Source: a virus
Direction: 5' to 3' (one strand)
Length of the DNA stretch: 27,982 nucleotides
IMG/VR virus record: IMGVR_UViG_3300049783_001444
Coordinates: 1-27,982 of that record
Part shown: positions 1 through 27,982 of the stretch, piece by piece
Layout of the letters: each line of letters opens with the position of its first letter
Position numbering within the stretch: position 1 is the stretch's first letter
The notes under the pieces: model-generated
What the model was told of the DNA's origin: nothing
Database searches by the model: none
What the model saw: the letters and a program-made list of their open reading frames with translations, nothing else
Translations under genes and position numbers: made by a program

Positions 1-99
1 CTAACAGAATGTACTTTAACCCAAGATAAAAAATCAATTGAGGAAAAATTAAGAGTTATGCAAGACTCAGCTCAAAACGCTGCTGGTTTAGCAATGTAA
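1..99 (+). CDS. 3' end of an unassigned gene
   Basis: An open frame enters from the left edge and stops with TAA, giving the last 32 residues of a protein that ends in ...DSAQNAAGLAM. The tail is helical-looking and hydrophilic. In T4 the gene just upstream of the clamp loader is the sliding clamp (gp45), but these residues do not let me assign that identity. A strong intrinsic terminator follows 9 nt after the stop, so this is the last gene of its transcription unit. Confidence 0.7.
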   Translation, partial: LTECTLTQDKKSIEEKLRVMQDSAQNAAGLAM

Positions 100-107
100 T
101 AATTTAT

Positions 108-138
108 GTGGGGGAGCTTGTCTCCCCCATTTATTTTT
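108..138 (+). terminator. Intrinsic terminator overlapping a promoter
   Basis: GGGGGAG (110-116) pairs with CTCCCCC (122-128) around a 5-nt loop, and T109-A129 can extend the stem. A U-rich tail, ATTTATTTTT, ends at 138. It ends the unit of the gene that stops at 99. The loop plus its flank also contain the CTTG box of the promoter at 117-148, so terminator and promoter share bases. Confidence 0.8.
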
Positions 139-148
139 CGTATATTAT
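117..148 (+). promoter_or_regulatory. Bacteroidota-type promoter P1 (CTTG-N20-TATATTAT)
   Basis: CTTG (117-120) is followed by exactly 20 nt and TATATTAT (141-148), preceded by the TTCG seen before the other -7 boxes in this window. The ATG at 153 lies only 12 nt from the start of the -7 box. Transcription would therefore begin at or next to the start codon, so the mRNA may be leaderless. The box match and fixed spacing are read from sequence; promoter activity is inferred. Confidence 0.65.
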
Positions 149-152
149 ACAC

Positions 153-428
153 ATGGAAAAACAGACACAAATTAAAGAAGACAACGTACTAATTGCTAGG
201 AGAGTCCCTCCAGGTGATAAGTGGCGTTTAGTTGCAAATGAGCCTAATGGTCCAGTACATAAGACACTAACTGATACATTAGAATCGTATATGACTAAAA
301 CTGGTTTTAAAGGTCATTATAGATTAGAACCCTTAAATAGCTCATTATACGCGATTAACGCCGAAGAAATAGTAATTGAAGCACCAAAAGAAAAATTATT
401 TTCACTTTATGGAGAATACGGACAATAG
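153..428 (+). CDS. Small protein of unknown function (91 aa)
   Basis: I do not recognise a family. The protein is soluble and mixed alpha/beta-looking, with a charged N-terminus. The ATG at 153 is preferred over an in-frame GTG at 108 because the GTG lies inside the terminator hairpin, upstream of the promoter start. Its 3' end overlaps the clamp loader start by 20 nt, so the two are probably translationally coupled. Placed first in the clamp-loader unit, it may belong to the replication programme, but nothing in the sequence proves this. Confidence 0.75.
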
Positions 429-1323
429 TTTATTAAACGAAAAGTACAGACCAATAACTTTAGATACGTATGTTGGTAATGCTAAATTGAAATCATCAAT
501 TGCTAAGCAGTTAGAAAATAACGACATACAAAATTATCTATTTTATGGACCAGCTGGGACAGGAAAGACAACTCTTGCTAAACTTTGTATTAAAAATCTC
601 GATTGCGATCATCTTTATATTAACGCCTCAGATGAAAGAGGTATTGAGACGATCAGAGATAAAGTACAGGGATTTGCGAGCACGATGTCTTTTAAACCAC
701 TTAAAGTGGTCATTCTGGATGAAGCTGATTTTCTTACTATTCAGGCGCAGGCTTCACTCCGTAATATCATCGAAACTTTCTCACGTACGACACGTTTTAT
801 TTTAACGTGTAACTATATAGAAAGAATCATTGATCCACTTCAATCAAGATGTCAAGTACTAAAAGTAATTCCCCCAACTAAAAAGGAAGTAGCTATACAT
901 TTAGCTGAGATATGCGAAAAGGAGGGCATTAAGTTTGAACCTATTGCCATTGGTAAGGTAGTTAAACAATACTACCCTGATCTAAGGAAAATGCTCAACA
1001 CAATCCAATCTAGTAGTAAAGACGGTAGTCTAGACTTAGACGATTCATTGTTAGTATCATCCAGCTATTTGGCTACTATCCTCGGGGAATTAATTAAATC
1101 AAAACCAAGTTTTGTTGCTATTAGACAAACAATAGCCAATTCTAATGTAGATGATTTTGATGAGTTATTTAAGTTTTTATACGATAATGCTGATGAAATA
1201 TTACCTAATAAAATAGGTACTATGGCAGTATTAATAAATGATCACCAATATAAAGCTAATTTTAGGATTGACAAAGAAATAAATGCAATGAGTTTAATTA
1301 ATAATATAATAAATAATAAGTAA
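409..1323 (+). CDS. 44: Sliding-clamp loader large subunit (gp44-like AAA+ ATPase)
   Basis: A 304-aa RFC-small-subunit-type AAA+ ATPase, close in length to T4 gp44 (319 aa). It opens with the [14 protein letters not shown] clamp-loader signature. Walker A is GPAGTGKT (about 47-54), Walker B is ILDEAD (about 102-107) and the SRC arginine-finger motif is at about 146-148. In T4, gp44 forms a complex with gp62 that uses ATP to load the gp45 clamp onto primer-template DNA for the replicative polymerase. I chose ATG 409 because the longer frame begins with TTG at 376 inside the preceding gene and adds residues without family features. A gp62-like gene follows two genes later, in the T4-like order. 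Confidence 0.95.
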
Positions 1324-1324
1324 A

Positions 1325-1567
1325 ATGGAAAAACCAGTTCAACAACCACAAATTGATTTAAAATCAACAACAGGAATGAAAAATGAAGAAGGCGGAAGCA
1401 TCTTCAAATCAGGAGTTATTTTAAGAAAAATCTCAAAATTCGTAGCAGGAACCGACAATGATGCTATAATGCCAATTCCAATCTTTTACGACCCAAGTAC
1501 TAATAAAATATTAGGTGAAGGTTTACCACAAGAATTAAGAGAGGAATTAAAAGACGAAATTGTATAG
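1325..1567 (+). CDS. Conserved-looking 80-aa protein between clamp loader genes
   Basis: The ATG lies 1 nt after the gp44 stop, and the TAG stop shares its G with the GTG of the next gene. The first 25 residues look disordered. The rest (KSGVILRKISKF..., IPIFYDPSTNKILGEGLP) is compact and suggests a small beta-rich domain. No catalytic or metal-binding motif is visible and I cannot name a function. Its position between the two clamp-loader subunit genes suggests a replication-associated role, by context only. Confidence 0.8.
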   Translation: MEKPVQQPQIDLKSTTGMKNEEGGSIFKSGVILRKISKFVAGTDNDAIMPIPIFYDPSTNKILGEGLPQELREELKDEIV

Positions 1568-1980
1568 TGAATAACGTATTCGATTGGTTAAAGCAAATAA
1601 ATTCCCTTAAACAACCCTCAATCGCATTTAGCGATAAAGATTGGGAAGCATTTAATAGTTATATGATTCACAGGTTTATGTCTATGAATAAAGAGTATAT
1701 TGAGGTGGTAAATTACGTACAAGAAATGCCACCTCAAGAGAAAAGGATGATATATAATATATATAGAGAATTTATACCTAGAAACAACCAATGGAATAAA
1801 TACATTAAATCCAGTAATAAACAACCAAATAAGGAATTATTAGAATGTTTAGCTAATTATTGGGAATGTTCACAAACAGAAGCAAAACAGTACATAACTT
1901 TGTTGGATACCGCACAAATCAAGCGTATATTAACGGATAGAGGGTTAGAGAAAAAAGAAATCACTAAAATATTAAAATGA
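1567..1980 (+). CDS. 62: Sliding-clamp loader small subunit (gp62-like)
   Basis: A 137-aa helical protein starting FDWLKQI, with a WEAFNSYMIHRFMSM segment followed by a VNYVQ helix. This is the pattern I associate with gp62 of T4-like phages, and the gene sits downstream of gp44. T4 gp62 is longer (187 aa), while shorter versions occur in marine relatives. gp62 has no ATPase site; it is the structural partner of gp44. The start is GTG, fused to the previous stop (TAGTG), and the end overlaps the next ATG (ATGA). A promoter-like element lies inside its 3' part at 1902-1933. The family call rests on residue pattern and gene order, not on a search. Confidence 0.8.
   Translation: MNNVFDWLKQINSLKQPSIAFSDKDWEAFNSYMIHRFMSMNKEYIEVVNYVQEMPPQEKRMIYNIYREFIPRNNQWNKYIKSSNKQPNKELLECLANYWECSQTEAKQYITLLDTAQIKRILTDRGLEKKEITKILK
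1902..1933 (+). promoter_or_regulatory. Intragenic promoter P2 (GTTG-N20-TATATTAA)
   Basis: This lies inside the gp62-like gene. GTTG is followed by GATACCGCA, identical to the spacer start of the promoters at 19775 and 21592. After exactly 20 nt comes TATATTAA followed by CGG, as in the other elements. The next ATG is at 1977, 43 nt beyond the box. It would let the 74-aa protein, the DUF1599-like protein and the nuclease be transcribed separately from the clamp loader. Agreement over both boxes and the spacer makes chance unlikely, but function is inferred. Confidence 0.6.
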
Positions 1981-2201
1981 AACAATTAGTAAACATGTTA
2001 CGTACATCTGCACAAGCAGATAAAGCAAAAGCCATGTTATCCTTAGAATTACTAGGTGATAGAGCAGTTGGTATTGGAGACCATTCAACCGGAGACTTTT
2101 ATAAAAATGCTGAAGAAGCACTTATAATGCTAGTTGATGCGGATGATAGATTAGGAGCATTAGATAAATACTTTGATTCTAAAGGACAAATCAATGGGTA
2201 G
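1977..2201 (+). CDS. Small helical protein of unknown function (74 aa)
   Basis: The start codon overlaps the gp62-like stop (ATGA). The protein is mainly helical, with a central DRAVGIGDHSTGDFYKNAEEAL segment. No known motif is recognised. It is the first gene downstream of the intragenic promoter at 1902-1933, so it may be expressed independently of the clamp loader. Its end overlaps the next gene by 8 nt. Confidence 0.8.
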   Translation: MKQLVNMLRTSAQADKAKAMLSLELLGDRAVGIGDHSTGDFYKNAEEALIMLVDADDRLGALDKYFDSKGQING

Positions 2202-2658
2202 TTCAGTAAGCAGATGGTCAGAAACTAATAATACAACATCATCAATTCCAATAAATACAAATATGAGCGATAGAGAAATTATGAATGCTAAAGGAGGTTT
2301 ACGAACACCAAAATCACAATCAAGTGCTGTAAAAATATTTGAGCAGGAATATCCTGATTTATCAAATGAATTTATTAAAATACAAGATGAAATGTATGAA
2401 ATGTTTGCTCGCAAACATATGGATTATGGTTTAAATAACATTACATTAGGAGGAGATATACTTAACAGTAAAGAGGATAAAAAATTCTCATTAACTGGGT
2501 TATGTATTAGACTTACAGATAAAATCTCTCGTTTAAAAAATCTATTGATTAATGGTCGATCCTTTGTTCAAGGTGAAGGTATGGAAGATACATTTATTGA
2601 CATTGCCAATTATGGAATAATCGGTCTTTTAGTAGGTCGCGATAAATGGAAAAAATAG
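2194..2658 (+). CDS. DUF1599 / nucleotide-modification-associated (MazG-like) protein
   Basis: 154 aa from ATG 2194; a TTG seven codons upstream is the less likely start. After a disordered N-terminus (about 1-45) comes a helical domain with FARKHMDYG (about 72-80), EDKKFSLTGLCIRLTDKISRL (about 94-114) and EDTFIDIANY (about 131-140). This acidic, all-helical pattern matches DUF1599 (nucleotide modification associated domain 1), related to MazG-type pyrophosphohydrolases. Such proteins are thought to act on nucleotides in phages. Family known from pattern memory; activity inferred and substrate unknown. Confidence 0.75.
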   Translation: MGSSVSRWSETNNTTSSIPINTNMSDREIMNAKGGLRTPKSQSSAVKIFEQEYPDLSNEFIKIQDEMYEMFARKHMDYGLNNITLGGDILNSKEDKKFSLTGLCIRLTDKISRLKNLLINGRSFVQGEGMEDTFIDIANYGIIGLLVGRDKWKK

Positions 2659-2659
2659 T

Positions 2660-3631
2660 TTGGCTAAGAAAATTCCTAATATTGTAAAGGAGATTAGAAA
2701 TAACCCTCCACCACCCCTAAATTATGCGTATCAGAAAAATGTTTCTTTTTCGCAAATGAATATATTTAGAGGGTGTCCTCATAGATGGAAATTACAATAT
2801 AAGGATAAAATCAAACGTTTTACTTCATCCATCCATACAGTATTTGGAACCGCGGTACATGAAGCTATGCAACATTATTTAGATGTAGCTTACGAAAAAT
2901 CATTTGCGGCCGCAGATAGGGAAATTGATATGGAAGATTACTTCCAAAATGCCTATATCTCTGAATACCAAAAACAATATAAATCAAATAAAAACTCCCA
3001 TTTCTCAGACGCCCTAGAAATGAGGGAATTCTTTGAAGATGGAGTAGCAATATTAGAATGGTTTAAGAAAAAACGTAGTGCGTATTTTAATAAAAAAAGT
3101 ACATATTTAGTTGGTTGTGAAATACCTATTATAATTGCGCCAAATAAGGCGTTAAATAACGTGTTATACATGGGGTATTTAGATGTTGTCACATACTGCG
3201 AGACAACAGATACATTCAAAATAATCGACATAAAAACCAGTACTAGTGGTTGGAATGATTATGCTAAAAAAGATGAAGATAAACAGTATCAATTATTATT
3301 ATACAAACAATACTTCTCAGAACAGTATAATGTTCCATTAGACAAAATAGAAATTGAATTCTTTATACTAAAAAGAAAGGTATTAGATATAGATGATGAA
3401 AAATGTTTTTCACCATTTCAAGCTAAGAGGGTTCAACAATTTACACCACCAAGTGGTAAAATAAAATTAAGTAGAGCTAAAACAGCAATTAACGACTTTA
3501 TATCAGAGTGTTTTAATTCTATGGGTAAAATAAAAGATAAAGAATATCTTGCAACACCATCTAAATGGACTTGTACTTTCTGCCCTTACAAAACAGAAAA
3601 AGAACTATGTGATAAAGGTATAGTTTATTGA
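2660..3631 (+). CDS. PD-(D/E)XK nuclease of the RecB/Cas4 type with Fe-S cysteines
   Basis: 323 aa. Core motifs appear in order: a cysteine in FRGCPHRW (C39), the early His in FGTAVHEA (H67), D175 in GYLDVV, D190-I-K192 in IIDIKTS, and QxxxY (Q211-Y215). A C-terminal CTFC...C set follows (C305, C308, C317). One N-terminal and three C-terminal cysteines are the arrangement that binds an Fe-S cluster in Cas4/AddB-type nucleases. The start is TTG, 1 nt after the previous stop, because the next in-frame ATG lies just before C39. It probably processes DNA ends during replication or recombination, or degrades host DNA. It is not a CRISPR gene here, since no array or other cas gene is present. Confidence 0.88.
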   Translation: MAKKIPNIVKEIRNNPPPPLNYAYQKNVSFSQMNIFRGCPHRWKLQYKDKIKRFTSSIHTVFGTAVHEAMQHYLDVAYEKSFAAADREIDMEDYFQNAYISEYQKQYKSNKNSHFSDALEMREFFEDGVAILEWFKKKRSAYFNKKSTYLVGCEIPIIIAPNKALNNVLYMGYLDVVTYCETTDTFKIIDIKTSTSGWNDYAKKDEDKQYQLLLYKQYFSEQYNVPLDKIEIEFFILKRKVLDIDDEKCFSPFQAKRVQQFTPPSGKIKLSRAKTAINDFISECFNSMGKIKDKEYLATPSKWTCTFCPYKTEKELCDKGIVY

Positions 3632-3676
3632 TATTCTGATATATGTATAATTAAACGTTATTAAAAAATAAAAATT

Positions 3677-3865
3677 ATGGCTAATAAAGCAAAAATGACA
3701 CTAACGAGTGTTAAAGTTCAAAGCAATCTATTTGAGGATTTTAAAGTTGAGTGTGTAAGGCGAAAATTCTCATTCCAAAAACTTGCCGATCGATCTATCT
3801 TTTTGTATCTTACAGACGAAGATTTTAGAAAAAAAATCAATAATCAAACCAATATTGAACTATAA
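3677..3865 (+). CDS. Small ribbon-helix-helix-like protein
   Basis: 62 aa. A short strand (MTLTSVKVQ) is followed by two helices (LFEDFKVECVRRK and FSFQKLADRSIFLYL), which is the plan of ribbon-helix-helix DNA-binding proteins. Such proteins usually dimerise and bind operators. It stands alone between the nuclease and the glycosyltransferase operon, with 45 nt of AT-rich leader upstream, and could regulate either side. The fold is inferred from the residue pattern. Confidence 0.65.
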   Translation: MANKAKMTLTSVKVQSNLFEDFKVECVRRKFSFQKLADRSIFLYLTDEDFRKKINNQTNIEL

Positions 3866-3868
3866 ATA
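3861..3868 (+). promoter_or_regulatory. Possible T4-type late promoter (TATAAATA)
   Basis: An exact TATAAATA overlaps the stop of the previous gene and lies 8 nt before the ATG at 3877, the first gene of the glycan operon. In T4 this octamer is the late promoter recognised with gp55. In DNA this AT-rich the octamer is expected by chance several times, so position is the only support. Confidence 0.25.
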
Positions 3869-3876
3869 AGAATCGA

Positions 3877-5331
3877 ATGAATAAAAGTTTTAAACACCTT
3901 CCTCCTAATGAGAGAAAGAAAATACTATTAATTTGTGATGACATCAGAGTTCACTCAGGGGTTGCTACAGTTGCAAAAGAAATAGTTATACATACAGCCC
4001 ACCATTTTAATTGGGTAAATGTAGGTGGGGCTATTAAGCACCCTGAAAAAGGTAAGCGACTAGATTTAAGTGCTGACACACGAAAAGTTTCAGGAGTTGA
4101 AGATGCTAATGTTTTTATGTATTGTGTAGATGGGTATGGTACCAGCCAGGAAATCCATAACATTATCAACATGGAAAAACCAGATGCTGTCATGTTATTT
4201 ACAGATCCAAGGTATTTCATGCACATATTTAATATGGAAGACCAAATTAGAAAAATATGTCCAATAGCATATTTAAACATTTGGGATGACTATCCTGCAC
4301 CTAAATACAATCAACCCTTTTATGAGGCATGTGATTTGTTAATGGGTATTTCTAAACAAACCGTTAATATTAATAAACTAGTATTAGAGGATTGTGATAA
4401 CGAAAATCGAGTATTTAAATATATCCCTCATGGTTTAGACCATACTCATTACTTCCCAATTACTGAAGGTCATGAGCAATATAAAGCTTTTACTAAATTT
4501 AGAGATGAAAATGTATTCAAAAATAAAGAAGTAGACTTTTGTATGTTCTTTAATTCGAGAAACATTCGAAGAAAAGCTATTCCTGACACTATGATGGCCT
4601 TTAGAGTTTTCTTAGACAGTTTACCTTTAGAAAAAGCACTAAAATGTAGATTTGTTTTACACACTGAAATAACTACAGATCATGGTACAGATTTAATGGC
4701 AGTAAAAGAATACTTATTTGATGAAAAGTACAACGACTGTATTATATTCTCTACCAATAAATTAGACAGAACACACTTAAATTACTTATATAACCTAGGT
4801 GATATTCAAGTACTATGTACTTCAAATGAAGGATGGGGATTAACATTAACAGAAGCAATGCTATCAGGAACCCCAATTATTGCTAATACTACAGGTGGGA
4901 TGCAAGATCAAATGAGGTTTGTAGATGAAAATGGAAAATGGTTTACCCCAAGTGCTGATGTGCCTTCTAACCACAGAGGTACTTATAAAGAACATGGTGA
5001 GTGGGCATTTCCTGTTTATCCAACATCAAGATCAATACAAGGTTCACCTATGACACCTTACATCTATGATGATAGGGCTTCATTTGAAGATATAACTAAA
5101 AGAATAGAAGAAGCATACAATTTAGACAAATCAGAACTGAAAGCTAAAGGTTTAAAAGGTAGAGAATGGTGTTTAAGTGATGAAGCTGGGTTTACAGCTC
5201 AAAAACAAGGAGAAAGGGTAATTGATGCCTTCGATGAATTGTTTGAAACATGGAAACCAAGAGCAGATTTTGAATTAATCAACGCCACAGAACAAAAAGG
5301 AAAATATTTAAACCATAAAATAATTTATTAA
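3877..5331 (+). CDS. GT-B glycosyltransferase (GT4-like)
   Basis: 484 aa. The N-terminal Rossmann-like half begins KILLICDDIRVHSGVATVAKE, where the SGVA loop is typical of the acceptor domain. The C-terminal half carries the nucleotide-sugar-binding signature NEGWGLTLTEAMLSGTPII (about 317-336), with the E-x7-E-type spacing of GT4 retaining transferases. It would transfer a sugar from an NDP-sugar in the cytoplasm. It is the first gene of a run in which stops and starts overlap to 13203, and its stop overlaps the next ATG (TAATG). Donor and acceptor are unknown. Confidence 0.9.
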   Translation: MNKSFKHLPPNERKKILLICDDIRVHSGVATVAKEIVIHTAHHFNWVNVGGAIKHPEKGKRLDLSADTRKVSGVEDANVFMYCVDGYGTSQEIHNIINMEKPDAVMLFTDPRYFMHIFNMEDQIRKICPIAYLNIWDDYPAPKYNQPFYEACDLLMGISKQTVNINKLVLEDCDNENRVFKYIPHGLDHTHYFPITEGHEQYKAFTKFRDENVFKNKEVDFCMFFNSRNIRRKAIPDTMMAFRVFLDSLPLEKALKCRFVLHTEITTDHGTDLMAVKEYLFDEKYNDCIIFSTNKLDRTHLNYLYNLGDIQVLCTSNEGWGLTLTEAMLSGTPIIANTTGGMQDQMRFVDENGKWFTPSADVPSNHRGTYKEHGEWAFPVYPTSRSIQGSPMTPYIYDDRASFEDITKRIEEAYNLDKSELKAKGLKGREWCLSDEAGFTAQKQGERVIDAFDELFETWKPRADFELINATEQKGKYLNHKIIY

Positions 5332-6602
5332 TGAGCAAACCAAGTTTTACAATAAGCTGCCCAATCGACACTTATAGTGGGTATGGAGCACGTTCTAGAG
5401 ATATAGTTAAATCTATTATTGAATTAGGTAAATATGATGTTAAAATCCTAGCTCAAAGGTGGGGTGACACCCCCGGAGGATTTTTAAATGATCACCCTGA
5501 ATGGGCGTATTTGGCACAACATTTAATCCCAAACATTACATCTAAACCCGACATTTGGATGCAGATTACAATTCCAAGTGAATTCCAAATTGTAGGTAAA
5601 TATAATATTGGCTGTACCGCGGGTATTGAAAATACAGGTTGTGATGTAACCTGGATTGAGGGTTTAAATAGAATGGATACTAATTGGGTTTCATCCCAAC
5701 ATAGTAAAAAGGTATTTACAGATATCACATTTGAAAAAAGAAATAAACAGAATGTTATTGAGGGTTCAACTAAGTTAATAAAACCTATACACGTAGTATT
5801 CGAAGGTGTTAATTTAGATTTATATAAACATTTACCTAACTCCGAAATAACACTTGACTTAGAAGGTGTTAAAGAAGGATTCAATTTTCTATTTGTAGGA
5901 CATTGGATGCAAGGAGATATGGGACATGATAGAAAGAATGTTGGGTTAATGGTAAGATATTTTATTGAACTTTATAAAAATAAAAATTCTTCACCTGGAT
6001 TAATTTTAAAAGCATCTTCAGGCAGAAATAGTTATTACGGGAGGGAAACATTACTTACTAAAATTAAAAAAATTAAAGCAACATTTCCTAATGATACGAA
6101 ATTTCCAAATATTTATTTATTAAATGGTAATTTGTCTGATGTCCAAATGAACGAATTATATAACCACCCTAAAGTAAAGGCAATGGTTAGTATGACTAAA
6201 GGAGAAGGATATGGTAGGCCATTAGCTGAATTCGGTTTAAGTAAAAAACCAATTATAGCTTCAGGATGGTCTGGTCAGTTAGATTTCCTACACCCCTTAT
6301 ACACAACATTACTACCAGGTAATTTAGAAAATGTGCATGATTCTGCTGCCAACCAATGGTTAAAAAAAGAATTCCAATGGTTCCAAGCTAGTGAGAAACA
6401 TTTTAAAAATGCTTTAAAATCAGTACATCAAAAGTATAAACAGTTTGTAACACCTGCTAAACAACAAGGTCATCACATAAAAACTGAATTTAGTTATAAT
6501 GCTATGAAAGAATTAGTAGGTAAGATTTTAGATGAAAACATACCAGAATTTCCAAAAGAAATGAAATTAACGTTGCCAACCATGGAAACACCAAAATTAT
6601 AA
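5331..6602 (+). CDS. GT-B glycosyltransferase (GT4-like), second copy type
   Basis: 423 aa. The N-terminus PIDTYSGYGARSRDIV has the SGYG acceptor-side loop. The donor-side signature is TKGEGYGRPLAEFGLSKKPII (about 289-309), where the E-x7-E pattern reads GEGYGRPLAE. It differs clearly from the preceding GT and is not a recent duplicate. The start shares a base with the previous stop, so the pair is probably co-translated and may act in sequence on the same glycan. Sugar specificity cannot be read. Confidence 0.88.
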   Translation: MSKPSFTISCPIDTYSGYGARSRDIVKSIIELGKYDVKILAQRWGDTPGGFLNDHPEWAYLAQHLIPNITSKPDIWMQITIPSEFQIVGKYNIGCTAGIENTGCDVTWIEGLNRMDTNWVSSQHSKKVFTDITFEKRNKQNVIEGSTKLIKPIHVVFEGVNLDLYKHLPNSEITLDLEGVKEGFNFLFVGHWMQGDMGHDRKNVGLMVRYFIELYKNKNSSPGLILKASSGRNSYYGRETLLTKIKKIKATFPNDTKFPNIYLLNGNLSDVQMNELYNHPKVKAMVSMTKGEGYGRPLAEFGLSKKPIIASGWSGQLDFLHPLYTTLLPGNLENVHDSAANQWLKKEFQWFQASEKHFKNALKSVHQKYKQFVTPAKQQGHHIKTEFSYNAMKELVGKILDENIPEFPKEMKLTLPTMETPKL

Positions 6603-6605
6603 AAT

Positions 6606-7052
6606 ATGCAATACGATGAAATTATAGATTGTCCCCGATCAGGAGGAGACTTATGTTATAAAATGGAGGTAACTCCTGAAGTTACTAACTATTATAGTTT
6701 ATCTTGCGGGTTTTGGACTAACAGTTTAATGAAAGTTGGAGAAGATTTTTATACTCAACAAATGGAGGCGTTGCCTGAATTATACAAAGATTTAGCTTGG
6801 TTGGATGAAAAAACTAAATTAATATGGTTACCTCATTCAATAAATGACGAAAATCAAGGAATGGTTTACGCATCTGGTACTAGTGCTGAAGAATGGCAAT
6901 GGGCTGCAGTTAAAATGAAACCAGTTGAAGAAGACCCTGATAAACCCACAGACTCTAAAGTAAAATTTAAAGCTGATATGAAAACAATAGCTTATTTTGC
7001 TGAGCGTGATTATATGGATGCTCTTTCGTATATTGGACTATTACCAGGATAA
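6606..7052 (+). CDS. Unknown protein with partial zinc-ribbon-like N-terminus
   Basis: 148 aa. The start DCPRSGGDLCYKMEV and a later SLSCGF give cysteines at 9, 17 and 34. This looks like a zinc ribbon that has lost one CxxC cysteine (CPRSG where CPxCG would be expected). The rest holds a Trp-rich segment (EEWQWAAVKMKPV) and a helical C-terminus. It lies within the glycosyltransferase operon, followed after TAATATG by a GT-A transferase. I recall similar unnamed proteins near glycosyltransferases in marine T4-like phages, but cannot give a function. Confidence 0.75.
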   Translation: MQYDEIIDCPRSGGDLCYKMEVTPEVTNYYSLSCGFWTNSLMKVGEDFYTQQMEALPELYKDLAWLDEKTKLIWLPHSINDENQGMVYASGTSAEEWQWAAVKMKPVEEDPDKPTDSKVKFKADMKTIAYFAERDYMDALSYIGLLPG

Positions 7053-7053
7053 T

Positions 7054-7677
7054 ATGAAGATAAGCTATGCAATAACCGTATGTAATGAATTAGATGAAAT
7101 AACTAATTTACTTAATTTATTATTAAAACAAAGACGTAAAGGAGATGAAATTGTTGTTTTATTTGACAAGGGTAATGGTACACCTGAAGTATGGTTACGT
7201 TTAGGAGAATTAAGTGAAGGTATAGATTGTACAGTACATTCAGCTACATTTAAAAATCATTTTGCTGATTGGAAAAACCAACTATCCAAACTATGTACAG
7301 GTGATTATATTTTTCAAATCGATGCAGATGAAATACCTCATAGGTTTCTGTTAGATAATTTACCTTCAATTTTAGAGAAAAATAATGATCTTGAAGTACT
7401 TTTAGTTCCTAGAGTTAATACAGTAGAAGGTCTTACAAAAGAGCATATACAGAAGTGGGGTTGGAATGTTGATAGTAAAAATAGAGTAAACTGGCCTGAT
7501 TACCAATGGCGCATATGGAAAAATACACCAGATATAAAATGGGTTAATAAAGTACATGAAAAGTTAGACGGGTTTAAAACATATGCTCCTCTTCCGGACA
7601 ATGAAAGTTATGCTCTATACCATGAAAAGGGTATTAAACGACAAGAAAAACAGAATAACTACTATAATACACTATGA
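7054..7677 (+). CDS. GT-A glycosyltransferase (family 2-like)
   Basis: 207 aa. KISYAITVCNELDEITNLL is a GT2-type start. QIDADEIPH (about 89-97) contains the DxD motif that binds metal and NDP-sugar. VNKVHEKLDGF near residue 165-175 and the following Y-H resemble the C-terminal part of lipopolysaccharide-core-type GT2 proteins. ATG 7054 follows the previous stop in a TAATATG junction; upstream codons in this frame overlap the previous gene and are not conserved-looking. The stop overlaps the next start (ATGA). Confidence 0.85.
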   Translation: MKISYAITVCNELDEITNLLNLLLKQRRKGDEIVVLFDKGNGTPEVWLRLGELSEGIDCTVHSATFKNHFADWKNQLSKLCTGDYIFQIDADEIPHRFLLDNLPSILEKNNDLEVLLVPRVNTVEGLTKEHIQKWGWNVDSKNRVNWPDYQWRIWKNTPDIKWVNKVHEKLDGFKTYAPLPDNESYALYHEKGIKRQEKQNNYYNTL

Positions 7678-8249
7678 AAACACTAGAAGAAATATACCAA
7701 AGTCATAATAACGGAAATAGTGGTGCTGGACATGGAGATAAAGGCACAGTTCATAGTTACATCCCAGAATATGAAAGACTATTTAACCCATTTAGAAATA
7801 AAAAAATTAATATACTAGAAATAGGTATTGCTTATGGTGAATCATTAGAATTATGGGATAAATATTTTACTAACGCAAATGTGTTTGGAGCTGATATACA
7901 TGATATAGAAATATTTAGTGATCAATTTAAACCAGGTGGTTATAAAGATGATGAACGATTTACTATATGGATTTCAGATGCCACCAAACCAGAATTTCTA
8001 GACGTAATAGGTGATACTAAATTTGATATTATTATTGATGACGGTTCACACCAATTAAATGATCAAATATCAACATTTGAATTATTAAAAGATAGAATAA
8101 ATCCTGGTGGTTTGTTTATAATTGAAGATGTAGCTAACATTACAATTGATGCTATTGAATTTGAAGAAAAACATGATAATATCGAAATTTATGATGGTAG
8201 AGAATTAAAAGGCCGTTATGACGACGCTTTAATAATATTAAAATTTTAA
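7674..8249 (+). CDS. Class I SAM-dependent methyltransferase (sugar O-methyltransferase-like)
   Basis: 191 aa. SAM-binding motif I is ILEIGIAYGES (about 47-57), the acidic residue after strand 2 is in FGADIHD, and FDIIIDDGSHQ (about 117-127) is the strand-4 motif. The pairing of DKGTVHSYIPEYE at the N-terminus with DDGSH is typical of macrolide/deoxysugar O-methyltransferases (MycE-like), which suggests methylation of a sugar hydroxyl. It sits between glycosyltransferases and shares 4 nt with the one upstream, so glycan capping or decoration is the likely role. Substrate inferred. Confidence 0.83.
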   Translation: MKTLEEIYQSHNNGNSGAGHGDKGTVHSYIPEYERLFNPFRNKKINILEIGIAYGESLELWDKYFTNANVFGADIHDIEIFSDQFKPGGYKDDERFTIWISDATKPEFLDVIGDTKFDIIIDDGSHQLNDQISTFELLKDRINPGGLFIIEDVANITIDAIEFEEKHDNIEIYDGRELKGRYDDALIILKF

Positions 8250-8252
8250 TAA

Positions 8253-9050
8253 ATGATTAGTATAATAATACCAACTTACAGAAACCCAGAATATTTAGAC
8301 ATATGTCTTAAATCAGCAATTGAACAACAACATAATAAAAACGAAATTATTGTTGCTATAGATGGTTTTATAGAAGAAAGTAAAGAAGTACTAGAAAAAT
8401 ATAAAGAAAATATTAATGTTTTAGATCTAGGTAAAAACCAAGGTATGCAGACGGCACTTAATTATGGTGTAATGAATGCTACTAATGAAAAAATATTTAT
8501 TGTAAACGATGATAATGTTTTCTGTAAAGACTTTGATTTAGAAATTGAAGAATATTTACAAGAAAAACACGTATTAACTCTAAACCAAATCGAACCTACA
8601 GGCCCTGGTATATTTAAATTCCCTGTTAAAGATTTAGGGCGTAATCCAAAGGATTTTAAATACGATGAATTTATTGAATACGAACAATCAATTAGAAAAA
8701 ATGAATTAAGTTTAGATGGTGGTATATTTCCATTTGCAATGTATAAAAAATATTATATGGCAGTAGGTGGATTTGATGTAATGTATAAATCCCCATTTAT
8801 ATGTGATTGGGATTTTTTCCTTAAACTAGATTTAATTGGATTAGGGTTTACAAGAACACATAATGCCCATTTATATCATTTTGGAAGTTCAGCTACAAAA
8901 AATGGAAACGAAGGTGAAAAGTTTAAAGCAACTGAAGAACCAGCAGCACAAGTATTTATGTATAAATGGGGCATTCCACCTCAATTATTTTTAAATCATA
9001 GTCATAATCCTAAAAATGGTTTAGTTATAAAGGGTATAAAATTTAATTAA
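8253..9050 (+). CDS. GT-A glycosyltransferase (family 2)
   Basis: 265 aa. A classic family 2 start, ISIIIPTYRNPEYLDICLKS, is followed by EIIVAIDG, LGKNQGMQTALNYG and the metal-site region IFIVNDDNVF (about 86-95). FPFAMYKKYYMAVGGFD and the acidic CDWDFFLKL (about 186-194) match the acceptor-side/catalytic region. It would transfer a sugar in the cytoplasm using an NDP-sugar donor. The stop and the next ATG share a base (TAATG). Specificity unknown. Confidence 0.88.
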   Translation: MISIIIPTYRNPEYLDICLKSAIEQQHNKNEIIVAIDGFIEESKEVLEKYKENINVLDLGKNQGMQTALNYGVMNATNEKIFIVNDDNVFCKDFDLEIEEYLQEKHVLTLNQIEPTGPGIFKFPVKDLGRNPKDFKYDEFIEYEQSIRKNELSLDGGIFPFAMYKKYYMAVGGFDVMYKSPFICDWDFFLKLDLIGLGFTRTHNAHLYHFGSSATKNGNEGEKFKATEEPAAQVFMYKWGIPPQLFLNHSHNPKNGLVIKGIKFN

Positions 9051-9739
9051 TGAGAATAATCTATAGAATATCAGATACTGGTTATAGTAAAGTAAAACCT
9101 GATTATATCAACAATGAAAAGTGTTTAGCAAATGCTGCTAAAGAATTTGACGATTCTATTTGGAGTGTTATAGCAGACAACGTATCATCATATACTAATG
9201 ATATGATTCAAAAGTATTTAACACGTAATTGTATCTTATATGTTGAGAAAGGTAATGGAGCGGCAACATTTAATTTGGCGTTAGATGAAGCTTTAACATA
9301 TGACGATGATGAAATTGTTTATTTTTTAGAAAATGATTATCTTCACAAACCCGGCTCTCAAAAAATAATCCAAGAAGCGTTTGAATTAGGGGCATCATTT
9401 GTGTCATTATATGACCACCCAGATAAGTATATTGGACCAGAACAAGGTGGTAACCCATACTGTAAAGGTGGTGCTGAAGATACTAGGGTATACAAAACAG
9501 ATTCCATACATTGGAAGATAACAAACAGTACAACTATGACATTTGCTGCCAAAGTTAGTACATTAAAAGAAAATGAAGACATACTTAGAAAACATACATC
9601 AGGAACACATCCAAATGATTTTCAAATGTTTTTAGAATTACGAGAACAAAATAAATTATTAATAACACCGATACCAGGTTATGCAACTCATGGAGAAACA
9701 GCTTGGTTATCACCTTTAACAGATTGGAGTAAAATATGA
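9050..9739 (+). CDS. Putative GT-A-like glycosyltransferase
   Basis: 229 aa. No textbook GT2 start, but the layout is GT-A-like: RIIYRISDTGYSKVKPDYI, then NGAATFNLALDEAL, then DDDEIVYFLENDYLHKPG (about 84-101), where ENDY stands at the usual DxD position. EAFELGASFVSLYDHPD follows. Its place between a GT2 and an epimerase supports glycan synthesis. It shares 4 nt with the next gene (ATGA). Family assignment is by pattern only; a non-transferase role is possible. Confidence 0.65.
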   Translation: MRIIYRISDTGYSKVKPDYINNEKCLANAAKEFDDSIWSVIADNVSSYTNDMIQKYLTRNCILYVEKGNGAATFNLALDEALTYDDDEIVYFLENDYLHKPGSQKIIQEAFELGASFVSLYDHPDKYIGPEQGGNPYCKGGAEDTRVYKTDSIHWKITNSTTMTFAAKVSTLKENEDILRKHTSGTHPNDFQMFLELREQNKLLITPIPGYATHGETAWLSPLTDWSKI

Positions 9740-10737
9740 AAAAAAATATATTAATAACAGGTGTAGCGGGTTTATTAGGTAGTAGATTAGCTGATTGGAT
9801 AATTGAAAATAAAGGAGATGAATATCAAGTAATTGGTGTTGATGATTTAAGTGGAGGGTTCAAAGAAAATGTGAATCCCGAAGTTAAATTTTGGCAAATG
9901 GATTTAGTTAACCACCCAATTGAGAATATATTTGAATTTCATAAAATCGATTATGTATACCATTTTGCTGCTTATGCTGCTGAGGGATTATCGCCTTTTA
10001 TACGTTCGTACAACTATGATAACAATTTAAAAGCCACGGCCCGCATAGTCAATGAATGCATAAAGAACGACGTTAAAAGATTGGTATTTACGTCAACATT
10101 AGCAGTATATGGTCATGGTGAAGGTGGAATATTTGATGAAGATCAACAACAAGCTCCAATTGATCCTTATGGTGTCGCGAAATATGCTTGTGAAATGGAT
10201 ATTCAAATAGCAGCTGAACAACATGGTTTAGATTATTGTATTATTCGACCACATAATGTTTATGGTATTAATCAGAATATTTGGGATAAGTATAGAAATG
10301 TATTAGGCATTTGGATGTATCAGTATTTGAATGGGCAACCAATGACAATATTTGGAGACGGTGAACAAACACGAGCATTTAGTTATATAGATGACTCATT
10401 AGAGCCATTTTGGAATGCTGCTATAAAACCTAAAGCTAGTAAAGAAATAATTAATTTAGGGGGTATTGATGAATATTCAATTAAAGAAGCAGCTGAAGTG
10501 TTAAAAGAAGTAATGGGTGCTGAAGAAGTTGTATATTTAGAAGGTAGACACGAAGTAAAACATTCTATCCCAACTTACCAAAAATCCATTGATATATTAG
10601 GTTTTGAACATAAAACTTCATTAAAAGAGGGCTTAACTGAAATGTGGGAATGGGCTAAAAAACAACCTATGAGAGATAGATTTGTATGGCCTAGCTATGA
10701 ATTAGAAAAAGGCATTTACTCGTTTTGGAAAAATTAG
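9736..10737 (+). CDS. NAD-dependent sugar epimerase/dehydratase (extended SDR)
   Basis: 333 aa, the usual length for the family. TGVAGLLG (8-15) is the TGxxGxxG nucleotide-binding loop, VDDLSGG follows strand 2, FTSTLAVYG (about 118-126) is the active-site Ser/Thr strand, and Y145xxxK149 (YGVAK) is the catalytic pair. IIRPHNVYG and the later FGDGEQTRAFSYIDD are hallmarks of UDP-glucose 4-epimerase-like enzymes. It would convert one NDP-sugar into another for the neighbouring transferases. The exact sugar cannot be decided between 4-epimerase and related decarboxylase/dehydratase activities. The next gene starts with TTG inside its last codons. Confidence 0.9.
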   Translation: MKKNILITGVAGLLGSRLADWIIENKGDEYQVIGVDDLSGGFKENVNPEVKFWQMDLVNHPIENIFEFHKIDYVYHFAAYAAEGLSPFIRSYNYDNNLKATARIVNECIKNDVKRLVFTSTLAVYGHGEGGIFDEDQQQAPIDPYGVAKYACEMDIQIAAEQHGLDYCIIRPHNVYGINQNIWDKYRNVLGIWMYQYLNGQPMTIFGDGEQTRAFSYIDDSLEPFWNAAIKPKASKEIINLGGIDEYSIKEAAEVLKEVMGAEEVVYLEGRHEVKHSIPTYQKSIDILGFEHKTSLKEGLTEMWEWAKKQPMRDRFVWPSYELEKGIYSFWKN

Positions 10738-11309
10738 AATTTATAGTTCCTACTTTCAAAGATGATATCCAATTAATGGGTCTAATCTACTCATTAATAG
10801 CTCAAAGTAATAATAACTGGACAGCCCACATAATATCAGATGGTGAATATGAGGGGTTTAATGAAGTTGTAGAACATTTTTGTTTAAATAATCAAATTAA
10901 GTTTTCAACAATTAAAGGTCCAAATAATGATTGGGGACATACAGCTAGAAACTATGGTTTAAAACACTCCAGTGAAGAATGGGTTGTAATGACAGGAGCA
11001 GATAATTATTATATGCCTGATTTTGTAGATGAATTCCTAAAAATACCTGAAATTGATGGAGATTATAACTTCATATATTGTAATATGGTTCATAATGAAG
11101 CTCACTACAAACATTATCAAGTATTAGAAACTCAATTGAGGGTAAATGAAATTGATATGGGATGTTTTGCTACAAGGTCTAAATATTCAAAACAAATAAA
11201 ATTAGATACAAAAAGCTATCAAGCAGACTGGCGTTTCGTAGAAAACTATCGTATATTATACCCAAGCAAGGTTAACCACATAAAAAAAGTATTATATGTC
11301 CACAATTAA
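10725..11309 (+). CDS. GT-A glycosyltransferase (family 2-like)
   Basis: 194 aa. LEFIVPTFKDDIQLMGLIYSL is a GT2 start. WTAHIISDGEYEGF, the WGHTARNYGLKHS helix and VVMTGADNYYMPDF (about 88-101, with ADN at the metal site) complete the donor domain. No ATG fits before the family start, so TTG at 10725 is used, overlapping the epimerase by 13 nt. It is shorter than most GT2 proteins and lacks a long acceptor domain. The next gene overlaps its end by 14 nt. Confidence 0.82.
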   Translation: MEKLEFIVPTFKDDIQLMGLIYSLIAQSNNNWTAHIISDGEYEGFNEVVEHFCLNNQIKFSTIKGPNNDWGHTARNYGLKHSSEEWVVMTGADNYYMPDFVDEFLKIPEIDGDYNFIYCNMVHNEAHYKHYQVLETQLRVNEIDMGCFATRSKYSKQIKLDTKSYQADWRFVENYRILYPSKVNHIKKVLYVHN

Positions 11310-11811
11310 AGTCCCAGACGAATTAACTTTACCTGTGATACAATGGGTAAGAAAAATATCACATAGGAAAAGATACTTAAAACAATCACCCCCTGAACAC
11401 GTTGGTAAAGTAATTGGGGCTAGGTTTATAAATAAAAAGGATTTCCCGCTTTATAAAGAATTAAAGGCAATAGACCATTATATTTTAAAAGCTTTTGGTT
11501 ATAAGAAAAATACACCTATTTGTAAAAAAGATGGTTGGTTTTTATCCTATTCTGAAGACGGACATATAGTTCATACTCATAAAGACAAAAATCCTGATAA
11601 TGAAAATTATATTGTTAGGTTTAATGTTATAGTTTCAAAACCAGAAGTTGGAGGTAATCCCATTATAGATGGTAATGAAATTGAAGTTGAGGAAAACGAA
11701 GTATGGGTTTGTAAGGCAGGAGAAGATTTTCACAGCACAACTGAAGTAAAAGGTCAATTCCCAAGGGTTATGATAAGTTTTGGACATTATATAAATAAAG
11801 AATTGATATGA
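11296..11811 (+). CDS. 2-oxoglutarate/Fe(II)-dependent oxygenase
   Basis: 171 aa. The jelly-roll iron site is visible: H95-x-D97 (THKDK), distal H146 (EDFHSTTEV) and R157 (FPRVMISFG) for 2-oxoglutarate. Such enzymes hydroxylate or otherwise oxidise a substrate using O2 and 2-oxoglutarate, releasing CO2 and succinate. It is embedded in the glycan operon between a glycosyltransferase and a UDP-sugar dehydrogenase, so a sugar or the glycan-bearing protein is a plausible substrate (inference). It ends in a 4-nt overlap with the next gene. Confidence 0.82.
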   Translation: MSTIKVPDELTLPVIQWVRKISHRKRYLKQSPPEHVGKVIGARFINKKDFPLYKELKAIDHYILKAFGYKKNTPICKKDGWFLSYSEDGHIVHTHKDKNPDNENYIVRFNVIVSKPEVGGNPIIDGNEIEVEENEVWVCKAGEDFHSTTEVKGQFPRVMISFGHYINKELI

Positions 11812-12629
11812 GTATAGGAATTATAGGACAGGGTTTTGTTGGCAACGCAGTTTTTCAAAAGTTTAAAAAATATTATGACATAAAAGCATATGATTTAAAA
11901 GCTATGTTATCAAATGCAACTGAACAGGAAGTATTAGATAATGATGTTGTATTTATTTGTTTACCAACACCAATGAATAAAGATGGTAGTTGCTATATAG
12001 ATATAGTTGAGGCCGCTATTAAACGTGTATTTGAATTTGGAGTTGCTACGACAGTAGTTATTAAATCGACTGTACCCCCAGGTACTACATCTAAATGGAA
12101 TAAACAATTCCCATCACTTGATATTGTATTCAACCCTGAATTTTTAACTGAAGCAAATGCCGTAAGTGATTATGAAAACCAAACACGTATTATATTGGGT
12201 GGGCCTAGAAAATCAACCACTAAATTAAAACCTATATTTGCTAAAGTATTTCCAAAGGCATCAATTATTAAAACTGCTTCAACATATGCTGAAATGGTTA
12301 AGTACGTTACCAACTCGTTTTTAGCAACTAAAGTATCATTTGCAAATGAAATGTATCAAATATGTGAGGGATTAGATGTTGATTACGATAAAGTAATAGA
12401 ATATGCTACGTATGATGAACGGTTAGGTAAATCTCATTGGGCAGTACCAGGACCAGATGGTGATTTTGGGTATGGAGGTCATTGTTTTCCTAAAGATGTA
12501 AATGCATTAATCGAAGTAGCTATTGCTAATAAAGTATTCCCACTTATGTTAGTAGCAACTGATGAAAAAAATGGTCAAGTTAGACAAAATAAAGACTGGG
12601 AAAAAATGAAAGGTAGAGCAATAATATAA
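11808..12629 (+). CDS. ugd: UDP-glucose/GDP-mannose 6-dehydrogenase family, short form
   Basis: 273 aa. GIIGQGFVG (4-12) is the NAD-binding loop, FICLPTP (about 49-55) follows, and STVPPGTT (87-94), NPEFL (109-113) and K165-x3-N169 are conserved. The catalytic cysteine is C226 in GYGGHCFPKD. The enzyme would oxidise an NDP-sugar C6 alcohol to a uronic acid with two NAD+. Family members are usually about 390-450 aa; this one ends soon after the central helical domain and lacks the C-terminal UDP-binding domain. The gene is intact with no frameshift, so the short form is probably natural. Short phage versions may use a different or larger substrate. Confidence 0.88.
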   Translation: MSIGIIGQGFVGNAVFQKFKKYYDIKAYDLKAMLSNATEQEVLDNDVVFICLPTPMNKDGSCYIDIVEAAIKRVFEFGVATTVVIKSTVPPGTTSKWNKQFPSLDIVFNPEFLTEANAVSDYENQTRIILGGPRKSTTKLKPIFAKVFPKASIIKTASTYAEMVKYVTNSFLATKVSFANEMYQICEGLDVDYDKVIEYATYDERLGKSHWAVPGPDGDFGYGGHCFPKDVNALIEVAIANKVFPLMLVATDEKNGQVRQNKDWEKMKGRAII

Positions 12630-12633
12630 AACT

Positions 12634-13203
12634 ATGGCATCAATATACACAATAGAAAATTTTTATACAGACCCTGATTATGTAAGGCAAGAGGCATTAA
12701 ACATGGAATGGTTTGATAAAAAAGGTAACCATCCTGGCAAACGTACAAATCCTATAAAGGACATATCAGTCAAAAATAAGATTGAAACTGAAATAAATAG
12801 AACTATCATTGATTGGGATGCTGATTGGAACACTTATAGTGGTGTTTTTAATCTTTGTACTCAACAAGATAGATGTTGGATACATTCAGATTGGGGTACA
12901 ACTTGGGCATGTGTAATATACTTAACCCCAGACGCACCATTATCATCAGGTACTGGGTTATATAAACATAATAAAACAGGATTCCGTTCACCACCAAAAG
13001 ATAAAGCATTTGCTGATGAAATAGCTAAAGATGGTTTAGATTTTACTGCATGGGAAGTAACTGACGTTATAGGCAATGTATATAACAGAGCAGTTGTGTA
13101 TGAAGGGCATTATTATCATTCTGCGGTACAATACTTTGGGCACTCACCCGAATATTGTAGACTACATCAAACATTTTTCTTTTCTACTAAGGAAGACTCT
13201 TAA
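12634..13203 (+). CDS. DUF6445-like 2OG/Fe(II) oxygenase-type protein
   Basis: 189 aa. The iron-binding triad is H84-x-D86 (WIHSDWG), H162 (YYHSAVQYFG) and R176 (CRLHQTFFF). The surrounding WACVIYLTPDAPLSSGTGLY and GNVYNRAVVYEG follow the double-stranded beta-helix of DUF6445-type proteins. It is the last gene of the first glycan operon and is followed by promoter P3. A hydroxylase role on the glycan or a protein is inferred from fold and neighbours; the substrate is unknown. Confidence 0.8.
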   Translation: MASIYTIENFYTDPDYVRQEALNMEWFDKKGNHPGKRTNPIKDISVKNKIETEINRTIIDWDADWNTYSGVFNLCTQQDRCWIHSDWGTTWACVIYLTPDAPLSSGTGLYKHNKTGFRSPPKDKAFADEIAKDGLDFTAWEVTDVIGNVYNRAVVYEGHYYHSAVQYFGHSPEYCRLHQTFFFSTKEDS

Positions 13204-13208
13204 AGACC

Positions 13209-13233
13209 CCCGCGTAAAAATTAGGCTACCGCA
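13209..13233 (+). repeat. 25-nt repeat copy, identical to 17002-17026
   Basis: The 25 nt from CCCGCGTAAAAATTAGG to ACCGCA are identical here and at 17002-17026. A diverged copy lies at 21583-21604 (with GGATACC). The repeat contains the TTAG box and the first part of the spacer of promoters P3 and P4, so it is a dispersed promoter-bearing cassette rather than a simple repeat. Confidence 0.85.
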
Positions 13234-13252
13234 TAGATAGTTCGTATATTTA
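13221..13252 (+). promoter_or_regulatory. Promoter P3 (TTAG-N20-TATATTTA)
   Basis: TTAG (13221-13224), a 20-nt spacer starting GCTACCGCA and ending GTTCG, then TATATTTA (13245-13252). ACGG-type sequence and an AT-rich leader ending AAAGGTT precede the ATG at 13284. Architecture matches the Bacteroidota -33/-7 promoter, with TTAG in place of TTTG. Confidence 0.7.
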
Positions 13253-13283
13253 CGGTATAATAATAATAATAAAAATAAAGGTT

Positions 13284-14021
13284 ATGTCAAACGAAACGCA
13301 ATTAGATTTATTTGAAGGAAAAATTTTAACAACTGATCAAAAACTAGAAATTCAACAATATATTTCTAGATGTGATAAAGAAGTTCTTAGAAAACAAAAC
13401 GAGAATAGAGAAATCATGTTATTACTTGATGAAGCTGGTTTTAGACAGGGTATTGATTATGTAAATGATTTTGGAGTAGATGTAAAAACTTATGAGCATG
13501 AGTTTGGTTATTGTTACAACAATACTGAATGGGTTGCTGAAGTTGAAGTAATGAGAAGTAGTGGTGGGTGTCAAATTTTATTTGATTCATTTCGAAATGG
13601 TAAAATTGAAATGGGTAAAAGTTATGTTAGTAGAGAAGGTGATAAATTACAATGTACTAGTATTACTTCACAATATAGATATTATAAGCCAAGTTCATTA
13701 TTAGCTAAACTTAAAGAACATAATAATTTCTCATTAAGACAATTAGAAGCTACTAATAAAAAACAAAGTATACTAGAATACACAGTTGAGAAATATACAA
13801 AATTATTTCCTAATGCTGAAGTTAAAGTAGGTCGTGATTATGATAGAAATAGAAACAATTTTAATGAATTTTCCACAATAATAATTAATTTCACATCAGG
13901 TAGTTATGTTATTTATAGATTAGGTTATAATAATGATGGAGAATATTTACATAAAAAGTTTGATAATGTAGTTGATACATTAAAAGGAATGGATTTATTA
14001 AATCACTTTAACAATCAATAA
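13284..14021 (+). CDS. Unknown 245-aa protein
   Basis: It starts at the ATG directly after the AAAGGTT leader of promoter P3. The N-terminus (ETQLDLFEGK) resembles a clamp-binding peptide (QLDLF), a motif used by proteins that bind bacterial or phage sliding clamps. This may be chance but fits a replication-linked role. A helical segment (about 15-55) is followed by two similar-looking mixed domains, each with a charged YDVKTYEHEFGY- or RDYDRNRNNFNEF-type segment. No enzyme motif is recognised. The next gene follows after one base. Confidence 0.8.
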   Translation: MSNETQLDLFEGKILTTDQKLEIQQYISRCDKEVLRKQNENREIMLLLDEAGFRQGIDYVNDFGVDVKTYEHEFGYCYNNTEWVAEVEVMRSSGGCQILFDSFRNGKIEMGKSYVSREGDKLQCTSITSQYRYYKPSSLLAKLKEHNNFSLRQLEATNKKQSILEYTVEKYTKLFPNAEVKVGRDYDRNRNNFNEFSTIIINFTSGSYVIYRLGYNNDGEYLHKKFDNVVDTLKGMDLLNHFNNQ

Positions 14022-14022
14022 T

Positions 14023-14394
14023 ATGAAAGATAGAATAGAAATAGATGGAGTATGGTACACTAGAGAAGATAATACAACTCCCGAAGTAATCCCTCAACTA
14101 GAACCCTCCATATCATATGAAGGTTTAGTATTTGAATCCGATCTTTATTGTTTTGAAGTCACTAGATTAAGAGATGACACAGGTAACTTTTATGATAAAC
14201 AATGTGATATTCAATTTACTGATAAAAAATTAGATATAGACAACTCAGAACATTGGGATAGTGTAGATTGGATGTGTGGTATTTTAGAAAATGAAGTGGA
14301 AGCAATTGATGAGGCAATGGAATCATTGTGTTCTCAAGGATTAATTGAATTAAAAGAAGTATTAAAAGAATTAGCTGAAAAGGGGTGGATATGA
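14023..14394 (+). CDS. Unknown acidic 123-aa protein
   Basis: The start ATG follows the previous stop as TAATATG. The protein is strongly acidic, with a beta-rich N-terminal half (IEIDGVWYTRED, LVFESDLYCFEVTRL) and a helical C-terminus (MESLCSQGLIELKEVLKELAEKG). No known domain is recognised. Its stop overlaps the next start (ATGA), so it belongs to the P3 operon. Confidence 0.78.
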   Translation: MKDRIEIDGVWYTREDNTTPEVIPQLEPSISYEGLVFESDLYCFEVTRLRDDTGNFYDKQCDIQFTDKKLDIDNSEHWDSVDWMCGILENEVEAIDEAMESLCSQGLIELKEVLKELAEKGWI

Positions 14395-14621
14395 GTTGGA
14401 ATCATAGAGTAATGAAACACGAAAAGGCAGATGGAGATGATGATTGGTATCAAATTCATGAAGTTCACTATAACAGTAAACGGAAACCAGAGAGTTGGAC
14501 TGTAGAAGGTATTGCCCCTGGAGGTAATACGCTTGAGGATTTAAGAGATGAATTAATTAGGATGTTAGAAGCAACAGAAAAAAATATATTAAATTATGAA
14601 ATTAAAAATGATCAAATGTAA
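14391..14621 (+). CDS. Small conserved-looking protein (76 aa)
   Basis: Starts MSWNHRVMKHE, continues with YQIHEVHYNSKRKPESWT and ends in a helix (LEDLRDELIRMLEATEKNIL). I recall this layout in small uncharacterised proteins of both bacteria and phages; no function is established. ATG 14391 is chosen because it forms the ATGA overlap with the previous gene; a GTG two codons upstream is possible. The 3' end overlaps the next gene by 26 nt. Confidence 0.78.
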   Translation: MSWNHRVMKHEKADGDDDWYQIHEVHYNSKRKPESWTVEGIAPGGNTLEDLRDELIRMLEATEKNILNYEIKNDQM

Positions 14622-14874
14622 CTCATGTGAAGGTGATATGCCTGAACTAAGATTAACAACATACAGTTATGACTTCTGCGTTAAATGTTCAGAAAGTGGA
14701 AACAAGGTTAAAGCTAAACATGGTGTTAATATTATGATGGGTGAAGGAGACCATACATGGGTTGAAACTGTGATTATGGATGAAGACCAATATAACAACT
14801 ACCAGAAATCATATAATTCAAATAAACCAGAACCAACGTTAATTGAATTTGGGATAGAAGTAAATGGCAAATAA
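14596..14874 (+). CDS. Small zinc-binding protein (CxxC...CxxC)
   Basis: 92 aa. C8-N-S-C11 and C28-V-K-C31 form a four-cysteine zinc site, with the second pair in FCVKC, reminiscent of DksA/TraR-type fingers. The C-terminal half is acidic and shows no further motif. It overlaps its upstream neighbour by 26 nt and the next gene by 11 nt. It may bind nucleic acid or a protein partner; which one cannot be told from sequence. Confidence 0.75.
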   Translation: MKLKMIKCNSCEGDMPELRLTTYSYDFCVKCSESGNKVKAKHGVNIMMGEGDHTWVETVIMDEDQYNNYQKSYNSNKPEPTLIEFGIEVNGK

Positions 14875-15481
14875 GAAGAAATTTTTAAGTAAGGAACAAA
14901 TAGTAGCGGCACAGGGTAAAACACTATCCAATATGGCTGCCGCTAGGTACCTTCATGTTTCATATCAACATTATAAGAAATACGCTAAAATGTATACCTT
15001 ATTTGAGGACCATAAAAACCAATCAGGTAAGGGTATACCTAAGTATTTAAAAGGCCCTAAAAAAATGCCTCATATGAAGGAGATAATTGAAGGTAGGATA
15101 GCAGCCTCCTCATTTAATCCAAACAAGCTTAAATACGCTTTAATAGAACAAGGGTATATAGCAGAGGAATGTGTTTCGTGTAAATTTAAAGAAAGACGAG
15201 TATTAGATTATAAAATACCTTTATTATTACATTTTAAAGATAAAAACAGTAACAACTATAGTTTAGACAATGTTCAATTATTATGTTATAACCATTATTT
15301 TCTACAAGTAGGAGACATATTTAATAAACAAGATGTTAAACAACTTGAGTCACAACAAGAACATTATGGTACAAGTGAAACTATTGAATTTGAAGTTGAT
15401 GATTACCACTTACAACGTTTAAAAGAGTTAGGTTTAGATGGTGAAGATGATGATGTTGATCAATATATAAGCAGAATATAA
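14864..15481 (+). CDS. HNH-like zinc protein with helix-turn-helix-type N-terminus
   Basis: 205 aa. Residues 8-45 (KEQIVAAQGKTLSNMAAARYLHVSYQHYKKYAK) read as a helix-turn-helix segment. Then comes a treble-clef-like core: C103-x2-C106, LLLHFKDKN with H123, LDNVQLLC with N136 and C141, and H144 in CYNHYF. It looks like an HNH endonuclease core in which the last CxxC cysteine is replaced by H144. The C-terminus is very acidic. I recall this type in marine T4-like phages. It could be a DNA-binding regulator or a homing-type nuclease; whether it still cuts DNA is uncertain. Confidence 0.7.
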   Translation: MANKKKFLSKEQIVAAQGKTLSNMAAARYLHVSYQHYKKYAKMYTLFEDHKNQSGKGIPKYLKGPKKMPHMKEIIEGRIAASSFNPNKLKYALIEQGYIAEECVSCKFKERRVLDYKIPLLLHFKDKNSNNYSLDNVQLLCYNHYFLQVGDIFNKQDVKQLESQQEHYGTSETIEFEVDDYHLQRLKELGLDGEDDDVDQYISRI

Positions 15482-15637
15482 ATGAAAAATAAAAAACATC
15501 ATAAGATTACTAAGGACTATAATAAGCAAAAAAGTAAGCATCTGGAAAAGTTAACAAATAAAATGCTTAAAAATGATGAAAAAGCTCAACAATTAAAATC
15601 AAAACCAATTAAGGGTGATTTTTTAAAAAACTTTTAA
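15482..15637 (+). CDS. Lysine-rich 51-aa protein
   Basis: An uninterrupted ATG...TAA frame fills the gap exactly: it begins directly after the previous stop and ends 1 nt before the next ATG. The product (MKNKKHHKITKDYNKQKSKH...) is about one third lysine, with two histidines, so very basic; it may bind nucleic acid. No motif is recognised. The perfect fit between neighbours argues that it is a real gene despite its size. Confidence 0.65.
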   Translation: MKNKKHHKITKDYNKQKSKHLEKLTNKMLKNDEKAQQLKSKPIKGDFLKNF

Positions 15638-15638
15638 C

Positions 15639-16229
15639 ATGAAAAAATTAGATAGTATATCGTTAGTATTATTATTTTCAATTATATTATTCTCAACAGT
15701 GGCCTTTACAACTATTGTTAGAGCCAAAGCACAACCCATTATTCAACTTAAACCCAAACCTATAGTTGAAATGCAAGTTAAAATAACAGCACCTGAACTT
15801 GTAATAATGTCAACCTCACATGAGCAGTTTTTAAATGCAATGGGGCATAGAGAATCAACTAATAATTATACAGTTGTTAATAAATTTGGTTATATGGGTA
15901 GATACCAATTTGGTCAATCAACACTTAAAGGGTTAGGTATTAAGGCATCAACAGAAGAATTTATTAATAATCCAGCTTTACAAGAATATGCGATGCAAGA
16001 ATTATTAGTACATAATAAAAAAAAATTAAAGCGATATATTAAAAAATATGAAGGTCAAATTGTTCATGGTGTATTCATAACTGAGTCAGGGATATTAGCT
16101 GCTGCCCATATAGGTGGTGCTGGTAATGTTCGTAGATTTTTTAGGAATGGGTATGAATTTAAAGATGGTTTTGGAACCAAAATGACCTCGTATATGAAGT
16201 TATTTGGGGGGTATAATTTAAATGTTTAA
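15639..16229 (+). CDS. Exported lysozyme/transglycosylase-like protein
   Basis: 196 aa. A signal peptide or N-terminal anchor (SISLVLLFSIILFSTVAFTT, about 6-25) ends at RAKAQ, a possible AxA cleavage site near residue 31. The mature part has FLNAMGHRESTNNYTVVNKFGYMGRYQFG (about 64-92), matching the lysozyme-like transglycosylase fold with E72 as catalytic acid, then YMGRYQFG and a later ESGILAAAHIGGAGNV. It would cut peptidoglycan in the periplasm, as an endolysin exported by the host Sec system or during infection. No holin is obvious beside it, although small membrane proteins lie further on. Confidence 0.8.
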   Translation: MKKLDSISLVLLFSIILFSTVAFTTIVRAKAQPIIQLKPKPIVEMQVKITAPELVIMSTSHEQFLNAMGHRESTNNYTVVNKFGYMGRYQFGQSTLKGLGIKASTEEFINNPALQEYAMQELLVHNKKKLKRYIKKYEGQIVHGVFITESGILAAAHIGGAGNVRRFFRNGYEFKDGFGTKMTSYMKLFGGYNLNV

Positions 16230-16253
16230 TTATATATTTATGTCAAAAATGCA

Positions 16254-16382
16254 ATGGCAAAATTATTACAATTAAGTAATTATACACATAAGTCTAAAAC
16301 AAAAAGACCAGGGATACATTCAAAGAATGCTTCAAAAGGACAAAATGGATATAAAAAAACTTATAAAGGGCAAGGTAGATAA
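16254..16382 (+). CDS. Basic 42-aa protein ending KGQGR
   Basis: ATG 16254 to TAA 16382 encodes 42 residues rich in Lys, Ser and Gly, including KTKRPGIHSKNASKGQ and ending YKKTYKGQGR. I recall short proteins with an RPG-H-K...YKK-Y-GQGR pattern in marine T4-like phages, which supports reality; the function is unknown. Its 3' end overlaps the next gene's start by 38 nt in another frame. Confidence 0.55.
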   Translation: MAKLLQLSNYTHKSKTKRPGIHSKNASKGQNGYKKTYKGQGR

Positions 16383-17010
16383 ATTCAATAAACAAGGTTA
16401 CATCCATTTAAAAAATGTAATTAAACCTCCCTTATTGTCTCATACCCGCTATCAATCTATAGCATTAGCTAAACATTATAGACAATTTGAGGGCCAACCT
16501 AGAGATAATGGTACAGGTATATTTTGGAAAGGGTTAGAAATGGCTTCAACATTACAACCTATGTTATTTGAATCATATACTCATAAAGATATGTTTCATA
16601 TTGCCCAAGCGTTTTTAGGGGTGGATGAACCTTATTTATACAATGATCAAGTAGTAGTTAAATTCCCACTTGATGAATTTACATTTGAACCGCATTATGA
16701 CAATGAATACGGTCCTAATAAAGAGGGAGCATTAAAAGGTGAGTTTAAAACAATAAATTGCTGTCAAATATTAACAAATATGCCCATTAAAAGCGGTCCA
16801 TTACGTTGTTATAACAATGAAACACAACAATATGATGTATTACCCGCTAAAGCTGGAGACATCGTTGTAATCGACGGTAACACATTACATTCTTCTACAC
16901 ATAATCTATCAGATAAAGTAAGAGCACTATATGCTTGTGTTTATTCTTCACACCCCATAGGTGACCACATGCAGGGATTCTATAACGAAAAATTTAAGAC
17001 TCCCGCGTAA
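16345..17010 (+). CDS. PhyH-type 2OG/Fe(II) oxygenase
   Basis: 221 aa from ATG 16345; an earlier in-frame ATG at 16327 would overlap the small upstream gene more. The N-terminus FNKQGYIHLKNVI is the usual PhyH opening. The iron site is H117-x-D119 (PHYDNEYGP) with H182 (LHSSTHNLS) and R193 for 2-oxoglutarate. PhyH enzymes hydroxylate small molecules such as lipids, amino-acid derivatives or sugars; the substrate here is unknown. The last residues and the TAA stop lie inside the promoter-cassette repeat (17002-17026). Confidence 0.85.
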   Translation: MDIKKLIKGKVDKFNKQGYIHLKNVIKPPLLSHTRYQSIALAKHYRQFEGQPRDNGTGIFWKGLEMASTLQPMLFESYTHKDMFHIAQAFLGVDEPYLYNDQVVVKFPLDEFTFEPHYDNEYGPNKEGALKGEFKTINCCQILTNMPIKSGPLRCYNNETQQYDVLPAKAGDIVVIDGNTLHSSTHNLSDKVRALYACVYSSHPIGDHMQGFYNEKFKTPA

Positions 17011-17026
17011 AAATTAGGCTACCGCA
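17002..17026 (+). repeat. 25-nt repeat copy, identical to 13209-13233
   Basis: Second copy of the promoter-bearing repeat. Here its first nine bases are coding (the last residues and stop of the PhyH-type gene), while the copy at 13209 is wholly intergenic. This supports the cassette having been copied next to different genes. Confidence 0.85.
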
Positions 17027-17045
17027 GTAATATTTCGTATATTCA
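17014..17045 (+). promoter_or_regulatory. Promoter P4 (TTAG-N20-TATATTCA)
   Basis: TTAG (17014-17017), a 20-nt spacer starting GCTACCGCA and ending TTTCG, TATATTCA (17038-17045), then CGGTG and an AT-rich leader ending AAAGGTT before the ATG at 17071. The TTAG box begins 4 nt after the previous stop. Confidence 0.7.
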
Positions 17046-17073
17046 CGGTGTAATAATAAAAATAAAGGTTATG
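17033..17073 (+). repeat. 41-nt promoter/leader repeat, identical to 19794-19834
   Basis: From TTTCGTATATTCACGG through the AAAGGTTATG start codon, all 41 nt match the copy at 19794-19834. The repeat spans the -7 box, transcription start region, leader and ATG, so genes 17071 and 19832 have the same 5' untranslated region. Confidence 0.9.
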
Positions 17074-17307
17074 AGTGAAAATAAAAGATATGTTGTACAA
17101 ATGGAAATGTACGTTTATGCTGACAACGATTATATGGCTAAAAAACGTGCTAACGATTTAAGATTATCAATTGGTAATAGAAGACATTCCCAAGATGTAG
17201 TAGTTAAAGAAATAGGTGAACAACCATTTGCTTCAACTTATTATAGAAAATTTGACGATCCATCCTTTACACCTAAAGATACGTCTAACGATCCTTTACC
17301 ATTTTAA
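17071..17307 (+). CDS. Unknown 78-aa protein
   Basis: Starts at the ATG of the P4 leader. The first half is a predicted beta-alpha unit (RYVVQMEMYVYADNDYMAKKRANDLRLSIG) and the C-terminus is extended and proline-rich (SFTPKDTSNDPLPF). No domain is recognised. It is followed through TAATATG by a 53-aa gene. Confidence 0.72.
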   Translation: MSENKRYVVQMEMYVYADNDYMAKKRANDLRLSIGNRRHSQDVVVKEIGEQPFASTYYRKFDDPSFTPKDTSNDPLPF

Positions 17308-17308
17308 T

Positions 17309-17470
17309 ATGAAAGCAGGAGATTGGATAACATATGATAATAAACGTAAAAAATGTTTTGGAATACATTTTAATGGTAATATCTTAATAAAGATGAATGG
17401 TACTTTAGTACAAGTACCACATAAAAAAACAAGGTTATGGCAAAACGCGAATATAGAGGTTGCGAATTAG
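17309..17470 (+). CDS. Small beta-rich protein (53 aa)
   Basis: ATG 17309 forms the TAATATG junction with the previous stop. The product, beginning MKAGDWITYDNKRKKCFGIH, looks like a small all-beta (SH3-like) domain. No function is recognised. Its 3' end overlaps the next small ORF by 34 nt. Confidence 0.65.
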   Translation: MKAGDWITYDNKRKKCFGIHFNGNILIKMNGTLVQVPHKKTRLWQNANIEVAN

Positions 17471-17577
17471 AATCTCCACTGTATAGACAAGTAGCAGCTG
17501 AAATGGCTGGTAAACCTCTAATAATCGAATCAAAAACAAAACGAGGTAAGCGCAGTAAAATTAGGCTACCGCAGTAA
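17437..17577 (+). CDS. Small ORF (46 aa) whose end runs through promoter P5
   Basis: ATG 17437 is preceded by ACAAGGTT, close to the AAAGGTT leader seen at promoter-led genes. The product is basic (MAKREYRGCELESPLYRQ...KTKRGKRSK). Its last codons, KIRLPQ-stop, are the TTAG box and spacer of promoter P5 read as coding sequence, so the C-terminus is supplied by the cassette. No known family. Confidence 0.5.
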   Translation: MAKREYRGCELESPLYRQVAAEMAGKPLIIESKTKRGKRSKIRLPQ

Positions 17578-17592
17578 TAGTTCGTATATTTA
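17561..17592 (+). promoter_or_regulatory. Promoter P5 (TTAG-N20-TATATTTA)
   Basis: TTAG (17561-17564), a spacer of 20 nt starting GCTACCGCA and ending GTTCG, TATATTTA (17585-17592). The leader to ATG 17641 is longer than at the other sites and contains TCGAA-TGG-TTCGA (17598-17610), a 5-bp hairpin or a GTTCGA direct repeat that could be an operator. It ends in AAAGGTTAT. Confidence 0.7.
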
Positions 17593-17640
17593 TGTGTTCG
17601 AATGGTTCGAGCGATTAATTAATTAAAAAATAAAGGTTAT

Positions 17641-17835
17641 ATGTTTTATCAAATCACAAATGTTAAGTTAAAAAGAAACAATCAAATTAGAGTTGCATCA
17701 ATGGGTGCTCTTGTTAAAGCGATTAAAAAAGAAGGTTGGTCAATTGGTGATTGTAAGGTTACTGAAATGGCTAAAGAGTTAGTTAATGCTAAATATAAAT
17801 CGCCAGATGGTAGAATGGCAACTAACCAACATTAA
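17641..17835 (+). CDS. Unknown basic 64-aa protein
   Basis: First gene after promoter P5. Starts MFYQITNVKLKRNNQIRV, then a helix (MGALVKAIKKEGWSIGDCKV). The pattern suggests a small alpha/beta protein with no recognised motif. It ends in the TAATATG junction with the next gene. Confidence 0.7.
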   Translation: MFYQITNVKLKRNNQIRVASMGALVKAIKKEGWSIGDCKVTEMAKELVNAKYKSPDGRMATNQH

Positions 17836-17836
17836 T

Positions 17837-18250
17837 ATGAGTAGAGGTAGACCAAAAGAACAAGAAGCAATAGTATGGCAAAAATACACTCAAGAAATGC
17901 TTGAGGTACCATCAAAACCCGAATTAGGTGGAAGATCAGTTTGGCACTATGATAGAAGTAAATTTGATCGTGGTCCGTATAAAACTGAACATTGGGAAGC
18001 TAAAGGTTATAAACAACCTAAACCACAAATTGATCAACGTTTATATGAAAAAAATAGCCCAACTGTAATAATATTTGCTACATCTAACCGTTCAAATGCT
18101 AAGGTAAAAATGAAGATAATTAATAAAAATATTGATTATGTTATCACAGCTAAGAAAATACCAGGTATACCAGAAAAAGCAGAATGGCTTGAATTGGGAG
18201 TTGGTGTGTCCTTTATTGCTAAGTGGAAAAAGAAGTATAATTTGAAGTAA
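17837..18250 (+). CDS. Unknown 137-aa protein
   Basis: ATG 17837 is in a TAATATG junction; upstream codons in frame lie within the previous gene. It starts MSRGRPKEQE, where GRPK resembles a minor-groove AT-hook core. There is a charged middle (SVWHYDRSKFDRGPYKTEHW) and a C-terminal half that looks beta-rich (TVIIFATSNRSNAKVKMKI) and ends in basic residues. DNA binding is possible but not shown. No family recognised. Confidence 0.75.
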   Translation: MSRGRPKEQEAIVWQKYTQEMLEVPSKPELGGRSVWHYDRSKFDRGPYKTEHWEAKGYKQPKPQIDQRLYEKNSPTVIIFATSNRSNAKVKMKIINKNIDYVITAKKIPGIPEKAEWLELGVGVSFIAKWKKKYNLK

Positions 18251-18289
18251 ATTTATATATTTATAATAAACATTTAAAGAACAATTATT

Positions 18290-18586
18290 ATGGTGATAGT
18301 ATGTATTATTTTAACTTTATTAGTGATAGCAGGTGCTATTTATTATTTTGAGTTTTATAAAAAAGGTAAAATCAATGACAGAGATGGAGATTATATTCCT
18401 GATGAAATAGAGGATACAATTGAAGATATTAAGGAGCATGCTAAGGAAGTTAAACGTAGAGCTAAAAACGTTGGAGAAGAATTAAAAGATGTAGTCGTAG
18501 CAGCTAAAGAGTTAGGTAACCAATTAGGTGATGTAGCTAAGGCAGCAAAAGGTAAAAAAAGACAAGGTCGTAAATCTAAAAAATAA
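18290..18586 (+). CDS. Membrane-anchored protein with DxDGD motif and amphipathic helices
   Basis: 98 aa. One N-terminal transmembrane segment (MVIVCIILTLLVIAGAIYYF) is followed by a short loop NDRDGDYIPDEIED, which resembles calcium-binding DxDxDG/thrombospondin type 3 repeats. A long amphipathic helix rich in Lys, Glu and Ala and a basic tail (KKRQGRKSKK) complete it. It is probably anchored in the inner membrane. The 39-nt leader holds TTATATATTTATAA, but no upstream box at the right spacing. Role unknown. Confidence 0.72.
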   Translation: MVIVCIILTLLVIAGAIYYFEFYKKGKINDRDGDYIPDEIEDTIEDIKEHAKEVKRRAKNVGEELKDVVVAAKELGNQLGDVAKAAKGKKRQGRKSKK

Positions 18587-18589
18587 AAA

Positions 18590-19699
18590 ATGAGTAAATA
18601 CAATTTAGAAGAAATTCACATAAGCAATGTTAAAGAAAATATGTCAGCAGATGACCAAGCCAGATTTGATAATCTAACTAAAGATGATCAATTAAAACTT
18701 GAAAAAATATTTTCAATGATGAAAGCTGAAAAAGATGCTAAAAAATCAACAAACGAAGATTTTGATAGTGTAGTAGACAAAATTAAAGATTCAGGTAAAT
18801 CAGAAGAGGATGCTAAAAAAATTGCGGGTGCAATTAATGCTAAATATGTAGGTAATTATAGAGAAGGTGTTGAAGAAAGTGATGCTGCAGATTATACAGA
18901 AGAAATAGCTGAAGAAAATGATGAAGATAAATTGCCAATGGATGAAGATAAATACGATGACATCGTAGATGCAGATAGTGATATCCCTGCTGATAAGAAA
19001 AAGGCAGCAGCCTTAGCTTACAGAAAAGTAGATAAAGGTGATTCATATGAAAAGGCAACATCACATATTAAAGAAGTAAGAGTTGATAGTGAGGTAGCTG
19101 AACGTATTGAAGGTTTGTTAAATCGAGATTTAAAAAGAAAATTTTTATTTGCGTTTGAAGACTTATATAGTGACTTAATTGAAGAAGATCCATTTCATGC
19201 TGAAGATGTAATTAACCATTTAAATAATGAAATGTACAAGCAACTTCAAAGTTATCAAGATACAGGTGATAAATTTGCTGGTATGGAAGAAGGAGCAATG
19301 CAACCCGGTGAAGGTGATCTAGAATCAGGTGAAACAGGTAACATGGATGCTTTAGATGAAGCTGAACCAATAGGTTTATCACCAGGTAAAAGTGAAAAAG
19401 GAGCTGATGGTAAGATGCATAATGTTAAAGCTTCAAATTCAGAAAGAAAAATGGCAATGAGAAGAGTCATTGATGCTTTAACTACTAAAGGTGATGAAAA
19501 AGGATTTAAAATAAGTAATGATCAAGCTTTAGAATTCATAAGAACACATAAAGACGATATATTTTCAGGAGACATAGATACAGAAGATGTTGAAGACATT
19601 TGGATGAACTATAATGAATATGAATCAATTAATACCGATTCATTAGGTGAAGCAACATTAAAAGAACACTTTGGCCGTTTTATGAAAGATTATCAATAA
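18590..19699 (+). CDS. Acidic 369-aa protein, possible virion/scaffold component
   Basis: Very acidic and helical, with low-complexity Asp/Glu stretches (about 95-130). It contains two units that look related: VVDKIKDSGKSEEDAKKIAGA (about 61-81) and a later segment ADKKKAAALAYRKVDKG (about 137-155). The second half has KRKFLFAFEDLYSDLIEEDPFH and a C-terminal LKEHFGRFMKDYQ. No enzyme motif is visible. Acidic, helical composition occurs in phage scaffold or internal head proteins and in small-molecule-independent regulators; nothing decides. It ends the unit: a structured RNA and a strong terminator follow. Confidence 0.72.
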   Translation: MSKYNLEEIHISNVKENMSADDQARFDNLTKDDQLKLEKIFSMMKAEKDAKKSTNEDFDSVVDKIKDSGKSEEDAKKIAGAINAKYVGNYREGVEESDAADYTEEIAEENDEDKLPMDEDKYDDIVDADSDIPADKKKAAALAYRKVDKGDSYEKATSHIKEVRVDSEVAERIEGLLNRDLKRKFLFAFEDLYSDLIEEDPFHAEDVINHLNNEMYKQLQSYQDTGDKFAGMEEGAMQPGEGDLESGETGNMDALDEAEPIGLSPGKSEKGADGKMHNVKASNSERKMAMRRVIDALTTKGDEKGFKISNDQALEFIRTHKDDIFSGDIDTEDVEDIWMNYNEYESINTDSLGEATLKEHFGRFMKDYQ

Positions 19700-19709
19700 A
19701 ATAAACAGT

Positions 19710-19750
19710 ACTTACTACGCTACCCATTTGAATAGCGTCCCAGAGTAAGT
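19710..19750 (+). other. Structured RNA hairpin upstream of a terminator
   Basis: ACTTACT (19710-19716) pairs with AGTAAGT (19744-19750), and CGCTA (19718-19722) pairs with TAGCG (19733-19737). A 10-nt loop lies at the tip and a 1-by-6 nt internal loop lies between the two stems. It sits 10 nt after a stop codon and 12 nt before the terminator stem. It could be a 3' end stabiliser or part of a small RNA. Pairing is read from sequence; function is not known. Confidence 0.55.
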
Positions 19751-19761
19751 CTTTTAAAGAT

Positions 19762-19796
19762 AAGTGCGGTTCCATTAGGATACCGCACTTTTTTTT
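19762..19796 (+). terminator. Strong intrinsic terminator overlapping a promoter
   Basis: AAGTGCGGT (19762-19770) pairs with ACCGCACTT (19782-19790). TCC (19771-19773) pairs with GGA (19778-19780) inside it, with one bulged base and an ATTA loop. An 8-T run (19789-19796) follows. The loop and inner stem carry the TTAG box of promoter P6. It ends the unit of the acidic protein gene. Confidence 0.88.
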
Positions 19797-19806
19797 CGTA
19801 TATTCA
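19775..19806 (+). promoter_or_regulatory. Promoter P6 (TTAG-N20-TATATTCA) inside a terminator
   Basis: TTAG (19775-19778) lies in the terminator tip. The 20-nt spacer starts GATACCGCA and consists of the right arm and T-run of the terminator plus CG. TATATTCA (19799-19806) follows, then CGGTG and the AAAGGTT leader before ATG 19832. Confidence 0.7.
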
Positions 19807-19834
19807 CGGTGTAATAATAAAAATAAAGGTTATG
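19794..19834 (+). repeat. 41-nt promoter/leader repeat, identical to 17033-17073
   Basis: Second copy of the block running from TTTCGTATATTCACGG to the AAAGGTTATG start codon. Upstream of the block the two sites differ: a terminator arm and T-run here, a non-hairpin spacer at 17018-17032. The conserved unit is therefore the -7 box plus leader. Confidence 0.9.
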
Positions 19835-20278
19835 CCCATAGTAGAATTTTCAAATTACAACAAACATGGTAATATTCGTACTCGTAGATTTTGGCAAGAA
19901 AAAAGTAATTTAAGTATCAATCCTAGCGGATTTGGTCCTTCAATATTCTTTAGACTTTTCAAATACGACCACACTAATAGAATATCTCCATCATTACTTA
20001 CCTTATCTGGTAAAACATACATAATGCCAGGCTGGCAAGAAGTATTACCTCAAACTCGATTAAGTGATATTAATTGGATTAAGCCAAAACCAAAGAAAAT
20101 AGTTAAACAAAAACCAATAATCGAAACTAATATTAGTGGAAGTGGTTTAGGTGAATACACAACTAAATATTATCCTGAAAGTGGTAAATTTCATTGTTCA
20201 TGTCCTGGATATTGGAGGTCAAGTGGTAATTGTAAGCATGTAAAGGTAATGCGCACAAAATTTGGAGACGCGAAGTAG
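19832..20278 (+). CDS. SWIM-type zinc-finger protein
   Basis: 148 aa. The C-terminal YTTKYYPESGKFHCSCPGYW...GNCKHVKVM contains C122-x-C124, C134-x-H136, the SWIM zinc-finger pattern CxC...CxH found in DNA-, RNA- or protein-binding proteins. The N-terminal half is basic, with FWQEKSNLSIN and IFFRLFKYDH, and no known domain. A lysine-rich linker (KPKPKKIVKQKP) joins them. Promoter P7 begins within its last codons, so it leads directly into the DNA ligase unit. DNA binding is inferred. Confidence 0.82.
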   Translation: MPIVEFSNYNKHGNIRTRRFWQEKSNLSINPSGFGPSIFFRLFKYDHTNRISPSLLTLSGKTYIMPGWQEVLPQTRLSDINWIKPKPKKIVKQKPIIETNISGSGLGEYTTKYYPESGKFHCSCPGYWRSSGNCKHVKVMRTKFGDAK

Positions 20279-20292
20279 GGTTCGTATATTCA
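20261..20292 (+). promoter_or_regulatory. Promoter P7 (TTTG-N20-TATATTCA)
   Basis: TTTG (20261-20264), an exact match to the Bacteroidota -33 box, lies inside the last codons of the SWIM gene (K-F-G). The 20-nt spacer ends GTTCG and TATATTCA is at 20285-20292. Unlike its siblings it lacks the GCTACCGCA spacer start. This shows that spacing and boxes, not the whole repeat, are the shared feature. The AAAGGTT leader precedes ATG 20316 of the ligase. Confidence 0.7.
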
Positions 20293-20315
20293 CGTGAATG
20301 ATAAAAACAAAGGTT

Positions 20316-21575
20316 ATGATAGAATTAACGAATTTTATAGATGCAATGCGTGCTACGAGTAGTGCCACTGAAAAAATACAAATTATTAAAGATGCTGATA
20401 GGCATATTCATACTATGTTAGAATATGTTTACAACCCATTTAAACAATATCATGTTACTAGTAAAACGTGTATTAAAAATAAAGATAAGATTACTAAAAG
20501 TAATTATAGTTTATTTGAGTTACTAGATAAATTAACTAATAGGGAAGTAACGGGACATGAAGCTATAGGTTTAATAAATGGTCTAGCTGATGGTCAATTT
20601 AATCCTTATATCTACAAAATGATAGATAAAGATTTAGGCATCAGAGCTGGTGATTCAATAATTAATAAAGCAGTACCTGGATTAATCCCTACATTTAAAG
20701 TTGCATTAGCAAAAGAATATGATGATAAATGTGATTGGAATGATGGGTGGTATGCTTCAAGAAAATTAGATGGTGTTAGATGTTTAGCCGTTGTTAATTA
20801 TGAAGGTGAATGTACACTTTATTCTAGAATGGGTAAAGAATTAACTACATTAAACAAAGTAAAAGAAGCGATTGAAGCATCAGGTATTATTAATACTGTA
20901 TTTGATGGTGAAATTTGTTTAGTTGATGAGAATGGTGATGAAGATTTTCAAGGTATAATGAAACAGCTAAGACGTAAAGACCATCAAATCGAAAACCCGG
21001 CTTATATGATATTTGATATGCTTCATAAACCCAATTTTGATGCTCATAAAGGTGGTCCTATATTAAGTCAAAGATTAGGAGCGTTAAGGTCATTTTTAAC
21101 TGGTAGATATATTACTGATAATACATTACGTTATACAGAACAATTCCAAATAACAGATAATGACCATTTTAATTACTGGTCTGAAATGTCCAATCAAGAA
21201 GGTTGGGAAGGTGTTATGTTACGTAAAGATGTTACTTATGAAGGTAAACGTACTAAAAATTTACTTAAAGTTAAGAAATTCTTCGATGCTGAATATACAG
21301 TAGTTGATTTTGATATTGATGACCATGAAGTAGTTAGAGATGGTAAATCTGTCACACTACAACTACTAGCCCAAGTATACATTGAACATAAAGGACATAG
21401 AGTAAAAGTTGGTAGTGGGTTTACTCAAGAACAACGATTACAATATATGGATGGTTCAATTGTAGGTAAAATTATTACAGTACAATATTTTGAGGAAACT
21501 AAAAACGACAAAGGTGGTATTAGTTTACGATTCCCAACTATGAAGCACGTACACGGAGATAAAAGAGAAATGTAA
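20316..21575 (+). CDS. lig: ATP-dependent DNA ligase
   Basis: 419 aa. Nucleotidyltransferase motifs are in order: motif I KLDG with the AMP-accepting K150 (ASRKLDGVR), motif III FDGEICLV, motif IV EGVMLRKD and motif V LLKVKKF. A C-terminal OB-fold-like region follows (AEYTVVDFDIDD...GKIITVQYFEETKNDKG...SLRFP). It seals nicks using ATP, the role of T4 gp30. I chose ATG 20316 over 20298 because it follows the conserved AAAGGTT leader; the upstream ATG would translate that leader. T4 gp30 is a little longer (487 aa), with a larger N-terminal domain. Confidence 0.93.
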   Translation: MIELTNFIDAMRATSSATEKIQIIKDADRHIHTMLEYVYNPFKQYHVTSKTCIKNKDKITKSNYSLFELLDKLTNREVTGHEAIGLINGLADGQFNPYIYKMIDKDLGIRAGDSIINKAVPGLIPTFKVALAKEYDDKCDWNDGWYASRKLDGVRCLAVVNYEGECTLYSRMGKELTTLNKVKEAIEASGIINTVFDGEICLVDENGDEDFQGIMKQLRRKDHQIENPAYMIFDMLHKPNFDAHKGGPILSQRLGALRSFLTGRYITDNTLRYTEQFQITDNDHFNYWSEMSNQEGWEGVMLRKDVTYEGKRTKNLLKVKKFFDAEYTVVDFDIDDHEVVRDGKSVTLQLLAQVYIEHKGHRVKVGSGFTQEQRLQYMDGSIVGKIITVQYFEETKNDKGGISLRFPTMKHVHGDKREM

Positions 21576-21591
21576 AATTTCCACGTAAAAA

Positions 21592-21623
21592 TTAGGATAC
21601 CGCATAGATAGTTCGTATATTTA
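21592..21623 (+). promoter_or_regulatory. Promoter P8 (TTAG-N20-TATATTTA)
   Basis: TTAG (21592-21595), a spacer of 20 nt starting GATACCGCA and ending GTTCG, TATATTTA (21616-21623). The leader ending AAAGGTT precedes a 32-aa ORF at 21656. The upstream part is a diverged copy of the 25-nt repeat. Confidence 0.7.
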
Positions 21624-21655
21624 TGGTATATTAATAATTAAAAACAATAAAGGTT

Positions 21656-21754
21656 ATGTTTAAAACAGATGCAGTAATTGATTTATGGGTTGGTATTAAT
21701 GGTGGTTTTATTACCGTTGATGAGTATTATGAAATGTTAAATTTATTAAATTAA
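21656..21754 (+). CDS. 32-aa ORF led by promoter P8
   Basis: ATG 21656 follows the AAAGGTT leader and the frame stops with TAA at 21752-21754, just before another AAGGTTATG start. The product (MFKTDAVIDLWVGINGG...) shows no motif. It could be a small protein or a leader peptide for the downstream genes. Support is the leader position and tight spacing only. Confidence 0.45.
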   Translation: MFKTDAVIDLWVGINGGFITVDEYYEMLNLLN

Positions 21755-21758
21755 GGTT

Positions 21759-22025
21759 ATGAAAAAATTTGAAGATATTAAGTGGAAACAACACCAATTA
21801 GGTAAAGGATCAATTCAAGGATTATTAATGTTAGATAGTGGTAATGAATTATCTATAGTAGCAGGTCCTGGGATGTACTGTACGCCTAAAGAACAACATA
21901 GTTCACCTGATAGTTTTTCATCATTTGAAGTTGCTGTATTTGATAAAGAGGGAGAAATGATGGGTGATCCTACAGGATGGCAAAGTAGAGATAATATTAA
22001 TACACTAATAAAACTATTAAGTTAA
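21759..22025 (+). CDS. Unknown 88-aa protein
   Basis: The ATG is preceded by TTAAGGTT, a version of the conserved leader. It starts MKKFEDIKWKQHQLGKGSIQ; the middle (NELSIVAGPGMYCTPKEQ) looks beta-rich, and the C-terminus has NINTLIKLL. No domain recognised. The stop shares a base with the next start (TAATG). Confidence 0.7.
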   Translation: MKKFEDIKWKQHQLGKGSIQGLLMLDSGNELSIVAGPGMYCTPKEQHSSPDSFSSFEVAVFDKEGEMMGDPTGWQSRDNINTLIKLLS

Positions 22026-22114
22026 TGGTAGAATTAATAGAACAATTATACCAGACAAATCAAATAAGTGAAGAAGTAAGAGATCAATTAATTAACAAAC
22101 ATTATAATAAATAG
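22025..22114 (+). CDS. 29-aa ORF
   Basis: TAATG links it to the previous gene, and it ends with TAG just before an AATAGGTTATG start. The product (MVELIEQLYQTNQISEEVRD...) is a single likely amphipathic helix. Its reality rests on the overlap and spacing alone. Confidence 0.4.
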   Translation: MVELIEQLYQTNQISEEVRDQLINKHYNK

Positions 22115-22117
22115 GTT

Positions 22118-22357
22118 ATGGAAAAAATTAAAAATATTAAAAACGGACAATTACACAGGCACTATGATAAGATTAAAAATTACCTAGCAGAAAAAGAAGG
22201 AGATAAAGCCAGAGATTATTGTGATATGGGAATAGCTCATTTAGCATTCTTGAAAGAAGATGGAGCTAGTGGTACAGATGTAATTGAGGGTACTACAATT
22301 AATTTATGGTTAGAAAGATTTTGGCAGCAATTAGAAAACAATGGTTTAATGTTATAA
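22118..22357 (+). CDS. Unknown 79-aa protein
   Basis: Led by ATAGGTT before the ATG, a weaker form of the conserved leader. Mostly helical and charged (MEKIKNIKNGQLHRHYDKIKN, then AHLAFLKEDGAS and INLWLERFWQQLENNG). No motif recognised. Unlike its neighbours it is soluble-looking. Confidence 0.68.
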   Translation: MEKIKNIKNGQLHRHYDKIKNYLAEKEGDKARDYCDMGIAHLAFLKEDGASGTDVIEGTTINLWLERFWQQLENNGLML

Positions 22358-22368
22358 TAAATAAAGAT

Positions 22369-22563
22369 ATGAATAAGTGGTTTGGATTAAGAATTAATTT
22401 TAAATGGCCTCATGAAGGTATTTGTTTAGGATTAGCAATAGATTTTTTTGATGAAGAAGAAGACACACCTTGGTGTAGTATATTAGTTAGGTTTTTATTT
22501 CTAACAGTAGTTTATGATTTTGGATTTGGAGATGATAATAAAGAAATTTATAACAATCAATGA
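22369..22563 (+). CDS. Small hydrophobic protein (64 aa)
   Basis: ATG 22369 is preferred; a GTG/ATG further upstream would overlap the previous gene. The sequence alternates hydrophobic segments (FGLRINFKWPHEGICLGLAIDFF; SILVRFLFLTVVYDFGFG) with an acidic DEEEDTP loop. It may be membrane-associated. The stop overlaps the next start (ATGA). Confidence 0.6.
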   Translation: MNKWFGLRINFKWPHEGICLGLAIDFFDEEEDTPWCSILVRFLFLTVVYDFGFGDDNKEIYNNQ

Positions 22564-22922
22564 TAATAATTAAAGATTTATTTATAGGCATGGGTATGTT
22601 TTTTGTAGCCCACGTGCTTACATTCTACCAACTAAATGGTCAGTTTTTAAAATCAACAGATTGGTTTAAAAATAATGTTGTTATAGTAGCGGCTTGTGGG
22701 ATGGTATTATCATTTTTTTACATTTGGGGTACTAAATATGCTGTAAGTGGAATGGGGGGTTTGTTATGGCCCGCTCGTTTTATTGGATTTGGGGTTGGAA
22801 TGATAATTTATGCCATAATGGTTAATTACCATTTTAGTGAAGGCATTAATAATAAAACATGGGTTAGTTTAGCATTAGCCTTCTTATTAATTTGTATACA
22901 AGTATTATGGAAAACGAAATAG
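22560..22922 (+). CDS. Multi-pass membrane protein (120 aa)
   Basis: About four hydrophobic segments (near 1-22, 39-57, 68-88 and 101-117) alternate with short polar loops. No catalytic or transport signature is seen. It overlaps its neighbours by 4 and 16 nt, so it is co-expressed with the Smr-like protein. A holin-like or host-membrane-modifying role is possible but unsupported. Confidence 0.72.
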   Translation: MIIIKDLFIGMGMFFVAHVLTFYQLNGQFLKSTDWFKNNVVIVAACGMVLSFFYIWGTKYAVSGMGGLLWPARFIGFGVGMIIYAIMVNYHFSEGINNKTWVSLALAFLLICIQVLWKTK

Positions 22923-23146
22923 ATTTACATGGGTTTAATCATGATGACGCAGTAATTGCTACTGAGGAATTTATATTAAAATATTCAACAACAACTAATT
23001 ACTCAACTTGTAGAATAATAACCGGTCAATCTCTTAAATTACAAGATAAAATTATTAGTGAAGTACTAACTAAGCATGGGTTTAAATATTTTATCCCATC
23101 TTGGAACACAGGGTGTATTGTAACCTCAGTAACAGAATCAAAATAA
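22907..23146 (+). CDS. Smr-domain-like protein
   Basis: 79 aa. DLHGFNHDDAV (6-16), then CRIITGQS (about 40-47) and the C-terminal GCIVTSV correspond to the DLHG, the ITGxG and the closing strand of the Smr (MutS2 C-terminal) domain. The domain is a nicking/DNA-binding fold, sometimes an RNase. The usual ITGKG glycine is GQS here. ATG 22907 overlaps the previous gene by 16 nt. It is a stand-alone single domain. Confidence 0.7.
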   Translation: MENEIDLHGFNHDDAVIATEEFILKYSTTTNYSTCRIITGQSLKLQDKIISEVLTKHGFKYFIPSWNTGCIVTSVTESK

Positions 23147-23148
23147 AC

Positions 23149-23430
23149 ATGGGTAAGAAAAAAATAGTCAAAACATTAAGGTATAAAATACTCAAGGCGT
23201 TAGCATATACTAATAAACTAACATCATACCAGAAATTTGCTTCACGTATAGGTTATATGGGGGCAGGTTTTTTAATAGCAGCACAGTGGACATTGGATCC
23301 AAGATTGTATGTAATAGGATTTATGTGTGTTATAGTACAAACGTCATCACGTAAACAATGGAATTTAGTAGCTTTAAATCTAAATGGATTAATAGCTTGG
23401 TTTACACATTTATTTACAAAACTATGGTAA
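23149..23430 (+). CDS. Small membrane protein (93 aa)
   Basis: A basic N-terminus (GKKKIVKTLRYKILK) is followed by two hydrophobic segments (GYMGAGFLIAAQWTL and YVIGFMCVIVQT). The end is also hydrophobic (LNGLIAWFTHLFTKLW). This is a two- or three-pass inner-membrane protein by the positive-inside rule. It overlaps the next gene by 7 nt. No family recognised. Confidence 0.65.
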   Translation: MGKKKIVKTLRYKILKALAYTNKLTSYQKFASRIGYMGAGFLIAAQWTLDPRLYVIGFMCVIVQTSSRKQWNLVALNLNGLIAWFTHLFTKLW

Positions 23431-23822
23431 AAGGGGTTATAGCAGGCAATTTTGATGTAATTCATCCAGGGTATATTGAAATGTTTAAAGAGGCAGCAGC
23501 TAATTGTGATTGCTTAGTAGTTTTATTACATACTGATCCTTCTATAGAACGTCCTGAAAAGCTTAAACCTATATTAAGTGTAGAGGAGCGTAAAGCAATG
23601 TTACTCTCTCTTATTTATGTTGAGGATGTAGTAAGGTATACGTATGAAGAGCAACTATTATATTTATTAAAATACGGTGAATTTAACATTAGATTTTTAG
23701 GCGACGACTATATTGGAAAACCGTTTACTGGTGATAATCTACCAATAAAGATACATTATCTTAATAGAGACCATGGTTGGTCAACAACTAAATATAAACA
23801 ATTAATATCTCAATCCATATGA
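23424..23822 (+). CDS. Cytidylyltransferase-like nucleotidyltransferase
   Basis: 132 aa. VIAGNFDVIHPGYIEMF is the start of the TagD/RfaE cytidylyltransferase fold, with HPGY (14-17) where HxGH is expected. LLHTDPSIERPEKLKPILSVEERKAMLLSL and the late WSTTKYKQLI complete the pattern. Members join CTP to glycerol-3-phosphate or a sugar phosphate. That would make activated precursors for the phage's glycosyltransferases, fitting the two glycan loci. The final histidine of the catalytic HxGH is replaced by Tyr, so activity is uncertain. ATG 23424 overlaps the previous gene by 7 nt. Confidence 0.78.
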   Translation: MVKGVIAGNFDVIHPGYIEMFKEAAANCDCLVVLLHTDPSIERPEKLKPILSVEERKAMLLSLIYVEDVVRYTYEEQLLYLLKYGEFNIRFLGDDYIGKPFTGDNLPIKIHYLNRDHGWSTTKYKQLISQSI

Positions 23823-23965
23823 CTACAAAAGAACAAATTCAATCCCTGAGAGAGCAAATACTTGTTTTAAAAGTACAATCTCAAAAAACAAATACTAAAA
23901 AAACAATTCAGAAACTCCAACAGGAATTAGATGGTTTGATACAACGTAAAACAAATGGAGTATAA
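23819..23965 (+). CDS. Small coiled-coil protein (48 aa)
   Basis: ATGA overlaps the previous stop and the end overlaps the next gene by 11 nt. The product (MTTKEQIQSLREQILVLKVQ...) has leucine-type heptads across most of its length, so a coiled coil that would dimerise. No motif beyond this is seen. Confidence 0.62.
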   Translation: MTTKEQIQSLREQILVLKVQSQKTNTKKTIQKLQQELDGLIQRKTNGV

Positions 23966-24164
23966 TCTTGTAAGACACGGGAATCAATTATTAGAGATTA
24001 TTAGGGATTTTAACCCAAGCAATTTTATTACTGATTCTAAAGGTAGGCAAATGAACAAAGAATTACTTGGAATGTGGGTTAACCACTTAGAGGGTGATAG
24101 TGTTGTTCAAAAAAATGGTAAAATATTAATATGTCGTCAAGTTGAGGACGCAATAATAGAATAG
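23955..24164 (+). CDS. Unknown 69-aa protein
   Basis: Starts MEYNLVRHGNQLLEIIRDFN and continues with a positively charged middle (TDSKGRQMNKELLGMWVNHL) and an amphipathic end. No domain recognised. It follows the coiled-coil gene with an 11-nt overlap and precedes a small membrane gene led by AATAGTT. Confidence 0.65.
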   Translation: MEYNLVRHGNQLLEIIRDFNPSNFITDSKGRQMNKELLGMWVNHLEGDSVVQKNGKILICRQVEDAIIE

Positions 24165-24166
24165 TT

Positions 24167-24340
24167 ATGAGCGAAGAATCAAAAAGAGAACGTGCTATGG
24201 AACAATACCGTCAGTACAGATCAAATCAGGGTAGAAGTGATAGAAAACAACGAAACGCTACAATAGTAGCTTTTGCCTCTATCATTGGAATAATTATAAT
24301 GCTTAGTATACAATTGATCTATCAAACGTATTTTAAATGA
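24167..24340 (+). CDS. Small single-span membrane protein (57 aa)
   Basis: A charged, basic N-terminal half (MSEESKRERAMEQYRQYRS, DRKQRNAT) is followed by one transmembrane segment (IVAFASIIGIIIMLSIQLIY). Orientation by charge is N-in. The stop overlaps the next ATG (ATGA). It could be a lysis, exclusion or assembly factor; nothing decides. Confidence 0.62.
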   Translation: MSEESKRERAMEQYRQYRSNQGRSDRKQRNATIVAFASIIGIIIMLSIQLIYQTYFK

Positions 24341-25098
24341 TAAGCTACATCATACCTACGTTATGGAAATCTCCTAATATTTTTAAACTAATAAAGGGGT
24401 TTGAATCAATAGATGATCCAAATGCTGAATTAATTATTATTAATAATGATATTAAGACAGTTAATTATAAACCTACAGACGGCAGAATCAGAGTTTTTAA
24501 TATGTCTGAAAACCAGTTTGTAAACCCCTCATGGCAATTAGGAACTCATTATACCACTCAAGAACGAGTATGTATAGTAAATGATGACATAATATTTAAT
24601 ATTAAACGTTTCCATGAATTTGTATTGGCCTCAAATGCTAAAGCAATTTGTATGACTAATTGGAATCGAATAGATAAAGACCAACCCGAATGGGAATTGG
24701 TAAGTAACAATTCACCAAATGCTCGACCTGCTGGAGGTGGTCAATTAATGTTAGTTATGAGACACAATTGGCCTGAATTACCTTACAATATGAAATTATG
24801 GCATGGTGATGATATCATCTATTATTACAATACACTAATTAAAGAAATTGACTTTTGTTTTATTAGAGGCATGTCAGTAACAGGTGACCAAAGTGTAAGC
24901 GTTAACAGCAATATTATACCAAAAAAAATGGGTGAAACATTTACTCAAGATACCTTGGAGTATTATAAGAAGATGCATATATTGGGTCTATCATGTAGTA
25001 CAATATTCCCTATGGAATTAAAAATGGCCTGGAAATATGATGATATAGATACAAAACTTAAATACGAACAAAAATTAAATAGAATAATCAATGGCTAA
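24337..25098 (+). CDS. GT-A-like glycosyltransferase
   Basis: 253 aa. Starts MISYIIPTLWKSPNIFKLI, then AELIIINNDI and, at the metal-site position, VCIVNDDIIF (about 82-91, two Asp). ARPAGGGQLMLVMRHNWPELP (about 128-148) and WHGDDIIYYYN resemble the acceptor-side/catalytic region of GT2-like proteins. It is the first gene of the second glycan/hydroxylation locus and overlaps the small membrane gene by 4 nt. Sugar unknown. Confidence 0.75.
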   Translation: MISYIIPTLWKSPNIFKLIKGFESIDDPNAELIIINNDIKTVNYKPTDGRIRVFNMSENQFVNPSWQLGTHYTTQERVCIVNDDIIFNIKRFHEFVLASNAKAICMTNWNRIDKDQPEWELVSNNSPNARPAGGGQLMLVMRHNWPELPYNMKLWHGDDIIYYYNTLIKEIDFCFIRGMSVTGDQSVSVNSNIIPKKMGETFTQDTLEYYKKMHILGLSCSTIFPMELKMAWKYDDIDTKLKYEQKLNRIING

Positions 25099-25432
25099 AA
25101 CGTGTGCTTGGTGCTTTAAAAAGACGAACTTACCAGATGTATTTGCTGCGGAAGCTCCATTAATGATATTTATGGAGGAACGTATTGATGAATGGTGTGA
25201 AAAGAATGATGTTACAAGAGATGAGTTATGGGGTGCTAATGGTGATTGGACACAACTTGAACTTGACCCTACAATGGAGGCTGAATTATTAGCATATGAT
25301 GAGTTAGTAGCAGGTGTATCTAAAAAAACCATATGTAAGGAATGTTTAATTGAAGATGATAAAATTTATAAAAAGTTTTATTTAGAATATAATGATGATA
25401 CTGAATTTACAATAGAATTTAAACCAGAATAA
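25091..25432 (+). CDS. Acidic zinc-binding protein (113 aa)
   Basis: C5-A-W-C8 near the start and C82-K-E-C85 near the end could bind one zinc ion. Between them lies an acidic helical domain (EERIDEWCEKNDVTRDELWG). Overlaps the preceding gene by 8 nt. No family recognised; DNA or protein binding is possible. Confidence 0.68.
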   Translation: MAKTCAWCFKKTNLPDVFAAEAPLMIFMEERIDEWCEKNDVTRDELWGANGDWTQLELDPTMEAELLAYDELVAGVSKKTICKECLIEDDKIYKKFYLEYNDDTEFTIEFKPE

Positions 25433-25441
25433 TAATTTGAT

Positions 25442-26812
25442 ATGAAGATAGACCACGTTTTTATAATTAATTTAAACACACCAAATAGGGATATTGAGAA
25501 ACGTTTACAGTCAATAAAATGGCCGTATGAAATACCGTTTTATATATTACCAGCTACTAATGGTTGGGAGGCAGTTAATGATAAATCTAAAGCACACCAT
25601 AATTTTAAACTAGCAGATTGGTGGAAGATAGATATTCAAACATCAGCTAAACATGCCCGCTTTTATACTAGAGAAGTTACACCTGGTGAGGCCGGTTGTA
25701 TGTTATCTCATTATCAATGTATTTACAACGCCTATCATGATGGGTTAGACAACATATTAATATTTGAGGAAGATTTTTACTCACTTGGTAAATTCCCAAC
25801 ACAAACAGAACTAGATGCAGTACCAGATGACGCTAGTATATTATATTTAGATAGGAGCCAACAATGTGTTGATTGGGACGAAATTAGAGTTAATGATTAC
25901 GTTACTAATATTGGATATAGTTACAATAACCATGCTTATATTATGACTAGAAAGGGTATGAAGGAAGTACTCGATTCACCTATATTAGATAATATCATTG
26001 TTAGTGATGAGTTTTTCCCTGCTATAAATGGTACTAGTGATAGAAAAGATGCTATTAGTGTATTCCACAACCCAGAATTTCAAGCGTACGCATTGAATGG
26101 AGGTTATTTTGGACAAACATCTAACCCCGATGTAAATGCACTGACAGAATTTCCACCTGAATACGTTAATTCTTTAAAAACAGAAACTGTAAAAAAGGTA
26201 GCTGAAATATTAGATGATAGTGATTGGGAGGCATGGTGTAAAAAATATATTAGCCCACAAATTCTAAATAAAGAATATGATTTAATTATAGACGAACCAG
26301 CACCTCATGTTTATGTATTTCCATTTTTTACTAAACGTTTTTGTAAACAATTAATTCAATTAGGCGAACAATTTGATTGGACAACTGATAGACACAAGTT
26401 TTATCCTACAACAGATAATTTACTTGAGAAATTAGGTATGGATAAGATTTACAATAAATTAATCAATGAGTTTGTTAGACCATTAGCCATAAATAGATAT
26501 TGGCTTGAAGGTAAAACATGGGATTATTTAACAGACGAATCATTTATAATCAAATACCCTCATGACCAACAAGCACATCTAAGCTTACACCACGATGCTA
26601 GTAGTATAACAACATTAGTAAATTTAAATCCAGGTGATTTTGAAGGTGGTGGAACATATTTTCCCAAATACAAATGTAATGTTAATCCAAAAGATATAGG
26701 TGTAATGACATTACATCCAGGTAATATAACTCATAAACATGGTGCTAGACCAGTAACTAAAGGTACAAGATACGTTGTAGTATCATTTATCAAAAATACA
26801 GACTTACAATAA
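25442..26812 (+). CDS. Fusion of a GT25 glycosyltransferase and a PLOD-like lysyl hydroxylase
   Basis: 456 aa in two domains. Residues 1-240 are GT25-like: VFIINLNTPNRDIEKRL at the start, TPGEAGCMLSHYQCIYNAY (about 80-98), and ILIFEEDF (about 105-112) with the metal-site acidic pair. Residues 285-456 resemble the catalytic domain of procollagen-lysine 5-hydroxylases: VYVFPFFTKRFC, LSLHHDASSIT with iron ligands H383-x-D385, DFEGGGTYFPKY, and HPGNITHKHGA...GTRYVVVSF with H433 and R443. The same His-Asp-His-Arg spacing occurs in human LH3 (PLOD3). If active, it would hydroxylate lysines and then glycosylate them, using 2-oxoglutarate, Fe(II) and a UDP-sugar. Target protein unknown; collagen-like phage proteins would be candidates. 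Confidence 0.85.
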   Translation: MKIDHVFIINLNTPNRDIEKRLQSIKWPYEIPFYILPATNGWEAVNDKSKAHHNFKLADWWKIDIQTSAKHARFYTREVTPGEAGCMLSHYQCIYNAYHDGLDNILIFEEDFYSLGKFPTQTELDAVPDDASILYLDRSQQCVDWDEIRVNDYVTNIGYSYNNHAYIMTRKGMKEVLDSPILDNIIVSDEFFPAINGTSDRKDAISVFHNPEFQAYALNGGYFGQTSNPDVNALTEFPPEYVNSLKTETVKKVAEILDDSDWEAWCKKYISPQILNKEYDLIIDEPAPHVYVFPFFTKRFCKQLIQLGEQFDWTTDRHKFYPTTDNLLEKLGMDKIYNKLINEFVRPLAINRYWLEGKTWDYLTDESFIIKYPHDQQAHLSLHHDASSITTLVNLNPGDFEGGGTYFPKYKCNVNPKDIGVMTLHPGNITHKHGARPVTKGTRYVVVSFIKNTDLQ

Positions 26813-26826
26813 TAAATAAATAAAAA

Positions 26827-27396
26827 ATGATAATAATAGACAATTTTATTCAGGATCAAGTATTAATAGATGATATTATACATGATAAAAATTTCTTTGG
26901 CCCCAATGGAGATTTTATGTGGTGGGATGGTTGGTGGAATAGTTCTGCTAACACTAACAAAAAACGATTAATAGAATATCTATGGAGATACCACTCACCA
27001 GATTCATCATATGATATAAGTGGGTTTGAATATTGGACAGGTGTTTACGGTGAAGGTCATCCAAACCAATCACTTGGTAGACATAAAGATAAAGATGAAT
27101 TACATTGGAAACGAACAGGCGGAGTAGAAGGTGGTGAAATTATAAGACCGGAAATTGGAACAGTATATTACCCAATGTCAACAGAGCATGATGGTGGTTA
27201 TTTGGAAATTGAAAGGTCAAATGGTGAGGTAGAACGTATTGAACCTAAATTTAACCGTCTAGTTATATTTGATGCGGGTAATGATGCTCATAGTGTTACT
27301 AAGGTAACTAATGGAGTGAGATATGCTATAGCAATTAACTTATGGAGGGTAGTACCTGTAGCAGTTCAAGAAGGTTTAATGACAATAGAAAAATAA
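26827..27396 (+). CDS. 2OG/Fe(II)-dependent oxygenase
   Basis: 189 aa. It begins IIIDNFIQDQVLIDDIIHDK, a common opening of this fold. The iron site is H86-x-D88 (GRHKDKDE) with H155 (AHSVTKVTNG) and R165 (VRYAIAINLW). The sheet residues TVYYPMSTEHDGGYLEI are also typical. It follows the GT25-hydroxylase fusion and precedes another glycosyltransferase, so it may hydroxylate the same substrate (inference). The upstream leader is AT-rich (AATAAATAAATAAA) with no Shine-Dalgarno sequence. Confidence 0.82.
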   Translation: MIIIDNFIQDQVLIDDIIHDKNFFGPNGDFMWWDGWWNSSANTNKKRLIEYLWRYHSPDSSYDISGFEYWTGVYGEGHPNQSLGRHKDKDELHWKRTGGVEGGEIIRPEIGTVYYPMSTEHDGGYLEIERSNGEVERIEPKFNRLVIFDAGNDAHSVTKVTNGVRYAIAINLWRVVPVAVQEGLMTIEK

Positions 27397-27400
27397 TATT

Positions 27401-27982
27401 ATGAAAATACTGTTTTGGGTTGGGTATGCTAACCCACGTTGGGATAAAGGAGATTGGATAGATAATGGAATGGGTGGTAGCGAATATTGTGTTATCAAAC
27501 TAGCCGATTATTTAGATGTATATGGAAACGATGTTACTATAACAGGTGATGTTAAGACAGGCAATTGGCATGGTGTAAAATATGTTCACCATAGCGAATT
27601 AATTGAACATAGAGGACCGATTTCACCCAATGGTAAACCGAACCCAACAGCGGTGTATGAACACTATGATGTCGTTATAGCAATTAATTATTTAAACGTA
27701 TTTAAACATTTAGATGACGCATTAATCGATTATGATAAGGCATACTTTTGGATGCATAACGAGGATTTCTATACATGGTATAAAGGAAATAAGTTACACA
27801 ATTGGGAACAATACTTGACACATCCTAAATTGGAGAAAATAGTTGGTGTATCTAAATATCACGTAGATGAAATATTAAAACCGAGATTCAAAGCTCTTGG
27901 CTACACACCATCACAACTTACTACGTATATACATTCGATAGATAATGCTATTGATTTAAATGATTATAAGAATCGATCGTAT
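27401..27982 (+). CDS. GT-B glycosyltransferase (GT4-like), partial
   Basis: The frame is open from ATG 27401 to the window end (194 codons). It starts KILFWVGYANPRWDKGDWID with GGSE (25-28), the acceptor-domain loop of GT4 proteins, and continues with VVIAINYLNVFKHLD and the later IVGVSKYHVDEILKPRF. Only the N-terminal domain is present, so the donor-site motif lies outside the window. It extends the second glycan locus. Confidence 0.8.
   Translation, partial: MKILFWVGYANPRWDKGDWIDNGMGGSEYCVIKLADYLDVYGNDVTITGDVKTGNWHGVKYVHHSELIEHRGPISPNGKPNPTAVYEHYDVVIAINYLNVFKHLDDALIDYDKAYFWMHNEDFYTWYKGNKLHNWEQYLTHPKLEKIVGVSKYHVDEILKPRFKALGYTPSQLTTYIHSIDNAIDLNDYKNRSY

Follow-up and report, generated by a model that had tools for sequence, protein, structure and literature searches.

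Probable early and middle promoters of a T4-like Bacteroidota phage, a subset of which overlaps terminator-like hairpins

The window, by which we mean the whole 27,982-nucleotide stretch of viral DNA analysed, is a fragment of a T4-like phage and contains eight copies of a two-box motif. We interpret these, with a probability of about 0.8, as early or middle promoters of a T4-like Bacteroidota phage built on the host -33/-7 plan, a subset of them fused with terminators and accompanied by a separate late class. The motif, its fixed spacing, its strand and gene placement, the second class, the pairing of hairpin arms and the overlap were all read directly from the sequence; from them we infer use of the sites by host RNA polymerase, their timing and the action of the hairpins as terminators. 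In the proposed mechanism, a -33 box TTTGG (variants TTAGG, CTTG and GTTG) would be followed after a fixed 20 nt by TATATTTA at -7, itself flanked by TTCG on its 5' side and CG on its 3' side, and transcription would begin with short leaders often ending in AAAGGTT-ATG. In the fused subset, the promoter would lie within the intrinsic terminator of the preceding gene, with the -33 box in the hairpin, the 3' arm and T-tract occupying the spacer and the T-tract reaching into the -7 box, so that one element of ~40 bp would both end transcription of the preceding gene and begin that of the following unit. A literature search for the motif or the fusion found no report; subscription papers were poorly covered, so unpublished status is unproven.

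Two-box sites in the window and in related phages

A preliminary description of this DNA listed eight sites with exactly 20 nt before CGTATATT. All eight are present on the + strand, with starts confirmed at 117, 1902, 13221, 17014, 17561, 19775, 20261 and 21592, but the gap to CGTATATT is 18 nt, which equals 20 nt to the -7 box TATATT and makes the latter the useful distance; a 20-nt gap before CGTATATT gave 0 matches in the window with a TTG pattern that would miss TTAG in any case. The pattern TNG-N18-CGTATATT has nine + strand matches, namely the eight sites and one at 11229 inside an ORF; over 100 dinucleotide shuffles the mean number was 0.10, and no shuffle had more than 1. CGTATATT itself occurs ten times, exclusively on the + strand, and the two copies outside the earlier list (7027 and 11250) fall within ORFs. 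Two-copy and AT-rich repeats are plentiful in this genome.

The first site (CTTG, 18 nt, CGTATATT; 117..146) precedes ORF 153 and a gp44-like clamp loader gene, and the second (GTTG, 18 nt, CGTATATT; 1902..1931) lies within a gp62-like ORF, 5' of ORF 1977. Each of the other six is followed, as had been claimed, by an AAAGGTT leader; we find these leaders immediately 5' of a start codon, with two bases intervening in one case. Thus TTAGG...TTCGTATATT at 13221..13250 precedes ORF 13284-14021 with a leader at 13277..13283 abutting ATG 13284; the site at 17014..17043 precedes ORF 17071 (leader 17064..17070); that at 17561..17590 precedes ORF 17641 (leader 17632..17638, two bases before the ATG); that at 19775..19804 precedes ORF 19832 (leader 19825..19831); and that at 21592..21621 precedes a short ORF at 21656 (leader 21649..21655). 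The remaining site, at 20261..20290, stands before an ATP-dependent DNA ligase gene of 419 aa (20316..21575, + strand; phrog_114, E 1.9e-80), with a leader at 20309..20315 next to the likely start, ATG 20316.

The spacing is equally strict beyond the window: 557 copies of CGTATATT in 183 loci have 222 TTWGG boxes in the 8-39 nt 5' of them, and 214 of these boxes sit at a single offset, 20 nt to TATATT. In a non-redundant set of 133 sites from relatives, selected for TTNG and with T-12 A-11 T-8 T-7 set by the search, the -33 box reads TTTG in 105 and TTAG in 27; in the cultured Flavobacterium phage immuto it is mainly GTTG and CTTG. The expectation that a weight matrix would reveal enrichment 5' of genes was borne out in G001, a 163,571-base relative, scanned with a matrix built from 109 sites of other loci: all 23 sites found are on the coding strand, an ORF starts 0-60 nt after 18 of them, and the threshold was never reached in shuffled genomes. 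No matrix match falls between 2,369 and 58,264 of G001, a stretch with gp17, gp20, gp21, gp23, gp13, gp18 and gp19, and we therefore assign the sites to a non-late class; the earlier proposal of early or middle units holds to that extent, early and middle being inseparable from sequence. In T4, middle promoters have a MotA box near -30.

Of 64 genes that follow early sites, 31 have leaders of the GGTT/AAGTT type; among 49 late genes the count is 0. The Pfam RegA model matched neither the six records searched nor control genomes, and is thus uninformative for RegA-like translational control of AAAGGTTATG leaders. Relatives of the ligase gene (53 of 80 loci taken in, one dropped for short upstream sequence) have an early site within 130 nt in only 6 of 52 cases and within 400 nt in 16 of 52, indicating that promoter position shifts between phages. 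Among clamp loader relatives (55 of 80 loci taken in, five dropped for short upstream sequence), a site is kept within 450 nt in 19 of 50.

Overlap of probable promoters with terminator-like hairpins

A subset of the promoters appears to share its DNA with intrinsic terminators: the -33 box lies within the hairpin and the T-tract reaches into the -7 box. The preliminary description had missed this overlap, as it had the late promoter class. In the window, a terminator-like hairpin at 108..130 (+ strand) surrounds the -33 box of site 117 with a 9-bp stem and is followed by TTATTTTT, and a second at 19759..19793 (+ strand) is fused with site 19775, where arms 19759-19770 and 19782-19793 form a 12-bp stem with one mismatch, TTAGG lies in or adjoining the loop and a run of eight T ends at the -7 region. 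These two hairpins and ten elements listed by hand in immuto combine a GC-bearing stem, a short loop and a T-tract after a stop codon; most promoter sites lack such features of an intrinsic terminator. In immuto, all ten begin 2-45 nt downstream of the preceding stop codon, and in nine of them the hairpin contains the -33 TTG, at exactly 22 nt 5' of the -7 C. Fused elements of immuto include those at 22062, 25480, 33319, 37288, 46496, 64490, 104382 and 130535. Predicted terminators run into C.TAT[AC]TT in 9 of 34 cases in immuto (controls 0 and 0) and in 33 of 219 in clade loci (controls 5 and 1), and in 0 of 143 across 400 kb of a F. flevense chromosome. The corresponding counts are 1 of 18 in G001, where the +30..50 control also gave 1, and 1 of 12 in the relative G003, where the case stands before a late motif. 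Some terminators, too, are closely followed by late motifs.

Pairing between the arms was assessed by swapping arms among sites. For the 133 clade sites the arm-swap z was -11.2, and for 67 sites from other phages it was -9.8, against controls that were not entirely flat (upstream segment pair -2.1 in the clade and -3.3 in other phages; leader -4.2 in the clade). Energies of dG <= -15 were reached by 15 of 133 clade sites (0.7 expected) and 9 of 67 other-phage sites (0.2 expected), most sites being without a strong hairpin (110 of 133 above -10 kcal/mol). A looser stem count separated real from arm-swapped sites poorly (28 of 133 versus a mean of 21.0 and a maximum of 28), and the count of terminators with a T-rich tail was 18 of 133 versus 10.1, maximum 16; we rely on the energy-based test. 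Covariation of the site 117 hairpin in clamp loader relatives is modest, with compensatory change in two of eight pairs among ten sequences, a level reached by 131 of 500 shuffles.

Terminator and promoter might abut simply through genome compactness, overlapping without joint function, a reading that we rate as somewhat doubtful. Genes are densely packed, the immuto hairpins lie close behind stop codons, and late motifs likewise closely follow some terminators; against this, compactness would not account for the fixed register in nine of the ten immuto elements or for the same fused geometry in other phages that are at most distantly related. Conversely, we suggest only tentatively that Bacteroidota phages evolved a composite element in which polymerase released at the T-tract, a few bases from the next promoter, would be handed over to it directly; elements of this kind are present in lineages that share at most a distant relationship, and none was found in the sampled host-genus chromosome. 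Terminator-promoter bifunctional elements have reportedly been engineered for yeast (PMC10298055), and these likewise join a stop and a start part in one short element, but the phage element is natural and has the upstream box of the promoter within the hairpin.

The inverted repeat around the -33 box could instead be the operator, at the DNA level, of a dimeric regulator and not the hairpin of an RNA terminator, a reading that we judge unlikely. In its favour, TTnGG itself forms five pairs with the spacer, with a loop of 3-7, at 53 of the 133 sites versus 16.7 in shuffled spacers, and a long T-run is missing from many hairpins, six or more T being present in just 8 of the 25 strong ones. The arms, however, differ in sequence from site to site yet pair within each site, and an operator would not need that pairing. 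At non-Watson-Crick positions, G.T also outnumbers A.C by 23 to 4, compared with 193 to 158 in the controls with swapped arms (Fisher p 0.002), and the + strand fold is slightly more stable than that of the - strand (p ~0.02), both of which count against an operator.

Relation to the host primary-sigma promoter

In PMC6847099 and PMC7366714, the Bacteroidota primary-sigma promoter is given as -33 TTTG / -7 TAHHTTTG, with which the phage sites share TTTG at -33, T-12 A-11 T-8 T-7, about 20 nt between the boxes and short leaders. According to PMC6847099, G(-5) is almost invariant in Flavobacterium johnsoniae promoters and the -33 element is weak. The phage pattern is thus far stricter than a host promoter requires, with fixed rather than variable spacing, and it differs in having A for G(-5), an extra TTCG before the box and, in a subset, the hairpin overlap. 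Of the 133 sites, 113 have A and 6 have G at position -5, and 82 have T at position -6. We would say that the phage sites work like the primary-sigma promoter but keep them out of its canonical class, because the near-invariant G(-5) of the host is largely replaced by A in them.

The fit of the box spacing to the -33/-7 plan, put forward in the preliminary description, was upheld by host-phylum genomes as well as by the phage sites. Among 198 genomes of the Flavobacterium flevense phylum, 23 of 42 TTTG-N-TTCGTATATTTR matches lie at the phage spacing +/-1 (~8 expected if even), a peak at the phage value with some spread, versus no spacing cluster among 199 genomes of a Lachnospiraceae genome's phylum (6 of 25 versus 5 expected). 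Matches in Clostridia genomes shared one sequence including flanks, look like a conserved coding repeat and were set aside. The earlier guess of a Bacteroidota host is supported, as far as testable, since the closest cultured relative of the clade, immuto (60% identity to the gp23 of G001), infects Flavobacterium, with Flavobacterium sp. LMO8 as a host; immuto bears the same promoter motif. T4 early promoters are likewise strong host-type promoters before early gene groups of a large myophage, with sigma-70 -35/-10 boxes where the phage sites have Bacteroidota boxes.

It is improbable, in our estimation, that the sites are read by a phage-modified polymerase or phage sigma rather than by the host primary sigma, with the strict spacing, long consensus and A(-5) as its signature. 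Such a reader would explain why most sites, 113 of the 133 and 176 of 198 from clade loci, depart from the host consensus in having A(-5), and why the G(-5) form occurs mainly in other phages (46 of 79 loci examined have no homologue of this clade). Yet the TTTGG / 20 nt / TTCGTATATTT frame is also found in phages without clade homologues, A(-5) recurs in 7 of 72 sites of loci fetched for the G(-5) form, host-phylum genomes show matching spacing, and no second sigma candidate emerged among the few proteins searched. Chance or a repeat artefact without promoter function can be dismissed, common as two-copy and AT-rich repeats are here, given 0.1 matches expected in shuffles, a matrix scan without a shuffled match, restriction to one strand and 133 non-redundant sites in relatives.

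A probable late promoter class and significance

The late genes have a second motif, ATATTTATAA, which consists of a single box, with 53 copies on the coding strand and 0 on the opposite strand, 47 of the 53 within 5-60 nt of a start. No upstream position exceeded 0.4 bits of conservation in 49 sites, indicating a single box without a -35 element. Its sole copy in the window (18257..18266, + strand) precedes a weakly spanin-like ORF at 18290-18586 (phrog_739, E 0.00096). T4 late promoters similarly have a single box and no upstream element, and a candidate gp55-like protein of the phage would parallel the gp55 of T4. The T4 late box is TATAAATA on the coding strand, unlike the ATATTTATAA of the second class, and + strand TATTTATA outnumbers TATAAATA in all four sequences (41/20, 31/11, 30/15 and 4/3).

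Late genes, having ATATTTATAA without a -33 box, would presumably be read via the phage's own putative gp55-like sigma. A candidate matched phrog_234 (E 1.6e-4) in G001, one of four records, and has relatives in G003 (59%) and immuto (gp118, 41%). The best structural match of its model (mean pLDDT 71) is T4 gp55 in 7d7c, the solved gp55 complex of the T4 late system (7d7c_F; Z 10.0, rmsd 6.7 over 122 residues), Z 10 being modest for a helical model. By sequence the link to gp55 is weak (E 0.014), and comparing profiles with T4 gp55 gave a non-significant probability of 0.6%; searching PDB sequences with the sigma-like profile gave no match, and Foldseek alone gave none below E 0.001 for the model.

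Together, the early/middle and late classes provide a usable promoter map of a large group of Bacteroidota phages, most of them uncultured, and the motif offers a host-phylum marker readable from short fragments. Single-molecule work in E. coli (PMC7957599) shows that polymerase ending one transcript can be recycled to the next promoter. The fused elements of the cultured phage immuto constitute a natural test of such recycling, and may serve as compact genetic-tool parts in Bacteroidota.

Putative two-box promoters in the window and its relatives

The 27,982 bases of the window constitute a complete IMG/VR virus record and encode a gp44-like clamp loader, a gp62-like protein, a DNA ligase, glycosyltransferases and 2OG-Fe(II) oxygenase-like proteins. 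A search of the phage collection with the first 25,000 bases returned no close DNA-level match, and relatives were gathered from IMG/VR through the ligase (80 of 342 loci retained), the clamp loader (80 of 390) and the motif pattern (7 loci). One relative, G001 (163,571 bases), encodes T4-type gp17, gp20, gp21, gp23, gp13, gp18, gp19, gp41, gp43 and gp44, and its gp23 shares 60% identity with the gp23 of the cultured Flavobacterium phage immuto. As no gp23 was recognised in the window, its placement rests on the clamp-loader and ligase relatives and on the shared motif. Some contigs binned with Woesearchaeota and Pelagibacter (L194, L212, L197 and L207) have proteins whose best identities to the window's phage clade reach 68-90%, and they look like phage contigs assigned to the wrong bins.

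The preliminary description had proposed eight promoter-like sites (117, 1902, 13221, 17014, 17561, 19775, 20261 and 21592), all of which were found at these positions, and an AAAGGTT leader at six of them, which we confirmed and which lies just 5′ of a start codon. Its invariant 20-nt spacer holds when measured to TATATT but not to CGTATATT, for which the true gap is 18 nt; the relaxed pattern TNG-N18-CGTATATT matched 9 times in the window versus 0.10 in shuffles. Examination of 557 CGTATATT occurrences in 183 loci revealed 222 TTWGG boxes 5′ of this sequence, of which 214 shared offset 22; the figure was 192 of 200 when only G001, a second relative (G003) and the protein-chosen loci were counted, the ligase and clamp-loader loci having been selected by protein rather than by motif. 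The consensus of 133 non-redundant sites was A-TTTGG-nTACC-...-TTCGTATATTTACG with A-rich stretches 5′, in which CGTATATT and TTNG were imposed by the search. The matrix scan suggested earlier was run on G001 and G003 with a matrix built from 109 sites of other loci. It recovered 23 sites in the former and 10 in the latter, every one of them on the coding strand; 12 shuffled strands of each gave none. CGTATATT was kept in 22 of the 23 and in all 10, though the matrix would allow a mismatch.

Putative early and late promoter classes

The early-site matrix had zero matches in G001 2,369-58,264, the stretch containing the head and tail genes, where the enriched motif was instead ATATTTATAA. Across four sequences this single-box motif occurred 53 times on the coding strand and never on the opposite strand, 47 of the 53 being 5-60 nt 5′ of a start. 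It stands ahead of gp20 and gp19 in G001, the sheath and tube genes in immuto, and an endolysin-like gene. Its sole occurrence in the window, at 18257-18266, lies ahead of a gene with weak similarity to spanins (18290-18586), as would suit a lysis gene expressed late. As 8 of 10 proteins following late motifs had no match at all, the label "late" depends on the motifs ahead of gp20, gp19 and the sheath, tube, endolysin-like and spanin-like genes. The ten proteins following early sites in G001 comprised four from DNA-metabolism families (two exonucleases, a DnaB-like ATPase and an endonuclease), a dehydrogenase, three matching only families of unknown function and two without a match. A putative gp55-like protein is present in G001, G003 and immuto, and the best match of its predicted model, from a second-look list and subject to that list's cautions for helical models, was T4 gp55 in a gp55-dependent open complex. 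Based on their sequence, we take the eight-site class to be putative early or middle promoters read by the host polymerase. Many early-site leaders (L064/L172-L180; e.g. G001 109690 and 116279) also contain a small hairpin 5′ of the start codon, for example GGGTGCGAGCCC or GAGGCGCGAAGCC.

Host assignment and the base at -5

Immuto has the same promoter layout, mostly GTTG or CTTG with TTC[N]TATATTTAGG. In host-phylum genomes, 23 of 42 matches to TTTG...TTCGTATATTTR had the phage spacing ±1, versus 6 of 25 in a comparison phylum, counts that each contain the seed genome that pointed to the phylum. The A at -5 in the window's clade deviates from the host promoter consensus (PMC6847099). Scanning for the promoter with G at -5 returned 84 stretches; of the 79 loci analysed, 46 had no homologue of the window's clade. 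The A form gave at least 120 matches, with a clade homologue in 115 of the 120 listed. Hence the promoter frame is common to other phages, which probably also infect Bacteroidota, and A(-5) marks the window's clade. A very large phage contig of 412,435 bases (L249 and other loci) has 10 G(-5) matches over six loci. Separately, TTTG-N-TCGTATATTT occurs 27 times in one bacterial genome from an Alistipes bin (G012, L205). Most of these matches are nearly identical and promoter-like, and they may belong to a repeated promoter family. The annotation of immuto (L335 18607-37015) includes genes for 7-deazaguanine synthesis and for a DNA guanine transglycosylase; that a modified guanine could relate to the loss of G at -5 is speculation.

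Overlap of predicted terminators and promoters

Predicted terminators and promoters overlap at a subset of sites in these phages, and the hairpin arms pair with one another. At site 19775 the order is stem, -33 box near the loop, T8 and -7 box. When the left arm of one site was combined with the right arm of another, much of the folding energy was lost (z -11.2 for 133 sites; z -9.8 for 67 sites of G(-5) phages), and strong arm pairs (<= -15 kcal/mol) numbered 15 of 133 versus 0.7 expected, and 9 of 67 versus 0.2 in the G(-5) phages. When terminators were predicted independently of promoters, those running into the phage -7 box C.TAT[AC]TT numbered 9 of 34 in immuto, 2 of 4 in the window, 33 of 219 in clade loci, 1 of 18 in G001, 1 of 12 in G003 and 28 of 221 in G(-5) loci, which had been selected for carrying the box; control windows gave at most 5. 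In 400 kb of the Flavobacterium flevense chromosome, none of 143 terminators ran into the phage box, and the host box TAHHTTTG followed 3 of 143, versus 4 and 2 in controls. The hairpins of ten aligned immuto elements begin 2-45 nt 3′ of the preceding stop and contain the -33 TTG at the exact distance in nine, with CTAG in the tenth. Three of these elements lie between hypothetical genes adjoining head or tail blocks, as we label them, and a DNA primase, a PhoH-like gene and a DNA polymerase.

We take a subset of the early or middle promoters to be candidate combined stop/start elements, a reading drawn from sequence. Transcription would terminate at the fused hairpin, and the polymerase released there may be re-used at the adjoining promoter. 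In E. coli, released polymerase is able to restart at a promoter close by (PMC7957599).

Follow-up and report, generated by a model that had tools for sequence, protein, structure and literature searches.

Background

Among the described arrangements that join a promoter and a terminator, the PeSL (promoter early stem-loop) is reportedly treated in Arbiol 2010 and in Comeau 2014, the latter said to be entitled 'Composite conserved promoter-terminator motifs'. In the part of the source available, the PeSL is given as a composite promoter-terminator cassette of T4-type phages (PMC4503421). As for promoter letters, the Bacteroidota sigma-ABfr promoter has, in the available text of its source, a -33 TTTG and a -7 TANNTTTG, with transcription starting 4-5 nt past the -7 element (PMC6847099). 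Moreover, E. coli RNA polymerase recycles in vitro to the nearest promoter after termination, which according to the authors, in the portion of their paper at hand, is undemonstrated in vivo (PMC11347151).

Herein we describe a locus in a virus record of 27,982 bases, the whole of which is called the window. It carries T4-type replication genes, for example a clamp loader (376-1323) and a ligase, whose best named protein relatives reach about 39% and about 31% respectively, and its bases 1-24000 gave no megablast match among 50,697 named phage records. The genes around the unit at 19762-19806 lie on the plus strand, and the features there are as follows.

18590-19699, plus: upA, the upstream gene, 369 aa, with a conserved C-terminus ..HFGRFMKDYQ (19 relatives by protein search)
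19709-19752, plus: extra hairpin element between the upA stop and the putative terminator, outside the composite unit proper (fold, copies)
19762-19790, plus: putative terminator hairpin, 12 bp, one bulged T, loop ATTA (sequence and RNA fold)
19762-19773, plus: left arm of the stem, AAGTGCGGT at 19762-19770 and TCC at 19771-19773 (sequence reading)
19774-19777, plus: loop ATTA (sequence reading)
19775-19779, plus: putative -33 box TTAGG, with TTA in the loop and GG atop the right arm (fixed distance to TATATT)
19778-19788, plus: right arm of the stem, GGA at 19778-19780, bulged T at 19781, ACCGCAC at 19782-19788 (sequence reading)
19789-19796, plus: eight T, putative terminator U-tract and distal part of the promoter spacer (same place in relatives)
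19797-19798, plus: CG before the -7 box (sequence reading)
19799-19806, plus: putative -7 box TATATTCA, CG ahead (sequence and promoter motif counts)
19832-20278, plus: gpX, the downstream gene, 148 aa, with a C-x-C...C-x-H pattern (orthologs before ligase in relatives, alignment)
20298-21575, plus: DNA ligase, next after gpX

No match was obtained for upA in Pfam and PHROGs, nor for gpX in Pfam; the C-x-C...C-x-H pattern, which we take to resemble a SWIM zinc finger, is invariant in the gpX alignment of relatives.

A probable terminator and promoter in one stretch

Read base by base, the 45-base stretch 19762-19806 runs from the 12-bp hairpin through eight T and CG to TATATTCA, with 20 nt separating TTAG from TATATTCA and with the first two of the eight T (from 19789) able to pair with the two leading A of the left arm; the 12-bp stem, the 8-T run, the TTAG in the tip and the 20-nt spacing reported in the sequence-only reading are all exact to the base. 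The RNA fold of 19755-19798 reaches -19.5 kcal/mol with a z of -6.5, and 0 of 200 shuffles equal it. We read this stretch, with a probability of about 0.78, as a composite terminator-promoter in which the right arm and the U-tract would double as the promoter spacer. Like an intrinsic terminator, the unit has a GC-rich stem, a short loop and a T8 tail, the hairpin being followed by the T-run on the transcript strand, behind the stop codon of a gene on the same strand; unlike one, it holds promoter letters in its loop and right arm, in fixed register with the next promoter. Both termination and initiation at 19762-19806 would be predicted from these letters. A terminator scan of bases 1-20000 listed the hairpin 108-130, while the 19762 unit was absent from its list.

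With the PeSL, as far as the available part of the source describes it (PMC4503421), the likeness is that of a stem-loop and an early-type promoter within one small intergenic unit, in a phage with T4-type replication genes. For a PeSL, a role in gene exchange by recombination is a further criterion; in our relatives, the same composite unit is found ahead of different genes. The difference is the overlap, the -33 box lying here in the loop and the U-tract being the spacer, whereas in the T4 example examined the terminator and the promoter stand side by side without overlap: at T4 15259-15288 (minus strand), where a clear terminator precedes an early promoter, 10 nt lie between the end of the T-run and GTTTAC. 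Moreover, the T4-type early promoter letters (GTTTAC / TATAAT type) are absent here, where the promoter reads TT[TA]GG-N19-TATATT[TC]A, and because the promoter letters differ we do not class the fused unit as a PeSL, though this is its nearest known kind. Separately, T4 has early promoters at 2429-2458 and 50944-50973 (minus strand) with a small spacer hairpin, CCACA-AGGA-TGTGG, directly before TATAAT. Among the titles and abstracts listed from an open-licence collection, none describes a -33 box inside a terminator loop.

The promoter class in the window and its relatives

The window holds 7 copies of TACCGCA where 1.2 are expected, a number that 0 of 100 shuffles attain, and 6 of the 7 have TATATT downstream at the proper distance, each of them on the plus strand and none on the minus strand; the reversed-pattern control for this pairing gave none in the window. 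Since TATATTNA alone shows no enrichment there (33 against 30.7 expected), the signal is in the combination of elements. The other putative promoters of the window are the following.

108-148, plus: first, weaker hairpin-promoter, with hairpin 108-130, CTTG in the loop, tail ATTTATTTTT, and TATATTAT at 141
13214-13252, plus: promoter of the same class as the 19762 unit, without hairpin
17014-17045, plus: promoter of the same class, without hairpin
17561-17592, plus: promoter of the same class, without hairpin
20261-20292, plus: promoter of the same class, without hairpin, ahead of ligase
21592-21623, plus: promoter of the same class, without hairpin

The unit at 108-148, which had been proposed as a first terminator/promoter case, is a real one (fold -16.0, z -3.3, CTTG at -24), though weaker because of its ATTTATTTTT tail and the missing final A of its -7 box, and it stays outside the strict counts.

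To describe the class we used a ligase set of 80 ligase-bearing relatives, gathered by ligase homology with T-runs as no criterion, which together with the window makes 81 records and 1.045 Mb. The promoter of the relatives is TT[TA]GG-N19-TATATT[TC]A with rigid spacing, or TT[TA]GG-N17-CG-TATATT[TC]A when the CG is written out. Upstream of CGTATATT (201 distinct sites in this set), TT[TA]GG stands 19 nt away in 110 of its 112 occurrences; a reversed -33 box gave 0 at 19 nt, and its 10 at 16 nt are letters of the same motif. The two bases 3' of TATATT are TA or CA in 101 of the 110 and GG in 2. Conserved columns span roughly -42 to +21 and make up a motif of some 60 bp, for which only seeds with [TC]A were admitted. 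Among 16 longer records, the pattern has 90 matches in 11, on a single strand within each, and the reversed pattern has none; five more pattern searches, including one repeat, agree with this rule of one strand per record. In 13 of 14 units with hairpin and T-run, a start codon follows 16-57 nt past TATATT, and in named phages the consensus has just four 18-base chance matches. Many relatives (for example L034, L075 and L112) also show an inverted repeat, TTTAC-NNN-GTAAA, whose span takes in the end of the -7 box and the expected start site.

This class is like the sigma-ABfr promoter, as the available text of PMC6847099 gives it, in having TT[TA]G at the -33 place and TATATT at the -7 place in an AT-rich phage. 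It differs from what is stated there in that the -7 box closes with A here (in the 101 of 110) and with G in sigma-ABfr, that the -33 box is invariant here and weak in F. johnsoniae, and that a motif of about 60 bp surrounds the phage promoter (PMC6847099). Searching the T-run pattern in bacterial genomes, judged by name and without a control pattern, Bacteroidota stand in 49 of the 80 titles listed (99 stretches in all), and a Bacteroidota host may be supposed for the phage group.

Recurrence of the fusion

A minority of the promoters in the relatives hold a strong hairpin and a T-run inside the promoter frame. In the 81-record ligase set, 30 sites on the gene strand and 12 on the opposite strand have a hairpin and six T. 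TATATT[TCA]A follows exactly 2 nt after the T-run at 9 of the 30 gene-strand sites and at 0 of the 12 opposite-strand sites, the latter having no such box at any distance within 60 nt. Of the remaining gene-strand sites, four have the box at other distances (3, 5, 7 and 30 nt, once each) and 17 are without it up to 60 nt; L037, one of these 17, is likewise fused, its letters being TATATTGG. Were terminators and boxes placed at random in intergenic DNA, about 0.05 fusions at 2 nt would be expected against the 9 found.

A viral-contig scan for TTTTTTTCGTATATTYAC added further loci, which were chosen for T-runs, so that its figures are lower bounds and serve for variety, not for enrichment. With these loci mixed among those of the other sets, there are at least 43 distinct units with six T or more, and rather than the variable spacing or the missing co-occurrence that would speak against a fused design, the gap is 2 nt in 36 of the 43 listed. 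Many of the stems are unrelated, and at single stem positions three or four kinds of Watson-Crick pair occur. Two cases in one window are too few to show selection for the arrangement, as had been suggested from them; the relatives do show it, by recurrence with different stems in the same geometry. There are also terminators fused to the -7 box but without the usual -33 box, AAGCCCAAA..TTTGGGCTTTTTTTCG-TATATTTAC and alike, which have T letters at the -33 place (L116, L148, L155, L184, L207, L216).

It may be argued that the site is a promoter only, the T-run and the GC-rich spacer letters being promoter preferences and the hairpin a by-product of complementary promoter boxes, GCGTA before and TACCGC after the -33 box. 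In fact, T-runs without hairpin stand in the spacer at 39 of 186 sites of the same promoter class, in a set partly picked for T-runs; since they are so common, a T-run alone is no proof of a terminator, and it was therefore probably not invented for termination. Moreover, the ACCGCA-like letters are the conserved columns -18 to -12 of the general promoter motif, and GCG-like letters are conserved columns too. However, 13 of 84 distinct promoters fold at -14 kcal/mol or lower, whereas 200 column shuffles, which retain those letters, yield 0.24 on average and never more than 3. The other 71 of the 84 fold more weakly, and with the right-arm letters belonging to the general motif, the proposal that the plain promoters derive from fused units is not supported; of the earlier interpretation, selection for the fused geometry finds support and this descent does not. 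Where a promoter already has a T-tract, adding a left arm is enough to make it a terminator.

Pairwise column complementarity over all promoters yielded no strong signal, the hairpins being limited to a minority and the stems being variable. Counts of stem centres at a low threshold (56 against 46 in shuffles) were replaced by folding, and a comparison of sense and antisense folding, stronger in sense for 33 of 37, was dropped as biased, the units having been picked by their sense fold.

The putative terminator behind upA

The gene upA provides a view of the terminator apart from the promoter. An intrinsic terminator, as judged from sequence, lies 3' of its stop codon in 20 of 20 loci (19 relatives and the window), although the independent cases are fewer than 20, since several loci are near copies (L410/L411, L417/L418, L419/L420). 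It is fused to TATATT in 16 of the 20; in three of these the -7 box ends untypically (L404, L417, L418), and one, L421, was counted from its letters, its automatic fold having stopped at an earlier TATATT; in the other 4 (L406, L414, L419, L420) it is plain. The genes downstream of upA differ among the loci. With the terminator in all loci and the promoter half in 16 of 20, the terminator is therefore the constant part behind upA, into which the promoter would be fitted. The geometry of 19762-19806 recurs in relatives, and it stands behind a gene family that is always trailed by a terminator. With a constant terminator and a promoter half either present or absent, change could have gone in either direction.

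To escape the last ribosome, a terminator should stand clear of the stop codon. In the listed loci, which include those of the TTTTTTTCGTATATTYAC scan, the distance from the upstream stop to TATATT has a median of 66 nt in units with a hairpin and seven T, with 0 of 14 under 45, and a median of 35 in promoters with neither hairpin nor T-run, with 85 of 121 under 45. Ordinary promoters overlap the end of the preceding gene, and fused units are clear of it. An effect of distance of such a kind is reported for tR2, in the part of the source available (PMC4824070). Both this clearance and the upA loci that keep their terminator without a promoter behind it (4 of 20) speak against a site that is a promoter only, and we regard that account as quite unlikely.

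Between the upA stop and the terminator of the window, the extra hairpin is seen in the fold of 19690-19760 (-12.7, z -3.4). It is a copy of a 39-nt hairpin element, CTTACTACGCTAC..AGCGTCCCAGAGTAAG, located directly 3' of a stop codon and 5' of the terminator (window 19709-19752, L404, L406, L414, L540-L549). This element lies behind upA in some phages and behind another gene in 8 of the 10 contigs found, for example in L541 behind the major head protein (phrog_11589). The copy in L414 has diverged, its stem changed yet paired, and Rfam gave no match to the element. Another small hairpin, with a constant loop ATTCATAGC, is situated between the upstream stop and the composite unit in L107, L135, L178 and L195; its stems differ and are all complementary (GACTG/CAGTC, GTTCG/CGAAC, GACCG/CGGTC, ACCCG/CGGGT), and the hairpins of L135 and L195 had no match in Rfam.

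Promoter hairpins of other kinds

Several observations do not fit a simple story. A second class of promoter hairpins, class B, has its dyad centre about 17 nt before TATATT and the -33 box in its left arm, with a stem of up to 13 bp and mostly 2-3 T (L036, L037, L063, L068, L070, L075 and others). At the gpX site of L027, L032, L040, L044 and L094, the hairpin is strong, lies inside an upstream 64-aa reading frame and has an interrupted T tail; pairing is kept between L027 and L032, which differ by shifts, and between L040 and L044/L094. Among the 31 distinct gpX promoters (80 loci minus 27 near-duplicates and 22 without box), 14 have a hairpin and 17 have none. The 9 distinct gpX promoters of the ligase set all have one, but a tie of the hairpin to gpX was given up in view of this wider set. 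Distinct dehydrogenase promoters (80 loci minus 39 near-duplicates, 19 without box and 3 with too little upstream DNA) have a hairpin in 18 of 19 and six T or more in only 8; this gene, guessed from ORF sizes to be a capsid gene, is the phrog_12409 dehydrogenase.

Together with the T-runs that lack a hairpin, these misfits suggest that promoter hairpins may have a further role. The hairpin at 19762 could be a structural signal of another kind, in which read-through RNA or a DNA hairpin controls the promoter or leader, as a processing site or by occlusion, and termination is a mere side effect of T-rich versions. Class B with no T-run, the kept pairing in the gpX reading frame and the T-poor dehydrogenase hairpins are all in favour of such a role, whereas a tail of T8-9 and the spacing of a terminator mark the units of the window and of upA, and for the site in question we hold it to be improbable. 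As regards the nature of the pairing, G-U pairs exceed A-C pairs 88 to 38 over all listed dyads, including those of the TTTTTTTCGTATATTYAC scan, a ratio that the fixed TTTGG arm distorts; beyond the box and T-run of the listed units they are 23 to 17, which does not tell RNA from DNA pairing.

With the symmetry centre near the -33 box, one may also think of a dyad operator, where a dimeric DNA-binding protein reads both arms around that box. However, at one and the same promoter the relatives have arms of unrelated sequence, and the run of 7-9 T is confined to the 3' side; because one sequence-specific protein would not tolerate unrelated arms and a one-sided T-run, this is extremely improbable.

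Proposed mechanism and implications

In the composite terminator-promoter that we favour, the transcript through upA would fold the hairpin and the U8 tract and end there by intrinsic termination, while in the DNA the identical letters would be the upstream half of the next promoter, with the -33 TT[TA]GG across the hairpin loop and the right arm and T-run as a rigid spacer to CG-TATATT[TC]A, from which the downstream transcript of gpX, perhaps with ligase, would start. The promoter would fix the spacing and a few letters, and the stem letters would be free provided that the pairing is kept, and therefore unrelated stems could be fitted into one frame many times.

More speculatively, the polymerase that ends the upstream transcript might be released onto the next promoter and reload there. 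This resembles post-termination recycling as the available portion of PMC11347151 describes it, the promoter being very near the termination site, and differs in that the two overlap here, at a presumed distance of about 15 bp against up to about 1000 bp there (PMC11347151). By this analogy recycling would take an extreme natural form in the fused unit; we consider such terminate-and-restart rather doubtful. If it is true, each termination would become a start about 15 bp on, and selection would favour the overlap for handing over the polymerase, beyond any gain in compactness or insulation.

It is common to regard promoters and terminators as distinct signals; here a phage group appears to overlay them in fixed register. 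The rigid pattern TT[TA]GG-N17-CG-TATATT[TC]A, pure in strand, can help to annotate marine phages that are uncultured and have no close named relatives. Judging from the sequences, this little-known marine group appears to have made the fusion many times with unrelated stems. If so, it would be a clean system for asking how far a promoter spacer is free to vary, whether a promoter is insulated or fed by a terminator placed upon it, and whether RNA polymerase recycling after termination happens in nature.

What the first reader, a model, noticed from the sequence alone, without database searches (positions are those of the whole stretch)
25442..26812. Phage-encoded fusion resembling animal multifunctional lysyl hydroxylase (LH3)
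An N-terminal GT25-like transferase and a C-terminal domain with the PLOD signature (HHDAS, EGGGTYF, HPGNITHKH, GTRYVVVSF) sit in one 456-aa protein. Human LH3 combines lysyl hydroxylase and glycosyltransferase activity for collagen, and a giant-virus enzyme with a related combination is known. In a bacteriophage this would imply hydroxylysine-linked glycosylation of a phage or host protein, possibly a collagen-like tail protein.
Basis: partly seen in the sequence, partly recalled or inferred. Interest (0 to 1): 0.82.

Follow-up and report, generated by a model that had tools for sequence, protein, structure and literature searches.

The report
Phage enzyme decorating collagen-like tail fibres
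A marine phage gene joins two enzymes that animals use to modify collagen, one adding hydroxyl groups to lysines and one adding sugar to them, and related phages carry it together with long collagen-like tail proteins, so phages probably run an animal-style collagen decoration pathway of their own.

Summary
ORF 25442-26812 (456 aa) is a fusion of a GT25 domain and a C-terminal lysyl-hydroxylase (PLOD/LH) domain. The LH domain is nearest to human LH3 and mimivirus L230, far above prolyl hydroxylases in sequence (2e-24 against 0.004) and fold (Z 25.5 against about 15). The GT25 domain is nearest to the catalytic domain of human collagen galactosyltransferase COLGALT1 (Z 24.6), not to LH3's own transferase. 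Active-site residues of both domains are invariant in 30 phage relatives. The missing substrate appears in relatives: 28 of 44 viral records with this enzyme also encode collagen-like proteins, often directly upstream, against 1 of 41 phages of the window's lineage without it. In collagens of enzyme carriers, lysine sits almost only at the Y position (832 against 1 at X). In the window's clade collagens lie 32-35 kb downstream beyond baseplate genes, past the window's end. A second transferase (GT4) is linked as neighbour or fused domain. Cultured cyanophages instead fuse GT25, an LH3-type glucosyltransferase domain and LH near a collagen-like tail fibre, annotated as hypothetical. Most likely function: hydroxylating and glycosylating lysines of collagen-like tail fibres. 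Activity and sugar identity are inferred, not shown.

The parts
25442..26812 (+). GT25-LH fusion gene, 456 aa
   Evidence: ORF; Pfam and PDB matches; relatives 53-77% identical over full length
25442..26161 (+). N-terminal GT25 domain (residues 1-240), COLGALT1 catalytic-domain type
   Evidence: PF01755 3.1e-10; COLGALT1 1.3e-20 with profile; model residues 1-229 on COLGALT1 Z 24.6, rmsd 2.3 over 213-214 residues
25766..25774 (+). E109-E110-D111, predicted metal/UDP-sugar site aligning with the EDD core of the COLGALT1 GalT-C domain
   Evidence: Alignment; E109 and D111 invariant, position 110 E or D, in 30 sequences; COLGALT1 EDD described in PMC13382579
26225..26794 (+). C-terminal lysyl-hydroxylase (PLOD/LH) domain, residues 262-451
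   Evidence: LH3 2.2e-24 and L230 3.2e-24; L230 Z 25.5, rmsd 1.9 over 186 residues
26588..26596 (+). H383-x-D385, two of three Fe(II) ligands (L230 H825, D827)
   Evidence: Alignment; invariant in 30 sequences
26738..26740 (+). H433, third Fe(II) ligand (L230 H877)
   Evidence: Alignment; invariant in 30 sequences
26768..26770 (+). R443, predicted 2-oxoglutarate-binding Arg (L230 R887)
   Evidence: Alignment; invariant in 30 sequences
26827..27396 (+). Second 2OG-Fe(II) oxygenase (PF13640), conserved neighbour in most of the window's clade
   Evidence: Pfam 6.8e-11; next to GT25-LH in L002, L004-L008, L109, L133, L135
27401..27982 (+). GT4-type glycosyltransferase, cut off by the contig end; constant partner of GT25-LH
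   Evidence: 33% identical (1e-27) and 32% (2e-18) to the N-terminal GT4 part of GT4-GT25-LH fusions L117 and L148; adjacent in all window-clade relatives tested and an upstream gene in L110, L112, L114, L126, L137, L139, L140
25091..25432 (+). Small 113-aa ORF with CxxC pairs, conserved directly upstream of GT25-LH; role unknown
   Evidence: tblastn in L002-L009, L108, L133, L135

Best explanation
The protein is a bifunctional collagen-lysine modifying enzyme of a tailed marine phage. Its C-terminal Fe(II)/2-oxoglutarate domain hydroxylates lysines at the Y position of Gly-X-Y repeats in newly made phage tail or tail-fibre proteins. Its N-terminal GT25 domain then transfers a sugar (galactose by analogy with COLGALT1, glucose not excluded) to the new hydroxyl. 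The neighbouring GT4 transferase probably extends this to a disaccharide, a step done in cultured cyanophages by a fused LH3-type glucosyltransferase domain. The decoration would stabilise, hydrate or shield the long collagen-like fibres. Shown here: domain identity, conserved active sites, linkage to collagen genes and to a second transferase. Inferred: catalytic activity, sugar identity, order of steps, benefit, and the presence of a collagen gene in this phage's own genome beyond the contig end.
For: Homology of both domains to collagen-lysine enzymes and not to the nearest alternatives. Active-site residues invariant in 30 phage sequences at 35-77% identity to the window protein. Collagen-like ORFs in 28 of 44 enzyme-bearing viral records against 1 of 41 enzyme-lacking phages of the window's lineage. 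Collagen gene directly upstream of the enzyme gene in many divergent loci, gap 18 nt in L117. In the window's clade only two of 12 contigs reach more than 31 kb downstream of the enzyme, and both hold collagen ORFs, at 34.6 and 32.2 kb, beyond a baseplate-wedge gene. MAG G007, holding the closest relative (77%), also holds a phage contig with terminase, tail sheath, portal and a 919-aa collagen-like ORF. Lys in GXY is 832 at Y and 1 at X in 26 enzyme-positive records, against 175 and 87 in 76 enzyme-negative ones. In a sample of 80 collagen-bearing viral contigs chosen by DNA pattern alone, the only two strong LH hits lie in Lys-Y-rich collagen records. Cultured cyanophages S-PRM1, S-CAM9, S-8S55 and Roseobacter phage CRP-6 carry the GT25...LH protein a few genes from a collagen-like tail fibre with Lys only at Y.
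Against: No collagen-like ORF in the 28-kb window itself. No biochemical or mass-spectrometric evidence. Collagen-like proteins also occur in phages without this enzyme (L167; most of the 80-contig sample), and a Lys/Arg preference at Y is known in phage collagens generally (PMC3368898). Enzyme-positive records are related to one another and differ in length from the controls. Some collagens of enzyme carriers have very few Lys (L110, L112, L140, L117).
Confidence: 0.8

Rival explanations
1. The enzyme hydroxylates and glycosylates lysines, but on a non-collagenous virion or host protein; the collagen linkage reflects both being in tail-fibre modules.
For: In the window's clade enzyme and collagen genes are 32-35 kb apart and the enzyme sits in a glycan-gene island.
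Against: Direct adjacency to collagen genes in many divergent lineages, the Lys-at-Y pattern, and known substrates of the nearest characterised enzymes (LH3, L230, COLGALT1) being collagens.
Confidence: 0.08
2. The C-terminal domain is an ordinary prolyl-4-hydroxylase-like oxygenase acting on proline or another residue.
For: Shared 2OG-oxygenase fold; P4H structures score Z about 14-15.
Against: LH3/L230 score far higher in sequence (2e-24 against 0.004) and fold (25.5 against 15.2); proline is scarce at Y in these collagens, 0-2 residues in each ORF counted; in the tree LH3 and L230 fall with the phage LH domains and apart from ordinary phage 2OG enzymes, with moderate support 81/87.
Confidence: 0.05
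3. The GT25 domain is a dead scaffold, like the accessory domain of LH3 or the GalT-N domain of COLGALT1, so only hydroxylation takes place.
For: The model also superposes on the LH3 accessory plus LH domains, residues 1-452 on 295-738 (Z 26.3 but rmsd 10.3); that accessory domain is inactive (PMC13382579).
Against: The metal motif E-E/D-D and the GExGCxxSH, HAY, DE and R201 positions are invariant in 30 sequences; the best sequence match is the catalytic GalT-C domain of COLGALT1.
Confidence: 0.06
4. The oxygenase-transferase pair makes a hypermodified, glucosylated DNA base (JBP/base J-like logic).
For: Phages are known for DNA hypermodification (general knowledge), and a hydroxylase plus glycosyltransferase pair fits formally.
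Against: Neither domain matched a nucleic-acid-modifying family in Pfam or PDB searches; both halves are nearest to collagen-lysine enzymes; linkage is to collagen genes. PHROG labels such as DNA endonuclease are names of 2OG-like clusters and carry no test.
Confidence: 0.01

Closest known systems
Human LH3/PLOD3
   Same: C-terminal LH domain homologous over its length (2.2e-24), same Fe and 2OG ligands; multifunctional hydroxylase plus transferase chain
   Different: LH3's N-terminal transferase is the PLOD GT domain (PF25342), absent here; the phage protein is about 60% of its length with an active-type GT25 domain in the place of the accessory domain
Human COLGALT1 (GLT25D1)
   Same: Phage GT25 domain aligns with its catalytic C-terminal GalT domain including the acidic metal core
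   Different: COLGALT1 has two GalT domains and no hydroxylase; it acts in a complex with LH3, whereas the phage fuses the two activities in one chain
Mimivirus L230
   Same: Viral protein with a glycosyltransferase and a C-terminal LH domain, shown to hydroxylate and glycosylate collagen (PMC5802723, PMC9546862); LH domain 30-31% identical, Z 25.5
   Different: 895 aa against 456; virus of amoebae; L230 adds glucose to Hyl; here a tailed phage, presumably with a bacterial host
Cyanophage S-PRM1 AXN58392 and Roseobacter phage CRP-6 gp58
   Same: GT25 and LH domains in one protein close to a collagen-like tail fibre
   Different: Extra PLOD GT domain between GT25 and LH; LH domain about 28% identical and with Lys in place of the 2OG Arg; deposited as hypothetical protein

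Membership tests
PLOD/LH lysyl hydroxylase domain | Sequence homology to LH3/L230 over the whole catalytic domain | tested here: met
   2.2e-24 and 3.2e-24, residues 262-451
PLOD/LH lysyl hydroxylase domain | Fe triad HxD...H plus 2OG-binding Arg at H+10 | tested here: met
   H383, D385, H433, R443, invariant in 30 sequences
PLOD/LH lysyl hydroxylase domain | Fold closest to LH structures and well above P4H structures | tested here: met
   Model pLDDT 85.9; L230 Z 25.5 against best P4H 15.2
PLOD/LH lysyl hydroxylase domain | Hydrophobic dimer contact (L230 L873 into aromatic pocket) | tested here: inconclusive
   L873 corresponds to I429 (I in 29 of 30); one pocket aromatic kept (Y353, always W/F/Y), the Y831 position is I389, mostly aliphatic
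PLOD/LH lysyl hydroxylase domain | Hydroxylates lysine of collagen | not testable with these tools
   Needs enzyme assay or mass spectrometry
GT25 / collagen galactosyltransferase | GT25 homology with best match to the COLGALT1 catalytic domain | tested here: met
   PF01755 3.1e-10; COLGALT1 1.3e-20 with profile; Z 24.6 against 15.5 for bacterial GT25
GT25 / collagen galactosyltransferase | Acidic metal-binding core | tested here: met
   E109-E/D110-D111 in 30 of 30 sequences
GT25 / collagen galactosyltransferase | Galactose donor and Hyl acceptor | not testable with these tools
   Sugar cannot be read from sequence; L230 uses glucose (PMC9546862)
LH3-type multifunctional enzyme | PLOD GT domain PF25342 | tested here: not met
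   No PF25342 match in the window protein; present in S-PRM1 at 9e-46 and CRP-6 at 4.5e-28

The most novel reading that the evidence does not exclude
Tailed phages hold a complete, self-contained collagen-lysine decoration pathway (hydroxylation, first sugar, second sugar) for their own collagen-like fibres, with the second transferase swapped between a GT4 enzyme and an LH3-type domain and with fusions in several orders. The animal and giant-virus collagen enzymes would then be members of a wider pool in which phages take part.
Probability: 0.5. Interest if true: 0.9.

Novelty: new variant of a known kind. Interest (0 to 1): 0.82.

Why it matters
Glycosylated hydroxylysine is regarded as a hallmark of animal collagen, with mimivirus the noted viral exception (PMC9614988, PMC8968730, PMC9546862). 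A phage-encoded version, linked to collagen-like tail proteins of up to 2,707 aa, would extend it to viruses of bacteria, give compact single-chain enzymes for making decorated recombinant collagen in bacteria, and explain oxygenase genes beside tail fibres in cultured cyanophages that are annotated as hypothetical. It can be tested with phages already in culture. No paper describing it was found in the library that could be searched.

Tried and rejected
A first structure model from 9 close sequences was poor (pLDDT 53.4) and was not used; the model from 30 diverse sequences was. The idea that the gene belongs to the bacterial host was rejected: among 299 Flavobacteriaceae genomes only the MAG already known had it, and that MAG also holds a phage contig. 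Lys at Y was first read as proof of substrate; it was downgraded because basic residues prefer Y in phage collagens generally, and Arg is also nearly absent at X in enzyme-positive records. Tandem repeats and tRNAs in the window: none. Weak profile hits in G395, G419, G425, G447 and G461 were not counted as LH, their open frames being only about 200-230 aa. In one search no positive control was run with that alignment; profiles A3 and A5 did find known or new members.

Full report
What is there. ORF 25442-26812 encodes 456 aa. Pfam gives GT25 at residues 5-122 and OGFOD2-like plus 2OG-FeII_Oxy at 275-451; human LH3 and mimivirus L230 LH domains hit the same two oxygenase models. Against the PDB, residues 265-451 match LH3 at 2.2e-24 and L230 at 3.2e-24, while the best P4H is 0.004; residues 4-195 match COLGALT1.

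Family. Viral and MAG relatives are 53-77% identical over both domains. Profiles of each half alone found many more divergent loci. Reading their ORFs shows three layouts: GT25-LH (437-500 aa), GT4-GT25-LH (about 763-827 aa), and, in cultured cyanophages and Roseobacter phage CRP-6, GT25-PLOD GT-LH (589-621 aa). The window's downstream gene at 27401 is homologous to the GT4 part of the long fusions. GT4 adjoins GT25-LH in every window-clade locus tested, is an upstream gene in another group, and is fused in a third. Fusion in some genomes and adjacency in others is classical evidence for a shared pathway; a second sugar is the natural inference.

Active sites. Over 30 sequences at 35-77% identity to the window protein the LH ligands H383, D385, H433 and R443 and the GT25 acidic core E109-E/D110-D111 are kept. 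The acidic core aligns with the EDD core of the COLGALT1 GalT-C domain, described as the catalytic one (PMC13382579).

Structure. The 30-sequence model has pLDDT 85.9 and pTM 0.54, so the domains are reliable and their mutual orientation is not. The LH domain superposes on L230 at Z 25.5, rmsd 1.9 over 186 residues; the GT domain on COLGALT1 at Z 24.6, rmsd 2.3-2.4 over 213-214. The next levels are P4H at about 15, and mimivirus R655 (16.9) and bacterial GT25 (15.5). In a tree LH3 and L230 fall with the phage LH domains and apart from ordinary phage 2OG oxygenases with moderate support (81/87); the cyanophage type is on a long branch and its place is unsure.

Substrate. PF01391 collagen matches are absent from the window but present in the whole records of L005 and L007, with ORFs of 1088 and 584 aa and of 2707, 1268 and 658 aa, and in both MAGs. 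Across further enzyme-bearing viral records 26 of 38 have collagen, giving 28 of 44 with the first six; in phages of the window's lineage, chosen by the clamp loader and lacking the enzyme, 1 of 41 (Fisher 4e-10). Contig length differs between the sets. Counted by hand, records of 35 kb or more are 18 of 24 against 1 of 5, and records of 10-30 kb are 10 of 18 against 0 of 35; several enzyme-positive records are near-duplicates, so these are not independent observations. In many divergent loci the collagen gene is immediately upstream of the enzyme gene.

Why the window shows none. In the window's clade the collagens lie 34.6 kb (G004) and 32.2 kb (G006) downstream of the enzyme in the same orientation. 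Of 12 contigs only these two reach more than 31 kb downstream; the window has 1.2 kb. A baseplate-wedge gene lies between enzyme and collagens in both, and the collagen-like ORFs that were scanned match tail-fibre PHROGs. In MAG G007, which holds the closest relative, a separate contig carries terminase, tail sheath, portal and a 919-aa collagen-like ORF; that both contigs come from one phage is inferred from binning only.

Lysine position. In 26 enzyme-positive records GXY triplets hold Lys 832 times at Y and once at X; in 76 enzyme-negative collagen records 175 and 87; the fraction of Y that is Lys is higher in the first (Mann-Whitney p 1e-6). Animal LH modifies Lys at Y. A preference of basic residues for Y is general in phage collagens (PMC3368898), so this shows suitability as substrate, not modification. 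In the 80-contig sample drawn by a bare GG-every-nine-bases DNA pattern, only two records have strong LH hits (4.6e-73 and 4.2e-53); these collagens have 55% and 24% Lys at Y and none at X, ranking first and eighth. Both were missed by the peptide-pattern scans, so recall of those scans is incomplete.

Mechanism. Shown: domain identities, conserved catalytic residues, genomic linkage of LH, GT25, second transferase and collagen. Inferred: LH hydroxylates Gly-X-Lys in unfolded fibre chains, GT25 adds the first sugar, GT4 the second; decorated fibres are more stable or better shielded. Galactose is the analogy from COLGALT1; L230 uses glucose (PMC9546862), so the sugar is open.

Known and new. 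The chemistry and both domain families are known, and an LH-transferase protein is known from mimivirus. New to the literature searched here is the pathway in tailed phages, with self-encoded collagen-like tail proteins and modular second transferases. BFVD already contains an uncultured Caudovirales protein auto-named procollagen-lysine 5-dioxygenase, so single annotations exist. I therefore rate it a new variant of a known kind.

Noticed in passing
window 11296-11811, 12634-13203, 16327-17010, 26827-27396: Besides the LH domain the 28-kb window holds up to four more predicted 2OG-oxygenase-like genes: PF13640 at 26827, PhyH at 16327, DUF6445 at 12634, and a weak phrog_13746 match at 11296. 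Their roles are unknown.
   Followed up: partly
window 3877-13203: A glycan island: two GT4-like genes, several GT2 genes, a nucleotide-sugar epimerase, a UDP-glucose dehydrogenase-like gene and a methyltransferase. It could supply UDP-sugars for the fibre pathway.
   Followed up: no
L164:4696-6537 (S-PRM1 AXN58392), L174:7696-9540 (S-CAM9), L165:4621-6486 (S-8S55), L166:4759-6528 (CRP-6): Cultured phage proteins annotated hypothetical or 2OG-Fe(II) oxygenase: S-PRM1 and CRP-6 carry GT25, PLOD GT and LH domains in one chain; S-8S55 and S-CAM9 are homologous proteins at the same place. All lie close to a collagen-like tail fibre.
   Followed up: yes
L020 (G006:10001-29500): Collagen-like ORFs of 2707, 1268 and 658 aa in one phage contig; the review PMC8968730 describes phage collagens as about 18 residues.
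   Followed up: partly
L169 (G055:8000-26000) 9303-17999: A run of four large ORFs made of GSS/GTS triplets, Gly-X-Y-like but without Lys, near an enzyme-bearing locus. Probably another fibre repeat type.
   Followed up: no
window 25091-25432: Conserved 113-aa ORF with CxxC pairs directly upstream of GT25-LH in nearly all window-clade relatives; no family match.
   Followed up: no
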